Assembly (NCBI GenBank): GCA_012845835.1
Contig: JABAKD010000026.1
Location: forward strand, 10,096,199-10,160,198
Origin: Undaria pinnatifida
Lineage: Eukaryota; Sar; Phaeophyceae; Laminariales; Alariaceae
Length of the DNA stretch: 64,000 bases
Direction: 5' to 3'
The notes under the pieces are model-generated. The model worked only from the letters and a program-made list of their open reading frames with translations. It ran no database searches and was not told the origin of the DNA. The translations under genes and the position numbers were made by a program. This document shows positions 1 to 64,000 of this stretch, piece by piece (position 1 is the first letter of the stretch; each line of letters begins with the position of its first letter).

Positions 1-1068
1 AACCTCAATCCCACGGTTTGATCCCTCATTGGCTGGGGCTCGTAGAGCGAGCACAACCCGGGGAGGATTGGGCCCTGTTACCGTTTGACCCCCCCAAGTC
101 CTGTTTCACCCGTGGAGGATTGGAACCCAGCCATCCTTCCAAATTTCTACAACTCCGACACTCCAGGAAGGATAATCGAGTTATCCCATGTTGATACTGC
201 CCGGTATGGTGTGCGAACCTCAATTGCACTTGCCAATCGCTGGTTTGCTGAGACGCGCTGAGCGAGCACAACCCGGGGGGGGCTAGGGTCACGTCCACGT
301 TTGAGTCCCTCAGTCGCGCCGCACCGGGGAAGGTATAGGTCCCATCCCGGTTTGAACACTCCTCCAGTTCTCTACAGGTCCGTTACCCACGGGACATAAA
401 TCGAGTCGCGCTGGATAGACACGGCCCCGCATGGTGTGGAAACCCCAAGACCGCTCGCTGATCGCTGTTTGGCCTGGGCGGGGAGAGCGCCTGAAACCCG
501 GGGAGGGTAGGGCCCGGTCCTATTTTGACCCCCCCGAGTCCCGCCCCACCCGGGGAGGTATAGATCCCCTCCCCGGTTCAGATATATTTTTATATCTCTA
601 AAAACCATACCTGCTGGAGACGAAAATCGAGTTCTCCCGCATGCACACCGTCACGCACGGTGCGGAAACCACAATCACACAGGCCGATCGCCGATGGGCT
701 GGGGCTCGTCGATCGAGCAAAACACATGAAGGATTGGGGCTTACCCCCGGTTCAGACATCCTTCGATATCTTCAAAGCTCCGACACCTCGGTGAAGAAAA
801 TCGATTTCTACCGTTCGACACCGACCAGCGCGGTGTGCAAACCACAATCCCACGGGACGATCTCTTATCGGCTGGGGCCGGTAGAGCGAGCACAACCCGG
901 GAATGATAGCGCCGCGGCATTGTTTGACCACGCCCAGTTCCGTTGCACCCGTGGAGGGTTTACACCCATCCCCGGTTCAGGCATCCTTCCATATCTGTAC
1001 AATTCCGACGCTCCGGGAACGAAAATCGAGTTATCCTAGGTCGACACCGCCCCGCATGGTGTGGAAAC
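1..1068. repeat. Degenerate tandem satellite, ~170-225 bp units, about five copies
   Basis: The block GAGCGAGCACAACCCGG recurs near 45, 260, 484 (diverged), 711 (diverged) and 884. Each is preceded by GGCTGGGGCTCGT-like sequence and followed by a second block, CGACACTCC..GAAAATCGAGTT, and by TGGTGTGGAAACCTCAAT. Unit length varies from about 170 to 225 bp and units have drifted by substitutions and small indels. Short reading frames across this block follow the repeat and show no domain. The left edge is cut by the window start, so the array may be longer. A decayed satellite or tandemised transposon fragment are both possible. Confidence 0.75.
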
Positions 1069-1442
1069 CTCAATACCATGGACCGAACACAACAACCGCA
1101 CCAACATGTAATCTGCTTCACGTTCGCCGACAAGACACGATCCACGTACCGCACGACAGACCCACCCACCGACCAAGCCATCCGCCTGCAACCAATCCAC
1201 CCACCATGCCACGGCAGTACAGTATCAAAATGACGCGTTGGTTCGTACTCGAACTTCGCCAGAGCAGGGCTGTAATACAGCGGAGAGAAAGACATACTGT
1301 ACCACATAAAACGACATCTCCACCTCCACTAAGCATGAAAGCACTCACCCACGAACGAAACGACCGACACCAACCCGTCCACCCGACCACTCGATAAACG
1401 ACCAACCCCTTCTACCATTAAACACTCCAACCGATATCTGAT

Positions 1443-1503
1443 GCAGAAGTACAGCAGCACAGCAGCACAGCAGCACAGCAGTACAGTAGTGCAGCTTTAC
1501 AGC
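1443..1503. repeat. CAG/TAC-rich short tandem repeat
   Basis: Runs of CAGCAGCACAGCAGTACAG-type pentamer/octamer units. The same vocabulary, on one strand or the other, reappears at 10,690-10,990 and 12,600-14,300. Nearby sequence at 1,150-1,190 has the accompanying CCCACCCACCGACCAAGCC block, so this is probably a fragment of the composite repeat described at 12,541-14,355. Confidence 0.6.
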
Positions 1504-1740
1504 AGTAAATACGCCAGCAAGCAGTGGTATTTGGTCCGTACTCGTGTTATATGTTGAAAACACACTCATGGGTATGTTGCACCTCCAACGGAGTACAATT
1601 GCGTGTTGACCACGTATTCTCACCGACCCGCGCACCCACCACCCACCCACAAAGCGGTACCGGTACATACTGCTGCATGCCGAAGATAGACGTCCGGGTG
1701 AGGTTAACGCCTTCGGCCACAAGAAAGCACCCTCGGTGAG

Positions 1741-4700
1741 TTATGGTATGGCGTGATCTGTAAAAGTAAGCACATCAATAGCACATCGTTCGAGAATCTG
1801 GAAAACATCCAACCACCGCTATCAATTCTTTGTTTTTTGAGCTTGCCCCTGGTCCGTTTCGGTTAATTCTTCAACCAGACCAGTCTCTGTTGTGTTAAAT
1901 AAACGTGAAAAATGTCAGGGTAGTACGCATAACTAGTCCACATCTATTGCGACGACATTGAAGCCGTGAGCGTTTACCAATTCCGATAAAAATGATGCTG
2001 CTTGGTCGTCGGACGTGTCTATACTTTACAACAACACATCTACACGAAACCCGCGGTTCCGGTGACCGGCAAACGGCCCCAACAACAGCAGCACAGTCAG
2101 GCACCACAGCGACAGCACGCCTTTCGCGCCTTCCTCTACTGCTCTCACGAGCCTCGGACTAAAGCGACGATTGTAATGCAACAGTTTCCGTCGATACCCT
2201 CTGCAACCTTCGCTTGGCGCAGCCCAACAAAAAGAATACGGAGCGCGAAGCTCGCCGATTGTTGCGCTTGTACTTTCTAGACAACAACTTTCATGTCCGA
2301 CGTTTTGTTAGGTGAAGGTTGCGTTCATGGCAATCGTTGTGGATTAAGGTCAGGTCTTCGGGTGCATTCGTCAACCCGACAAAAAGCCTCAGAGAGAGTC
2401 GGACTTCCTCTATTGACTGCGTTTACGAAAACTGTTACGGCTGGAGGCATTTTTGCGAATTTCAAATACGCCGCGTTTAAAACGTATTGCAGGTTTCGCG
2501 ATATTATTGGGAAACGTAGCGGGTTTTCTGGGATCCGAACAAAGGTGGGTGTGGTATCCTTCTCCGTCGGCGAATAGGAACCTTACTGTCGACGTCCACG
2601 TTGCCTGCCGATTACACACGAGGCTGACTCGTGCAAAGCTGGGCATGTCTACCACGAACAACAACAGTCGTCTGTCAGAAGTACCGTTGCAGCTTCGGGT
2701 GGGCGTCGCTAGGCCTGGGTGGGCGTCGCGCTATGAGCTTCAGCACGTCGTGTGGTTGTTCCATGCCCGCTGGCCGGTATGCGTCGATCATCCATTGCGC
2801 TATTTCGTCATCGTGCTCGCGGCGCCAAGTGCGAATTTTAGGACTACAAGAAGTAGGGGTCTCTCAGGAGTGCCGTTGAGAAGGGCCGGTTGCCCGCATA
2901 TAGCACCCACGAAAACGTTTGGCACAGCTGGGAACTAAGAGTAGTGGCACTATGTGGCGACGTGCAGGTTTCCGTTTTAGAACCGGTCGTTCAGGCTGGC
3001 GCATACCAGCACTGTAGGGGGGCCACAAGAACACATCCACCACAGTCACAGCAGTCAAACAGCTTTACTACGAGACTCGCCCCTTAAGGGAATTCGATGA
3101 TTCCGTTGAACGGGCGCGGTGCTGCTGTAGGCTTGGATGGATGTCGCTCGGGACACGGGATGGGCCTGCCCTCGGGTAGAGGGACCGACGCCGAGCAACG
3201 GTGTTGTTGCTGCAGTCTTTGATCTCTGGTCAAACAAGGAAAATACCGCAACAAGATCGATGTTTCTGCAGTCCAGCATGTGCGGAATTTTTCACTAACC
3301 CGCTAAACAGTTTAACGCTTTGCTGTATATCACAACACAATTTCATTTCTCTAAACGAACTATTCGTGGCAAAACTAGATACGTACGTGGTACGAGGTTT
3401 GGTATAAATAGAGTGCTTGCGAAAACATTGTGAACCATGTTTTCCTTCCGCTAAAACAATGCACATTCCCGTCCCATCATGGATTTTGTGTGTTTGCGTT
3501 CGAAGCGCACAAAATCAGGTAGGCGACACTTTAAGAAGAGCGGAAGTTGGGATGTTCGGTACCAAGGAAAAGCAAAAAAAAGAAAGTAACCGCGAAGAGA
3601 GTGCTAAGATACAGCTTACGAGTAGCGACGGCAGCCAAAAAACAGCGTCGGCAGGATTAGCCGCTGTGCCACCGCTGCTATCCCCTCACAACAAGCAGCA
3701 GCACATCAATCAACAGCGCTGTTAGTGGCGGCTAGCGGCAGCATCTGCATCAGCATCGAAAAACAAAACGCACCAGCACCGGCAACAGCAACAGCTTCAA
3801 TGTTTGCTTGATTTTCGATTTTGGACGGACTTTGTACGGACGTTGTTGTCGTCGGGTTCTCATGATGTTGCATACTGCTGCGCTCAGGGCACAAGCGGCT
3901 CCGCGCTGGTGCGCTCCACTTCGTGCACGCCCGGCGCCTGACACCTAGACCGCGGCGGCCTCACCCTGCGCCGCTGTTGTTGCTGCTGCTACCGCCGGGT
4001 GGTAGAATTGAAGTGCTACACGAGTGTCCTGTGGCCATGGTCTACAATACCAGCACGGCGGTATACTCCCGACTACCAGTCGACAATTCAGAACGGCGCA
4101 TTGTCTACGGCACCATACGGGCAGGGGTGCACCGTCGTGTCAGACGGCCGACGGGCAGCTCCCCGGCACACCCCATCGACGCTCATCTGTGTCATAATTT
4201 CGCTACACCTCTGGAGTCTGTACGCCCTCAGTTATTGCTGTGCTGTTTCTATGCAGCAAGCAGCAGGCGGCTGTTGTGGTGCGTGCCCGGCAAAGAAGAT
4301 GCACCACAATTAGTGGTTAGAACTCCGTCGGTAAAAGTTCGGTGCATCGTAGGCCAAGGAAACATATAGCCAACAAGTATCGCAACCTTCGGTCAAATCG
4401 CACTTTCGATGCAATACCCTTGCGATGTCTTTTCATAATAATAACGCATATCCTACCTTTGGGAGAATCAATTGTTGAAAAAGTTGCTAAATTATTGTTT
4501 CGCTCGCGCTCTAATACCGTCGAGTTCCCCTGATACTGCTGAAAATAATAATGTGGTCACCCTGAGAAACGGACGAGCCCTCGCGCCACCGTAATTGCTT
4601 AGGATTGAAGATTAGCGACAACGTCCACCACAAGCATGCCGACAGTTAGGAGCCTTTCATGCGCCCTGTGTTCCTTACAGAAAAAAAAGCTGCAATGATT

Positions 4701-7290
4701 TTGTACGAGTTGGATACTTCAGGCATATATTTACCGGATACAAACACATAATGATGTGTTAAGCAAGGACGCATTGAGCGCAACCTTTATTTGAATACAA
4801 TCAAACAGACGTAGTAGCAGTCGTTCAGGAAGTGCGGCAGTATCGGCGAGGTATGTTTGATGGGCCATTGGCAACAGTACAGCTTCTGCCGAAATAAAAA
4901 TTATGCAAAAAATGATCAGAACAAGGAAAAGGCTACTTTGAGTTACAGGATAGACGGAGGGAGCTTGTATACCTGGCATGGCTCAAAGTTGTCCTAAACT
5001 CCAAACACATCTCCGAAAACACGTGAAGACCTCAAACGAAAAGGCACCCCTCGCAGACCAAATAGAAGGTTATCGCTATTTGGAAGCCACACAAGAGGAA
5101 ACACATATTCTACACAAAAATCACCCTTGCACCAGCGATTTTGACAGTTGCGAGAAACGGAAGTTAGGGTTGTTAATCTTAGCAACACAAAAACGTGTGT
5201 AATTGGCGGTTTGTTCTACAAAGAGTTGTTGCTCGTCAGTCGCATGAGGTCGCTGTTGCCTTGAACTGAAACGAAAACCTAAAAATGCAAATCAAGAAAC
5301 TATGTAATTACTGGCATACGGCTTAGCGGGCGGCCTGTACGGTTCCCGGAGGTCGCGATGCCAAGACGGTTTGCAGCATTTCGGCGAAGGATGGAGTGCC
5401 AACGTAATGCCACGTGCTTGGAACGCTCAAGACAATGCCCACCGAGGGCAACATTGATTTATGTGTAGGATGTGATACTACTTCTGCACACATGCATATA
5501 AAGATGTTAGCTCGAAAGCTGGCCTTAAACCCAATGCTGTATACGACTTGCCCCTCAGTTGTCACTGCTGCGGTATTGCTGTGTGCACTCGTCGCGAGAG
5601 GTTCAACCGTTCCCTATATACCTCCCAGACAAATTGACAACAACGAAATGAGTGCCTCACCGTTGTAGTACGGGTACGTGTGTGTCGTGGATACTGTTGC
5701 TGTCACACATCCAACCCGAATATCATGCGATGGTTGGTGGTATATGCTGCTGTCGGTAGATCTACTGCTACGTTTACAACAGGTACGTGCCTTCGCTATT
5801 TATGAGACGCACGTATCATAGAGCGGCTGCTGATGTTAATGCCTAATATCTGTGCGTCCCCCGAATCCCAGATATACGCCAACAGGATGGTCAGGGATCA
5901 TGGGTAGGTGTCGGAAACTATCGATGGTTTGTTCGCGTGAATTTGGTTCGGTTTTCAATTAAACACCCCAAATAGCTAGCACGTACGTTCAAGTCCACTA
6001 CCGCAGCACAAGAAGCCATGATTGACCGTCCCGGTCATGGGTGTTTGCTCGTACGCACAGCAGCCACGCCAGAATAAAATGACACTCCCAAGCATATGCT
6101 TTTGATCGTGTTGGTCGCGTGGCCCTAGGTCAATGGCCCGCCAGGTGCGTTGTTGCCCATAGATTGTAACGACAATCCATCCGAAACTCTGAAATCAGTT
6201 TTTTGTTTTGGCTATAATACAGCACGCGAGGTTTTAAATTAGGAACTGTCCATCCGAAAAGAGGACTAAAATTTATGCGAACAAAATCGCGCCAAACAAT
6301 ATTTGTCATGAGTATCGACGTCGGGTGCACAGGTCGAGCTCATGCGGCTCGATTTAGATTTCACGGAGCGAGCATACCGTCGATCTGGACAAACACACTG
6401 TCCGGGCATGCTACTAATGCGCACAGGCGCGGGGTGTGCGCGGGCGACGGTGCGGGCAGAGGCGCGAGCGACGGTGGCGGCCCAATGCCGCCCAACAAGC
6501 AGTCGAAGAGTTGGTCGATCGGCCGACCGACGACGACAGCACCCCCGCCCAGAGCGAGCTACAGCGGGAACGACAACAGGGGCCCAAGCCCGCCAGCAGC
6601 TGCTAATCGAACGATGTTGTCGAACGACTGAGCGAACGACTGAGAAAACGACCGAGTGACCGGGCGACCGAACGACTGTACGGGATCGTCGAAGGCGGTG
6701 AAAAGCACCACAGACACGAACCCATCCACCAAACCAATACGAAACCAACTAATGTCCAAGAATGTCCAACTAATATGAAACACCTGGGCTGAACCCCTAT
6801 TACTTTCGAATGACTACGAAACGTCACAAAAACCAACGAACCAGCACACCAAACCACGACTTGAAGACCAAACTGCGCCGGTAGGCCGTCCGATTTGTAT
6901 ATTGCGCGCCGACACCCGCTCGATCTGTCAATAATGCTCAGCCACCAAATATACTGAGGCGTTTTGATATATTATCAAAATGGGGATAAAACACTTTTTT
7001 GGAACTCGTGAAAATGATAATGGAATTTCGGAAGACGATTGAAACAGTAGCCGCCGTCATTTTCGCTCTGTCGAACGTGCCGTTGGTGGATCCACATAAC
7101 CATTTCGTCGCCAACTCGCAACCAAGCGACGAGCTCGATCGATAGAACATCAGCGAGACAAGGATAGAGAACGGCCGCCGCAGACTCGAGAAGCAGTAAG
7201 TGTCGAACGACAGCCGCCCGAGGATGAATTTTGTCGTATCCGGAATGTTGGGGGGTAAGATGAAAGGAGGGGTTCCAATATGTTTGTATA
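1741..7290. other. No recognisable gene
   Basis: Reading frames here are short (about 160 codons or less), overlap on both strands, and have low-complexity or arginine/serine/proline-rich composition typical of chance frames. I see no conserved domain, tRNA, rRNA or terminal-repeat element. The overlapping frames on opposite strands at 6,266-6,748 arise in GC-rich CGACCGA-type sequence. A short local duplication, GGGTGGGCGTCGC twice, lies at 2,698-2,731. Confidence 0.5.
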
Positions 7291-9120
7291 GTTATTATAA
7301 AAATAATGATGCGCTCCAGCTGTGAGATCGAATATTTTGTCGAAACTCATATTTGCAAGCTGTTTGTGATACTCCGATCGCGCGTATTACGGGTTGTGTG
7401 TCCTCATTAAAGATTTAGGGCAGCGACTCCCCATGCAACTACGTTGTAGCTATCAAGGTCAACAGGGTGGTGTTAGTCAGTCTGTGCGCGGAAACTGTAA
7501 AATACGTTGTTGACGGCGATAAAATCTGACAGCTGTGGAAGGAACTGCGTCAGTTTATCAAGTGAATCCTGTATGTCGAATAACCAGTGAGGGGAGGGCG
7601 GAGTGTTCAAGGATGTGGGGGCCTGGGTTTGATCAAGAGGGAAGAGGGGGGGGGGGGGGGGGGGTTGGGGTGCGGGGGGGGGGGGGAGCGGGCGGGGCAG
7701 CTCAATCTGTGCTTGGAAACTATAAATCCTATCTTGTAAGTCGTACAACCAGTGAGGAGAGGGTGGAGCGTTCGAGGGGGTGGCGGTGAGGGGACGAGGG
7801 GGGCCAAAAGGGTTTCTAAAAAAACATCTTAGGTCGTATGGATGTAGAGGTTTTGCTATACGCGTGGTGCTAGGTCTAGGCGATGGTGCAGGTGGTGGGA
7901 AAGGAGGGGGCGTTGGGGGAGGGTGAATTGCAGTCGGCGAGGGGGGTTGAATTGTAGCAGGGGAATGGATGGCTCTAGGAAGATAATGGAGTGATATCAA
8001 GTGCGGGGAAGCGTTTAACATTGTGGCAGATTTCGATGTTAGGTGAGGGTTTTGAGAAAAGAGGGAGCGGCAAAAAAAAAGGGGGAGGGGGGGAAAGGAT
8101 TTCCAAGAGGTTAAGTCACAAATAATATATAATACACTCCAGCTGTGAGATCGAAGATTTAGTCGAACCTCATCTTTGCTAGCTTGTGTGTGTTACTCCA
8201 ATGGTGCGTATTACGTATATATGTAGTATGTAGGTGTTTGCTGTACGCGTGGCGCTATGCGATCGTGGGCGGGGTGGTGGAAAAGAAGAGGGCGTTGGGG
8301 GCGTGGGGGGGGGGATGAATGAAAGCTACGGTTATGGATGGCTAGAAAGATATTGGCGTGATACCATTTTCGTAGTAGGGTTTATTACTCCGGCCGATTT
8401 CTTTTATAGGTGCGGCGTTTGAACAAAAAAGCGGGGAAATAAAAGGCGGGGGGTGGGGGGGGGGGGGATGAATGGGAGCTACGGCATGGATGGCCAGAAA
8501 GATCATTAGGTGATATCAGCTGGCTGGCAGTGTTTACTACTCTCAAGCAGGTTTCTCTTTCAGTTGGGCCTTTGAACAAGAGGGATCGGGGAAGGGGGCG
8601 GGGCGGGCGGGACACTTTCATACGTGCGCGGAAGCTATAAACCCTTAAAGGGGACAAATCTGGCGCTTCTACAGATAATGAGGTGATACCAGCCGGTTGG
8701 TAGTGTTTACTACTCTGGCAATTTTTTATTCTAGGTGGGGCGTTTGAACAAGACGGGTCAGCGGGGGAGGGCGGGCGGGACACTTCAACTTATGCGCAGA
8801 AACTATAAATCATTAAACGGGACAAATCTGACGATTGTAGCTAGAAGACATCCCTTTTTATCACCAGTCTGGTATTGTTTATTATTCTAGAAGCTTAGAT
8901 GTAAGATGAAGTATGTAACACAATCTTTAGGTGTGCCAAAGAACGTGTTAAAGCTTCGTAATTTGTTGTTGTACATGGATCGCAAGATAGAATATACAAC
9001 CATGTAGTTACCATTATTTTCTGACATCGCTAATTACACGAAATAAATTAATATTGCAAAGTACAACGGGCGAGGTGAGGTGGTCATGCGATGTCACCAC
9101 CATTGAGCACGAGAGGGAGT
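7291..9120 (+). repeat. GR dispersed G-rich repeat, copy a (plus)
   Basis: Starts with an AT-rich edge (TATAAAAATAATG) then CTCCAGCTGTGAGATCGAA, the hallmark terminal motif of the family. The hallmark is repeated at about 8,138. Between and after are several modules, each with a poly-G tract, a GTGCGCGGAAACTATAAA-like block (about 7,481, 7,708, 8,623, 8,790), a GACAAATCTGAC block and a GTGTTTATTACTCTGGC block. The distal end at about 8,880-9,120 matches the distal ends of copies c and g, finishing near CCATTGAGCACGAGAGGGAG. There is no coding capacity. The family is non-autonomous and its class is unclear; Helitron-like, MITE-like or LTR-derived origins are all open. Confidence 0.7.
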
Positions 9121-10172
9121 TGCTCGTATAATGTATCAGGTACGGCATAGTCACACGGCAGTGAGGGGTACCTAGACGCTTACTGGTAGAGCGGTAGGTA
9201 CAGGTACGTACGTAAAGCAGGCCGTAGACACAGCAGCTATTTTTTCAGCTGCGGAAAATGAGTATGCAGAATGTACAACAGCGTAAAAATCATTAGCGAG
9301 TAGACACGAATAGCACTAGCGCATCCATCACAGTACCAGGTACCGGCATATGGTACATGTGAACTTCATCAGTGGGGGTATATAGACCCAGAAGTAGGTA
9401 CACACGGGCCATCCTCGACGAAAACAAGCATTCCAAACATTGCAACCCAAAACTGTTGCTGGTTTGCTCCACTTTGTCGCTGTCTTGACAGTAGCCCATA
9501 TTGGTTATATCACGCATAGGGTTCAGCAATCCCACTTCTTGTCGATTTTCATCGAGTATTGCTAAATCACCCTCTCGCGCTTTCCTCAAGTCATTTTGTG
9601 CGCAAGAAAAAGTCCCTACGACTTTATGCGAGAACTAGTGGTACTCCCGAAGCATGCAAACGCCGGCCGGTATAACGGAGAACACACATCGCTGCTGCTG
9701 TTTGTATTAAAAAACAAGTAACTGGGCCGGCTGCCACAGGCACGAAAACACTTCCCCCTACGAACCATGCCATACGTTCTACCCACCCACGGGCTAAGGG
9801 CCGTTCTTATCAGGCACCTTCTTTTGCCTTAAATTTCGAAAATTTCCTAAATTTATATATTTCTTAAATGCCTATTAAAGTACGGAGGCGTTCGGTCACA
9901 GTTTGTAAAATTCTTCAGGCCCAAACAATATGGTAGAGTTAACAATCGTAAATTAGAAAATCCTGTCGTGGATTTCCATGTTTCGGAGGCAGTGCCCCGA
10001 CAAGCGCCGTGGCTCCACGCTGGGACTATCGGGTAGCTTCGAACGTTGACCAGTGTGGTCCAACGTCATGGCCGATGAAAGGAAGCGGCCTGGGCCTCCG
10101 GAGGACTCATCCTCGAGTCGGACGAAACAACTACTCAACCTTCCTAATTATTCAGACACGAGGCGCAGAAAC
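9121..10172. other. No recognisable gene
   Basis: A 98-codon minus frame at 9,293-9,589 has fairly protein-like composition (acidic N-terminus, mid-section leucines and cysteines) but no domain I recognise and no supporting context. I cannot tell a decayed exon from chance. A perfect TACCAGGTAC occurs at about 9,334, one of many in the window. Confidence 0.35.
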
Positions 10173-10466
10173 ATGAAGAAGGCTATCGCTGGTGTCCTCG
10201 TCGTGCTCGGCATGTTCCTGACATCAGGGGCTGCTGTCGCAGGATTGCCCGAATCTACTCGTCCTGGGTGCTTTCCTCTGCGGTCTCCCGGGATGTTCGC
10301 TCATGCTCGCTATGTGACAACGCGCGCGACTGCTGGTGTGGGTGATGGCGGCCTTTCTTTATTGCTTGCCTTTCAAAAATCAGGACAAAAAAGACAACCA
10401 ACCCAGCGCTCGATAACAACGCAGACGTTTTTTCATGGAAATCCTGGAAAAAAAATAGGAAACTAG
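10173..10466 (+). CDS. Possible first exon encoding a signal-peptide protein
   Basis: The frame is open from 10,053, but the ATG at 10,173 is the better start because it gives a textbook secretory signal: two lysines, a hydrophobic core of about 18 residues (AIAGVLVVLGMFLTSGA) and an AVA-G cleavage site near residue 23. The sequence after the cleavage site is basic and low in recognisable structure, and the frame ends after 97 codons. If real, this could be a first exon with a splice donor somewhere downstream, or a small secreted protein. No homologous family is recognised. It is the only host-like coding candidate in the window and could still be chance. Confidence 0.3.
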   Translation: MKKAIAGVLVVLGMFLTSGAAVAGLPESTRPGCFPLRSPGMFAHARYVTTRATAGVGDGGLSLLLAFQKSGQKRQPTQRSITTQTFFHGNPGKKIGN

Positions 10467-10599
10467 GAAATTCACATCTACGATAAGAACGGCGCTGAGC
10501 CATCCGCCCGCAAACCAAACAGCAGTGCATCAGTGGAATTAGTGTGGGGAGGTGTATGTTGAAATTAGCGTCGTACGTGTAAAAATACAACAACACGAA

Positions 10600-10990
10600 A
10601 ACACACCCATGAACTACGGCACACGTTCCACCCACCCATGTGCACCCCTCCCACCCACCCACCCACCGACCAAGCCACCGACCAAGCCACTACAGCAGTA
10701 TAGCAGTGCAGCAGTATGTACGGCGGTATACCGGTACGCGAGGAGCATTTGTTTGGTTCTCGAGTCTAGAGACCTGCAGCCCGGTAAATAAACACGGGCG
10801 GTTCGTTTTGTCACGACCCCTCGCTATCTCGCGGAGCAAGCAAGCCGCCATCCACCAAGCGCCTACCACGCACTAAGACGTACCGACCACAGCGGTAAAA
10901 CAGCAGTACAGCAGCAAGTACCGACCAGTTCTCAACGGCAGCACAGTGGTGCAGCCGCAGTGCAACAGTACGCACCACAGCGGTACATCT
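10600..10990 (-). repeat. CTG/GTAC composite repeat fragment, inverted
   Basis: Contains CCCACCCACCCACCGACCAAG followed by TACAGCAGTATAGCAGTGCAGCAG and GGTACGCGAGG. This is the reverse complement of the unit repeated at 12,541-14,355. A second CAGCAGTACAGCAG stretch at about 10,895-10,990 is followed again by a GGTACGCGAGGAGG block. Confidence 0.6.
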
Positions 10991-11294
10991 GGTACGCGAG
11001 GAGGTGGGTGGGGAATTTCACTCTCTTACAAGTGTCAGCCTTCCCGGGGAGAGAACGACCCGTTCCTAGGAGAAACTTTTCACCCTGCCCGCTCGCCGAG
11101 TTGATACACGTCGGCCGTTTGGTTGCCGAGGACACGGAGGGCTTATGTGTGCGGCAATAGTAGCACCGGCGTCCGGAGGCTGGGGGCCGGGTGGCGGCTC
11201 ATAGAGCGGGTGACGCGAAAAAAGTACTGGAACCGTTTTTTTCAAGATCCACAATGAGACGACTACTACCACGGCTGCAACGTTAGCGTATTAA

Positions 11295-11811
11295 CATAAA
11301 AATGAAAATACACTCCAGCCGTAAGATGGAGGGTTTTGTCGAAAGTCATCTTTGAAAGCTGAGTGTGATACTCCAATCGCGCGTATTATGGGTTGTGTGT
11401 CCTCATTAAGGATTTAGGTTGGCGAACCCCCATGCAAGTACAGCTTAGCTATCAGGGTCAACAGGGTGATGTTAGTAAGTCTGTGCGCAGAAACTATAAA
11501 ACCCGTTTTTGAGAGGACAAAATCTGACAGTTGTGGGAGCAAATGCGTCAGTCTATCAAGTGAATCCTGTTACTCGAATAACCGGTGAGGGGAGGGCGGA
11601 GATTTTATAAACGTGGGGGCCTGGCTTTGATCAAGAGGAAGGAGAGGAGGAGGGGACGGGCGGGGCAGCTCAATCTGTGCGTGGAAACTATAAATCCTAT
11701 CCTGTATATCGTACAACCCGTGAGGAGCGGGCGGAGCGTTCGAAGAGTGGGGGCGGGGGTGGTGGTGAGGGGGGGAAGGGGGGGGGGGGGGGGGGGGGGG
11801 GCAGAAAGGTT
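11295..11811 (+). repeat. GR repeat, copy b, flanked by a 12-bp direct repeat
   Basis: This short copy keeps the AT-rich edge, the CTCCAGC..GTAAGATGGAGG terminal motif, two GTGCGCRGAAACTATAAA modules (about 11,481 and 11,678) and ends in a run of about 24 G followed by CAGAAAGG. The 12-mer TTAGCGTATTAA stands immediately on both sides (11,283-11,294 and 11,812-11,823). That is the best evidence in the window for the boundaries of a GR insertion, here about 517 bp. The right-hand 12-mer is also the left terminus of the neighbouring MITE, so GR appears to have inserted at the end of that element. Confidence 0.65.
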
Positions 11812-11814
11812 TTA

Positions 11815-12079
11815 GCGTATTAAACAATAAGGACGCACTCCGGGAACTCGAACTCACGAACCTGACCTATGATACCAGTCTCGAGAATAGCCTTGTACGC
11901 ACCGGGGCGACCGGCACCATACATATATTCTGTAGCACTACCTGGCTAGCGCTCTATATCCAACTTTTGTCGAGCTCGTTAATTGATTCTCACGGACTTC
12001 CTCAGCAAGGATCTCCGGGGCTTTCCCCTCACCACGTACTACATACGTAGTACATAGGAATCCTTATTATATAATACGC
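11815..12079. mobile_element. Candidate MITE with ~20-bp terminal inverted repeats and TA flanks
   Basis: The left end GCGTATTAAACAATAAGGA and the right end TCCTTATTATATAATACGC are inverted copies with three mismatches in the middle, and both are bordered by TA (11,813-11,814 and 12,080-12,081). Length (265 bp), lack of coding capacity and TA flanks fit a MITE mobilised by a Tc1/mariner-type transposase. The interior, read on the minus strand, has A-box-like TAGCCAGGTAGTG and B-box-like GAGTTCGAGTTCC spaced like a tRNA promoter, so a tRNA-derived origin is possible. A palindrome GTACTACATACGTAGTAC lies just inside the right end. Confidence 0.6.
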
Positions 12080-12082
12080 TAA

Positions 12083-12540
12083 GGTGGTCGTGACGTTGTT
12101 TTGGATCTTTGAAATATCTTGGTTATAACACCCCCCCCAAAAAAGCGGCGACTTCCGAGCTCCACTCGACCTCAGGCGGCCTCGCGGTGCTGCCACGTCA
12201 CATCCGCACAGCAGCACTACGACATGCCGGCGGGAGAACGGGCGTCGGCGAAGGGGGAGCGTGGAAATCGCCCTCCCGGGGACGACTCGCTTGCCCCCCC
12301 CCGCTTTTTCTTCGTCGCTGCCTGCTTTTTTTTTTTTTCGAACTCCAGCTATATTGAACTTTCGAATTGCTTTTTGGCCACTTGAGCCATGGACAAAGCC
12401 ATGGACACGAGACCACAAGCGCGCCTGCGTCAACAGCAAGCACAACAACACCAGGACCGATCACAGCAGCGTCCAGCCGTCGCCGCTCGCCGTGCGCAGA
12501 ATCGGCAACGCGAGCGCTTTTCGCTTGGCCTAACAATGGC
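12083..12540. other. Unannotated spacer with overlapping chance frames
   Basis: Frames on both strands (up to 191 codons on the minus strand, 239 on the plus strand continuing into the repeats) overlap and read mainly through repeat and homopolymer sequence (poly-C at 12,130, poly-T at 12,328). No domain, signal peptide or conserved composition is visible. Confidence 0.4.
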
Positions 12541-14355
12541 GAATCCCGCCCAGCCCGAGAGCATTGTAACCGACAAACCGGCTGCTGCTCGCCTGTCAGG
12601 TATATTGCTCTACGTACTATTGCTGCATTGGTGTACTGCTGTACTGGGTAGGTTCGTGGGTGCATGGTGGGTGTTGGGTGGCGGGTGGGTGGTGGACGGC
12701 GACTCGCCCGCTCCGCGAGATGGCCGAGTATCGTCACAAAATGAAATTCCCCCCCGTCTGTTTCCTGTTTCATACAAGGTCCTCAAGAACCTACTAACTG
12801 CGCCGCGCGTACCAGGTGTACTGCTGTACGTACTGCTGCACTGCTGTCCTGCTGTATGTAGTAAAGGTTTGGTCGGTGGGTGGGTGGAGTGTACACTGCG
12901 TCGTCCGTGGTGGGTGGGTGGGCCGTTATGTACGTGGGAGTCTTTTTGCGTCCTGTTGGGGATGAACCTTTTTTTTTGTTTCTACAATACCGGCCTCCCA
13001 CTGGTGCTCGGGAGTACCACCGTCCCCACTGCTGCACTCCTCTGTCCTTTACTACCGTACGTACTGCTGCACTGCCGTACTGCTGCCGAGTTTTTTTTTT
13101 TTTTTTGAATGCTTACCTAGAGAGGATGATACCTTTACTGGTACGTACGTACTGCTGCATTGCCGTACTGCTGCCCTACGATCATTTTGTTCTTTTACAG
13201 CACCAATTTGTTTTTGTCCGCCATACCGGCCGGCAACAAGCATATTTCGGGAGTACCACCAGCCCGAGGGCATTGTAACCAACAAATCGGCTGCTGCTCG
13301 CCTGTCAGGTGTATTGCTCTAGGTACTGATGCATTGCTGTACTGCTGTACTGGGTAGGTTTGTGGGTGCATGGTGGGTGGTGTTCTGCTGTGCTGTACGT
13401 ACTGCTGCACTGCTGTTCTGATGTACGTACTGCTGCACTGCTGTTCTGCTGTATGTAGTAAAGGTTTGGTCGGTGGGTGGGTGGAGGGTGCACTGCGTCG
13501 TCCGTGGTGGGTGGGTGGGCCGTTCTGTACGTCGGATTTTGTTTTTGCTGTTTCCTGTTTCATCAGAACCAACCTACTAACTGCGCCCCGCGTACCAGGT
13601 GTATACTGCTGTATTGGTACTGTGCACGGCTGTTCTGATGTACGTACTGCTGCACTGCTGTTCTGCTGTGCTGTACGTACTGCTGCACTGCTGTTCTGAT
13701 GTACGAACTACTGCGCTGCTGTTCTGCTGTATGTAGTATGGGTTTGGTTGGTGGGTGAGTGGAGGGTGCACTGCGTCGTCCGATGTGGGTGGGTGGACCG
13801 TTCTGTACGTGGGAGCCTTTTTCTTGCTGTTTCCTGTTTCATAAGAACCAACCAGCTAACTGCGCCCCGGGTACCAGGTGTATACTTCTGTGCGTACTGC
13901 TGCACGGCTGTTCTGATGTACGTACTGCTGCACTGCTGTTCTGCTGTATGTAGTAAAGGTTTGGTCGGTGGGTGAGTGGAGGGTGCACTGCGTCGTCCGT
14001 GGTGGGTGGGTGGGCCGTTCTGTACGTGGGAGTCTTTTTGCGTCCTGTGGGAGATGAACCGTTTTTTTTTTTTTCTACAATACCGGCCTCCCACTGGTGC
14101 TTGGGAGTGCCACCGTCCCCACTGCTGCACTCCTTTGTCCTTTACTACCGTACGTACTACTGCTGCCGTGTTACCATTTTTGTTTTGCAAAGCTTACATA
14201 ATCTACAGAGGATGATACTTTTACTACCGTACGTACGGCGGCATTGTCGTACTGCCCTGTTATTAATTTGTTCTTTTAGTACTTAATACAGAGGATACAG
14301 CACCAGTTTGTTTTTGTCCGCCATACCGGCCGGCAACTGGCATATTTCGGGAGTA
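12541..14355 (+). repeat. Composite CTG/GTAC-rich repeat cluster with segmental duplications
   Basis: Three block types recur. Block 1, a GGGCATTGTAACC-type start followed by GGCTGCTGCTCGCCTGTCAG, occurs at about 12,555 and 13,267. Block 2, with AAAGGTTTGGTCGGTGGGTG then GCACTGCGTCGTCCG, occurs at about 12,863, 13,459, 13,735 and 13,957. Block 3, from GTCTTTTTGCGTCCTGT to GCATATTTCGGGAGTA, occurs at about 12,948-13,257 and 14,033-14,357. Between them are GTACTGCTGCACTGCTGTTCTG runs. Several long frames on both strands are by-products of the triplet-like repeat. No gene is supported. Confidence 0.75.
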
Positions 14356-14436
14356 TCACTAGTACACTATAATATTTACAAGTACTCATAGTTCCTCCAG
14401 CGCGCACGCTCGAAAATACATGATTGACATGAATTC

Positions 14437-14510
14437 GGTGGGAGTTGAACCCACAACACACGCTTATTTGTAAGTTAGCGCTACCCACTAGACCATGTAG
14501 TCACGGGTCT
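14437..14510 (-). other. tRNA-like sequence, probably SINE-derived
   Basis: Read on the minus strand it has an A-box-like TGGTCTAGTGGGTAGC and a perfect 5-bp T-arm, GTGGG-TTCAACT-CCCAC, at normal tRNA spacing. The acceptor ends do not pair and the anticodon arm does not fold to a 5-bp stem with a 7-nt loop, so it is not a functional tRNA. A related unit lies about 260 bp further along at 14,700-14,785. Two such units in the same orientation fit a tandem tRNA-derived SINE. Confidence 0.5.
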
Positions 14511-14699
14511 AAGTGAGCATGTGGGTAGTGCTGTTAATATATATCCTGCAAAGGGTGTGTCGTGGGTTCGTTTTCACCGATTTCACATCTCGCTTTGTGA
14601 GCGTGCTCGCTGGAGACATTATGAATGTGTGCTCCTGAGTACCTCTGAAGTGCGTGGCAAGGGGTGAGCCCCGGAGATCCCTGACGTGGGAGATAATCA

Positions 14700-14785
14700 A
14701 TTATCGAACTCGAGAACATACACTTTGTTGGCTACTTCGAAGTATATAGCACTTCCCACTGAGCTACTGTGACTAAGTGTCTCAG
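14700..14785 (-). other. Second tRNA-like unit
   Basis: On the minus strand, CAGTAGCTCAGTGGGAAGTG is an excellent A box and CTCGAGTTCGATAA is a fair B box about 50 nt later. A hairpin TACTTCGAAGTA sits where an anticodon arm would be. The T-arm does not pair properly and the ends do not form an acceptor stem. Flanking sequence shared with the 14,437 unit (a GTGAGTAGTGCT / GTGGGTAGTGCT block) suggests both belong to one dimeric repeat. Confidence 0.45.
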
Positions 14786-14934
14786 TGAGTAGTGCTTTAT
14801 ACCCAGCAGCTAACAGTATAAGGGCGACGGCGGAAGACCGGCAGCGCAACCGACAGAGCGACTTGGCGCGAGTGACGATGGCAGCGGTTATGGTTTCCCA
14901 TTGTCGTCCGTTCTCATCCCATTCGCCACAGTTC

Positions 14935-15023
14935 GGCACACCCTGGCACAACCTGGCACAACCTGGCACAACCTGGCACAACGTGGCACAACGTGGCACA
15001 ACGTGGCACAACCTGGCACAACC
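14935..15023. repeat. 10-bp minisatellite, CCTGGCACAA, about nine copies
   Basis: Near-perfect tandem array of CCTGGCACAA, with three central units carrying the variant CGTGGCACAA. A single isolated piece (ACCTGGCACAACCC) reappears at 16,330-16,343. The 10-bp period opens frames on both strands that encode repeats only. Confidence 0.85.
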
Positions 15024-15399
15024 CAGCTATGTGACTCGGGGCTAGGAATGATAGATGTGGGACGGGGGGGGCTCCCAAAGTCCTGGCGAGGCTTGCATAA
15101 TTTCCGCCGACCAGTCTGGCCTGGCAGACGGATACGTACCGCAAAACAACTTGTGACTTTCCGACCGGTCGAGAGAGACAGATGGATGCAACTCGTGTTA
15201 CCGCACCGCATTGCACCCTAGATTTCCACCTCAACTAACCCAAGCGACGGTGGTGACTATATAGCGCTACTGAATAGGACGCGGACGCTTATACCCTGTA
15301 ACAATTGTCGATAGATACCACAGACCTCGACCAACACACGCTTCGTGCTATAACTTTTCTGCAGCGGGATCGGCAGTCAATGGAACCAGGGATGGACCA

Positions 15400-16105
15400 G
15401 AAATGTGTTGCGGCTCAACAGCAGCAACGTTTTCACATGTCTTCTATCTAATAATAACTTTTCAGCACCGCTTGTTGGTGAAGCTGGCTAGAGGGGTTTT
15501 GATGTGTGTTGTCTTTACATTACATCGATCTTTCTACCCAGCGACAACAGCACACCCAGTGTCCGTGCTGATTCTGTGTCCTCGAGAGGTGCAAATTAAG
15601 TGGTCGTGCACAGACTGAGATGAAGTAATAAAAAAATAATCGCAAACAATCAATGTCAAGTAAGTAAAACGCTAGCGTACCTGGTACGAGAACACCACAA
15701 ATCAAATCCGACCACGAATAGAGAGAGAAAAATGAAAAACGACGGGAGTTCTGAATACTATGGTGCAAGAAAACCAGAAAGGCTGCAATGAGGACTCCAT
15801 ACGTGCTGAAGGGCAACATATACCTGTTACACGGGCGAATAAACACGAAGAAAACACCATCATCACGCCGGCGGGGAGGGAAAAAGAGGGAGAACGAACA
15901 GAAACGCGAGGCAAATACATACACAAAACAAGCAAGCATGACCACAAGTGTCATTACTGCCGCCTTCGCGCTCCCCTCAAAGCAAACTAAACTCACCCGC
16001 TCAGTATATCACAAGTACCAACAACGCAGCTTGCGAAGATGAGCATTGACCCGAAATTGGTCGAACTCACGGCTGACGTCCTTGAAATACTTCCATAAAA
16101 TCTCT
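15400..16105. repeat. F2 dispersed repeat, copy 1
   Basis: Aligns by eye with 28,880-29,540. Shared blocks include ATTACATCGATCTTTCTACCC / ATTAGATCGTTCTTTACACCC, AGCGTACCTGGTACGAGAACAC, AATGCAAGAA-type sequence and CCATACGTGCTGAAG. Its 3' end, from ACTCACCC through GTACCAAC..GCGCAGCTTGCGAAG to CGAACTCACGGCTGACGTCC, also matches 40,062-40,160. That last segment is a diverged relative of the GR terminal motif. No coding capacity is evident and the outer boundaries are uncertain. Confidence 0.6.
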
Positions 16106-17480
16106 CACAATTTTTTACGATACTTAGTCTATGCATTAGTCTATGCGAAAAAGGCGTACTTTCCTGACCGACAGTGACCACAGATCGTACAGCAGTCGGT
16201 GTTAGCGTCATCATAGGAGCCTGGAAATGACAGTGTGTGCCTCGCTGATGTAGCTTACCACTACGAGCGTATACCTTTTCCAGCATTAAAGCTTTGCGAC
16301 CGGCATGACTTCACCCACAGGTCGGCATAACCTGGCACAACCCGAGGCCTTGACATGGAGCTCGGAATGAGCACGACGGGGGACTACCCTATGTGCTGCA
16401 AAAGGCCGGTATTCATATCGACCCCTCTGGCTCGATCGGTAAAGGTATCAACAAAACATTACTCATGGAAAGCTAGAGCAGGAACGAGAGCCAGTTGCGC
16501 TTTTTACTCGCATAGAACTTATTGGGTTCAAAACGCGTACCTGAAATGTAACCCAGCTTCGATGGTGGTAGTAATGGCGCTTCTGTAGAGGAGCCGGACA
16601 CGCACACAGACTGCGGCCGATACACTCTCTGTTCTTCCAAGCTCTACTGTAACGGAGTCGCCAAACCAAAGAGGGAAAGAGGGGTTGACCTGGGAACGTT
16701 ATGCACTCTGGTGTATGCCTTTGAAGGAACGGGGACAAAACCAGGCAAAAGCAGTAAGATCGTAGGCTCGTGGTCGGACGGTGATTGGCCGAAACGCTTT
16801 TTGCACCATATGCTGCATTATTATTCGCCGTCGAAGGCAGATTGGCCCAAACACACGATTCCATTGCGGGTTGGTGCTGTTTTCTTGTAATATACAGTAT
16901 TAATATTTGTACACTCTGATCAAGCGCCGATACCTAAAAAAAAGCTAAAATATCTCGCCGCACGCGGGCGAAACAAAATGGGCCTAAGGCGTTCTACGAG
17001 GACCTACTGGGCAAAACATACAAGAGCACTGCACTCTTGCCACAGTCACAAACAAGTATCTTATTTGTTTAATTATAGATCTAGTGGGAATACTATATAT
17101 CGGGCATATCATTTGGATATTTCACGACTCCCTATACCGAAAACGACAGCTCTTTCTCCAGCTCTTGTGCACATCTTCCTGACCGCGGCGATAGACAGCT
17201 GTGGTAAAAGGCAACGTTTCTCCATCAGGCCGGATCGATCTGTTCTGATATTTTTACCACGAGAAAAATGCCTCGTAAAAAACACGACTCCCTATTGATA
17301 TCTATATGCCTTCGCCACCCGCACGTGAACAAATTTGAAAAATAATACTTCTCCCTTTCTGTACGGAGGCAATACTATAGACTATGTTAAGATACGGCTA
17401 CACTACCGATCTTGGTGCGGTTGAAATTGCCGTTACCTGTGAACACAGCAGTGATAGTGCAGCAATCAGCACTACCGTAG
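16106..17480. other. No recognisable gene
   Basis: Frames are at most about 130 codons and overlap on both strands, without domain signatures. An AT-rich stretch at 16,880-17,110 precedes the minisatellite region. I see no tRNA, terminal repeat or conserved motif. Confidence 0.4.
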
Positions 17481-17484
17481 GCGC

Positions 17485-19330
17485 GACCGTCCCCCTTTAG
17501 TGCGGTCGGGGGAAACTACCTTGTTTGGTGGGGTTATACTGCCTGTTTTTTATACGGTTGATGCGCGAACGTATACTGTCCTACTCCCCTACACTACTGT
17601 GGGGGCAGATGCTACCCGTTTATATACGGTTGGCTGCGCGATCCTTTACTGTGTTACCCCCCCCCCCCCCTACACTACTGTTGGGGCGGATGCTGCCCGT
17701 TTATTTTTTATACGGTTGGTGCGCGATCCTCTACTGTGCTGCCGCCCTACACTACACCTAGGGTAAATGCTGCCTGTTTTGGTGCGATGAGTGTCAGCGT
17801 GTTGAGCGACTCTTCACTATGCTTCCACCCCTACACTACACCTAGCTGCCTGTTTTGGTGCGACGAGTGTCAGCGTGTTGGGTGACCTTTGACTGTGCTC
17901 CCCCCCACCACCACACCTAGGTTGAATGCTACCCGTTTTGGTGCGATGAGTGTCAGCGTGTTGGGTGACCTTTCACTGTGCTCCCCCCCTACACTACACC
18001 CAGGTTAAATGCTGCTTGTTTTGGTGTGATGAGTGTCAGCGTGTTGGGCGACCCTTCACTGCACTTCCACCCCTGCACCACACCTAGGGTAAATGCTGCC
18101 CATTTTGGTGCGATGAGAGTCAGCGTGTTGAGCGACTCTTCATTATGCTTCCACCCCTACACCACACCTAGGTTAAATGCTGCCCATTTTGGTGCGATGA
18201 GTGTCAGCGTGTTGGACTGTGCTTCCCGCCTACACTACACCCAGCTTAAATGCTGCCTGTTTTGGTGCGATGAGTGCCAGCGTGTGGGACGATCTTACAC
18301 TGTGCTTCCACCCCTACACTACACCTAGTTTAAATGCTGCCTGTTTTGGTGCGATGAGTGTTAGCGTGTTGAGCGACCCTTCACTACGCTTCCACCCCTA
18401 CACCACACCTTGGTTAAATGCTGCCTGTTTTGGTGCGATGAGTGTCAGCGTGTTGAGCGACTCTTCATTATGCTTCCACCCCTACACTACACCTAGGTTA
18501 AATGCTGCCCGTTTTGGTGCGATGAGTGTCACCGTGTTGCGTAACCTTTCACTGTGCTTCCCCCCTACACTACACCTAGGTTAAATGCTGCCTGTTTTGG
18601 TGCGATGAGTGTCAGCGTGTTGGGCTATCCTTCACTGTGCTTCCACCCCTACACTACACCTAGGTTAAATGCTGCCTGTTTTGGTGCGATGAGTGTCAGC
18701 GTGTTGGGTGACCTTTCACTGTGCTACCCCCCTACACTACACCTAGGTTAAATGCTGCCTGTTTTATGGCGATGAGCGTCGGCGTGTTAGGCGACCCTTC
18801 ACTGTGCTACCCCCTACACTACACCTAGGTTAAACGCTGCCCGTTTTATGGCGATGAGCGTCGGCGTGTTGGGCGAACCTTTATTGTGATAACCCTTACA
18901 CTACACCTAGAGTAAATGCTGCCTGTTTTGGTGCGATGAGTGTCGGCGTGTTGGGCGACTCTTCACTGTGCTACCCCCCACGCTACACCTAGGTTAAACG
19001 CTGCCTGTTTTGGTGCGATGAGCGTCGGCGTGTTGGGCGAACCTTTATTGTGATAACCCTTACACTACACCTAGGGTAAATGCTGCCAGTTTTGGTCCGA
19101 TGAGCGTGGGCGTTTTGGGCGACGCTTTCCTGTGCTACCCCCCCCGCCTAGGTTGAATGATGCCGGTTCAAGTGCGATGGCTGCAGACGTACCTTTACTG
19201 TGTTGCACCCCCTGCACTGTGGTTAGGGTCAGTGCTGCCCAGTTTTGGCTGCTTTTACTGCGGTTCGTGCGGGCGTTACCCGTATACCCTACGGTCAGAC
19301 TGGGCTATGCTCTTATGTTGCGGGTTTGGT
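17485..19330. repeat. 82-84 bp minisatellite, about 20 units, with decayed edges
   Basis: The core unit contains CTACACTACACCTAGGTTAA, ATGCTGCCTGTTTTGGTGCG and ATGAGTGTCAGCGTGTTGGG in order. Homogeneous units run from about 17,745 to 19,100. The left edge (17,485-17,745) consists of older variants with CTACACTACTGTTGGGG and TACGGTTGGTGCGCGATCC, and the right edge (19,100-19,330) also decays. Homogenised centre and diverged edges are the usual mark of unequal exchange. Many units are 84 bp, a multiple of three, which keeps frames of 65-127 codons open; these are not taken as genes. Confidence 0.9.
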
Positions 19331-19578
19331 GGATGGTACCCTTCTAACTGCTGTATTCCTTTTTTACGGCTGGTTGGCGTGCTGCTACCATCACTGATGC
19401 TGGACGGAGTCGAGGCCCATGTCTTGCTGTTTGCTGAAACACAGATATATCGCTACTTACAGCAGGGACATCACAACAATATATCTGCCTCCATTGCTTC
19501 TTTCCCCGTCGTTCCCATCCCGCCACCTTCCCCCACACCCCTTCCTTCGGCTGCCCTCCATATAGACAACAAGCAACA

Positions 19579-20960
19579 TGTCTGCCAGTGAGGAAGCGGG
19601 CTACTCGGGGCAGGCTGAGGTCTTCCACGAACCCCAACCTGGATGCCCACGAGACAGGGAGAGCTCGCTCGAGATTTCGCGACTCGAGACGGGGGGAACC
19701 ACCGGAGGCGGGTTCCGGTGACGAGACAGAAGACGGAGCACCATACCTCCACCCGTTCCCATCAACCAAGCGGGTCGACTAGTTGGTTCGCGCTGAGAAG
19801 AAGACGGACCAACCCCCACCGGACTCGGGGGCGTCTCGACGCCAGCTCTCGCCAGCCCCGGGGGAGCGCCACCAGCTGCCTCCCCCGCGCTCGGCAGGGC
19901 ACCACCGCAGCGGGGGTGATAGCGCATCGGGTGCTGGTGTGCCTGAGGGCGCCGCCGAGGAGACAACTTCGGTCCAACAACCGGGGCAGTTATCCGCAGC
20001 TCTGGCAAAGGGATGGCGCGAGAGGACGTTCAGCGTGGGACGGCTCGTCAACCTCCTCCCGCTCGTATTCGTCCTCGAGCACGGACCACAGCAAGGTGGT
20101 CGTGGTAGCAGGCAAAAAGTGTCAAGAGCTATGGCAGGAGGAGCATCTAGGCTTGAGGCTTTCACCCTCCTGTTGCGTCTGCTGATCACGCACTTCGAAG
20201 GGGTTGACACGGCGGAGGGCTACACTAAGTTGCATACTTTTGGAATGTGTAACGGCATGCCTTTTTCTGATTTCAGTGGAGTTTCGCGTACTTATGATGA
20301 CCGCTACGCGGAATGAGCGTGTTTTATCTCCGGGGACGGATGTGGTGTTGGAGGTGGTTCGGGTGGCGGCGAATGAGGAAATTCAGGCTCTCCTGCCTGC
20401 GTTGTACCCTGGGTCGAAGGCAACAGATCCGCAGCCATACGCCTCGTTGGATGCTATGTGGCGAGCGTTTAGTGACTAATAAGACACCTGCCGTCAACGA
20501 CGAAACATTTTTTTCTCTCCCTGTTTCTTCGACGGGAGCGCGGTCATGCGCCCTGTCGGGGCCCCAGCCCGTCGATCATGGGCGCGGCCAGGGCCGAGTG
20601 CCGTCCCAGTCGCTTTCATGGCAGACGGGATCGAGCCATCATTCAACTGTCATGCCCATCGATGATTCATCTGACCCTTGGCTTGACCACACATCGAACT
20701 GCTGGCCACTAGAAGAGCATCATTATGCAGAAGGTTTCACCGTTAAGGCCTCGTTTAAGACAGACGACCCTCCTGTTTGGAGCGGCCTCCTTTCACCTTG
20801 CGCTGATGCCCTTCGAGAAAACCGGGGGCTTTGCCTCAACTGCCACAAAGACAACTATTCCTTCAAGCATTGTAGGCATCCTTTCATTACTGCGAGTGGC
20901 TGCTTGAACCCTGAACTTGGCCAACTTGGCGACGATGACGCACACCGACGTTGACAAACA
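19579..20960 (+). pseudogene. gag: gag of Element A, frameshifted
   Basis: The ATG at 19,579 follows an AACAAGCAAC context and opens a frame that stops at about 19,720. Capsid-like sequence then continues across three frames: (i) to about 20,316, ending in an ITHFEG..KLHTFGMCNG block; (ii) 20,300-20,479, with a VLSPGTDVVLEVVRVAANEE block; (iii) 20,480-20,954. The last piece contains a zinc knuckle at 20,832-20,873 of the form C-x2-C-x4-Y-x4-C, where the usual histidine is tyrosine. Gag would form the capsid and bind element RNA. At least two frameshifts and the altered knuckle make this copy non-functional. Confidence 0.65.
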
Positions 20961-22294
20961 CGCATGGTCTGCTACTGCCGAGACGAAAAATCTTCTCGCC
21001 CGAACAACCACAAGAAACATCGTCGCCATCTTTCTGGTCAATCGTCGCCATTTTTCTGGTCAATCGTCGCCATCTATCAGGATCAGGGCCAGACAGACTG
21101 TCACAACGATACCACATACACGTCGGATCACCATGGTGGTATCCTGCGCTCGCCCGCCTCTTCTGCCTCCGCTTCCGCTCTTCGAATGCGCTTTGGAGCC
21201 GCCCACAACCTGGTCAAAAAAACATTTGCCCGCCAACCTGGTACATTCCGTAACGGCAATCGACAGCTCGACGGCGGTACGGCACCGTCGATAACACTGT
21301 CGAGGGGTACCTCATTTGGTTTCAGAACATGCTCGTGTTCTGTTGCTAGCCTGTCCAGTATCGCAGCACAGACTGCCTCTGTCAAGAGCCCACGAGCTCC
21401 TACGCCGTCTGCGGACGATTCTCACGGCGTAGTACCGGCGGCGGGAACTAGCGCCTTAAGCGTGGTTTCCTCCAGCCAGGTAATTTTTTTCTTTTTTTTC
21501 TTTCTTTTTCGACGGCGAGAACGCGCGCTTTCAGCGACGTTCCCCTCGGTCATGGTCTGAGTTCGGCAACAGGAACCGTGCTTCCGGCGCCGTTTCCCTC
21601 AGCCGCGGCATAAACTCGGCAATTGGGGTACGCGCTCCAAATGCCGCCGCCATCAACCATGGCACGGAAGCCTGCGCTTTGCGCGCTCCCCCCCCAGGCA
21701 CGCGCCGCGCAACAATATAGCTGCGGCGACGGCGCGTCGCCTTTTCTCGCGTATGTGTTCATCCCCCCCTCTCCCTGACCAGGCGGTGGCGGTCGGTTTG
21801 AGGTGTGGGACGGTCGACCCTCGAAACACTTTTTCTGACCACGAGGTGGCGGTCGATTTGAGGTGTGGGAAGGCCAACACTAAAACACCGAGATCTTTTG
21901 CGAGGCTCGATCCGGTGTTTGCTCGCGATAACAGCGGGCGCTCTGCCCTTTTTTCCATCAAGGAGGAGTCGACAAGATTAGCTACCTCGTCTCCCTTCTC
22001 CAAAAGACATAACGGAGGAGAGCCTCCTCGGGTGAAAATAATATTGCCTTGCCCGAGCCCCGCTCCAGAAGACGCCCACAGTGTTTACCGACCATGCTTC
22101 GTTTTTTAACACGCTAACCCACGTGTTTCAAGCTACGTCTGCCCCAGTGGCACAGGAAGAAGATCCGACACTGCGCGACGGGCCAGTGGTGACTCCACGG
22201 CCTCCAGCCTGATCAGCTGTACGCTATTCCCGTAAACGTACAGAAGAATCGCGCCTCTCGTCAAGCAGAAACAGCTCAGAGCCCCTGCCCCTGC
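20961..22294 (+). other. Element A linker, gag tail or protease region, unrecognised
   Basis: Arg/Ser/Pro-rich frames follow the zinc knuckle, as in many Gypsy gag tails. A protease active-site motif (D-T/S-G) is not seen here. A two-unit duplication at about 21,768-21,890 shares GGTGGCGGTCG and TTTGAGGTGTGGGA. A poly-T-rich stretch lies at 21,484-21,510. The region probably held the gag C-terminus and protease, but I cannot assign them. Confidence 0.35.
21028..21092. repeat. 22-bp tandem repeat, three copies
   Basis: Three consecutive units start with CGTCGCCAT and continue as CTTTCTGGTCAAT, TTTTCTGGTCAAT and CTATCAGGATCAG. They lie in the gag-tail region of Element A. Because 22 is not a multiple of three, the array changes frame, which agrees with decay. 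Confidence 0.8.
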
Positions 22295-22885
22295 GGGCGC
22301 AGTTAGAGCAGTTTTCTTGCGATTATACGCCAAAAAGCGAAGAGACCACGACGCGAGAATCCGTGTTTTCGGACTCGCGTCGTGCTCCCGAGGCCTGGTG
22401 TTCCTGAGGGGGACCCTAAAGGCCCAAGTAGCCGAGGACTAGTGTTCCCAGACGGAGACATTGCAGACCCAAATGCCCAACGAGGCTACCGACGGGTTGG
22501 CACCGTCGGTGATGGACTCTTTTTCGGGTGCAATAAGGGCGGCTTCTTACGAGTTTCCGCCAGCGAGTGAGGAGGACCCGAGGCGAGCAACCCCAGGTTC
22601 GGACTCGCATGTTGCTCCCGAGGCCTGGTGCTCCCGCAAGGGGACATTACAGGCCCAAATAGCCGAGGACTGGTATTCCCAGAAAGGGACATTGCAGACC
22701 CACAAATGTCCAACGAGGCTACCGACGGGTTTGCACCGTCGGTTTTTGCCATTTTTCGGGTTGCAGTTAGAGCGTATTCTCGCGCTTTTCCGCCAACGAG
22801 CGAAGAAAGACCGGAGGCGAGATACCACGTGTTCGGATTCGCGTCGTGCTCCCGAGGCCTGGTGTTCCTGGACGGGGACATTGCA
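22295..22885. repeat. ~230-bp tandem repeat, about 2.4 copies, upstream of the NADAR domain
   Basis: The block CGTGCTCCCGAGGCCTGGTG (or close variants) recurs at about 22,380, 22,610 and 22,845, so the period is 228-235 bp. Each unit also has GACATTGCAGACCCA, a GAGGCTACCGACGGG block and a GCACCGTCGGT block. A partial unit precedes at 22,295. The reading frame of the NADAR ORF runs through the last full unit, so it contributes the poorly conserved N-terminal ~100 residues of that ORF. Confidence 0.8.
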
Positions 22886-23584
22886 GGCCCAAATTTCAAC
22901 ACGGGTTTTGACCCTTTTCTCGAATACTCCACAGCCAAAGTGGTGTTATTCTGGCAGCCCCCATCCTATTTTCCACCGCGGTCCCCTTCGTCGTTTGCCG
23001 TGGAAGACGTACCATATTCTTGCGCGGAGCAGGACATGATGGCCGAAAAGACCAAGTGTTTGCGAGACCATCGAGCAGTGGGGCTCATTATGTCGTCGCC
23101 TCATCCAAGCACACGCAAACGCATCTGTCGAGGCGTGCACAACTTTGAATGCGCTGTTGGGGACAGGGAGAAGCAAAACGCCGTGTCACCTGGCATCTAC
23201 GCCAAATTTACGCAGAACCCAGCCATGAAAAATCACCTTTTGAGCTCGGACAACAAGCTTCTCGCTGAATCCAGCCCTCTGAACCCAGTGTGGGGCATTG
23301 GTCTCCGGGCGGATGGTCCCAGGGCCAACAACCCATGCCAGGGGGGAGGAAAAACTTGCTCGGTGAGGCACTTTCTGCCGTTCGCGCAGCTATTTACGAC
23401 AATGAGACCGGGTCGGCGCACCCGGCCTCCCCTAGTCGGTTCCGCACCTGCACTGCGAGTGCAAGAACCAAGAAATCTCGTCCGCGCCGCAACCGGACCG
23501 TTCAGAGCGGCCAGCGCTCGCAAAGCTTCCCCTTCGGCGTTTCTGACCTATTTCTCGGGCGCGTTGGCCAATGAAAAGCCGTGA
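22628..23584 (+). CDS. NADAR (YbiA/DUF1768) domain protein inside Element A, 3' frameshifted
   Basis: The 318-codon frame has a repeat-derived N-terminus (residues 1-100) and a NADAR domain from about residue 108 to 240. Visible family signatures are a C-A-E-Q motif with the catalytic-type glutamate at residue 134 (codon 23,027-23,029), followed by MMAEK; a central AKFTQNPAM block; and the tryptophan of VWGIGLRADGP at residue 222 (codon 23,291-23,293). The domain's expected last block, KNLLGEAL-VR-like, is found in the next frame from about 23,350. A one-base slip in the G-run at 23,341-23,346 therefore truncates the domain. Known NADAR proteins cleave N-glycosidic bonds: YbiA acts on riboflavin-pathway intermediates, and DarT1-linked relatives remove ADP-ribose from guanine. 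A role against host ADP-ribosylation is inference. The start codon is uncertain because the ATG lies in repeat sequence. Confidence 0.8.
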   Translation: MLPQGDITGPNSRGLVFPERDIADPQMSNEATDGFAPSVFAIFRVAVRAYSRAFPPTSEERPEARYHVFGFASCSRGLVFLDGDIAGPNFNTGFDPFLEYSTAKVVLFWQPPSYFPPRSPSSFAVEDVPYSCAEQDMMAEKTKCLRDHRAVGLIMSSPHPSTRKRICRGVHNFECAVGDREKQNAVSPGIYAKFTQNPAMKNHLLSSDNKLLAESSPLNPVWGIGLRADGPRANNPCQGGGKTCSVRHFLPFAQLFTTMRPGRRTRPPLVGSAPALRVQEPRNLVRAATGPFRAASARKASPSAFLTYFSGALANEKP

Positions 23585-23770
23585 AGTTGTGGAGATAGCT
23601 TCTAGCGTCGGCCCTGACCTTGCGATGTCAGAACACTGCCCCTGTTTCGTCGAGGGTACTGTGACGCTGGAGGACGCTTTTTTCACTATGAAAATCGCGC
23701 ATATCAATCGAGCAACGCTCGACTCGGAGAGGCACTGGACTCCTATTGATTTGGGGACCGGCAGCATTGC

Positions 23771-25810
23771 TTGGGTTCCCAAACGCCTCCGAGGATACTG
23801 AGGGAACAAAGTACCGCATATCCTCCGGCCACAAGACATAGGAGGGCATTGGCAAAGTGGGGACCCTTAAGGCACGAGTCCAGTGGTAGCTTGAGTTCGT
23901 CACCGCGCTCAATTGCACACTCGAGTACCGCAAAGGCAGCGCCAACGGCATCGCCGATTTTCCCGGCCCGTTTTCCAGAGCCCGTTACGGAGTACAACCG
24001 TAGCGGCCTGAGAAACTTCAACCTCGTAGGGTTGACAAGCCCCAACCCCGTTGGAGTTAGCGGTATCTGCCTCCTACGGACCCGCGGGCTGCGCGCTCCC
24101 TCCTCGCCGATCCCAGGAGTCGGTTCGGGTGGACTCGCGCCCCTCGCCAAAAGCACTGTCTTGGGTGGGCTCGTACCCCACACCGAAAGCACTGCTTTGG
24201 GTGGACTCGAACCCCTCGCCAAAAGCACTGTTTTGGGTGGGCTCGTGCCCCGCACTGAATATGCTGCCTTGGGTGGGCTCCCTCTCACCTCTACCGCGTT
24301 TCACGATTTTCGCACACACGAGCCACGTATAAGGATTGACGGCCTTCCAGTTTCCCCGGGGAGATTCGTCGCTCGTGTTTCTGCCTCCGTCGCCACTACC
24401 GAAGGCTGTACCGGCCGCGGGTCGATTTCACCTGCCGCCGACACTATTTTCGCTTCGGTTTTTGCCGTACCCATCGAGGGCGGCACGGGCTCCGCAGAAG
24501 CCCTGGCTGCAGCGACGCCCATCGCACAGCCGACTTATCTATCCCGGAGTTCTTTACAGGAGACGGCCCCCGCCGCGACCACCGGTTCAACTGTGCCCGT
24601 CTCCGCCATGCTTGGCACTCCAGCCCCTCCGTCGTCGACGACGCGCCGACAAACAGCGACAACAACGGGCAATGCACCTCCGCTGAAGATTATGGATTCG
24701 GGTCCGGCGGGGCCCCTCAGTCATCTTGCGGACGAAGTACAACCCCGTCGCGAGTTCCACGGCCGCAGCCGACCCCGTCGCCACCGCGACCCCTGCTCTT
24801 GTCGACTCGCCGGTCCGCACGGTGCCACTAATTTCCGACCGCGACCACGCAGAGCCTATATGGGAACTTCTCTCTTACAGCTCACGCCTTCTCCTGGTGG
24901 CACGCCGATCGCATATGCAAGGGCGGACGCCCTTCGCAACGCTGCTGAATTGCGTTTCGCTGACTCCGTCGCGCGTTATTCACATGGCGATTGGAAGCGA
25001 GAGCAGCACGCTGAGCCAACGTGCCACGCCATGATGCGTTACGTTTCTATCGGCCGGCCATTGGTCCTGCCGCCCGACGTTTTGGCGTGCTACCTCTCGC
25101 ACAAGCGTCCCTCCTTCTCAGACATCCAGGAGCTGGCGGGTAAGGGTCGACTACATACAACCCACGACGACATCGTCCTACTCGTCCGTAACACGACACT
25201 CGCGCCAACAAGCTCTGACAAACCAAACTTTGTGGGGCGAGCTGCTTGCTTGCCAAACGACGAGCCAGTTCGCATCTACGTTCCCCTGCTCATGCGCCCT
25301 TGGATCATGCAAGCTTGTCACTCGACGGCCTCCTGCCACCTTGGTACCACGCGCACGTTGCGCATGCTGGAGCGTTTTTATTGGTGGATTGGCATGCGTG
25401 TGTGCACCCGGTGGTGGCTTCGCCACTGCTTGAAGTGCCAAGCGAAGAAAACCCCACCGCTGACTGTCCGCTGGCCCGTCATCACAATGCCTCTGCCGGA
25501 AGGTCCAGGTATCGCCGTCAGTGTTGACTACTTCGGCCCCCTTCCGGTCACACCACGAGGAAACACCTACATCCTGCTGTTCACCGATCGCTTCAGTCGT
25601 CGGGCCGACATGTTCCCCGTCATTGCCGCTGAGTTCACCGCGGAGGGTACAGCCAATATCCTGGTGAACCAATACATCCCCTTGTGGGGGTGCCCGCGCA
25701 CCATACTCTCGGACAACGAACTGCAGTTCTGCTCCAAGCTTTCACAAGCTGTATATCAGCTGTTTTGGTGTACACAAGCTTGCTACAAGCTCCTACCATC
25801 CCAACTGTAA
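23771..25810 (+). CDS. Element A integrase, N-terminal part, frame broken
   Basis: This 679-codon frame begins in sequence that belongs to other frames (RNase H remnant), passes 12-residue repeats and a Ser/Pro/Arg-rich linker, then enters a Ty3/Gypsy integrase. Visible are an H-H-C-C zinc finger with histidines in ACHSTASCHLG (from about 25,309) and C-x2-C at 25,428-25,439. The first catalytic aspartate is in SVDYFGPLP (codon 25,526-25,528) and the second in LSDNELQF (codon 25,712-25,714). The frame is lost shortly after, at a T-run near 25,762; the third catalytic residue is in the next ORF. Integrase would insert the cDNA copy into the nucleus. The first ATG is unlikely to be a true start. 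Confidence 0.75.
   Translation: MGSQTPPRILREQSTAYPPATRHRRALAKWGPLRHESSGSLSSSPRSIAHSSTAKAAPTASPIFPARFPEPVTEYNRSGLRNFNLVGLTSPNPVGVSGICLLRTRGLRAPSSPIPGVGSGGLAPLAKSTVLGGLVPHTESTALGGLEPLAKSTVLGGLVPRTEYAALGGLPLTSTAFHDFRTHEPRIRIDGLPVSPGRFVARVSASVATTEGCTGRGSISPAADTIFASVFAVPIEGGTGSAEALAAATPIAQPTYLSRSSLQETAPAATTGSTVPVSAMLGTPAPPSSTTRRQTATTTGNAPPLKIMDSGPAGPLSHLADEVQPRREFHGRSRPRRHRDPCSCRLAGPHGATNFRPRPRRAYMGTSLLQLTPSPGGTPIAYARADALRNAAELRFADSVARYSHGDWKREQHAEPTCHAMMRYVSIGRPLVLPPDVLACYLSHKRPSFSDIQELAGKGRLHTTHDDIVLLVRNTTLAPTSSDKPNFVGRAACLPNDEPVRIYVPLLMRPWIMQACHSTASCHLGTTRTLRMLERFYWWIGMRVCTRWWLRHCLKCQAKKTPPLTVRWPVITMPLPEGPGIAVSVDYFGPLPVTPRGNTYILLFTDRFSRRADMFPVIAAEFTAEGTANILVNQYIPLWGCPRTILSDNELQFCSKLSQAVYQLFWCTQACYKLLPSQL
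23850..23975 (+). pseudogene. RNase H C-terminal remnant of Element A
   Basis: In a frame different from the integrase ORF, this segment reads a typical Gypsy RNase H tail: LEFVTALNCTLEYRKGSANG then IADF, corresponding to the family's L-x-x-Y/F-x-x-x-v-x-Y-R-x-G-x-x-N-x-x-A-D pattern. An in-frame TAG interrupts just before LEFVT. The reverse transcriptase palm and the RNase H catalytic start are missing upstream; about 400 bp between the NADAR domain and here is not recognised. Confidence 0.6.
24120..24290. repeat. 36-bp (12-codon) tandem repeat in the Element A pol ORF
   Basis: About four units of 36 bp, each with TTGGGTGGGCTC or TTGGGTGGACTC and a CCAAAAGCACTG or CCGAAAGCACTG block. In frame they encode a 12-residue repeat of the type S-T-x-L-G-G-L-x-P-x-x-x. 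Two sub-types alternate, suggesting duplication of a pair. The relative at 54,960-58,920 has a different 20-residue repeat in a comparable part of the element. Confidence 0.8.
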
Positions 25811-27182
25811 CGGGGGCGTTGAGCGGGTAAATCACACTATGGCACAAATGCTGGCTATGGTCGTCAACGAGCGACAAGGCGACTGGGACTTGCTTCTGCC
25901 CCACGTAGAATTCGCTTACAACAGCTCTGTCAGCGCGGCAACGGGTTCGGCGCCCAACAAGGTCCACATGGGCAGACTCCCACGGCTCCCCTTGACGATT
26001 TCAGATCGCACAGGTGTCGTGGGACACCAGAGTCTGGCCCGTGACCACCTGGCCTATTGCGATTTGGTTACCGACCAGAAAAAGCGCGCGAACGACATTG
26101 TCCGCGCACACCACGCCCTCAACGTTTCCCGTGTTAACCGCAGAAACTTCGCCTTCGCCGACGCGCTGCGTCCAGCACCTAACTTCACTGTGGGTGGTTG
26201 GGCATGGGTATACAATTCTGCCTCTACCATCCGCCAGGGTGTGAAGGCGAATACCGACGCCAAGGTACTCAAGGCCAAACTCGCGCTTAACTGGACGGGC
26301 CCATACAAGGTCCTGGCCGTCGGTCCCTGCTCCCCCGCCGAAACCCCGGACGGCTCGCTGCTCGGGAGCAACCTCCTTTATTTTGATCTCCCTTCCGACC
26401 TGCCTGGTTCGGACGCTCGTCGGGGTGAGGCCATCGAACGCTGCAAACCTTGTGCCAACCCCCACGACAGCAGGGACATGCCCAAACACCTACCGGCGGG
26501 GCTGACACAGTATGTGCTCAACAAATTTTCCAAGAATTCCCCGCCGTACCACGTCACTCAAGACGACGTTTCGACTCCCCTCCAACGGCTGGAGGTGGAG
26601 CAGATCACTGGTCATCAGTCGGTACGGGGGCGAGGTGGCGTCATCGCGGTGCTATACAAGACGCATTGTGCGGGACTCTCCGAACCGTCCTGGGAGAGGG
26701 AAATGGACCTTCACCTCTCCCGCACCCACATCTTGCGTTATTGGGCCGGAACCCTGGACCAGCACCGCCAAACCAACCGCCTTTACCGCCGAATGCGGAT
26801 CGGGGCGGCACAGCGTGAGCTCTCCCGCAACAACGGGGAACGTTTCCTAGCGCCGGGCTACGCCTGTCTTCCCCGCAACGATTGGCTCCGTCGCTACCAC
26901 GACACATTACTCCCTAAGGGAGCCCACGTTTGGTACAAGGGGGACGATGGTTTATGGTGGCTAGGAAAAATCAGCGCGAGTACTACCGAGGACAAGGTAT
27001 ACCTGGTGCGCTTTCTGGACGACCCGGGACCGATTAAACTCCCTCTTCCCCCGGCGCGCTACACGACTTGGACGGGAGCCGTACGAGGCTCTTGGTGCTT
27101 GCAAGTTCACATCGCCAGTGCGTTTCCTCGGGGAATCCAACGTAACGTAGACGAATCTCGAGGCGCCGCCGTGGCCAGTTGA
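25811..27182 (+). pseudogene. Element A integrase C-terminus with chromodomain and Tudor-like module
   Basis: The catalytic glutamate is in GGVERVNHT (codon 25,821-25,823), upstream of the first ATG at 25,839. It is 109 nt from the second aspartate, one base more than the 108 of a D,D(35)E core, so a single-base insertion split the gene. From the ATG, residues 151-164 (NWTGPYKVLAVGPC) are a GPY/F-type module. Residues ~250-302 resemble a chromodomain (start RLEVEQITGH, end near THILRYW). Residues ~361-412 resemble a Tudor/Agenet barrel (VWYKGDDGLWWLGKI, then VRFLDDPG). The last ~35 residues are basic. Chromodomains are known to direct chromoviral integrases to modified histones; the extra Tudor-like module is an inference from the sequence pattern. 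Confidence 0.75.
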
Positions 27183-27189
27183 CTTCCAA

Positions 27190-28310
27190 GCCACCACCGC
27201 TTCTCGATAGTTCTTCATTTGTTTGAGGTATGAGTTTTGCGCATTTATTTGTCTTTGGGTCGTTCGTAGTGTCCTGAGGGTTTTCATCGAGTTTTGGGGC
27301 GGTTCTTTCCATTTTTTTTTCCTGTCATGCCGAACCCCCTGCTCAGTGCCGGGTCAGGGTTCGGGTAAAACGCCGCTATCTGAGTCGCAGGGCTGTCGCC
27401 TTTTTGTCATTGTTCAATTTCGCCCTGCCGACGCCCTCCTCAGCCCAGAGCCGGGGGGCGACTAGTGTACGGGTCTGTGTGTCTTCTTTTATGTTTTGTG
27501 TGTTGTATTTGTTCTGCTTTGTTTTTTTTTCGTCTAAACACTTCCTCCCCTAGCGGGGCTGTAGGTGTTGACACCTTCCACCCCGGGTATTCGTCGTTTC
27601 CTCGTCTAACCCCCCGCCTTGCCGATGGCCCGCGGGAGGTTTTTCGCATGACTTCTCCCTTGTGTTAGCGCCTGTGTCCCCCTCCATATCGACGAGGGCT
27701 CGTCTCGCCATAGTACCTTTTCAGTGGTTGGTTTACCGTAGGGCCTTTCCCGCCCCCCCCCCACACCGGCGGCATGCGGCAGGTTCTAGAGCCTTTTCTC
27801 CCCCCCCCGCCACACCGGCGGCATGCGGCAGGTTTTTGATGGGTGACTATTGCCTTGCTGTAGGGTCTGCTTTTCTTTCTACTGCTTTTCTTCCCGTGTT
27901 CCTGGCTCCATAGCCAGACGGTTAGAGGTGTGGGAGTGGGGTTTGAGGAGCCGCATCTTCGACTCATGGTCTAGTTCGTAGAACCGGAGTTACCCCGAAT
28001 CTCCCATATTTCTGCATATGAGACTCATCAGGATGGGCTAGTGTTAAGATACGGCCTCGAAAGGCCTGTAGGTATCCGAATTTGAGATCATTTGGATGGG
28101 TTTCGTATGATAAGGTTGGCGGTTTATATTCGGGGAAGTTAGGAATTAGATCGGAGGCACGCGCCTCCGATCTCAGAAGCTATCCCGGGCTCTGGTGGAA
28201 ACGAATAATGGTATATCTCTACGAAGGAACGAAAGTGAGTACTCTCCGAGGACCTGCTTAATTGGCAGACCTGCAGGGGGCACTCTGTGTCCCCCACCTC
28301 TAATTTAACA
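27190..28310 (+). repeat. Element A 3' LTR-like segment
   Basis: This segment begins after the integrase stop and aligns along its length, inverted, with 29,574-30,645. Shared blocks include TGGGGCGGTTC, CGCCCTGCCGACGCCCTCCT, CTCATGGTCTAGTTCGTA and CACTCTGTGTCC. The proposed end is TTTAACA at 28,310. It carries the hairpin GATCGGAGGC-ACGC-GCCTCCGATC split over 28,149-28,172 and a second small palindrome at about 28,053. No 5' partner is found upstream of Element A, so LTR identity rests on position and on the inverted relative; a long 3' UTR is the alternative. Confidence 0.6.
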
Positions 28311-28879
28311 ACTATACGGTACAATAACGGCGTACAACGACTCCTTACCGATAGCTCGACTACTAGGCCTCCGATCGTTTCCCAACCAACGCATGACGTG
28401 CTCGTCATGGTAGTGAGATGTGTTGGAGACCTCGGATCTGCAATGGACGGCAGGCATTGCTGTGAGTGCAAACAAAAATTGTTGCAGCAAGAATTAGGGT
28501 CATTCCCGAACTCCGGTTAACGAACCATACGCCCGGGAATCAATCTACGGTAGCCCCCCCAACGTTTTTTTAACAACGTAATCGCATGTTTCAAAACCAG
28601 CTCCCGGTCGTATCTCCTGAATTACGGTGTCCTTCGACACGCGACGTCATCGATCGATAGACCTTCAGACACACTGAAATATTTGTATACGTTTCTTTCA
28701 ACAGTATCCTTCGTTGTGTCGAACAGCCATGAAACGTTCAGTAAAGAAAATCATTGGTTTTTAAGGGGGGGATTATGGTTGAATGAGTTCCGTGTAGGTT
28801 CACTTACTATTAGTGCAGGACATCAACGACAATCTGAGTTGAAACAATCACCAGCCTGAAACATTCTCCTTTTTCAAAT
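28311..28879. other. No recognisable feature
   Basis: Spacer between the 3' LTR-like segment of Element A and an F2 repeat copy. Frames are short, and neither terminal repeats nor RNA genes are visible. Confidence 0.4.
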
Positions 28880-29540
28880 TCGCCTACGGGTGGCAGACGT
28901 ATGGGGAGTCGTGTTTTAGAACGCGGTATTTTTCCTGGTGAAAAAGGTGTACGTGTTATCGTCGCATTAGATCGTTCTTTACACCCAATGACATCCTCAG
29001 TACACCCAAAGTGTGTCCTGATTCATCCCGGAGAGATACAAACAATTGTGTGGTCACAGACGACTGTGAAACAGGGTAAACCAAACAGTCGCAATTCACC
29101 CAAGGTAAAGTTAGTGAAGTGCCAGCGTACCGGGTACGAGAACACGACAAAACAAAAACTAGACTACCAGGTATAACAAAAATCAAAATAGGAAAAAGAA
29201 CAGAAAAAAATGGACAGAAAATGATAACAAAGTAAAACAAACCACAGGTGTTCTGAAGAATGTAATGCAAGAAGATCGGAAAGGAAAAGAACGCCAGGAA
29301 TTGCAATTGTCAGAGGAACACCATACGTGCTGAAGAAGAAAACAGACTAAAAAACGTCGCGAAGTGGAGAGGAAGAAAATACCATATTAAGGTCGGTGGG
29401 GAGGGAAATAAGGGAGAAAACGAAAATAAAAAAAAAAGGAAAAAAAGAAAAAACGACAACAACTCATTAGGGTCGCTTTCTTCCCGGTCCCCCCATTGAA
29501 CTCAACCAAAACAAACAAACGAAGCAGAAACTACCACTGT
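28880..29540. repeat. F2 dispersed repeat, copy 2
   Basis: Aligns with copy 1 at 15,400-16,105 over most of its length, with shared blocks such as GTGTCCTGATTC, CAGCGTACC-GGTACGAGAACAC, GGTGTTCTGAA and CACCATACGTGCTGAAG. It ends close to the boundary of the next LTR-like segment and lacks the GR-like terminal motif that copies 1 and 3 keep. The A-rich composition at 29,200-29,460 looks like an expanded poly-purine part of the repeat. Confidence 0.6.
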
Positions 29541-29573
29541 ACACGGTGATAGCACACGCTCATCTTGATATAT

Positions 29574-30645
29574 TGTGATTGAGTGAGGACACAGAGTGTC
29601 TCCTGCACGTCTGCCTATTGGGCAGGTCCTCGTCAAGTTCTCACTTCCTTAACCTTAGTAGAGACGTAGCTTTAATTGTTTCCATCAGAGCCCTGGATAT
29701 CATCTGACAGATCGAGGCGCAGCCTCGTATTTCCTGGTTGTCGCAAACAGAAAGCGTTAACCTACCGTACGAAAACGACCAATTATTTACTAAACCAGGT
29801 AATTACAGGCCTTCGAAGGCCATACCTTAGCACTACTGTAGCCCACTGTAATGAGCCGCATATCCAGAAACACGGGAGATTAGGGGGAACCCCGGTTGTA
29901 CGAACTAGACCATGAGTTTAAGATGGGCTTCTGAAAATCCACTCCCACATGTTTAAGGGCCTTGCTATGAAGCCAGGAGAACGCGAAGAAAACCAGGTGA
30001 AAAAAACGCATACCCTTCAACAGCGCAAGCCACACATCAAAACCCTGCCGAGTACCGCTGGTATGGCGGGAGGGGGGACAGAAAACGCTCTACGGCAAGC
30101 AAACCAATTGCGGCAAACAAACCTCAGAACAAGGCACTATGGCAAGGCACACCCTCGTGGAAACGAAGGGGAACACAGACGTTAAAACAAGGGTGAAATC
30201 AAGCCGAAAACCTCTCGCGGGCCCCGCAAGCATTTTTGGAGGGGAGATGAGGAAATGAACATAGCCGCAATGGAAGGTGACGTCACCTACAGCCCCGTGA
30301 GAGGAAGAAGTGCTTATTGTTTAGCCAAAAAGTAGAGCGTATACAACACACAAAATGTAAGAGACACAGTCCCGTATAACCCTGTTCCACTGTACGCGCG
30401 AACACGATACCCTGGCCGCCACCCGGCTCTGGGCTCAGGAGGGCGTCGGCAGGGCGAATTTGAAATTGAACCAGAAAAAAACGATAGTCCTGTGCCCCAG
30501 ATAGCGACCTGAATACCCAGACCTCTTGGCCGATACTGAGCGGGGGGGTCGGCAGTAATAACAAAACAATGTCAGAACCGCCCCACATCCCGTCAAAACA
30601 ATAAAACAACCAGAACAAACAATCCAAGGACTAGAATTCCAACTC
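29574..30645 (-). repeat. LTR-like segment of the inverted Element A relative
   Basis: On the minus strand it matches 27,290-28,310. Its proposed terminal dinucleotide lies at 29,574-29,575 (TG on the plus strand, CA on the minus). The hairpin at 29,714-29,728 (CGAGGC-GCA-GCCTCG on the plus strand) occupies the same place as the hairpin at 28,149-28,172 with different stem bases. Overall divergence from the other copy is high, so they are separate old insertions rather than two LTRs of one element. Confidence 0.6.
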
Positions 30646-31349
30646 ACAAAGGGTCGGTCTTAACAGTACGTACTGCACTTAAGTCTGTGATGAAATTTCG
30701 AGCACTTTACAGAAATCTGTGAAGGTTGAATGTTCACGAGTACGAGCCTCAGTTGACTTGCAATTTAATCATCCTCACGGCATAGAACCGGCACTATAGC
30801 AGCAACGCTCGCGGAAGACACCCATGTAGTAGTCCCCCTGGGGTCGGTCTTACGCGTAGGCGCGTGTCGGTGCTTTAGGGAGCAAAATCCATCCCCAACT
30901 CGTCGCGCCACCACGGTCAACGTGACAAACGTCTCAGCTATTGCCGTCAGCGAGCTTGTTCGGTCGGCCGCCTCGGTGCGGTCACTTTGTCAACTCGACA
31001 ACGAGAGCTCAAATGCTAACTGCGTCTTCTGCAATCAGCTTCAGCTGTCAATGACCTTGGGAACGACGCTGTTCAGTTGCTTGCGCCCGAGAGTGGTAGC
31101 ACAGCTCGAGGGGTGCCGCTGCCCAATCCTCAACACCCATGTACCTAAATTTGAGTTTTCTCCCTAAGCAAATGAAAAAAGTAACGGCCAGTTTTTCCGG
31201 GGTAAACATGTTAGGTTTTTCTCGAAAAAAAAAAAACAAATGGGGGAAAACAAATGTTTCGGAAAAAGCGAAATAATATAAATTCGTTAGGCACGACCCT
31301 ATTACATAGAAAAAAAGAAAAAAAAAACTATCGAGGAACGGTGGCGGCT

Positions 31350-32120
31350 TGAAAGTCAACCAGCCACAGCCGCGCTCCGATATTCATCTACTACGCTACG
31401 TTTTGGATACCCGCGGGGAGGCGTTGTCGACGTAAATTCGAAAATATCATGAGCCTTGTACGGTCCCCGTCGAAAGTCTAGCGCGCCGAAGGGAAAAGAA
31501 GTACAGTCTACCCAGCCTCCGGTCGACCGAAAATCGAACCAGATATGCCCCGCATTCAGTCGTAGTCGCGCTAATTGGTCCATGTCACTGCAACCCATCA
31601 TCTCCCTGGTACCAAATTTGAGCTCCCTTAGGAAGCACCGTGTCGTGGTAGCGACGGAGAGCGAATCGGCGCGGGGAGCACAAGCGTAGCCCGGCGCTAG
31701 AAAATATTGTCGCGGGAGAGCTTGCGCTGTGCCGCCCCGATTCGCATTCGGCGGTACAGACGATTGGTGTGGCGGTGCTGGTCCGGAGTGCCGGCCCAAT
31801 AACGCAACAGGTGGGAAAGAAAGAGGTGGTAGTCTATTTTAAGTTTTCAGGGCGGTTCAGACAGCCCAAGAAAATGTGTCTTGTATAGCCTATAACCGAG
31901 ATGACGCCACCGCGGGTCACAGACGTGTGGTCGTCGTTTGTTTTTAGGTGGTCTTTTTTTGTCAGCTCGCGGGTGTCCGAAAATAATGTGCGAAATGTAA
32001 CTGTTACGGCGGCGGTATGGCGTGGACATAAATATGCGGTGGGTCATTTTCATGGTGTTATGGGCTTTGCTTGAACTAGGCGCAGAACAAGAACGGGTTG
32101 CCGTTTTGTCTTGTCCGTGA
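31350..32120 (-). pseudogene. Decayed integrase C-terminus (chromodomain and tail)
   Basis: Minus-strand frames at 31,847-32,149 and 31,356-31,799 match the C-terminal third of the Element A integrase. YRLYKTHFLGLSEP corresponds to the chromodomain core, FLAPGYACAPRADSL to the post-chromodomain segment, and a final VVDEYRSAAVAG to the last residues. The two frames differ, so at least one frameshift lies between them. The Tudor-like part is heavily diverged. Confidence 0.65.
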
Positions 32121-32150
32121 AAACTTAAACAGTCAGCGTGGCATGGCACC

Positions 32151-33885
32151 TTTCAAGAAGGTAGTGCAAAGCAGCACTGATAAAAATAAGCCCGGTGTTA
32201 CGCCTGTACTTCACGGTTAAGACTCTAAACATCCGCATGTCAAAATAATGTTAAAACGTGACCAACGCTATTGGCAAACCATCACATGTGTGCATGAACA
32301 CTGCTGTTGGCTTGTATTCATGTAAATCCGCATAAATTATTATCTGTGATCCTACGCGCTTGTGAGCCTCAACGATGTGAATTCGCTTTGAGTCTGAAGT
32401 TTCGGATCAATCTGCTGGAAGGAACCAAAGGTAAAGCTGAAGGAATCTGAACGCTGGACATTCCGGTGGCAAGGTGAGCGAGACGTAGGGCAACCCGCTA
32501 AGCCACTCTACCATGGTGAGCTCATGGTGACCCGTGGAATGGTTGGTGAACTGCGTGAGGGATCATTGGTGACCCGGGAAAAAGTAAGTGACCCGAACGA
32601 TAGGACATAGGCATAAGAGCACAGGGCGCAAAGTTGGAGTTTGATCTGATCAACAATGTGTCTGGAAACGTTGATGGGGAATTCGGTGCCGGTTGAACCG
32701 AGTTTTTATACTGTATCCTAGATCATAATTTTGGTGTCACGTTTTTGTCGGTGGGTTGAGGTTGATTATGTACTGACTTTAGTATGCGACAAGCATATTT
32801 CTGGAATGATCAAAGCGAGCTCTGAAGTACACTGGTTTGAGTCAAGTGATCAACCCGCAGACTGGGAACAACACGTGTGTACGCGTGTGCTGCTTGAGCC
32901 TCCCAGCTCTTGAGTCTTAAGGTGCACAAGATGAGATGATCTGTACCCTTCCTAGCGTCTGGTGAGTGCTTGTTGTGCAGTTTCATCAATGGCAGCACCG
33001 AAAAGTACGATCATCACGACCCACCACCACATATCGTCGTGACCCGCTTTGCTGACGACGCTGATGTCGCTGCTGCTACGAACAAGGTCAACAATACAGC
33101 CCTGGCCGCAAACGAGGGCATCGTAGATACTGCTGTTGTTTCGCTGGTGCTGTCAATCTTTGCAAATCTGCCCATTGATACAAGCCGTGGGGTAACTGCA
33201 ACTTCATAGCTCCAAGGGTCAATGGGAGAGCAAAGGAGTATGAGTGCGCTTGTACAAGGGTGTATTTTCGGATTGTTTTATTCCGGAACATTGCATGGAG
33301 TACACTGATTTTTCACTTTAACTCACACATGCCATTGACGGCAGCCAGAAGCAAAATCGTCATGACCGACTTTTGCCCAGCGTAAAAAGGCTGCTGTGAT
33401 ACATACGTCATTTAGGTCGATAACAGCGCAGCGCCGGCTCGTAAGGAAGAGGACACTGCCGTTGCGCCTGCTTGTGCATTGTCAACCTTTGCAAAGCTAA
33501 GCTGCCACCATCTGTGTTCTTCTGTGTCTACCTATGAAACAAGGAGGATCCTGTCACTAATTAAGTTCCCACCCTCTACCGGCTGTGCCTACGCAAGTTG
33601 ATACTATCTCTACACTACTGTTTTCAACAGGCTGTACTAAGTACGTCAACATACGGCACTTGCATTTGATAACCCATGGTCATAAAAACAACTCCTGTCA
33701 AAATATATATAAACGTCATTTATGAGTACGGCCGATTGAATTATTGAAACTTATCCTTGCAAGCTGCGTGTCCTTAAATATGTGTTTCATTTCTTATATG
33801 ATGTTTGTGAATTAAACCTGGCTGTAAATACACAGCTTCACAAGTTTTACCGGACGTCGCTCGCGCGTGTTCTATATTTTGTAGG
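32151..33885. other. No recognisable gene; weak internal duplication
   Basis: Only short frames (under 80 codons). Two stretches, about 33,000-33,180 and 33,345-33,500, share blocks such as ATCGTCATGACC / ATCATCACGACC and GTCAATCTTTGCAAA / GTCAACCTTTGCAAA, suggesting an old ~325-bp tandem duplication. Nothing else is recognised. Confidence 0.35.
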
Positions 33886-35263
33886 GCTGTGAGTCGGCAC
33901 GGCTTATGTCGCTGACTAGTTGATAGTCGGACTTATGGTCAGTCGTAAAACGGAAGTGCCGACTATCCGACTCATTGGATTTCCTTAACTATATAAGAAG
34001 GCTTATTTAATGCTTTTTAAATGCGAGATACAGTTTTTAAAAGAATTTCTTCGGGCTGCAGATACGCCTGACACACCCTGTGACACTGCAGCGCCCAGCG
34101 GGAGATCCACACGCACACAGCCGTGGCGGAATAGCCCATTTCTCTCGACGGTGCCGACGGTGACCTCTGACGCACCCAATGCTAACGCTGAGGGCGGAGA
34201 TCCCGTCGGCGACGTTGTGGCCATTGTCGGCCCGCGGATAGCCTTGGCGAGTGCACGCGACCCCGGAAAGATGCTCGACCGCGTGGAGCATGAGCAGAGG
34301 CGTAGCAAATCGCTCAGATCCAACAACCCGCTGTGGACGTTTTTCATGGTATGCCTCAAGGACTCGCTCCCTGCCATAGTTGTGTGCAAGCTTTGCGGGG
34401 CGAACGGCGATTTCGCCGATGCCGAGGTTAGGCTCGGGTCCCCTACTCATTTGAGGCAACATCTAGCCACCAACAGAAAAGGGCATCGCGAGGCCTGAAC
34501 ATGAGGCGCGTGGGAAAGGCGGAGGCAGTGGCGAGGCCTCGAGCGTGAAGGATGCGGGGGGCATCATTGCCTACATGGACGGCGTCAAGCCACTCACGAG
34601 CAAGATGGTTCGGTTCACCATCAACTGTTCAAATAGTCGATGATTTAGGACTTACTTGCGGTCGTCATCAACGCATGCGTCTCGCACAAGGTTGGGAGAG
34701 ACATAAATAATCGAATGACACCACGGAGGGATCCAGGATCTTTCCTTCTGGGGAAAATGTTTAAACCGCTATCTTGGTGATGGGATTTTCGCTTTTTCGC
34801 TCGTATCCCCGCCAGGAAGTACTGCGCCTCAACCAATTGCTGTCACGTTCCTCTATTAAATAATCCGGGGTAGAATTACCTGGAATATGCGTTGTATTTC
34901 TTGCTTTTTGTGCATTTCTTGTGTGTATATTGAAGTTTTTTGTTTTTTTTCGCCTGAAACTCATGTGGTTTCCTAGGTAATATTTTTTGCGCTTCTCGTA
35001 CGTAACATCACGATAAAAAAAGGTACCTTTCGCTTCCGATGGCGCCTTCAGCGGCATCCTCAGGGGGCACCTCCGATGGGCCCTCCGGGGGCGCCCCCAG
35101 CGGTGCCTCCCCGGCCGAGGGGCCTTTTTTGGGTCGCTTCGCTCGCCTGACTTTAGTCGGTGAATGGGCCTGCAAAGCAAGCCGACTTATCGACTAATGT
35201 CAGCTAGTCGACTTCGCCGTCTAGCGACTAATTATTCGTCTTGAAATGAAACCGACTCACAGC
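33886..35263 (+). mobile_element. Non-autonomous hAT-family DNA transposon
   Basis: Terminal inverted repeats GCTGTGAGTCGG (33,886-33,897) and CCGACTCACAGC (35,252-35,263) match perfectly over 12 bp. Both subterminal regions are packed with short AGTCG / CGACT motifs (33,908-33,985 and 35,148-35,250), the usual arrangement of hAT transposase-binding sites. The only coding content is a BED zinc-finger fragment. I could not find a clean 8-bp target duplication, so the exact ends may differ by a few bases or the duplication has mutated. Confidence 0.75.
34010..34498 (+). pseudogene. hAT transposase N-terminal fragment with BED zinc finger
   Basis: The 162-codon frame has an unstructured first ~100 residues and then a BED-type finger: NNPLWTFFMVCLKD, C-x2-C in CKLCG, and a histidine pair H-x(n)-H in THLRQHLATNRKGH. 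BED fingers bind the transposon ends in hAT transposases. After the stop, the next frame (34,499-34,640) still looks related (VKPLTSKMVRF), so a frameshift ended the ORF. The catalytic RNase H-like core and dimerisation domain are absent, which makes the element dependent on a transposase elsewhere. Confidence 0.7.
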
Positions 35264-35337
35264 TTCCTCAGGAAAGATATAGGTTGGTTACTCCCCTGGA
35301 TGTTGTGTACTGGTACTGTAGAACCTGCAGGGTAAGA

Positions 35338-36472
35338 ATTTTAACAACACACCACGAAGCTATAACACAATGTATACCTCACCTAAAAATTGTTTTGTAT
35401 ACCACACCTAACATCAAGTCTGCTAGGATAACATACAATACCAGGCAGGTGATAAAAACTGATGCATCCCTTCTACAACCGTCAGATTTGTCCCCTCAAA
35501 GTATTTACAGCTTCCGCGCATATATTGAGTTGTCCCGCCCCCCCCACCCGCCCCGTTCCCCCAATCTCTCTTGTCCAAACGCCCCACCTGCAAAACAAAT
35601 TCTGCCAGAGTAATAAACACTCATTATATTTCTATCCGTCCATGATGTAGTTCCAACTCGTTTCCGACCCCCGCCCCTCCCGCCTTTCCCCCGCTCCCTC
35701 TTGTTCAAACGCCCCACCTAAAATCAAATCTGCCAAGAAGAATACACACTATCAGGCAGTTGATATCACGTCACTATGTTTCTAGCCCTCCATGCCGTAG
35801 CTCCAATTCACCCCGCCGCAACCCCCCTCCTTCTCCACCACTCGCACCATCGCCTAGACCAAGCAACATGCGTATAGCAAGCCCCTGCATCTATACAACC
35901 TAACGCTGTTGAAACCCTTTTCCCCCAACCCCCCCCCCCCCCCCGGAACCCCCCCGACCCCTTCGAATACCCCGCCCTCTCGTCACTGGTTGTACGACCT
36001 ACAGGATGATATACATGATAAACTGATGACGCATTCTTTCCACGACCGTCAGATTTGGCTCATGCATTAATTTCTAGCACAGATTGAGTTGCCCCCCCCC
36101 CCCCCCCCCCCCCTCCCCCGCTCTCTGTTGTCCAAACCCAGGCCCCCACGTCCGAAAAAAATCCACCCTCTCCTCACCGGTTATATGACTTACAGGATAC
36201 GCTTGATAAGCTGATGCATTTTCTTCCACAGCTGTGAAATTCTGTCCCCCTCAAAATAGGGCTTTATAGTTTCCGCGCACAGACTGACTTGCATCACCCT
36301 GTTGACCCTGATAGCTACACTGTGGTTCCAAGGGGAGTCGACCACCTATAACCCTAATGAGGATCCAGACCCAGTAATATAAACGATCGGAGTATCACAC
36401 ACAGCTTGAAAACATGAGTTTCGACAAAGTCTTCGATCTCACAGCTGGAGGGTATGTATACACGAAGTATAT
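35338..36472 (-). repeat. GR repeat, copy e (minus), left arm of a large palindrome
   Basis: Read on the plus strand, modules appear in reverse with poly-C tracts in place of poly-G (about 35,530, 35,925, 36,092) and end at 36,412-36,455 with GATCTCACAGCTGGAGG, the inverse of the GR terminal motif. The modules GACAAATCTGAC, TTTATAGTTTCCGCGCACA and GTTGATATCACG are present in the expected order. It is head-to-head with copy c, whose terminal motif begins about 40 bp to the right. Confidence 0.7.
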
Positions 36473-36477
36473 CATAA

Positions 36478-38050
36478 AAATTAAAATAAAATACACTCCA
36501 GCTGTGAGATCAAATATTTTGTCGAAACTCGTCTTTGCAAGCTGTGTGTGATACTCCGATCGCGCGTATCACGGGTTGTGTGTCCTCATTAAGGATATAG
36601 GTCGGCGACTCCCCTTGCAACTACAGTGTAGATGCCAGGGTCAACAGGGTGATGTTAGGCAGCCTGTGCGCGGAAGCTACAAAACCTCTTTCTGAGGGGG
36701 ACAAAATCTGACAGCTGTGGAAGGAAATGCATCAGTTTATCAAGTGGATACTGTAAGTCGAATATCCGGTGAGGGGAGGGCGGAGTTTTTAAGGACGTGG
36801 GGGCCTGATTTTGATCAAAAGGGGGGGCGGGAGGGGGGGGAAGGGTGGAAGGGCACGGGTGGGGCAGGTCTATTTGTGCGTGGAAACTATAAATATTTCT
36901 TGTGGGGGAGGGGGAATGTGGCGGGGGGGGCCCGGGGGCGGGGGGGGAGGGCTTCAGGTCGCATAGATGTAGGGGTTGGGTATACGCGGGGTGCTAGGTC
37001 TAGGCGATGTTGCGGGGGTTCGGTGAAGAAGGGGGCGTTGGGGACGGGGGTGGGTGGGAATTGCAGCAGCGGCATGGACGGCTCTGAAACGATAACGTGG
37101 CGATATCCAGGGCGTGGAAGTGTTTATTACTCTGGCGGATTTCGATAGTAGGTGGAGCGTTTATGCAGGAGGAAACGATGGGAACAAAAAAAAATAAAAG
37201 GCGGGGGAGGGCGGGGGGGGGGGGGGGGGGGGTTCGAGAGGTTTAGGTCACATATAATATTAAAATCAAGGATTTGGTCAACACTGCTGATGTTCGCAAC
37301 ATTGTGTGTAATCTTCCGATCGCGCGTATTTATCATATATGTAGGGGCCTACGATACGCGCGGTGCTGGGTCTAGGCGATTGGCGGGGTATGGAGAAGGA
37401 GGGGGCGTTGGAGGGGGGGAGGGGGGACGAATGAAAGCTACGTCATGGATGGCTAGAAAGATAATGACGTGATATCAATGGCTTATTACTGTTTATTACT
37501 CTGGCCGAATTCGATAGTAAGTGGGGCGTTTGAACGAACTGGGCGGGGAACAGAGGGAGGGGGGGGGGATGAGTTGGAGCTACGGCATGGAATGTAAGAT
37601 GGATAATAAGATGATATCAGCTGGCTGGTAGTGTTTACTACTTTGCCAGATTTTGATTTCAGGTGGTGCGTTTAAAGGAGAGGGATCGGGGGGGGGGGGC
37701 GAGCATTTCAATATGTGCGCGGAAACTATAAACCCTTGAAGGGGACGAATCTGACGGTTGCAGCAAGAAGACACCCCATTAAATCACCCGCCTCGTAATG
37801 TTTATTTTTCTAGAAGGTTTGATGTTACATGTAGTATGCAACCCAGTTCTTAGGTGTAGTAAACAACGTGTTGAAATCTTCATAATGTGTTATTGTACAT
37901 GGATCGAAGGATAGAATACTTCAATCGATAGGTACAATCATGTAGATACCATTGGTTTCTGACATAGCTAATTTTAAGATGCATATCGCCAAATACAACA
38001 GGCGAGGTGATGGTCATGCAATGTCACCGCCATTGAGAACGACAGGGAGA
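36478..38050 (+). repeat. GR repeat, copy c (plus), right arm of a large palindrome
   Basis: Begins ATAAAATACACTCCAGCTG, continues through the full set of GR modules (GTGCGCGGAAGC near 36,664, GTGCGTGGAAACTATAAA near 36,876, GTGCGCGGAAACTATAAA near 37,713) and has a diverged second terminal motif at about 37,255-37,330. The distal end at 37,740-38,050 matches that of copy a and, inverted, copy g, ending near GCCATTGAGAACGACAGGGAG. It is one of the most complete GR copies in the window. Confidence 0.7.
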
Positions 38051-38369
38051 GATGCGAATCGTTTTTGTTTTGAAAGGAAGGCTTAGTGTACACGCGCTCA
38101 ATTACGTTTCTTCGTTATATATTATTAAACAGAACCCGGACAGAAGGCGGAGTATTAGTACATTATATTACAAACAGGTGGGTTGTATTTATCATTCATT
38201 GTAAAAATAGTCGTATTTTTTTGGCATAATAACGCATTCAGTGCACTAATACAACAATCCTAATAGACGGGGAAATAATGCAGAAAAAAAATATATATAT
38301 AAAGTACCTACGATTAATAGCGTATATTTAGTTCAACGTTGCATAACCACATCACCTCGCTTGCTGTAT
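38051..38369. other. AT-rich spacer, nothing recognised
   Basis: AT-rich sequence with several TATA-like runs between GR copies c and f. No frame, RNA or terminal repeat stands out. Confidence 0.4.
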
Positions 38370-39215
38370 TCGTAATATATATGAGCACCACACGTATAAC
38401 AAACCCCTCACCTAAAACCCTTCCTCCCCCCCCTCCCCCCCCCGCCCCATCCCCCCCCCCCCACCCCCCACCTTCCCAACCCCCCCCCAACCGATCCCAA
38501 CACCACCCCCTCGAACACTCCGCCCTCTCTCTACTCACGGATTGTACGACTTACCCCAGGATATACATGATAAACTGATGAATTCTTCCCAAGACCGTCA
38601 CATTTATCCCCTCAAAATAATGTATTGTTTCCACGCACAGATTGAGCTGCCCCACACGCCCCACCCCTGCCCCACCCCCCCCCCGCATGATAAACTGGTG
38701 TATTTTTTAAATTTTTATTTTATTTATTTATTTATTTATTTTTCCCGCAAAACCGTCAGATTTATCCCCTTGAAAGGATTTATAGCTTACACGCACAAAT
38801 TGCCCGCCCGTCCGACCCCCCCCCCCTTTCCCCCCCCCCCGCCCCCTCCAACCCCGCTCGCCTTTGATCGAAACCAGGCCCCCACGTCCTTCGAAACTCC
38901 CCCCCCGCCTCACCGGTTATTCGACTTACAGGATTCACTTGATAAAAGGATACATTTCCCTCCACAGCTGTCATATTTTGTCCCCCTCAAAAACGGGTTT
39001 TATAGTTTCCGCGCACAGACTGACTAAAATCACCCTGTTGACCCTGATAGCTACACTGTAGTTGTTGGGAATTCACCGACCTATATTGTTAATGAGGACA
39101 CACAACTCGTAATACGCGCGATCGGAGCATCACACACAGCTTGCAAAAATGAGTTTCGACGAAATCTTCGATCTCACAGCTGGAGGGTATTTTCATTTAT
39201 ATATATATATAAATA
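38370..39215 (-). repeat. GR repeat, copy f (minus)
   Basis: Contains CCTAAAACCCTTCC, poly-C tracts at about 38,425-38,490, 38,680, 38,815 and 38,905, modules TTTATCCCCTCAAAATAATG and TTTATAGTTTCCGCGCACA, and ends at 39,150-39,190 with GAGTTTCGACGAAATCTTCG and CTCACAGCTGGAGG. The outer edge runs into ATTTTCATTTATATATATA, matching in inverse the edge of copy d at 49,430. A TTTAT microsatellite lies at 38,716-38,741. Confidence 0.7.
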
Positions 39216-39279
39216 TCTGTCTTAGAATTGGCGACCTTAGAGCCCCACATCGACACGATGAAAACGATGGGCGTAAAAT

Positions 39280-39697
39280 CGTGCATGAGCTATTAATAAC
39301 AATAATGTGAGAAGGAAGTACAGGCAGATAATTTAAATGTGCGGTAGACCACACTACCAACATATTAACGTCTGCATAATCGCCTCCCAACCTATGTCAA
39401 ACGAAGTATGACTAACGAAGTAACGTCATTGAACGTGGGAACACCAAGCGTTTCTTTCAACACACTGTTGATTCGCACATCACCCCCTCGTGCATGAGCT
39501 ATTAATAACAATAATGTGAGAAGGAAGTACAGGAAGATAATTTAAATGTGCGGTAGACCACACTACCAACATATTAACGTCTGCATAATTGCCTCCCAAC
39601 CTATGTCAAACGAAGTATGACTAACGAAGTAACGTCATTGAGCGTGGGAACACCAAGCGTTTCTTTCAACACACTGTTGATTCGCCCATCACCCCCT
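39280..39697. repeat. 209-bp tandem duplication, two nearly identical units
   Basis: Units 39,280-39,488 and 39,489-39,697 both start CGTGCATGAGCTATTAATAA, except that the sequence after the second unit switches to CGTGCTCAATGG. They differ at only about four positions, so the duplication is recent compared with the heavily diverged GR copies around it. The flanking blocks TTGGCGA..AGAGCCCCACA at 39,228 and 39,773 also match, hinting that a larger old duplication encloses it. Confidence 0.9.
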
Positions 39698-40888
39698 CGT
39701 GCTCAATGGTGGTGACATCGAATGACCATATCACCTCGCCTGTTGTATTTTGCAATATGTATCTCTTCCTTACAATTGGCGATGTCAGAGCCCCACACCA
39801 GCACGGTAAAATCATGGTAATTACATGGTTGTGCCTGTCGGTGGAAATATTATATTTTGCGATCCATGTACAACAACCAAATATAAAGTTTTAACACGTG
39901 GTTTGCCACACATAAAGATTGTGTTGCATACCACACCTAACATCAAATCTGCAGGAATAACAAGTAGATATGATGTTAGATCTAGCTCAAGCTTCCTCAC
40001 CTAAAGTAAAAACTTCAGCACTTTCCATTATAGTGCACAAGAAAAAAGATCCCTCCCCAAACAAACTCACCCATATAATATAGTACAAGTACCAACGGCG
40101 CGGCTTGCAAAGGTGAGTATAAACCTGAAATTCGTCGAACTCACGGCTGACATCCTTGAAATATTTTCAATAGAATATACAATAATACCAGGCAGGTGAT
40201 ACAAAGGGATGTATTCTTGCTAAATCCGTCAGATTTGTCCCCTTCAAGTATTTATAGTTTCCGCGTCCATATTGAAGTGTCCCGCCCGCCCCCGCCCCCC
40301 CCGCCCCCTGATCCCTCTCGTTCAAACGCCCCGTTAACAATAAAAATCTGCCAGAGTAGTAAAAACCTACCAGCCATCTGATATCACCTCAGTATCTTTC
40401 TAGCCATCCATGCTGTATCTCCAATTCATTTCGCCCAACCCCCTTACCCCCGCCCGCCATTTGTTTCCCGATCCTTCTCGTTTAAACGACAAGAGTAATA
40501 AACGCTTCTACGCAATTGATATCACGTCATAATATTTCTAGCTATTGATGATGTAGCTATAATCCCCCCCATCCCCCCCCGACGCTCCCTCCTTCCCCAC
40601 CACCCGCAGCACGAGTGCCTAGACCTAGCACCACGCGTATAGCAAGCCCCTACGTATATACGTAATACGCGCGATCGGAGTATCACACACAGCTTGTGAA
40701 GATGAATTTCGACAAAATTTTCGATCTCACAGCTGGAGTGTACACTTTGTTTTGTAGTATACGTGACCTGAACCTGTTAAAAACCCTTTCACCCCCCCTC
40801 TCACCTCGAACCCCCCCCCCCCTCTTTTTTTTTTCTCCCTCTCCTTCTTGCATAAAAAAGCCCAACCTAACATCGACATCTGCCAAAG
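39698..40888 (-). repeat. GR repeat, copy g, left half (minus), split by Element B
   Basis: Starts with the inverse of the GR distal end (CTCGTGCTCAATGGTGG, 39,695-39,712) and includes the module series with poly-C tracts and an internal copy of the terminal motif at 40,670-40,740 (GATCTCACAGCTGGAGTG). It stops at CTGCCAAAGTAAT, exactly where Element B begins; the next module resumes at 52,102. The segment 39,960-40,178 is foreign (F2). Confidence 0.7.
39960..40178. repeat. F2 repeat, copy 3 (3' end only), nested in GR copy g
   Basis: Matches the 3' end of F2 copy 1: AAACTCACCC-like sequence, ACAAGTACCAAC then GGCTTGCAAAGGTGAG, and CGAACTCACGGCTGAC. GR sequence is continuous on either side (CTGCAGGAATAAC before, AATAATACCAGGCAGGTGA after) when compared with copy e at about 35,415-35,450, so this is an insertion. 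Confidence 0.55.
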
Positions 40889-40892
40889 TAAT

Positions 40893-41320
40893 TGTAACGA
40901 ACGGATAAAGAGCTTTTTTAGATACACTTACCCAAGTCTCCAATCTCTTGTCCCAAATCTCTCACCGCTTCTAGTTCGTTTCCCCTTCGTGTCTACCTTC
41001 AGGCTGATTCCTCCCGTCTGCTTGTTGCAACAGCTGCCTGCAAACACCAGTCTCGTCTCACGCAGTCCTCTTCCAAGCGCTCGTACAATATAACAGCTCT
41101 CCGGATGAAACCTCCAACAATGCCTCACGGTAACGATCGCTGTACTCAACCTTGGTTCGCAGTCACCCACGCTCGTGTCAGATCAAGCTCAGGTGCCCTT
41201 TTCCCTCGTTTGGTTTTGTGTGTTTTAGCGGCACGCTTTCTAGATTGATCGGCGTTATACAGACCTAGGCAGCATTCCGCCACGGGGTTTCATATGACGT
41301 CATGTCAATCCGCCGGAACA
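40893..41320 (-). repeat. Element B 3' LTR (428 bp)
   Basis: Begins TGTAACGAACGG and ends CGCCGGAACA on the plus strand. It aligns with 51,662-52,101 over its whole length with scattered substitutions; the right copy has a ~12-bp extra piece (TGGACTGAGGCCGTGAG region). The visible divergence between the two LTRs indicates an old insertion. It is the 3' LTR because the ORFs are on the minus strand. Confidence 0.9.
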
Positions 41321-41330
41321 CCCCCCCAGC
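41321..41330 (-). other. Polypurine tract of Element B
   Basis: Read on the minus strand, GCTGGGGGGG stands directly against the inner edge of the 3' LTR, the position and composition expected of the primer for plus-strand DNA synthesis. Confidence 0.65.
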
Positions 41331-41630
41331 ACGGCTTCTCAGGAATACCGTGCTAACCGGGTTGCGGATACACTGGAGTAAGAGTGAGGGCCTTTTCCCA
41401 TACATAGTGTACCCTAAGGCTCGAATAAGTGGCGTCTACCATTTTCATGGATAGGCGCCTCTCAGGGGGTAGGGACCCTGGAACGTCGGGTTTTTTTCGC
41501 ATTAGGTCTCAGATCGTTACTGCTGGACTTGCTAGAATTTCTCATCAAACTCACCAGCTGAAAGCCTCTTATCGACCACTTCGCGGGTTTTCCTAATTAC
41601 CCGGGTAGGCCGAGGCCTTGATTCTCCTCT

Positions 41631-42149
41631 CTAATCGATCTTCGGCCAACGTCTTCTCCCTTTCTCCATCGGACTCCATTTCACGTTCCTCGTATACGGG
41701 GAACCGGATTGCGAATTTCCGGTCCTCCAACCTTTCAGGATTTCACATTCGTTGAGCTCCTCCCAATCTCCGTCTGCGTACCGAACCCGCCAGTACGGTA
41801 ACTTGTAGTCGAAGACCTTTGAAAGGTGACGCTTCTTTTTTCCTTCAGCGTCCGCGAATTCCCTCCAGATCACGGTCCTCACGGGGTGTTGTTTATACGC
41901 TTGTCCGCGGTCGATCCCATCTCTTTCCTTCCGCGTTAGGGTCGAAGTTGGTCTTACCCGGCACTCCGCTCTGTGATACATTTCCCACAGCGCATGGAAA
42001 ACATCCAACTGTAAAGGGGTGAAACTGTCTCGTGCCTCCTCTTCGGACAGCCACTGCGACTCTGTGCCATCCACGAACCGTCCCTTGTACCGCCACTTCC
42101 TAGCGTTGCCTTGACTCATCGCAGCCTTTCTGTCTATTAGGGTATACAT
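41631..42149 (-). CDS. Element B 3' ORF with Tudor-like module
   Basis: A 172-codon frame directly after the integrase in another frame. The N-terminal half (RKWRYKGRFVDG to about residue 60) is charged and aromatic. The C-terminal half contains a compact beta-rich stretch, VFDYKLPYWRVRYADGDWEE then LNECEI, that looks like a Tudor/Agenet-type barrel strand pattern. The last residues are basic. Such modules bind methylated histone tails, so a targeting role like that of integrase chromodomains is plausible but inferred. It may be reached as part of the pol polyprotein by a frameshift, or be a separate product. Confidence 0.55.
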   Translation of the reverse strand: MYTLIDRKAAMSQGNARKWRYKGRFVDGTESQWLSEEEARDSFTPLQLDVFHALWEMYHRAECRVRPTSTLTRKERDGIDRGQAYKQHPVRTVIWREFADAEGKKKRHLSKVFDYKLPYWRVRYADGDWEELNECEILKGWRTGNSQSGSPYTRNVKWSPMEKGRRRWPKID

Positions 42150-42157
42150 AGGCGACG

Positions 42158-43615
42158 CTACAATCGACGGCTCCGCTTGTCCGAAGTCAACTCCCCATGC
42201 CAGGTGAGAAATTCGTTTTCGAATTCGTGACGGAGGTCGTCCGGACGTAAGTGGAACATGTAGATATTCGATGCTGACGCCCGTCGTCGGCGAATCCCTC
42301 GCCCATTCATCGTGACGATGTAGCTGAGTCCTGGTAAGACAACTTCAGTCACCTCACAAGGTCCGGTCCAGTGCTCGTGGGCTGGTTTATGATGTATCCC
42401 TTCCCTTGCCATCACAGACTCCGCCTCCTTCACCAGCACCTTATCTCCGACCACAACACGGGTTCCCACCGAGGTCCGACCGATTTCAGCATTCCGACTC
42501 TCACGACGTTTCTGCCTGTCTTCATGTCTTTTCGATAGAGCCATCCGTATATCCCGTACCTCCTTGTACGCTTGACGTTTGTCGGCCACGTAACTGTACA
42601 TCCCGCCTCTGAAATCACCACCATCTATCTCGGGTTGCGTAACATCAAGTTGCGTGCGTGCATCATGACCGAAGAAAAGACGGAAGGGAGTTGGCTTCCC
42701 CGGTAAGCGCAGGTCCGGCGTGGTACGAGGGATCCACAGTGCCGGCTGTACGTACTCGTCCCATCTGCGAGGCCAGGTCTTGCACAGTTCTCCTAGTGCT
42801 TCGTGTAGCCACCCTCCCAGTCTCTCCACCGTCCCCTGTGCACGTGGATGATCGGCAGGCCCATAGGCGATGGTCACGTTCAACCACTTACATAAGTGTT
42901 GCATCACCTCTGCCGTAAACTCGGATCCCGGATCACTGCGAACATCCAGCGGTAGCCCAAAAGTAAGCACCACTTCGAGCAGTTTCCTCGCTACTCCGAT
43001 TGCTTCTTTCGTAGGGAGTAGAAAGGCGAACAAGAACTTGCTGGCTTGGTCGACTGCTACCAGTAGAACGTTATTGCCTGCGTCTGTCTTCACCCCCATG
43101 TCCTTGATGTCGACTTCGAGTACTTCCCCGGGTCGTAGAAACCTCGACGGTAGCATGTCAACCCGTTGACTCGCTGACCGCTTGCGACGTCTGCACCCAC
43201 ACGAGAGGACGAAGTCTCTAACGTCCTTGATGAGTGTGGGCCAGCAGTACCGATGACTAGTTAAGGCTGTAGTTCTCGCCGTCCCCGGATGCCCATAGGT
43301 GCTGTGCGCCAGCGCCATAATCCCTGGAACGAGAGATCGGGGAACTGCAAGTCTTGGGATCTTTCCCCGAGGTGCTACCCACAAGAGGCCGTTATTATCC
43401 ATCACATATTCGCCACCTCTTGATCCTCGGTTTCCCGCTTTCTGGAGTTCTTTCCGAATCTTGCCGAGTACCACATCTTCGCACTGCCTCTGCATCAGCT
43501 GTGGCAAATCCTGGAGAATAGCTGTCACCCTTTCCAGCATGGATGGCTCTGACCGCCGGGGTCCCTTGGCCTCTTTCCCTGATCCGCTTGAACGGCTGCT
43601 GGTGTGCTTTGGCAT
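42158..43615 (-). CDS. Element B integrase, intact core
   Basis: The 485-codon frame has the zinc-binding region with H104 and H109 (AHSTYGHPG) and cysteines C139 and C141, a C-x-C instead of the usual C-x2-C. The catalytic core has D169 (EVDIKDMG), D228 (RSDPGSEF) and E264 (GTVERLGG); the 35 residues between D228 and E264 give the canonical D,D(35)E spacing. A GPY/F-like module follows near EHWTGPCEVTE. It is in the same frame as the RNase H ORF upstream, separated by one TGA at 43,628-43,630, so originally part of one polyprotein. Its ATG is not expected to be the natural start. It joins element DNA to the host chromosome. Confidence 0.88.
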   Translation of the reverse strand: MPKHTSSRSSGSGKEAKGPRRSEPSMLERVTAILQDLPQLMQRQCEDVVLGKIRKELQKAGNRGSRGGEYVMDNNGLLWVAPRGKIPRLAVPRSLVPGIMALAHSTYGHPGTARTTALTSHRYCWPTLIKDVRDFVLSCGCRRRKRSASQRVDMLPSRFLRPGEVLEVDIKDMGVKTDAGNNVLLVAVDQASKFLFAFLLPTKEAIGVARKLLEVVLTFGLPLDVRSDPGSEFTAEVMQHLCKWLNVTIAYGPADHPRAQGTVERLGGWLHEALGELCKTWPRRWDEYVQPALWIPRTTPDLRLPGKPTPFRLFFGHDARTQLDVTQPEIDGGDFRGGMYSYVADKRQAYKEVRDIRMALSKRHEDRQKRRESRNAEIGRTSVGTRVVVGDKVLVKEAESVMAREGIHHKPAHEHWTGPCEVTEVVLPGLSYIVTMNGRGIRRRRASASNIYMFHLRPDDLRHEFENEFLTWHGELTSDKRSRRL

Positions 43616-43627
43616 TCCTCCAACGGA

Positions 43628-45790
43628 TCACGTTGCCGTTTCGGTGTCGGGATGGGCTCTCTCTGTGTCCTGCGTTTTGCGTGGGCGATCAACTTCCACT
43701 GGTAGTTCAGTAGTGGTGACCGTCTGCCCCGTTGCATTCTCCATCTCCTCCTCCTCAGGTAACGGCGGTTCTGCCTCCGAGACAACCTCCGGTTCCTGGG
43801 AAGTGGCCTTTGCCTGCGATCTCGTGACCGTTCTTGTCACCTCAAAGGCTTTTGATGCTGCGAGGAATCCCTCAACCACCACGCAGGCCACTCCTTCTAG
43901 TTCCGCCACCTCTGGTATCGGTTTTCCCAGTAAGCTTTGAACAGCTAGTTCAACTAATACTGCTCGTAGCATTAGAGGAGCCGTAAAATCCGCAATGACG
44001 TTTGCCGCTGCCCTTTTGCTGACCGTCTGCGGTATCACGTAGTGTTCCTGCCCTGTGGTGATTTTGGCGTAGTGGTTGAAGTGCAACTTTTCGACTTCTT
44101 CAAGGCGTGCCGCATCCGCTGGGTGTGCGATATACCCTTCGGTTGGCTTTTGCCTCATTATGTGAGCACGGTTCAAATAGATGATGGGTTCGTTGAACGA
44201 GAAAATCGCTCGCTCTCCGTTACCTCTCTTCAGAAAGTATGCGCCTCTTCGTCCGAGAAATTCCTCTAATTCCTGAACTGGTTGCTTTACCTTCTCCAAC
44301 CTCCGCTTCCAAACGGCTATCTTCCCTTTTGTGGCAAGGCCTTCATTGACTCCTACCACGAATGTCCGTTTCCTCCTCCACGGAATCCCTACATGGCTCG
44401 CTAGTATCTCCGCTTTGTCCACGATGTATAACTCGCGTTCCAAAGCGGAGCGAGTCTCGTCGTTCCATTCCGTCGTTCGCAGAAGGTTGCCCAAACATTC
44501 GAGTATGAAATCTCGCGCGTCTGAAGCGATGGCAACTTGAGCTAGGCTACTCGCTCCGGATATTCCTTCCTTCTCACGTATCCCTTCAAACCTCCTGCAG
44601 GTGTCACCGATGAACACGTCTGGTTTCACCTCTCTCAACATGGTTAGGCATTCCTGCGACCATGTTGTCACCTTAAGTAGCTTCGCACCGTTGTCCAGTC
44701 CGTTTGCTCTGATGCATTCCAGTGCTCTCCAGTCCTGGTCTACTGCTCCTCTGACCGTCAGCAATCCCTCTGGTGCAAGGATGCCCCCTTCCCCCCCACA
44801 GTCGAGTATGACCACCACTGGAAGCTCCAGTGCGATGACAAGCTTGGCCTGTTGAGTATCTGCCTCTGATGGGTCTGCGGGTGTGAGTGCGACGACTGCA
44901 AGTACTGTAAGACTTTGAGTACTAGATCCGTCCACATCTTCTACTCCTAAGGTTTCGAGGTGTACGCCGTCGAGCACTGGCCCCTGTGGCCCTTTGTAAA
45001 CGTTTGGCAACGACTCGTCTCCTGGAAAAGAGTCGTCGAAATCTTCGATCACGATGCTCGTGTTCGGTAACCGCGACATGGCGTCTGGGAGCTGATGTTG
45101 TGTCCCCGGCCTCCACTTCAAGGTTATGTCGTGCTCCATCAACCTCAGAGCCCAGCGGTGGTATTTCGGTGTGAGAGATTGGCGTTTGAAGAGCCAAGTC
45201 AACGCCGAACAGTCCGTGATGAGCGTGAACGGTCGCCCCCAAAGATAGGGTTGGAATTTGCTCACTGCCCACATGACCGATATGCATTCACGGTCTGTTG
45301 CTGACCTTTTGGAGTCTCCTCTCGACCATCGTTTGCTGCCGTACGCGATCACCTTCTCCATTCCTTCGATGCATTGTGTTAGCACCGCTCCTGCTCCTAT
45401 CTCTCTGGTATCGGTGGACAGCGAGAACGGTTCTGTCCACACCGGCAGGGCTAGGATTGGAGGTGACGTCAAAGCCTCGATAAGCGCATTAAAAACTTTG
45501 TTCTTCTCTTCTCTCCGCGGGACTTTCTCTTTCTTCGCTCTCTTGGTTCCGAACCTTGGATCTCTCAGCAAGTCGGAAATGGGCGCCACAACTGTGCTAT
45601 ACTGGGGTGCGAATTGCCGTAAGTACCTTGTCATGCCCAGCAACACTCGCACTTCCTCCACCGTGTTCGGCCTTGACAGCTGCGTGATAGAATCGATCTT
45701 TCTCGGGGCCGGCCTGGTACCAAGTCTATCCACGATTATGCTGACGAACTCCATGACCGACTGACAGAAATGCGATTTCTGAAGATTCAC
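43628..45790 (-). CDS. Element B RT connection, RNase H and pol linker
   Basis: Residues 1-77 are the thumb/connection part of a Gypsy RT (RPNTVEEVRVLLGMTRYLRQF). RNase H follows, with candidate catalytic residues D127 (STDTREIGAG), E168 (TDREC), D193 (ITDCSALTWLF) and D236 (LPDAMSRL). Residues ~245-720 form a long, poorly conserved linker before the integrase zinc finger, ending in a TGA at 43,628-43,630. The frame is open across 720 codons. Its ATG lies inside RT because the upstream palm is frameshifted. RNase H degrades the RNA template during cDNA synthesis. Confidence 0.85.
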   Translation of the reverse strand: MNLQKSHFCQSVMEFVSIIVDRLGTRPAPRKIDSITQLSRPNTVEEVRVLLGMTRYLRQFAPQYSTVVAPISDLLRDPRFGTKRAKKEKVPRREEKNKVFNALIEALTSPPILALPVWTEPFSLSTDTREIGAGAVLTQCIEGMEKVIAYGSKRWSRGDSKRSATDRECISVMWAVSKFQPYLWGRPFTLITDCSALTWLFKRQSLTPKYHRWALRLMEHDITLKWRPGTQHQLPDAMSRLPNTSIVIEDFDDSFPGDESLPNVYKGPQGPVLDGVHLETLGVEDVDGSSTQSLTVLAVVALTPADPSEADTQQAKLVIALELPVVVILDCGGEGGILAPEGLLTVRGAVDQDWRALECIRANGLDNGAKLLKVTTWSQECLTMLREVKPDVFIGDTCRRFEGIREKEGISGASSLAQVAIASDARDFILECLGNLLRTTEWNDETRSALERELYIVDKAEILASHVGIPWRRKRTFVVGVNEGLATKGKIAVWKRRLEKVKQPVQELEEFLGRRGAYFLKRGNGERAIFSFNEPIIYLNRAHIMRQKPTEGYIAHPADAARLEEVEKLHFNHYAKITTGQEHYVIPQTVSKRAAANVIADFTAPLMLRAVLVELAVQSLLGKPIPEVAELEGVACVVVEGFLAASKAFEVTRTVTRSQAKATSQEPEVVSEAEPPLPEEEEMENATGQTVTTTELPVEVDRPRKTQDTERAHPDTETAT

Positions 45791-45794
45791 GGTT

Positions 45795-46510
45795 AATCGT
45801 CCTTGCCGTAGACACTCTAACGTTTCTCGCAGCAGTCCCCATTGATCTTCAAGGGTTTCGACGGGATGGCGATGTCGTCTAACCAGTTCCTAATTCCCCT
45901 ATCCTTTACGGTTAACAGTGGCCTCCAACGTAGTTGGCAAACGCCGAAGGCACTGTCTTCAACCCGAAGCCGCAGCGAACGTATTCGTACAGCTTTCCGT
46001 CCGCGTCTCGAAATGCCGTCAGGTGTCGATCGTCCTCATGGATCTCGAGCTGTAATAATCCTGAATCTAAATCGATGCTGAAGAAACACTTCGACCCTTC
46101 CATCTCATCCATAATATGCTGCAAGTCCCCAAGTCCACCACTCTGTGATTTGAGAAGGGCATTGATACCTCGAAAATCCTACACGCCCCGCACTGTCCCA
46201 TCTTTCTTGCGAACCGTTGAACAATTGGCGGCCCACTCGGAAGTTGATTCCCGAATGAATCCATTCTTCAGGAGTTTCACCGCCTTAGTCTGAAGCATCT
46301 CGCGCTGTTCCGGGCTGTAGTGTCGAATGGGCGCCACGTATGGCCTGACGTTGGAATCTTTGAGCTCCAGTCGCATGGGCACTCCTTTGCACGCTGGTAC
46401 GCTTTGGAGCTGACCGAGAACACGTCGATGTACTCGTTGAGAATGCCCATCAATGTGTCCTTTTCGCTCGGACTGAGCTGTCCGAAATTGGCCTCTCCCA
46501 GGTCCACCTT
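45795..46510 (-). pseudogene. Element B reverse transcriptase palm/fingers, broken
   Basis: Read right to left, fragments show the RT N-terminal block (AVKLLKNGFIRESTSEWA), motif A with its catalytic aspartate (FFSIDLDSGLLQLEI) and the active-site aspartate pair in a W-L-D-D form at about 45,860-45,871, instead of the common Y/F-x-D-D. Breaks: an in-frame TAG at about 46,177, a frameshift near 46,380-46,400, one between motif A and the aspartate pair (about 45,915), and one just after that pair. This copy cannot make active RT. Confidence 0.8.
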
Positions 46511-46967
46511 GGGGGCTTCGCTCGGAATCTCTGCGATTTCACCCCTTTTTGTTGCATTGCTCCGGTGGCCTCCCTTTGACTTCTTTTTTGATCCCCTCGT
46601 CCTGTTTGGGGCTTGTCGGTTCCTCCGACACCGGGTTTATGAGTGACTTCATGCGTTCCCGATCGTAATTTTTAACAGCGTAAACAGTCGCAATCACCAG
46701 CCCCCCCTGGATCTTCACATTATCCTGGGTAACAATCGACAACTTACATTGAAGTGGTTTACGCGGGAACCACCACAGTGCCCCCCTTGGCACTCATAGA
46801 TCCACTCCTAGATTAAGATCGTAGAGGTTAGTTGGTTCTACCACTACGAGCTGCTGTACTTGAGGTTGAGGGCCTTTGACAAAGGCGTCTACCTGGATAC
46901 TGGTATCACCTTGAACCTCTACGTCTTCCGCAATGCGTAATTTCCAGTGCAGAGTGCCTTCGTCCTC

Positions 46968-47560
46968 CTAAACAGAGCTTCCTAACTCCATAATCCCCCC
47001 CGGGATCTTCGGTTCCTCTAATTCTTCCGGTTCTCGCTCGTCTGTCGATGGCTTCACCCCGCAATAGTGGTCGCATTCGGCACACATCGCTCCTGCTGCG
47101 GCCTCTCCGACCTCCGTCGGGGCGAATGGTACCCACGAAATGGATGGTGTCGGCCGGAAACCCTCCTCACCATCGAAACTGATGATACTTCCATTGTCCG
47201 TCATGAACGCGACTCCAAGCACCATCGCATACGGAAGTCCCTTCACCACCCCGAACTTCTCACGGAGGATTTGGTCGATCGATGCAAAGACTAGTGGTAG
47301 CAAGCGCGAGCCTACCAATTTCATCGTGTGTTCTTTGGGTTTGCTGCGCTGAGTAGGCTCTTGCCCGTTGGATATATCAACGACTTTCCCCAACCATCCC
47401 GTCCTTCGATGGATTCGATGAACTGCCGCGACACGTAGTTTGCTCCGCCCGCCTCAGTATCCACCAACACCGCAATCGGAAGTCGCCGGCTCGAGCTCGT
47501 TGCATGCCACAGCGTTGCATGAACCCAAACCTGTGACGTCTTAATTTGCAGTTTTCCCAT
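46968..47560 (-). pseudogene. Element B aspartic protease, active site altered
   Basis: The frame 47,321-47,560 carries LPIAVLVDTEAGGANYVS, a retropepsin active site where the glycine of D-T-G is glutamate. The frame 46,968-47,393 continues with a VVKGLPYAMVLGVAF block, the usual second half of the fold, followed by an acidic tail with a few cysteines. A frame change separates the two. Protease would cut the Gag-Pol polyprotein. The D-T-E change and the frameshift argue that it is dead. Downstream frames at 46,539-46,793 are a linker to RT. Confidence 0.65.
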
Positions 47561-47564
47561 TCCC

Positions 47565-48050
47565 GATCGGTGAGAGGAACTCTTTGAACCCTGGCTGCTG
47601 TTGACCAGTGAAACCTGGCTGCTGTTGGCCTGTTAACCCTGGCTGCTGTTGACCAGCAAATCCTGGCTGCTGTTGACCAGGAAACCCCGGCTGTTGTTGC
47701 TGCGGCGTCCTTGTCACCATCGGAGGTTCCCATCCCGATCAAGGGTTCGGTTGTGCTCCTCTTGGGGTTGTCTGTGGACCCCATCGTCCTCCGATTCCAA
47801 ACGGTGATGGTAGGGAGCGAGCGGACATCTGATTGTAGCCGCCTCCCGCTCCTACAGGATTTACCGGTCCTGCTGCCCCTTGTCCTGCACCGCCCTGTGG
47901 ACCCCATCCAACCTGGCCGCCCTGTGGTGGGCCTCCAGCCTGGCCGCTCTGTGACGGGCCTCCCTGTGGTGGGCCTCTCCTCGGGTAAGGTGCACCAAAA
48001 GGTCCCCCAAAAAGTCCCCCTCTTCCTGACATGTTATTTCCTCCAGTCAC
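47565..48050 (-). pseudogene. Element B Gag-like Gly/Pro/Gln-rich segment
   Basis: The minus-strand frame from 48,050 is rich in glycine, proline and glutamine (GGPFGAPYPRRGPPQGG). It is followed, in another frame, by an octapeptide array at 47,584-47,710 of the type Q-Q-Q-P-G-F-x-G, four to five copies encoded by 24-bp DNA repeats. Position before the protease suggests a Gag C-terminal or nucleocapsid-like part. No zinc knuckle and no capsid fold are recognised, so the assignment rests on position. Confidence 0.45.
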
Positions 48051-48053
48051 TCT

Positions 48054-48449
48054 TCACCCCCCCTCCCCGGGACGCCCCACGTTTCCCTTTGACGAAACCT
48101 CTCGCTTTGCTGTCGTGTAGAGTAAGACCAACTCGACGAACTTGTGCAGTACCCGACGGACTCGACGACGCTGTGTTGTATCCGACGAATGGAGCCGTGC
48201 AATAGGAGCTGTGCAATATGCAACGGACTCGATGAGGCTGAGTGGTACACGATGTACTCGACGAAGCTGCGTCGTATAAGGTGAAAATGGTACCCAACGA
48301 TGTATTTTAGGGAGACGAGTGGAGTTCAGGGGATCGATGGAGTCTAGTAACACCAAGTTGTCCCCACCAAACGGGTATAGACAGTGGCTTGGGACAAGCT
48401 GGGTGGGAAAATGGGTGGGAAAAATGGGTGGTAAAAGGTTCGAGTACAT
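48054..48449 (-). other. Element B upstream ORF region with ~30-bp repeats
   Basis: A 131-codon minus frame of unknown function overlaps a set of 29-30 bp repeats (about 48,120-48,285) built around CGACGAAGCTG / CTCGACGA and TGTGCAGTAC / GTGTTGTATCC. Unit edges drift, giving about five to six imperfect copies. The frame may be a chance effect of the repeats. Confidence 0.4.
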
Positions 48450-48589
48450 GTATATTTACCTTCCTGGCTTGTTGAAAGTTGTCCCCTTATCATGATATAC
48501 ATGCAACCCTTCGAAAGCTCGAGTATTCACTAACAGAGTAACGCATGGAATCCATTAGGTATCTAAGACACAACAATGATTAATACTGT

Positions 48590-48905
48590 ATTAATAAATT
48601 CTTTACAAGCCTCAAAATTCCAACGTACTTATGAAGCTTCCTCCCTATTAATGCATTCTTTACAATCCTCAAGATTGCAACGTACTTATGGAGCTTCCCC
48701 CCTTCCCATTCCACTATGACAATGTCCCTAAAACATGTTTCCATTTCCGGTAAGTTCTTAGCATGACAAAGAGCATTATAGAAAGGCTTACATTCTCCAT
48801 ACAAAGTTAAAACTAGGACCTAAACCATGGTTCCAATTCCGGTAGGTTCGTAACTAGCTATAAAAAGGCTTACATTCCCCATACAAAATCAAAAACTAGA
48901 ACCAG
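48590..48905. repeat. Two adjacent tandem duplications in the Element B leader
   Basis: A ~63-bp duplication (48,590-48,713) shares TTCTTTACAA-CCTCAA and CAACGTACTTATG-AGCTTCC. Next to it a ~90-bp duplication (48,730-48,905) shares CCATTTCCGGTAAGTTC / CCAATTCCGGTAGGTTC and AAAGGCTTACATTC. The remainder of 48,910-49,430 has no recognisable feature. Confidence 0.7.
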
Positions 48906-49436
48906 TTTGCAGTATCACTACTCTTGAAACACCTGTGAGAACGGCCTTGCAGTGCCTGTACAACCTGCGAAGACACAAAATCCCCATCACAAAGGCCAAA
49001 ACCAAATTGCCTGCAAAACAAATACCCTGTCTTGTGGTCGTGTTACAGTATGCAACAAGAGTAGATCAACTAACAGACCCAAACTCGTTTTCAACCTGTA
49101 TGATGGACGCATGCACATTTCCATAGTGATTTATCACGTACGAACTTACTCGTAATCAGTAATGATGATCCTCCTTTCCCGATGTCCTATTGGTCTCGTA
49201 TTCTTTAATCTACTTCCTACATTTTATACAACTTAGTCAGCCCTTCCTTGCTATATTTTTCCAAAATAACCCAGCCCGTAGATTGCGATTTCGCGCAGTA
49301 TAAAGACCAATCTGTGTACTATTCTGTACAAGGTACAACAAACAAAAGTATCCCCAATAATAGCGTATACATATAATACTTTATACTCACAACCGTACAC
49401 TGTTTTGCCTATATATACAGCAGTAGTAGGTATATA

Positions 49437-50690
49437 TATATTATAAAAAATGAAAATACACTCCAGCTGTGAGATCGAAGATTTCGTCGAAACTCATCTT
49501 TGCAAGCTGTGTGTGATACTCCGATCGCGCGTATTACGAGTTGTGTGTCCTCATTAAGGATATAGGTCGGCGACTCCCCTTACAACTACAGTGTAGCTAT
49601 CAGGGTCAACAGGATGGTTTTAGTCAGTCTGTGCGCTGAAACTATAAAACCCGTTTCTGAGGGGGACAAAATCTGACAGCTGTGAAGGGAAATGTAACCT
49701 TTGATCAAGTGAATCTTGTAAGTCGAACAACCGGTGAGGGGGGTGGGGCGGAGTTTTGAAGGACGTGGGGGCCTGGTTTTGATCAAAAGCGAGCGGGTTT
49801 GGAGGGGGGGGGGGGGGGGGGGGGGGGGGAAGGGGGCAATTTGTGCATGTAAGCTATAAATCTTTTCGAGGGGATAAATCTGACGGTTTTGGCATCAGTA
49901 TATTATTGGGGGCGGGGGGGGGAGGGGGGGGGGGGGGGGGGGGCAGCTCAATATGTGCCTGGAAACTATACATTATTTTGAGGGGATAAATGTGACGGTT
50001 TTGGAAATAATACATCAGTTTATCATGTATATCCTGGGATAAGTCGTACAATCAGTGAGTGAAGAGAGGGTGGAGTGTTCGAGGGGGTGGGGTTGGGATG
50101 GGTTGGGGGGGAGGTGGGGGGTGTGGCGGCGGGGGGGGGGGGCGGGGGGGGGAGGAAGGGCTTTAGGTGAGGGGTTTGTTATACGTGTGGTGCTAGGTCT
50201 AAGCGATGGTGCGGGTGATGGGGAAGAAGGGGGCGTTCGAGGCGGGGGGCGGGGGGGGAACACAGCGGCATGGATGGCTCTCGAAAGATAATGAGGTGAT
50301 ATCCTGTGCGTGAAGTGTTTATTAATGTGGCGGATTTCGATAGTTGGTGGGGCGTTTGAGTAAGGGAGAGCAAGGGGGGGGGGGGGGGGAGGGGGGGGAT
50401 TTTTTAGGAGGTTTAGGTCACAAATAATATTTAAATACACTTCGGCTGTGAGATCAAAGATATGTAGCAGCTTGTTATACGCGTGGTGCTAGGTCTAGGC
50501 GATCGTGCAGGTGGTCGGAAAAGAGGGGGCGTTGGAGGGGGGGGGGGGGGGGGGGGGAGGAAGGGCTTTACGTGAGGGGTTTGTTATACGTGTGGTGCTA
50601 GGTCTAGGCGATGGTGCGGGTGATGGGGAAGGAGGGAGCGTTCGAGGCGGGGGGTGGGGGGGGGGGGACAGCGGCATGGATATGTATGAG
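49437..50690 (+). repeat. GR repeat, copy d (plus), inserted in Element B
   Basis: Begins AATGAAAATACACTCCAGCTG, continues with GTGTGATACTCCGATCGCGCG and all GR modules, and includes the longest poly-G tract seen (about 26 G at 49,804-49,829). Two nearly identical GTTATACGTGTGGTGCTAGG modules occur at about 50,179 and 50,582, showing internal duplication. The distal end is missing. A small further GR fragment is at 50,870-50,935. Confidence 0.7.
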
Positions 50691-50935
50691 CAAATGATGT
50701 ATAATATTTTATTACTACATTATGTTGCTGGCTCAACAGTCCATGTTATTACTCCCTTCTCACCATCCTGTAGACATAAATACCCCCCCAACTCGCATGT
50801 AGGCAAGGTTTACTAGCAGGCAGGGATGCATGTATATCTTTCCCAGTTCAAAATATGAAAAAATTGGTTTACAGATATTGTAAAAATTAAAATACACTTC
50901 AGTTGTGAGATCGCATTGTACCATTGCTTGCTGTA

Positions 50936-51640
50936 TGCATCCGTTATCGATTGAGTACGTACTGATACCCAAACAAACGTAAAACATTTTTTTAGGCAAA
51001 ATCAGGTATACCTGGTCAGTTTGGTGTCAAAACTGGTGCAGCACGAAAAACAAGAGCATATCACAAACGACATACAGAACATATGATACGCACGTATACA
51101 GCACGATGACATACATACCTGGTACAACAATGCAGAAGTACTCGTCGTAAGAGTAAGTGCGAGCACGAAAGCAAAAAATGCATGATTTGCGGAGAAATAT
51201 ATACTATGAATGCATACCAATGTATCGTCTGCATCGCATACAACAAAAACAGTGAGTCAGTCAAAGCGGGGAGAATCTCGCTTGCCCTCTGTACTGCTGT
51301 ACGTAGCATGAACTGCGTGACTCCCTCACTTGGTTTAAACTATCAAGCGTCTCATTCCTCGCCTTGACTATCTAGAGATCACGACCACCGATTCTCATCA
51401 CTCATCATGCGACCTGCTGCACTGCTGCTTCTATTTCTGCGGTGTCCGCCTGTGGTTATCCTGCAGCGTGTGGGGTTCGTGATACTGTTTCAAGCTGCTC
51501 CAATCGAGATTTTCAACAAGATAAAATAGAGTTGAACTGCCAAGGAACTTTCTTCAACACCCTGTAAACTCCATTCATACTTCTACCTGCGCACTTACGA
51601 CTGTATTTCTACCTGCGTCAAGCGAGACTATCAACCCACA
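50936..51640. other. Element B 5' leader, no gene recognised
   Basis: Short frames only. It contains ATACCTGGTACAAC at about 51,116, one of the window-wide TACCTGGTA motifs. This is the untranslated leader between the 5' LTR and the displaced gag, as far as can be seen. Confidence 0.4.
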
Positions 51641-51641
51641 C

Positions 51642-51661
51642 GGATCCCAGCTGAAGCCCCA
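51642..51661 (-). other. Candidate primer-binding site of Element B
   Basis: On the minus strand, TGGGGCTTCAGCTGGGATCC directly abuts the 5' LTR. It begins with TGG, complementary to a tRNA CCA end. I cannot match it to a particular tRNA without a tRNA set from the host. Confidence 0.55.
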
Positions 51662-52101
51662 TGTAACGAACGGATAAAGAGCTATTTTAGACACACGCAC
51701 CCAAGTCTGCAATCTCTTGTCCCAACCCTCTCACCGTTTCTAGTTATTTTCCTCCGAGTCTACCTTCAGGCTGATTCCTTCCGTCTGCTTGTTACAACAG
51801 CTGCCTGCAAACACCAGTTTCGTCTCACGCAGACCTCTTCCAAGCGCTCGTACAGTATAACATATTTCCGGATGAAACCTCCAATAATGCCTCACGGTAA
51901 CGATCGCTGTACTCAAGCTCGGTTCGCAGTCACCCACGCTCGTGTCAGATCAAGTTCAGGTTCCTTTGTTCCTCGTTTGGTTTGTGTGTTTTTGGACTGA
52001 GGCCGTGAGCGGCACGCTCTCTAGACTGATCGGCGTTATACAGACCAAGGCAGCAATCCGCCACGGGGTTTAATGTGACGTCATGTCAATCCGCCGTAAC
52101 A
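51662..52101 (-). repeat. Element B 5' LTR (440 bp)
   Basis: Same orientation and boundaries (TGTAACGAACGG to CCGCCGTAACA on the plus strand) as the left LTR. It would hold the promoter and start the RNA toward the left. The two LTRs share long blocks such as AACAGCTGCCTGCAAACACC and AATGCCTCACGGTAACGATC. Confidence 0.9.
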
Positions 52102-52790
52102 TAATCAACACTTCCACGCACTTGATATCACCTCATTATCATACAGCTATCCATGCCGCTGCTTCAATTCATCCCCCCCTCCCCAACGCCCCCTCCTTCT
52201 CCACGCCCCGCACAATCGCCTAGACCTAGCACCACGCGTATAGCAACCCCCTTTCGCCCCCCCTCCCACCCCCTCCCCCGCTCGAACACTACGCCCTCTC
52301 TATGCTGGTTGTACGACTTACAGAATATACATGATTAACTGGTGCTTTCTTTGAAAAACCGTCAGAATTATCCCCTTTTAGGATTTATAGTTTTCACGCA
52401 CAGAGTGAGTTGCCCCGCCCGTGCCCCCTCCCCCCCCCCCACCCCCGCTGCCTCTTGATAAAACCCATGCCCACACGTCCTTAAAAAATCCGCCCTGCCC
52501 TTACCGGTCATTCGACTTACAGGATTCATTTGATAAACTGATGCATTTCCTTCCACAGCTATATTGCATTTTGCCCCCCTCAAAAACGGGTTGCATGGTT
52601 TCCGCGCACAGACTGACTAACATCACTCTGTTTACCCTGATAGCTACACTGTAGTTGTAAGGGGAGTCGCCGACCTACATCCTTAATGAGGACATGCAAC
52701 CCGCAATACGCGCAATCGGAGTATCACACCTAGCTTGCAAAGATGAGTTTCGACAAAATTTTCGATCTCACAGCTGGAGTGTTGAAAATT
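52102..52790 (-). repeat. GR repeat, copy g, right half (minus)
   Basis: Starts with the second TAAT, continues CAACACTTCC..TTGATATCACC (the module expected after CTGCCAAAGTAAT), and proceeds through poly-C modules to the inverse terminal motif GAGTTTCGACAAAATTTTCG and CTCACAGCTGGAGTG at 52,744-52,783. With 39,698-40,888 it reconstitutes one GR copy that pre-dates Element B. Confidence 0.8.
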
Positions 52791-52799
52791 TTTATGATA

Positions 52800-53165
52800 C
52801 TGTAACGACGTCAGCTGTGAGTTCGACGACTTACGTTCTTTACTCATCTTTGCACGCTGCGTACCAAAATCGATCGTCCGTCTTTAGTAGGTTTCCTTGA
52901 TCAAAACCTAACATAAGATTATTGTTTACTTAGTTTTTAGGCATCACTATAGTCACTATGATGAGTGTCATTTACGTTATGGAGCATGTGACAGATTAGG
53001 TGTAAACCTGGTATATGTCTGGTTTTTTGATGAAACTACTTTGACGACGTCAGCTGTGAGTTCGACGACCTTAAGCTCGATACTCATATTCTCAAGTTAC
53101 GTACTAAATGTATCGAACGTCCTTGGTAAGTTTACAAATCAAAACCTAACATGGGATGACATTGT
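52800..53165 (+). repeat. Two diverged units of the GR/F2 terminal motif
   Basis: Units at about 52,803-52,925 and 53,041-53,160 both begin CGACGTCAGCTGTGAGTTCG, contain TACTCATCTT / TACTCATATT, and end ATCAAAACCTAACAT. They point opposite to GR copy g and lie about 20 bp beyond its end, so this boundary is also head-to-head, as at 36,475. The ~120-bp units are separated by unrelated sequence, with a 238-bp period. Confidence 0.6.
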
Positions 53166-53964
53166 ATTATGTTACCGATCATGTGTAACCAATTGACCTA
53201 CCGATAATGATCTGAACACTTTGATGTAACACTAATAACCTCCCATTGAATGTTTTAGTCTATATTGATTTTCGTGAGAAAAGGCCTGAGTCGAGAAAGT
53301 TTGCTATTACCTGGTATCTATCAAGTACTACATCCCGTCAGTCTATCTACTGGTAAGATGAACAATCAGTGCGGTCATTGGATGTTGTAAAGAAGAGTTT
53401 TGAGGGATCCTTGTTGATATGATTCTCACAAGAGACAGGTGTTTCTATCGCGAGCCCACAGCTGCAAGCAGTATCAAACGTAGGTAGTAGAAAGTCTTGT
53501 TTTTGTTATCGAGCAAGACTCGCTGATACTTGGTCAAGATACAAGAGTGATCGTGTGGGGGTGGGGGGGGGAAGCTTGGCTCTGGCTAAGCTTCAAATAC
53601 CGGCTCTCGTACTGGCAAGGTATCCAAGCTTCTTGCCAAACGTCAACCCTGAGTGCAAGCTGCAAATTGCCTACGTCGGCCTCTTCTACAAGGCCACGTG
53701 TGTGACTCCTTACATATTTGAAGTGGGGGTAAGGACCAACTCACAATACAACCAATGACATCCAGTCCTCGTTTCCTCCTCAGAACCATTCTGTTCTTTG
53801 TGCGAAAGTGCAGCTGCCTATTCTTCACCAATCAGCGCGGGACGCGGAGAGTAAGACAGGATGTTACCCTTGTCATGTTTCCTGCAGGTCCCGTAGATCA
53901 CGTGGTTCATTACACTACTGTGCGATATATACGTGAGTGCCGAATGCGGAATCCCGCGTCAGCC
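53166..53964. other. No recognisable gene
   Basis: Short frames without domain signatures. A G-run at 53,558-53,570 is isolated and not part of a GR module. Confidence 0.4.
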
Positions 53965-54112
53965 TTCCTGCACACTGTAATGATTCCGAATCGCACAACA
54001 AATGAAATATCGAAAATCAGACTTTAAGATATCAGCAGGAATATGATTGTTCAGCAGATGTAGACGGTTTGTCTATAGCCTATGCAGATAGCGAATACCT
54101 AGCATACCACTA
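53965..54112 (+). repeat. ~150-bp direct repeat, left copy
   Basis: Shares CTTCCTGCACACT, AATGATTCCGAATCGCACAA, AAGATATCAGCAGGAATA and CGGTTTGTCTATAGC with 59,818-59,968 in the same orientation. The two copies enclose the decayed Element A relative, so they might be short LTRs or flanking repeats. Confidence 0.7.
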
Positions 54113-54419
54113 TAACAGTAGCCCGCCCTCAATAGTCGTAGATGCAGATCACACGACGATATGGCAGTGGCAAACGAAGACAACAGGACATCGGGATGTG
54201 GATCGAAGATACAGCTATTCTAACCAACGGCATCAAACGAGGCTATAGACCAACCCACATCTCGTGATTGAGGTTAAGATGCCTCTGGAAGGGGATAATC
54301 CGTGGGCCCACTATCACTTAACCGCTGGGCAGAGAGTACTGGTGCAATGGAACGCAGAGAACAAAGGAAGAGGCTCTAGAAGAGGTAGCACACAAACTGG
54401 GAAAAAAAACGTGCACTGC

Positions 54420-54715
54420 AGGATACCAGCCAGCGACTAAATCTCTGTGCTCGGGAGGCATTCAGCGTGGGTAATGGAGCAGCGGAAAAGTTACACCCGA
54501 ACTACAAAAACAGACACGGGCCCTAAAGGATACCGGCCAGCGGCGTACTCTATGTGCTTGGGAGGCATGGGCATGGGAAAGGGGGCACCAGAAAAGGTAA
54601 CAACCACACTAAAAACATACACGTGCAGTAAAGAATACCAATTAGCTACTGAATATATGTGATTGGGATGCATGTGCGTGGGTTTCAGGGACACCGGAAA
54701 GGGGGTACGCGAAGC
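54420..54715. repeat. ~105-bp tandem repeat, about three units
   Basis: Units start at about 54,420, 54,528 and 54,633 with AGGATACCAGCCAGCGAC, AGGATACCGGCCAGCGGC and AGAATACCAATTAGCTAC. Each continues with TGTGCTTGGGAGGCAT-like and ACATACACGTGCAGTAA-like blocks. The period is close to a multiple of three, so a 71-codon frame passes through two units. I do not treat this as a gene. Confidence 0.75.
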
Positions 54716-55084
54716 GAGGGAATACGTAAGAAAAACAACAACGATAGTGAAAGTCCGTACCGAATAAAGCAAACGACAAAATTACAGAACCCTATGGGCT
54801 GCCCAACTGAAACAACGAAGTTATTGTACACCCTAAAGGTGTTAAAGATCATTAGGAAGACAACACACAATACAAAACATGGAACACTGAGCTTTGGCTG
54901 ACGCTGGTGTACCGACACATTAAGGGGGGTTAGGGGGGGCTCCGCGAGGCCTGTCAGCATTGCATAGGACACCGCGTGCCAGTACCCCGGTCTGATGACG
55001 CTGAAGGCACGGGGACCCGTGGACGGTGCTCTGTGAAGTGGTGAAAGAGGAAAGCAGGAGGTCGATCTTAGTCGGTCCCGGGTC

Positions 55085-55901
55085 ATCGAGAAATGGGACG
55101 ATACAAGAGTTGGCGGAATAATTGTCGGTCGAAGTGCGATGAGCTACTTTGCCCAGCCACCAGAGGCCGTCGCGGACTTTATACCACGGGTGTGCCTCTG
55201 CAGGGAGGGTCGTGGAGCTGAAGCGTTGAAGCCAGATGGTGGGTGGGGCGAGACTGTACCCGGGAGCGAAAAATAATCCGACCCGGTTCCCCGGCTAGTT
55301 TGCGGTGAGCAGCCCCGATGCGCATCTGTAGATGTATACGGTTGAACTGGCGGCGTTGGGAAGGGGTGCTACACCAATAGCGGAGGATGTGAAGCCGGTA
55401 GTGTTGTAGGTATTTTTTCTGTTCCCATAGAGGGCCGAGAAGTCCGGTGGCTGCGCTGACGGGGTTGTTGTATGCGTTCTCGGCGTGTGGGGAGTAAATA
55501 TCCCAGTCCGTTTGGTGTTCGTCGCCGACCATGGCGAGCATGAGAGGTATAGTATCGTTGACACGCTCGACACCGCCGTCGGTGCACGGATGGTAGGAGC
55601 TGATGGCATAGTTTGATGACGAGGCGGTTGTAGAGGGTGAGGGAAAGTTTGGCGCAAAACGGGAGTCGGTCTGTTGGAGAGTATGGTTACGGGGTATCCT
55701 CAGAGAAGGGATATATCGGTCGACAAGGATGTGGGCCGTGCCGGAAGTGGTGAACTGAGCCTCCGTAGTGACATACATGTCGGCGAGGCGACTGAAACGG
55801 TCGGTAAAAAGGAGCATGCAGGCGTTGCCCCGAAGCGTTAAGGGTCGGGGGCCGGAGTAGTCCACGCTGATGAGGGTGCCGGGACCGTTAGGTAAGGGCA
55901 A
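55085..55901 (-). pseudogene. Integrase with large internal deletion
   Basis: The minus frame 55,179-55,901 has the first catalytic aspartate (ISVDYSGPRP), a scrambled second-aspartate region, and the glutamate block (GGVERVNDT). It then jumps from SAATG to HILRYW, deleting roughly 250 residues that hold the GPY module and chromodomain in Element A. The frame closes after RIGAAHRKLAG. Beyond the stop, another frame (about 55,085-55,190) still reads a Tudor-like WYKVRDGLWWLGKV and FLDDPG. Clearly non-functional. Confidence 0.75.
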
Positions 55902-56950
55902 GGAAACGTTAGACTAGGGAATTCTGTGGCACGAAGTCTTGGGCGCCTGGCACTTGAGGCAGTGGCGTAGCCACCAACGGGTGGAAATGTCCCTGCCGAT
56001 CTACCTGTAGAAACTCCCAAGAATACTAAGTGTCCGAGAAACACCCAAGTGGCAAGGGGTGGTGGATAGGCATGCGTGTAGGGCCCATAGGCGCATCAAC
56101 ATTGGAACGTAGACGCGGAGGAATGGGTCAAGGGACGGGGGGGGTGGATCGTGGGCATGGCGCATTTGGTCCGTGAGTGGTCGGTGTACGAGAAGAACGG
56201 TGTTGTCGTCGGTGGTGTGCAGCTAGTCTATTTTGGCGAGGATTATGACGTCCGCAAGAGGTGGGCGACGATCAAGGGGGTGTACTCCAAGAGGTCGTCC
56301 GGTGGTGGCGAAGGTGAATCCAGGGAGAGGAACCGAAGGGTGGCGGATCAGAGGGGCTCGGCGAGTCGCTCTCGTGCCCAATCGGTGCAGGTGCAGTGCT
56401 CGACGCACACACGGAGATTGAGGTCATTGATGAACTCGACAACGGGTTCCAGTAGTCCAGGTGGCGCTCGCAGAGCAAAGTGGGGTGGCTAGGGAGGAGG
56501 CTTTGGATCAATAATCTACGATGATGAGGGGGGATTCGGTTGGGGGGGTACTTGGTGGGGTCGCAGTTGAAGGCGACGAGGTGCTGTGTGCAGCGAGGCG
56601 TTGTGTGGTAGCTGGGCACAGGGCGGCGCCGTGCACCCAACAGTGGGTGGGCTGAGCTGGTAAGAAGATTTTTTGAAGCGGCGGAGCGGTTCCAATTCCG
56701 AGGAGATATCAGGTCTGACGAGGCACGAGGAGGGGTCGCAGCCGAGACGCCCGAGGTGGACGATGAGGAGACGACGGGTAGCCTGCAAGTCAAACAGGGA
56801 GGAACGCCAGTGGCCACGGCGGCTTTGTCGGAGCTGGAAGGCGATCCGACGATGTGGTCGAAAATAGAGACGTGGCCGACAGGAACGCTAAAAGGCGAGT
56901 TAGTGGAAAGGTCTTCACCAAAGTGTGTGCCGGGGATAACGCAATGTAGC

Positions 56951-57262
56951 GATGCCGCGGCGGGGTCTTGTTCTTTGGACGAAGCGGTGGCGGACGGGAG
57001 CGCCGTAAGGCGTTGCCAGATGGGTGTCTTGTTCTTGGCCAAACGGTGGTCGGCGGGGTCGCCGTGTTGCGATGCCGCGGCGGGTTCTTGGTCTTGGACA
57101 AAGCGATGGCCAACGGGAGCGTGGTGAGGTGGTGCCGCGGTTGGGTCTTGTCCTTGGACAAAGCGGTGGTCAGCTGGGGCGCTGTGAGGCGATGTCGCGG
57201 CGGGGTCTTCGTCTTGGACAAAGCGGTGAGCCGGCAAGAACGCTGTGAGGTGATTCCGCGGC
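56951..57262. repeat. 60-bp (20-codon) tandem repeat, about five units
   Basis: Each unit has GATGCCGCGGCGGGGTCTTG or close variants, followed by TTGGACAAAGCGGTGG. On the minus strand the 338-codon frame 56,272-57,288 reads it as a 20-residue repeat H-R-F-V-Q-D-x-x-P-A-A-x-x-x-H-x-x-P-x-D. It occupies a place comparable to the 12-residue repeat of Element A (24,120-24,290) but has a different sequence. Confidence 0.8.
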
Positions 57263-57973
57263 GAGGTCTCAATTGTAACGTGGACCAACCCAAATCACGG
57301 CAAGGCGAGTCGGTGGTATAACGTTGAGCAAAGTGGGGGCCGATGGGAAGGCTGTGTGGTGACCCGGCGGCGGGGGCTTGAAACAAGCGGGGGCCGAGGG
57401 GAAGACTGTGAAGCGAGCCGGTGGCTGGTTGCGGGGCGGCGATGGCGGTCATGAATGGCTGAGAAACCTGGGCTGAATCCGAGGCGTCCATAAGCGGTTC
57501 GTGGCGGCGGTAGTGGCCAAAATCGTGGTTGGTGCAGGCGAACGGTGGGGTAACGTCGAAACTGCGGAGGCAGGTGGGATGAACCCATCAAAGCCAATGC
57601 TCGGGGTGGCCGGCTCGATTGCGGTGAAACCGCAGGCTTGAATGAGGTGGTTAATGGTTCCAAGAAAATGTCCTGTGGGGCTGAGTTCGGGATTTTTGTG
57701 AGAGAGGAAGAAGAGGTCCCAAGAAGGTCCCCTTGTTTCGAGTTCCGTGGATCCCGAGAGCGGGGTTGTTTGGTACCCATTGGCGACGTCGTCACGGGGA
57801 AGGACGTCAACCAGGTAGTGACCGTCACGGAGAAGGATGTCAACCAGGTAGTGACCGGTAAGGGCTGGAACATCCGAGGAGCGGATCAAGGTGACTGGGA
57901 CAACGGTCGGCGTGAACGAAAGTGAGATTGCGTGCACGCGAACTCGAGGTGGAAGGTGTCGGTGGTCGGTCGG

Positions 57974-58417
57974 TTATCGCTGAGCAAAATGCAGAGGCCT
58001 TCGATGCAAGGACCCGAGAGGGAAAGTTCGCCGAAGATCGGTTGGGAGGGCTGACGGGGCAGGGTGGTGTATGTGCGCTGGGTAAAGTGTATCCAGCTGT
58101 CGCGTCCCTGTAGGACAGGATATTGCATGGTGCCCGCTGGGACAATGCACGCCCAAACAGCAAGCTCGGCTAAAGGGGTGATACCATGCAGAAACTGGAC
58201 GCTGAGTCAGACGGAGGTCGGCCGAGGTGAGGACGGAGGCCGATTGGCCGAACCCCCCCCAAGGACGAGGGGGCGCGTGTCGTTCGCAGACGTCTGATCC
58301 GGCGATGTTGTACTTCATGCGGGCCCAGGCTTGAGCGGACACAAAAGTCTGTAGGGAGCCGGTGTCGAAGAGGGCTACTAAGTCGTAGCAGCTGGAGGTG
58401 GAAGGCCCGCTCTGCAC
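57974..58417 (-). pseudogene. Retropepsin-like aspartic protease
   Basis: The minus frame contains YDLVALFDTGSLQTFVSA, a good D-T-G-S active site preceded by the typical hydrophobic strand. The downstream half is degraded: a frame at 57,840-58,163 carries what may be the continuation. Protease matures Gag-Pol. Element A itself lacks a recognisable protease, so this copy shows that the family once had one. Confidence 0.65.
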
Positions 58418-58920
58418 TTTGATGCTGGTGGTTAAGGAGGCGTCATCGATGGTGGCAATGCCGTTTGAGAGGCCAGGTCCATGCTAGGCGATAGGGGGTG
58501 GTGGGGTATTAGAGGCGTCAAGTTCGGGTGTAATGGTGGAGACCGAAGTACATGCCGGAGTTGTTTCTGGGACGAAGGATGGCAGGAGTGTGTCTAGTAC
58601 GGAGGTTTCTTTAGGGGGTTCCATGGTGGTGCTGATCTCGTGGATACCATTGCCCGAGGGCGAGACGCGAGTGGGGCGAGATGGAGGGGGGGCGTGGTCC
58701 AGTTAGTGGCGTACTTAAATAAGGATGTCGCCCAAAAGGTTGAGTCCCCGCCACTGCTGAGGTTGGAGGGCTTGCCAGTCGGCAGTCTTGAAACGAAGGC
58801 CCCAGACGAGATCGTGCGGGCTGGCGGCGGAGAACTTGTCGCCGACTTCCAGTATCTGCTGGCGGAAGGGCGGGGTCGAAAACGTGGCGAGATTCCCTTG
58901 TAAACGATATCATAGCGATG

Positions 58921-59817
58921 ACTCTCCCAGAGCCCTTGGTTAACGTTGGATACAGAGCGTCCGAGACGTTTCTGATTCGCAGGGTCCGACGAGGGTATAA
59001 AATCCCTTCAGGTGACTCTATCCATGAAGCGCTTGGCCTTCTCCGACATCATACATTGTTCGGCGCAGCTGTAGTGCTCGTTGTTGACTGTGAAGGCCGA
59101 GGTTTACCATTGGGGAAATACCGAGGTGCAGTCCCAAAAGGAAATGTTTGGAAGGTGTCCAGAGTCGGTGGTAGTGGGGGGGAGCAGAGGGGCATGGTGT
59201 GGACCCATTGAGTTCGGCGTGACATGGTCAGAGAGGTCGCGGTGTGAGCGGCCTCGGCTCCCGAGAGCGTCGGGAGAGTGGTCGATGTTACCGAGGTCCG
59301 ACGCATGCCACGATATAGGTGTAACTTTTCGTGAAAAAATGATTTCTGAATGACGGGGCTCCTTAACCCGAACTAATCGGAAATACGCGGTTTGTTTTGC
59401 ATGACTCTCGTTGTGTATCGAGGCGATGGCATTTTCATTCGGTAGCAGTTTATGTTTTCCCCAAATTCGGTTATTGGGAAAGAACATAAGCTCCCAAATT
59501 GTGGCCTCTCAGAACAAAAGCGGTGGACCTCTATCGTGACGGTATTGTGGCCGTGACGGTAAACCCCGGAGGTCCCTGCTAGACGCGTTTTCTGTTTGCG
59601 GGGAAGAAGGGACGTACTTGGAAGAAGACGCCGCACCTGCAGAAATCCGTGACAGAGGGGTAGGTTGCGGTGCAGGGGGCTCCTGGCGTGGTCTTATTGG
59701 CATGGTCGAGTCTTCCGTGGAAGAGTCCGCGAGTAAATTGTCCCTTAGACCCAGGGAGAATGGTATAGTCAGTACGGGACGGTCAGCTGTGAGTCCAGAA
59801 CTGCTAGAGGTCGGGAA
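58921..59817. other. Unassigned, possibly degraded gag of the Element A relative
   Basis: Position upstream of the protease (on the minus strand) suggests gag, but none of the frames (up to 127 codons) shows a zinc knuckle or a match to the Element A gag blocks. Confidence 0.3.
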
Positions 59818-59968
59818 CTTCCTGCACACTCTAATGATTCCGAATCGCACAACAAATGAATTAACGGGAATTAAACTTCAAGATATCAGCAGGAATACAA
59901 CTTTCCCGCAAATATATACGGTTTGTCTATAGCTCACGCAGATAGCGGATACCTAGTGAAACACTATA
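59818..59968 (+). repeat. ~150-bp direct repeat, right copy
   Basis: Matches 53,965-54,112 in the same orientation, with about 15-20% visible differences. Homology starts at CTTCCTGCACACTCTAATG and fades after AGCGGATACCTAGTGAAACAC. Confidence 0.7.
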
Positions 59969-60062
59969 TTAATGTGTTTGACGCGGACGAGTAGACAAAA
60001 TACATCATATCGTATCGTGTGTTCCTGTCATAGTCCATTAATCACAACATCATCAATTACTA

Positions 60063-60595
60063 CTGCTACTACAACTACTATTGCTGTCTACCTGGTGCAA
60101 CGTATTACTTGTTCCATATCTGGCGTAGGTTTATGTTACAGGGCGTGTATCTCTCTCTAGAATGAATGTTCAGCGTAATCGACGAGAAACTCGTTGAAAG
60201 AGCAGTTATTCTATTGTACCGATCTACCAGGTATGTATCTACGTCGATGTCTAATAGTGCTAGGTCTATTGGTGTTGTATAATATACCATACAGCAGGGG
60301 TGCGGGTGTATCACTGCTGTCTGATTATTATATGGTGGGTGCTTGTTATACTGCTGGCTACCTGGTATATATCACTACCAGGTACTCTTAGCTCCTACTA
60401 CTACTTCTGTAAACCTGGTACAACGTATCATTTCCGCCATTTCTGCTGTAGTTTGGTAATAACAAATTTTGTTTCTCTCTTGGATGAAGCATCTGTCAGT
60501 GTGGACACTGGGTGTGTTGGAAGTCTACACTTACTCGTTGATAGAGCGGTTTAATACAAATACTTCTACGGCACCAGGTATGACATCTACGTGAC
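60063..60595. repeat. Diverged ~330-bp tandem duplication
   Basis: Segments 60,063-60,245 and 60,388-60,595 share TACTACAACTACTATTGCTG / TACTACTACTTCTGTAA, CCTGGTGCAACGTATTA / CCTGGTACAACGTATCA, CTCGTTGAAAGAGC / CTCGTTGATAGAGC and ACCAGGTATG-ATCTACGT. No coding potential. The TACCTGGT/ACCAGGTA motif is frequent here. Confidence 0.6.
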
Positions 60596-61324
60596 GCGCA
60601 TGTATCGTTTTGACAGAAACCATTACGTCTGTCATGCACATGAGAGCTACCGAAGAACATCATCATTATGTATTTGTGGGCTACTACTCCCTGTTACAGT
60701 TTGCAGACCATCCGATGTCCATTCCATGTTGGTCGGCACGTTGGTCATGTCCTCGCATATTGAACCACGAGCATTCGAACGACGTCGCGCTTGCTTCTTC
60801 TCCTATGATATCTTGTGATTTCGTCTTGATACAACTGTTTAAAAGCAGTACTAAGGCAATCCACAAATACCTGTGGTAGGAGAAGGTGCGCGCCCACGCG
60901 ATATTTGCCAAGCAGTACTCACAGCCCTATTTCCGAGTGGTGTCTTGCAACAGCTCTTCGAGTCATCCTCAATCATTACCGGACATTACGTAATAAACCA
61001 ATACGTGGATCCAAAGCGTCTAGATTCCGAAAACAATGCCAAGAAGGAAGCACAGCAAGCCCAGACGTAACGACACTGCTGGTATATGAAGCGTTGCAGA
61101 AACACTTGCAGTAGCAAGCTGTATCTCTATTTTTCACGAAACGCTTAGTTTGCGTTTGTCAGAGATCCGTCCAACTCCTTGGTTCTTGAGAAAAGGAGAC
61201 GTAGTAATACTCGTAGATCCATCCACATGGACGAACCCAAAAATATAGTTGAACCAGCGACGGACGAACAGGCTGGATGCGTGCATTGGAACTTGAGTGT
61301 TAAAATTTGGACGGAAGGTGGGCT
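60596..61324. other. No recognisable gene
   Basis: Frames under 90 codons and no conserved motif. Confidence 0.4.
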
Positions 61325-61520
61325 TTGTATTTGCTTTCGAAGTTGTATCATATGCTTTCGAAGTTGTATCATATTCATGCGCACCCCCCGCTCGGAGAAT
61401 GGGGACAGAGAGAGGGGCAAGCCCCTGGGGCTGCTCCAACAGCAGCCCCAAGCTATCGCTCGTAAACCTGAGTCATTTTCCATTCCAAATGGCAATATCG
61501 AGCGTTCGACGCCAGCCTAC
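61325..61520. repeat. ~180-bp direct repeat, copy 1 (with a 21-bp internal duplication)
   Basis: Shares with 62,389-62,566: TTGCTTTCGAAGTTGTATC, CCCCGCTCGGAGAATGGGG, AGAGAGGGGCAAGC and TTCGACGCCAGCCT. Within it, TGCTTTCGAAGTTGTATCAT occurs twice in tandem at 61,332-61,373, which explains its greater length. Confidence 0.8.
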
Positions 61521-62388
61521 CTTATAGGCTCGAAACAAAAAAATACATATTGCTGTTGAACTCAGCATCAACGCACACACGACACATATAAAACGCAAAT
61601 ATCGTGTACTAGAGAAGCACACATTATATATAAACATAACGCCAATGTATATGTACTCCGCGGCCAAGCAGCAATATTACCGACATGCCTCTCTCCTGCA
61701 GATTCAGATTGCGCTATTACCGAGCTAAATGTGAAGCTAAACACCGCGTCTGCTAATTAGCACCCGTCATCACCCAATATATGCACCGCATAGTGTAGTT
61801 TCCGAACGAGGAAGAAATGGACGCACCTCGAGGTTAGAGACATGTGCTCATGTTCGCGAATAATAGGTAGGCAAACCAACATCGCACAGTACAGTTGCAA
61901 TGCACAATGGAGCTGCCCGACGGAAAAGGACGCACCTCCAGCTTGGAGACGTGCGCGCACCATCATGATGACATGAACAGAAACCGTCAGCCCCAGAACT
62001 AAATTTAAAACGCGCAACCTACGGCACCCAGGCCTCTGCACACCGCCCCCTAGGTACGTATAGCTAACAGCAATTAACATTCTGCCCGCGTTGCTGCTAC
62101 CGCTTCATTCCCCCTCCGCTGACTTCCTGAAAAGCAGAGACGGGTGGGTGGAAAATCAACCAGTCTCTATCGCACCTTGAACCTGTTACGCTGACCACGC
62201 GTCTTTCTTCTCTGCATGCTTGTCGTGAGTCTCAGCAACCAGATGGACTGATTCAAGGTTCCTATTGCTTTACCGGTAGAATTACGAGTAACCACCCGCG
62301 TTGATCTCATTGGTCAACGAGCGATAACACCGTACGTCTTCCGTAGATACAAAACAGTTTTTTTCCCGTTGCTCGATAATAAAACCTT
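61521..62388. other. Spacer between direct repeats, with a weak ~120-bp duplication
   Basis: The block GGACGCACCTCGAGGTTAGAGAC (first 20 bases GGACGCACCTCGAGGTTAGA) at 61,817 and GGACGCACCTCCAGCTTGGA at 61,928 marks a local duplication. No gene is recognised. If the flanking direct repeats are split direct repeats, this would be the A2-like middle portion. Confidence 0.4.
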
Positions 62389-62566
62389 TTTGTATTTTGC
62401 TTTCGAAGTGGTATCGTATTAATGCGCATTCCCCGCTTGGAGCATGGGGGGCGGAGAGAGGTGCAAGCTCCCGGGGCTGATCTAACAGCTGCCCCGCGCT
62501 ATCGTCCGTAGACCTGAGTCAACGTCAATCCCAACTCGCAATGTCGGGCTTTCGACGCCAGCCTCC
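62389..62566. repeat. ~180-bp direct repeat, copy 2
   Basis: Same orientation as copy 1, with moderate divergence. It lies between the tyrosine-recombinase remnants (to the right) and copy 1 (to the left), that is at the 3' side of the minus-strand YR retroelement. Confidence 0.8.
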
Positions 62567-62723
62567 AACAATGGTATGGGCTCAGCTTACGGACGCATTG
62601 CGCCCCCTCCCTACCCCCTGTTGCTGTACCCTAGGATGCGCACGTCAAGATCCAACTCCTCATTCCTATCCGCGTGGCACAAATAACAAAGTTGCGAACT
62701 AGCTGAAGTAGTTACGTCAACTT

Positions 62724-62936
62724 CTACCGTTCCATCTTTGGAGTTGGGTTAACCTGCCTCAAATCTGTACCCTGCCCCGGCTGGATCCTGTTACCCATCC
62801 CATCCGGGGCCACTACGTTTGCTACCCAGCTGGTATCCTTCTCGTGGCTACGAACGTACGCCTTACATGCATCAAGCCCCCACCGGCCCTGTGGTTGCAA
62901 CGTCTCTGGGGAGGCAACGGCCGCCAATGCAACCAC
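62724..62936 (-). pseudogene. Tyrosine recombinase C-terminal fragment
   Basis: The 70-codon frame has ALAAVASPETLQPQGRWGLD followed by ACKAYVRS, matching the end of DIRS-type recombinases where G-R-W supplies the active-site W/H and the tyrosine of K-x-Y-x-R is the nucleophile. The expected H-x-x-R box should stand just before ALAA but the sequence there does not read it in any frame, so the active site is lost. A frame change separates it from the upstream part at 63,026-63,586. Confidence 0.65.
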
Positions 62937-63025
62937 GTTTTGCAGGACTACCCTCGCTGGTTCCTTTGTCTACATGAACCATCTACCACCACCAATGCCA
63001 TACGCCACCAGGGGAGCCGATGACG

Positions 63026-63586
63026 TCAGAAAAAATAAAAAGCCATCAACTCCAGCATGAGATCGACAGCGCCGGCACCGACCCCCATGGCCCTCGGTGA
63101 CCCCGCCCGCACTCGCGAAATAACCGCCAAGTTTCGCAACTGGTCGCCTTCGGACCCACAAGAGCGAATCTCGACGCTGTCATCTCTCGACCATTGCGCC
63201 ACCCCTAACTGTGCCCAACCGCAAACGACAGCCACATCTGCTCGCCGTAAACAATACGTTTCGTTGATACGCGACCGGAGTTTGGCGATCATCGCGGGCA
63301 CGCCGTTCAAAAACCAAAACGACGCGCCCAGCGAATGCCACAACACGCGCCCCCCGTGACGCCAAGCAGGTGTCAGTTTTTCGCCAGAAAGCGACATAGC
63401 CCACGACACGGGCCGACGCACGATCGCCTGCTTATCCACCTCGGCATGCAAGCGCGCCGCATCTTTCCGGGCGCGCGATGACGGGGTGAGCGGTGTCGAG
63501 CTCGAAACCGCGTGAAAGGTCAAGGAAACATTTGACGGGCGCCATATCGCATTCGATGGTCGCCGACCGCAGTTTCTTGGTGGCAA
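63026..63586 (-). pseudogene. Tyrosine recombinase central part
   Basis: A 186-codon minus frame whose second half carries LRRADVAVVCGW and VEIRSCGSEGDQLRN, typical of the central region of DIRS-like recombinases (there V-x-x-x-F-x-G-S-K-x-D-Q). The conserved lysine of that block is glutamate here. The first half resembles the N-terminal core-binding segment only weakly. The frame ends in an aromatic stretch at 63,026, beyond which the protein continues in other frames. Confidence 0.6.
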
Positions 63587-63682
63587 AAGAGTACGCTACC
63601 TACTCAAACATATGCCACATGTTGATCACACTGTCAATGCCGCGTTCAAGTAAAACGGGAACACCAGAACGTACCCGAACGT

Positions 63683-64000
63683 CTACCCATGCGCCAAAAT
63701 GCCCCTACTAAGCTCGTTCAGGCGAGGCCACAACGGCGTGTCGCATGAGTCCGATGCCAACACCGAAGTGTTACAGAGGGACATAACGATATTCCCAAGT
63801 TCCCGAACCTGCCACGATATGTTGGGACATACGGTGCTCAAGTGATCAAGAACCGAGCCGCGATCCCAGCGAGAGATACCGTCGACAGCAGCGTTGTTAA
63901 CACCACGCACATGCGTGGCCTCGAAATGCCATCTAGGTGACACTTCGGGAACGACGAGAGGACGCATCAGGGCACCCAAATGCAGTTCCAGCCCACTCCG
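63683..64000 (-). pseudogene. RNase H tail of the YR retroelement (partial)
   Basis: The minus frame 63,683-63,979 contains HFEATHVRGVNNAAVDGISR followed by WDRG, the conserved end of a DIRS/Ngaro RT-RNase H where the residues N-x-x-A-D supply the last catalytic aspartate. The residues after it (ISWQVRELG) match the linker that follows RNase H in this group. The upstream RT lies outside the window. Confidence 0.7.

What the first reader, a model, noticed from the sequence alone, without database searches (positions are those of the whole stretch)
22628..23584. NADAR (ADP-ribose-linked N-glycosidase) domain carried by a chromoviral-type Gypsy retrotransposon
Seen: an ORF between gag and the RNase H/integrase of Element A with the NADAR signatures C-A-E-Q, AKFTQNPAM, W-G-x-G-L and a KNLLGEAL-like end. 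Known: YbiA/NADAR proteins cleave N-glycosidic bonds, and relatives linked to DarT1 remove ADP-ribose from guanine. Inference: the element may have acquired NADAR to reverse host ADP-ribosylation of its nucleic acids or to act on NAD-derived signals. That would make it an accessory counter-defence gene in a eukaryotic retroelement.
Basis: partly seen in the sequence, partly recalled or inferred. Interest (0 to 1): 0.88.

Follow-up and report, generated by a model that had tools for sequence, protein, structure and literature searches.

The report
Retrotransposon carrying a dead NADAR enzyme
The window holds a decayed copy, without reverse transcriptase, of a jumping element whose intact relatives in the same large genome, probably a brown alga's, carry a NADAR enzyme of the kind that removes ADP-ribose; such elements were reported from Ectocarpus in 2025, and new here are signs that the enzyme is kept by selection and that damaged copies spread without a working version of their own.

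Summary
The NADAR domain is real (PF08719, E 7e-24, window 22952-23344) and lies inside a Gypsy element. It is no one-off: 150 matches were scored, of 1454 candidates, in the window's own 511-Mb genome, several in open frames of 2371-2473 aa. Two families read in pieces, one copy each, have NADAR, RT, RNase H, integrase and a weak chromodomain; three of six copies examined have identical or nearly identical terminal repeats. Both families keep the ADP-ribose-binding and catalytic residues and show an excess of synonymous change. The kind is already published: Dinatale et al. 2025 describe NADAR in Pol of one Ectocarpus Gypsy lineage. The window copy is damaged: no 5' end, protease or RT found, Trp-to-Gly at an ADP-ribose contact, C-terminus out of frame. 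All 12 further copies read share the Gly codon and the deletion; the frame slip was confirmed in 9, unscored in 3. From about 25.2 kb to the 3' LTR it is about 94-98% like family A, elsewhere mostly 62-85%, so it is a recombinant, most simply mobilised in trans. A counter-defence role is possible but untested. Host species and origin of the domain are unresolved.

The parts
17398..28310 (+). Gypsy copy ('Element A') without a detected 5' end and with internal deletions; member of a NADAR-lesioned subfamily
   Evidence: Collinear with family A pieces L009/L004/L010; 5' LTR and first part of the element not found in the window
17559..19248 (+). 82-84 bp tandem array that is part of the element's 5' region, also present in family A
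20301..20954 (+). Gag remnant with a zinc-knuckle-like motif (20832-20873) whose His position reads Tyr
   Evidence: motif search; no Pfam hit
22299..22894 (+). about 230-bp unit repeated just upstream of NADAR
22571..23584 (+). ORF with the NADAR domain; domain match 22952-23344
   Evidence: E 7.1e-24; Foldseek match to 8bau E 5.3e-06, TM-score 0.46 by target, rmsd 14
23159..23161 (+). Gly codon at the position of Trp89 of the Phytophthora NADAR (pyrophosphate contact)
23345..23584 (+). out-of-frame C-terminal tail in place of the last part of NADAR
   Evidence: model confidence under 50 in residues 238-253 and 255-261
23688..23694 (+). junction of a deletion of about 2.09 kb (protease motif, RT, first part of RNase H)
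23694..23912 (+). RNase H remnant, not in one open frame
   Evidence: alignment to L010, RNase H position there
25100..25200 (+). recombination boundary: 72-85% like family A in the 1.4 kb below it, mostly 94-98% above it
25283..25753 (+). integrase zinc-binding domain (25283-25453) and integrase core (25505-25753)
25668..27182 (+). rest of Pol: integrase C-terminal part and a putative chromodomain / Tudor-like tail
   Evidence: Tudor_2 E 0.028 in the window, Chromo E 0.055 in the family A copy, both below cut-off; no hit for the whole ORF at E 0.01
28042..28310 (+). 3' LTR, 95% identical to the 267-bp LTR of the family A copy

Best explanation
The window copy is a non-autonomous recombinant derivative of a NADAR-bearing Gypsy lineage. 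In families A and B, which look autonomous, NADAR sits in the N-terminal part of Pol, ahead of the protease motif. There it most likely works as a particle-borne ADP-ribosylhydrolase that takes ADP-ribose off guanine bases of the element's RNA or cDNA (shown: domain, place, conserved active-site residues, excess of synonymous change; inferred: activity, substrate, packaging). The window's subfamily lost protease and RT and carries a lesioned NADAR. It spread as a parasite of family A and recombined with it (shown: shared lesions in the copies read, many copies, mosaic; inferred: trans mobilisation and template switching). NADAR activity is therefore not needed from the copied RNA itself; if it is needed at all, the helper supplies it.
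For: NADAR and Pol domains in pieces of one copy each of families A and B. LTRs 267/267 identical in the C30 copy, 99.6% over 274 bp in the C18 copy, 92-bp identical terminal repeats in the C25 (family B) copy. Residues equivalent to E43, K50, W89, E125 kept in 38, 40, 39 and 39 of 41 family A rows and 21, 22, 22 and 24 of 24 family B rows (rows chosen by high NADAR score); roles of the residues from PMC11543638 section 12. dN/dS 0.15 between L004 (family A) and the related row L079, 0.29 between L014 (B) and L083. pN/pS within family A 0.33 (27 rows) and within B 0.43 (11 rows), against 1.18 and 2.31, and 1.37 and 0.91, in the other two frames. NADARs tested in print remove ADP-ribose from guanosine in DNA and RNA (passages). 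Gly codon and deletion junction shared by 12 of 12 further copies read; frame slip in 9 of 12, 3 unscored, against 0 of 3 family A copies. Mosaic in the window and in 7 of 8 further copies, with two boundary classes.
Against: No activity was measured. The intact NADARs were picked by score, so they favour intact copies. L079 and L083, used for dN/dS, have changes of their own at contact positions (W133 to Arg; G78 to Glu). pN/pS in the lesioned subfamily is 0.56 (0.50 without the window; other frames 1.07 and 0.68), not clearly neutral. Position D86 is not kept (mostly A/T/S in family A, Q in B). NADARs outside DarT1 operons are described as inefficient in rescue tests (passages). The lesioned subfamily's success could also mean that NADAR is dispensable altogether. 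In three of the six copies examined no LTR pair was found.
Confidence: 0.6

Rival explanations
1. NADAR serves small-molecule or RNA-processing chemistry (NAD-derived signals or by-products of RNA processing) rather than removal of ADP-ribose from the element's nucleic acids.
For: Proposed for viral NADARs (passages of PMC9503650) and as RNA processing for the Ectocarpus elements (passages of PMC12477816); the elements have the YbiA-type glutamate, not the DarT1-type aspartate.
Against: The NADARs tested in the two cited papers cleave ADP-ribosyl-guanosine (passages); no substrate evidence either way here.
Confidence: 0.3
2. NADAR is a passenger domain, folded but with no catalytic role (structure or RNA binding).
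For: A lesioned subfamily amplified to at least 40 close copies; NADAR differs more between families A and B (48.7% identity) than RT does (80.6%).
Against: Catalytic residues kept in both families and synonymous excess; the protease region is just as diverged (50.4%).
Confidence: 0.2
3. The window NADAR is a chance insertion of a host gene into one Gypsy copy.
For: This genome's own stand-alone NADAR gene could not be examined (search not answered).
Against: Many copies; NADAR at the same place in Pol in the family A and B copies read; the same arrangement reported in Ectocarpus.
Confidence: 0.01
4. The mosaic arose by gene conversion between integrated copies, not by template switching during reverse transcription in shared particles.
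For: Both leave the same trace; only 8 further copies were read at the boundary.
Against: The lesioned subfamily lacks RT in the copies read, so it needs a helper in any case, which makes co-packaging the simpler source (inference).
Confidence: 0.25

Closest known systems
Gypsy-12_Ec32 and its lineage, Ectocarpus (Dinatale et al. 2025, PMC12477816; abstract, outline and passages seen)
   Different: Other genome; here two families with strongly diverged NADARs and an RT-less, NADAR-lesioned subfamily; sequences not compared directly, the Ectocarpus element not being at hand
Tx1 LINEs of Crassostrea gigas with NADAR in ORF1 (as described in passages of PMC12477816)
   Same: NADAR taken up by a retroelement
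   Different: Non-LTR element, other protein and place
Stand-alone NADARs of brown algae (Pylaiella, Scytosiphon, Ectocarpus proteins P0055, P0062, P0066, P0092)
   Same: Same domain; family A falls in one starred set with them and five database proteins in one tree
   Different: Short proteins of 227-252 aa without Pol domains; they and the element rows form separate clades
Phytophthora nicotianae NADAR (PDB 8bau) and E. coli YbiA (PDB 2b3w)
   Same: Sequence and fold matches; catalytic and ADP-ribose contacts align
   Different: Cellular enzymes; the window copy lacks the Trp89 equivalent and the in-frame C-terminus

Membership tests
NADAR (PF08719, YbiA type) | Match above Pfam's curated cut-off | tested here: met
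   Window 85.3 bits, L004 176.9, L014 172 against 35.1
NADAR (PF08719, YbiA type) | YbiA-type glutamate at position 125 plus E43 and K50 | tested here: met
   Present in the window ORF and in 38-40 of 41 family A and 21-24 of 24 family B rows
NADAR (PF08719, YbiA type) | Complete domain in one frame in the window copy | tested here: not met
   C-terminus in another frame, Trp89 position is Gly
NADAR (PF08719, YbiA type) | Hydrolysis of ADP-ribosyl-guanosine | not testable with these tools
   needs a bench assay
Ty3/Gypsy LTR retrotransposon (families A and B) | RT and RNase H ahead of integrase, with LTRs | tested here: met
   Family A copy: LTRs TG...CA. Family B copy: domain order; its 92-bp repeats begin TGTAATAG but do not end in CA
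Ty3/Gypsy LTR retrotransposon (window copy) | Own RT and both LTRs | tested here: not met
   RT deleted; only a 3' LTR of this copy found
Chromovirus | RT phylogeny within chromoviruses and a clear chromodomain | tested here: inconclusive
   Chromodomain below cut-off; no RT tree made; C-terminal model unusable (mean pLDDT 30.7)
NADAR-Gypsy lineage of brown algae (Gypsy-12_Ec32) | NADAR in the N-terminal part of Pol | tested here: met
   Family A and B copies
NADAR-Gypsy lineage of brown algae (Gypsy-12_Ec32) | C-terminal chromodomain | tested here: inconclusive
   Chromo E 0.055 and 0.097, below Pfam's cut-off
NADAR-Gypsy lineage of brown algae (Gypsy-12_Ec32) | Common descent with the Ectocarpus lineage by RT tree | not tested
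   Ectocarpus element sequence not at hand

The most novel reading that the evidence does not exclude
The element-borne NADAR is a counter-defence enzyme that reverses guanine ADP-ribosylation of retroelement RNA or cDNA by a host transferase. It was captured more than once, evolves fast, and is shared as a common good that RT-less, NADAR-dead parasites exploit through co-packaging.
Probability: 0.17. Interest if true: 0.85.

Novelty: new member of a known kind. Interest (0 to 1): 0.52.

Why it matters
The physiological role of NADARs found across eukaryotes is described as unclear in PMC11125620 (passage). Retrotransposons that keep one, next to a subfamily that has lost it, give a natural comparison: they tie NADAR to a nucleic-acid life cycle outside toxin-antitoxin operons and raise the question whether the enzyme works in trans.

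Tried and rejected
Chance similarity: rejected by E-value and copy number. One-off host gene insertion: rejected. A gene-calling accident behind the shared out-of-frame end: made unlikely by the DNA of further copies (9 of 12 out of frame, 3 not scored by the motif test, 3 of 3 family A copies in frame; the site has the same length in all 12). Chromodomain by structure: model useless. NADAR-bearing proteins of about 594-1888 aa in the protein database with the read-through query: none of 149 candidates scored. Close kin of the window NADAR in viral contigs: none matched. With an alignment query, 68 viral contigs encode NADARs, listed identity 42-56% to the query's first sequence; I tried 23 of the 68 in a tree, dropped one for a stop inside, and the 22 did not group with the element rows. 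Single versus repeated acquisition: in two trees with genome rows, family A and the B/L083 rows do not group together, but one clade is not rejected (AU p 0.48; 0.18); open. A tree of the database rows (24 of 83 element rows, window included, had the full core) puts them in one clade, but it holds no family B row. The patterns that sorted C-terminal frames left 39 of 83 rows unscored. LTR pairs were looked for in six copies: found in three (C30:12062898, C18, C25), not in three (C30:20109847, C29, C35). Host species: not named by any tool; 511 Mb resembles the Undaria assembly, which I recall and for which I saw only a search listing. Not answered: a count of copies with the deletion junction, and a search for the host's own NADAR gene.

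Full report
Observation. The ORF at 22571-23584 (+) carries a NADAR domain (PF08719, E 7.1e-24, window 22952-23344) and the integrase domains follow at 25283-25753. Upstream lies a zinc-knuckle-like motif that I read as Gag. By sequence the only solved structure listed is the Phytophthora nicotianae NADAR 8bau (E 1.2e-05). A model of the window ORF has mean pLDDT 90-94 in residues 141-190, falls to about 45 in residues 241-260, and matches 8bau (E 5.3e-06, TM-score 0.46 by target, rmsd 14) and E. coli YbiA 2b3w (8.3e-04) in a fold search.

Already in print. Dinatale et al. 2025 (PMC12477816; [quoted passage not shown] They also mention NADAR in Tx1 LINEs of Crassostrea, suggest acquisition by horizontal transfer because blastp gave almost only bacterial hits, and suggest processing of RNA intermediates. 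My literature searches were 'NADAR + retrotransposon' (20 of 104 papers listed), 'NADAR + brown alga' (10 of 80), 'DUF1768 + transpos' (2 of 2) and 'YbiA + retro' (6 of 6); by its title only this paper looked pertinent among those listed.

The genome. The window is C33:10096199-10160198 of a 511,146,479-base genome in 68 contigs. That it is a brown alga is an inference: the named stand-alone NADARs nearest to it are from Pylaiella, Scytosiphon and Ectocarpus, and the element type is known from Ectocarpus. Some unnamed database contigs may come from the same or a near species: the NADAR core of database protein P0018 is almost that of genome copy L082. The species is not identified.

Copies. 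The NADAR family search listed 150 scored matches of 1454 candidates, all over the cut-off; the tool calls such counts lower bounds. The family A copy at C30:12062898 (L004) lies in a frame of 2473 aa that opens about 407 residues before NADAR, with a protease-like DTG motif after it, then RT and RNase H, integrase, and a weak chromodomain. Its LTRs are 267 bp, TG...CA, identical at both ends; the copy spans about 15.46 kb. In the C18 copy the LTRs are 99.6% identical over 274 bp. The family B copy on C25 (L013-L015) has 92-bp identical terminal repeats, a 2371-aa frame and the same domain order. No LTR pair was found for three other copies (C30:20109847, C29, C35). In the family A copies L004, L005 and L006 one in-frame TGA stands before the Pol frame, and in L004's copy the Gag knuckle lies in that frame; in the family B copy Gag and Pol frames differ.

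Divergence and selection. Between one family A and one family B copy identity is 80.6% in RT, 75.7% in RNase H, 69.2% in integrase, but 48.7% in NADAR, 50.4% in the protease region and 30.1% in the stretch before NADAR. So NADAR changes faster than RT, about as fast as the protease region. Synonymous change still exceeds amino-acid change: dN/dS 0.15 between L004 (A) and L079, 0.29 between L014 (B) and L083; A against B pN 0.374 and pS 0.772, saturated. L079 and L083 are single rows with changes of their own at contact positions. Within families pN/pS is 0.33 (A, 27 rows) and 0.43 (B, 11 rows); control frames give 1.18 and 2.31, and 1.37 and 0.91. These rows are those of equal length without stops among copies chosen for high NADAR scores.

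Active site. Residue roles come from the Phytophthora NADAR paper (PMC11543638, section 12 read), mapped through alignments to 8bau. In 67 fetched rows, family A (41) keeps E43 in 38, K50 in 40, W89 in 39, E125 in 39, W133 in 40; family B (24) keeps them in 21, 22, 22, 24 and 23. D86 is not kept. The window ORF keeps E43, K50, E125 and W133, but has Cys at 78 and Gly at 89.

The window copy and its subfamily. Against family A the window element is collinear from 17398 to 28310; the 5' LTR and first part were not found, there is a gap in the Gag region, and a deletion of about 2.09 kb removes the protease motif, RT and the first part of RNase H. In the database set, 49 of 83 element rows (window included) sort with the window's group; 38 of the 43 that have the column show Gly at 89, and 19 of the 20 whose C-terminal frame could be scored are out of frame; in the sister group of 31, 24 of 30 keep Trp and 20 of 24 scored are in frame. 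In the genome, 40 of 861 candidates were scored as copies of the window's NADAR stretch, 94-100% identical, the window itself included. I read 12 of the other 39: all 12 have the Gly codon and the same deletion junction. The frame of the WGIGLRAD part differs from that of the LLGEAL part in the window and in 9 of the 12; 3 could not be scored because a motif is changed; in 3 of 3 family A copies tested the two parts share a frame. Several of the 12 carry further frame breaks of their own. pN/pS in this subfamily is 0.56 (0.50 without the window; other frames 1.07 and 0.68), weaker constraint than in A but not plainly neutral.

Mosaic. Sliding comparison with family A gives 62-85% from 19.2 to 25.2 kb (one short bin 90%) and 94-98% from 25.2 to 28.2 kb, the last short bin 90%. 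Of 8 further copies read at the boundary, 7 show the step, at two places (near 24.9-25.0 kb in three, near 25.1-25.2 kb in four); one leaves homology near 25.15 kb. The LTR is 95% like family A's. The simplest account is recombination with family A in shared particles, hence mobilisation in trans; gene conversion is not excluded.

Origin of the domain. Element rows of the first database search form one clade (100/99), but no family B row was in that set. With genome rows, family A, family B with L083, and the brown algal stand-alone proteins form three clades; one origin of all element rows is not rejected (AU p 0.48, 0.18), nor is a joint clade with the brown algal proteins (0.46, 0.35). In the last tree family A falls in a starred set of 15 rows with brown algal stand-alone NADARs and five database proteins, apart from 22 rows of viral contigs. 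So neither the bacterial origin suggested in print nor an algal one is settled.

Function. NADARs tested in print cleave ADP-ribose from guanosine in DNA and RNA (passages of PMC11125620 and PMC11833690); viral NADARs have been proposed to act on ADP-ribosylated macromolecules or soluble derivatives (passages of PMC9503650). I take the element enzyme to be an active hydrolase in families A and B, acting in the particle on RNA or cDNA; that is inference. Counter-defence is one use of such an activity and has no direct support here.

Noticed in passing
window 41634-48033 (-): A second Gypsy-like element with RNase H, integrase and a weak Tudor match (E 0.0012, below cut-off), reminiscent of the Tudor-bearing Gypsy-10_Ec32 described in PMC12477816; 33-37% identical to families A and B in RNase H.
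   Followed up: partly
window 29583-31914 (-): 3' end of a related element in the opposite orientation (Pol C-terminus 73%, following stretch 69%, LTR 73%), tail to tail with Element A.
   Followed up: partly
window 54923-56222 (-): Remnant of another related integrase region (66% in DNA); no second NADAR showed in a peptide comparison of the element region with the window at E 1e-3.
   Followed up: partly
L004:277-279 and L014:463, 582: In family A copies an in-frame TGA stands between Gag and Pol; in the family B copy Gag and Pol frames differ, so the way Pol is expressed may differ between families.
   Followed up: partly
window 36093-36853 and 38-52 kb: Inverted repeat with 363-nt arms (82% complementary) and several related direct and inverted repeats, perhaps a DNA transposon family.
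   Followed up: no
window 39279-39696: 209-bp tandem duplication, 98% identical.
   Followed up: no
L108-L175 (viral contigs): 68 NADAR-coding loci in IMG/VR contigs, some over 500 kb long.
   Followed up: partly
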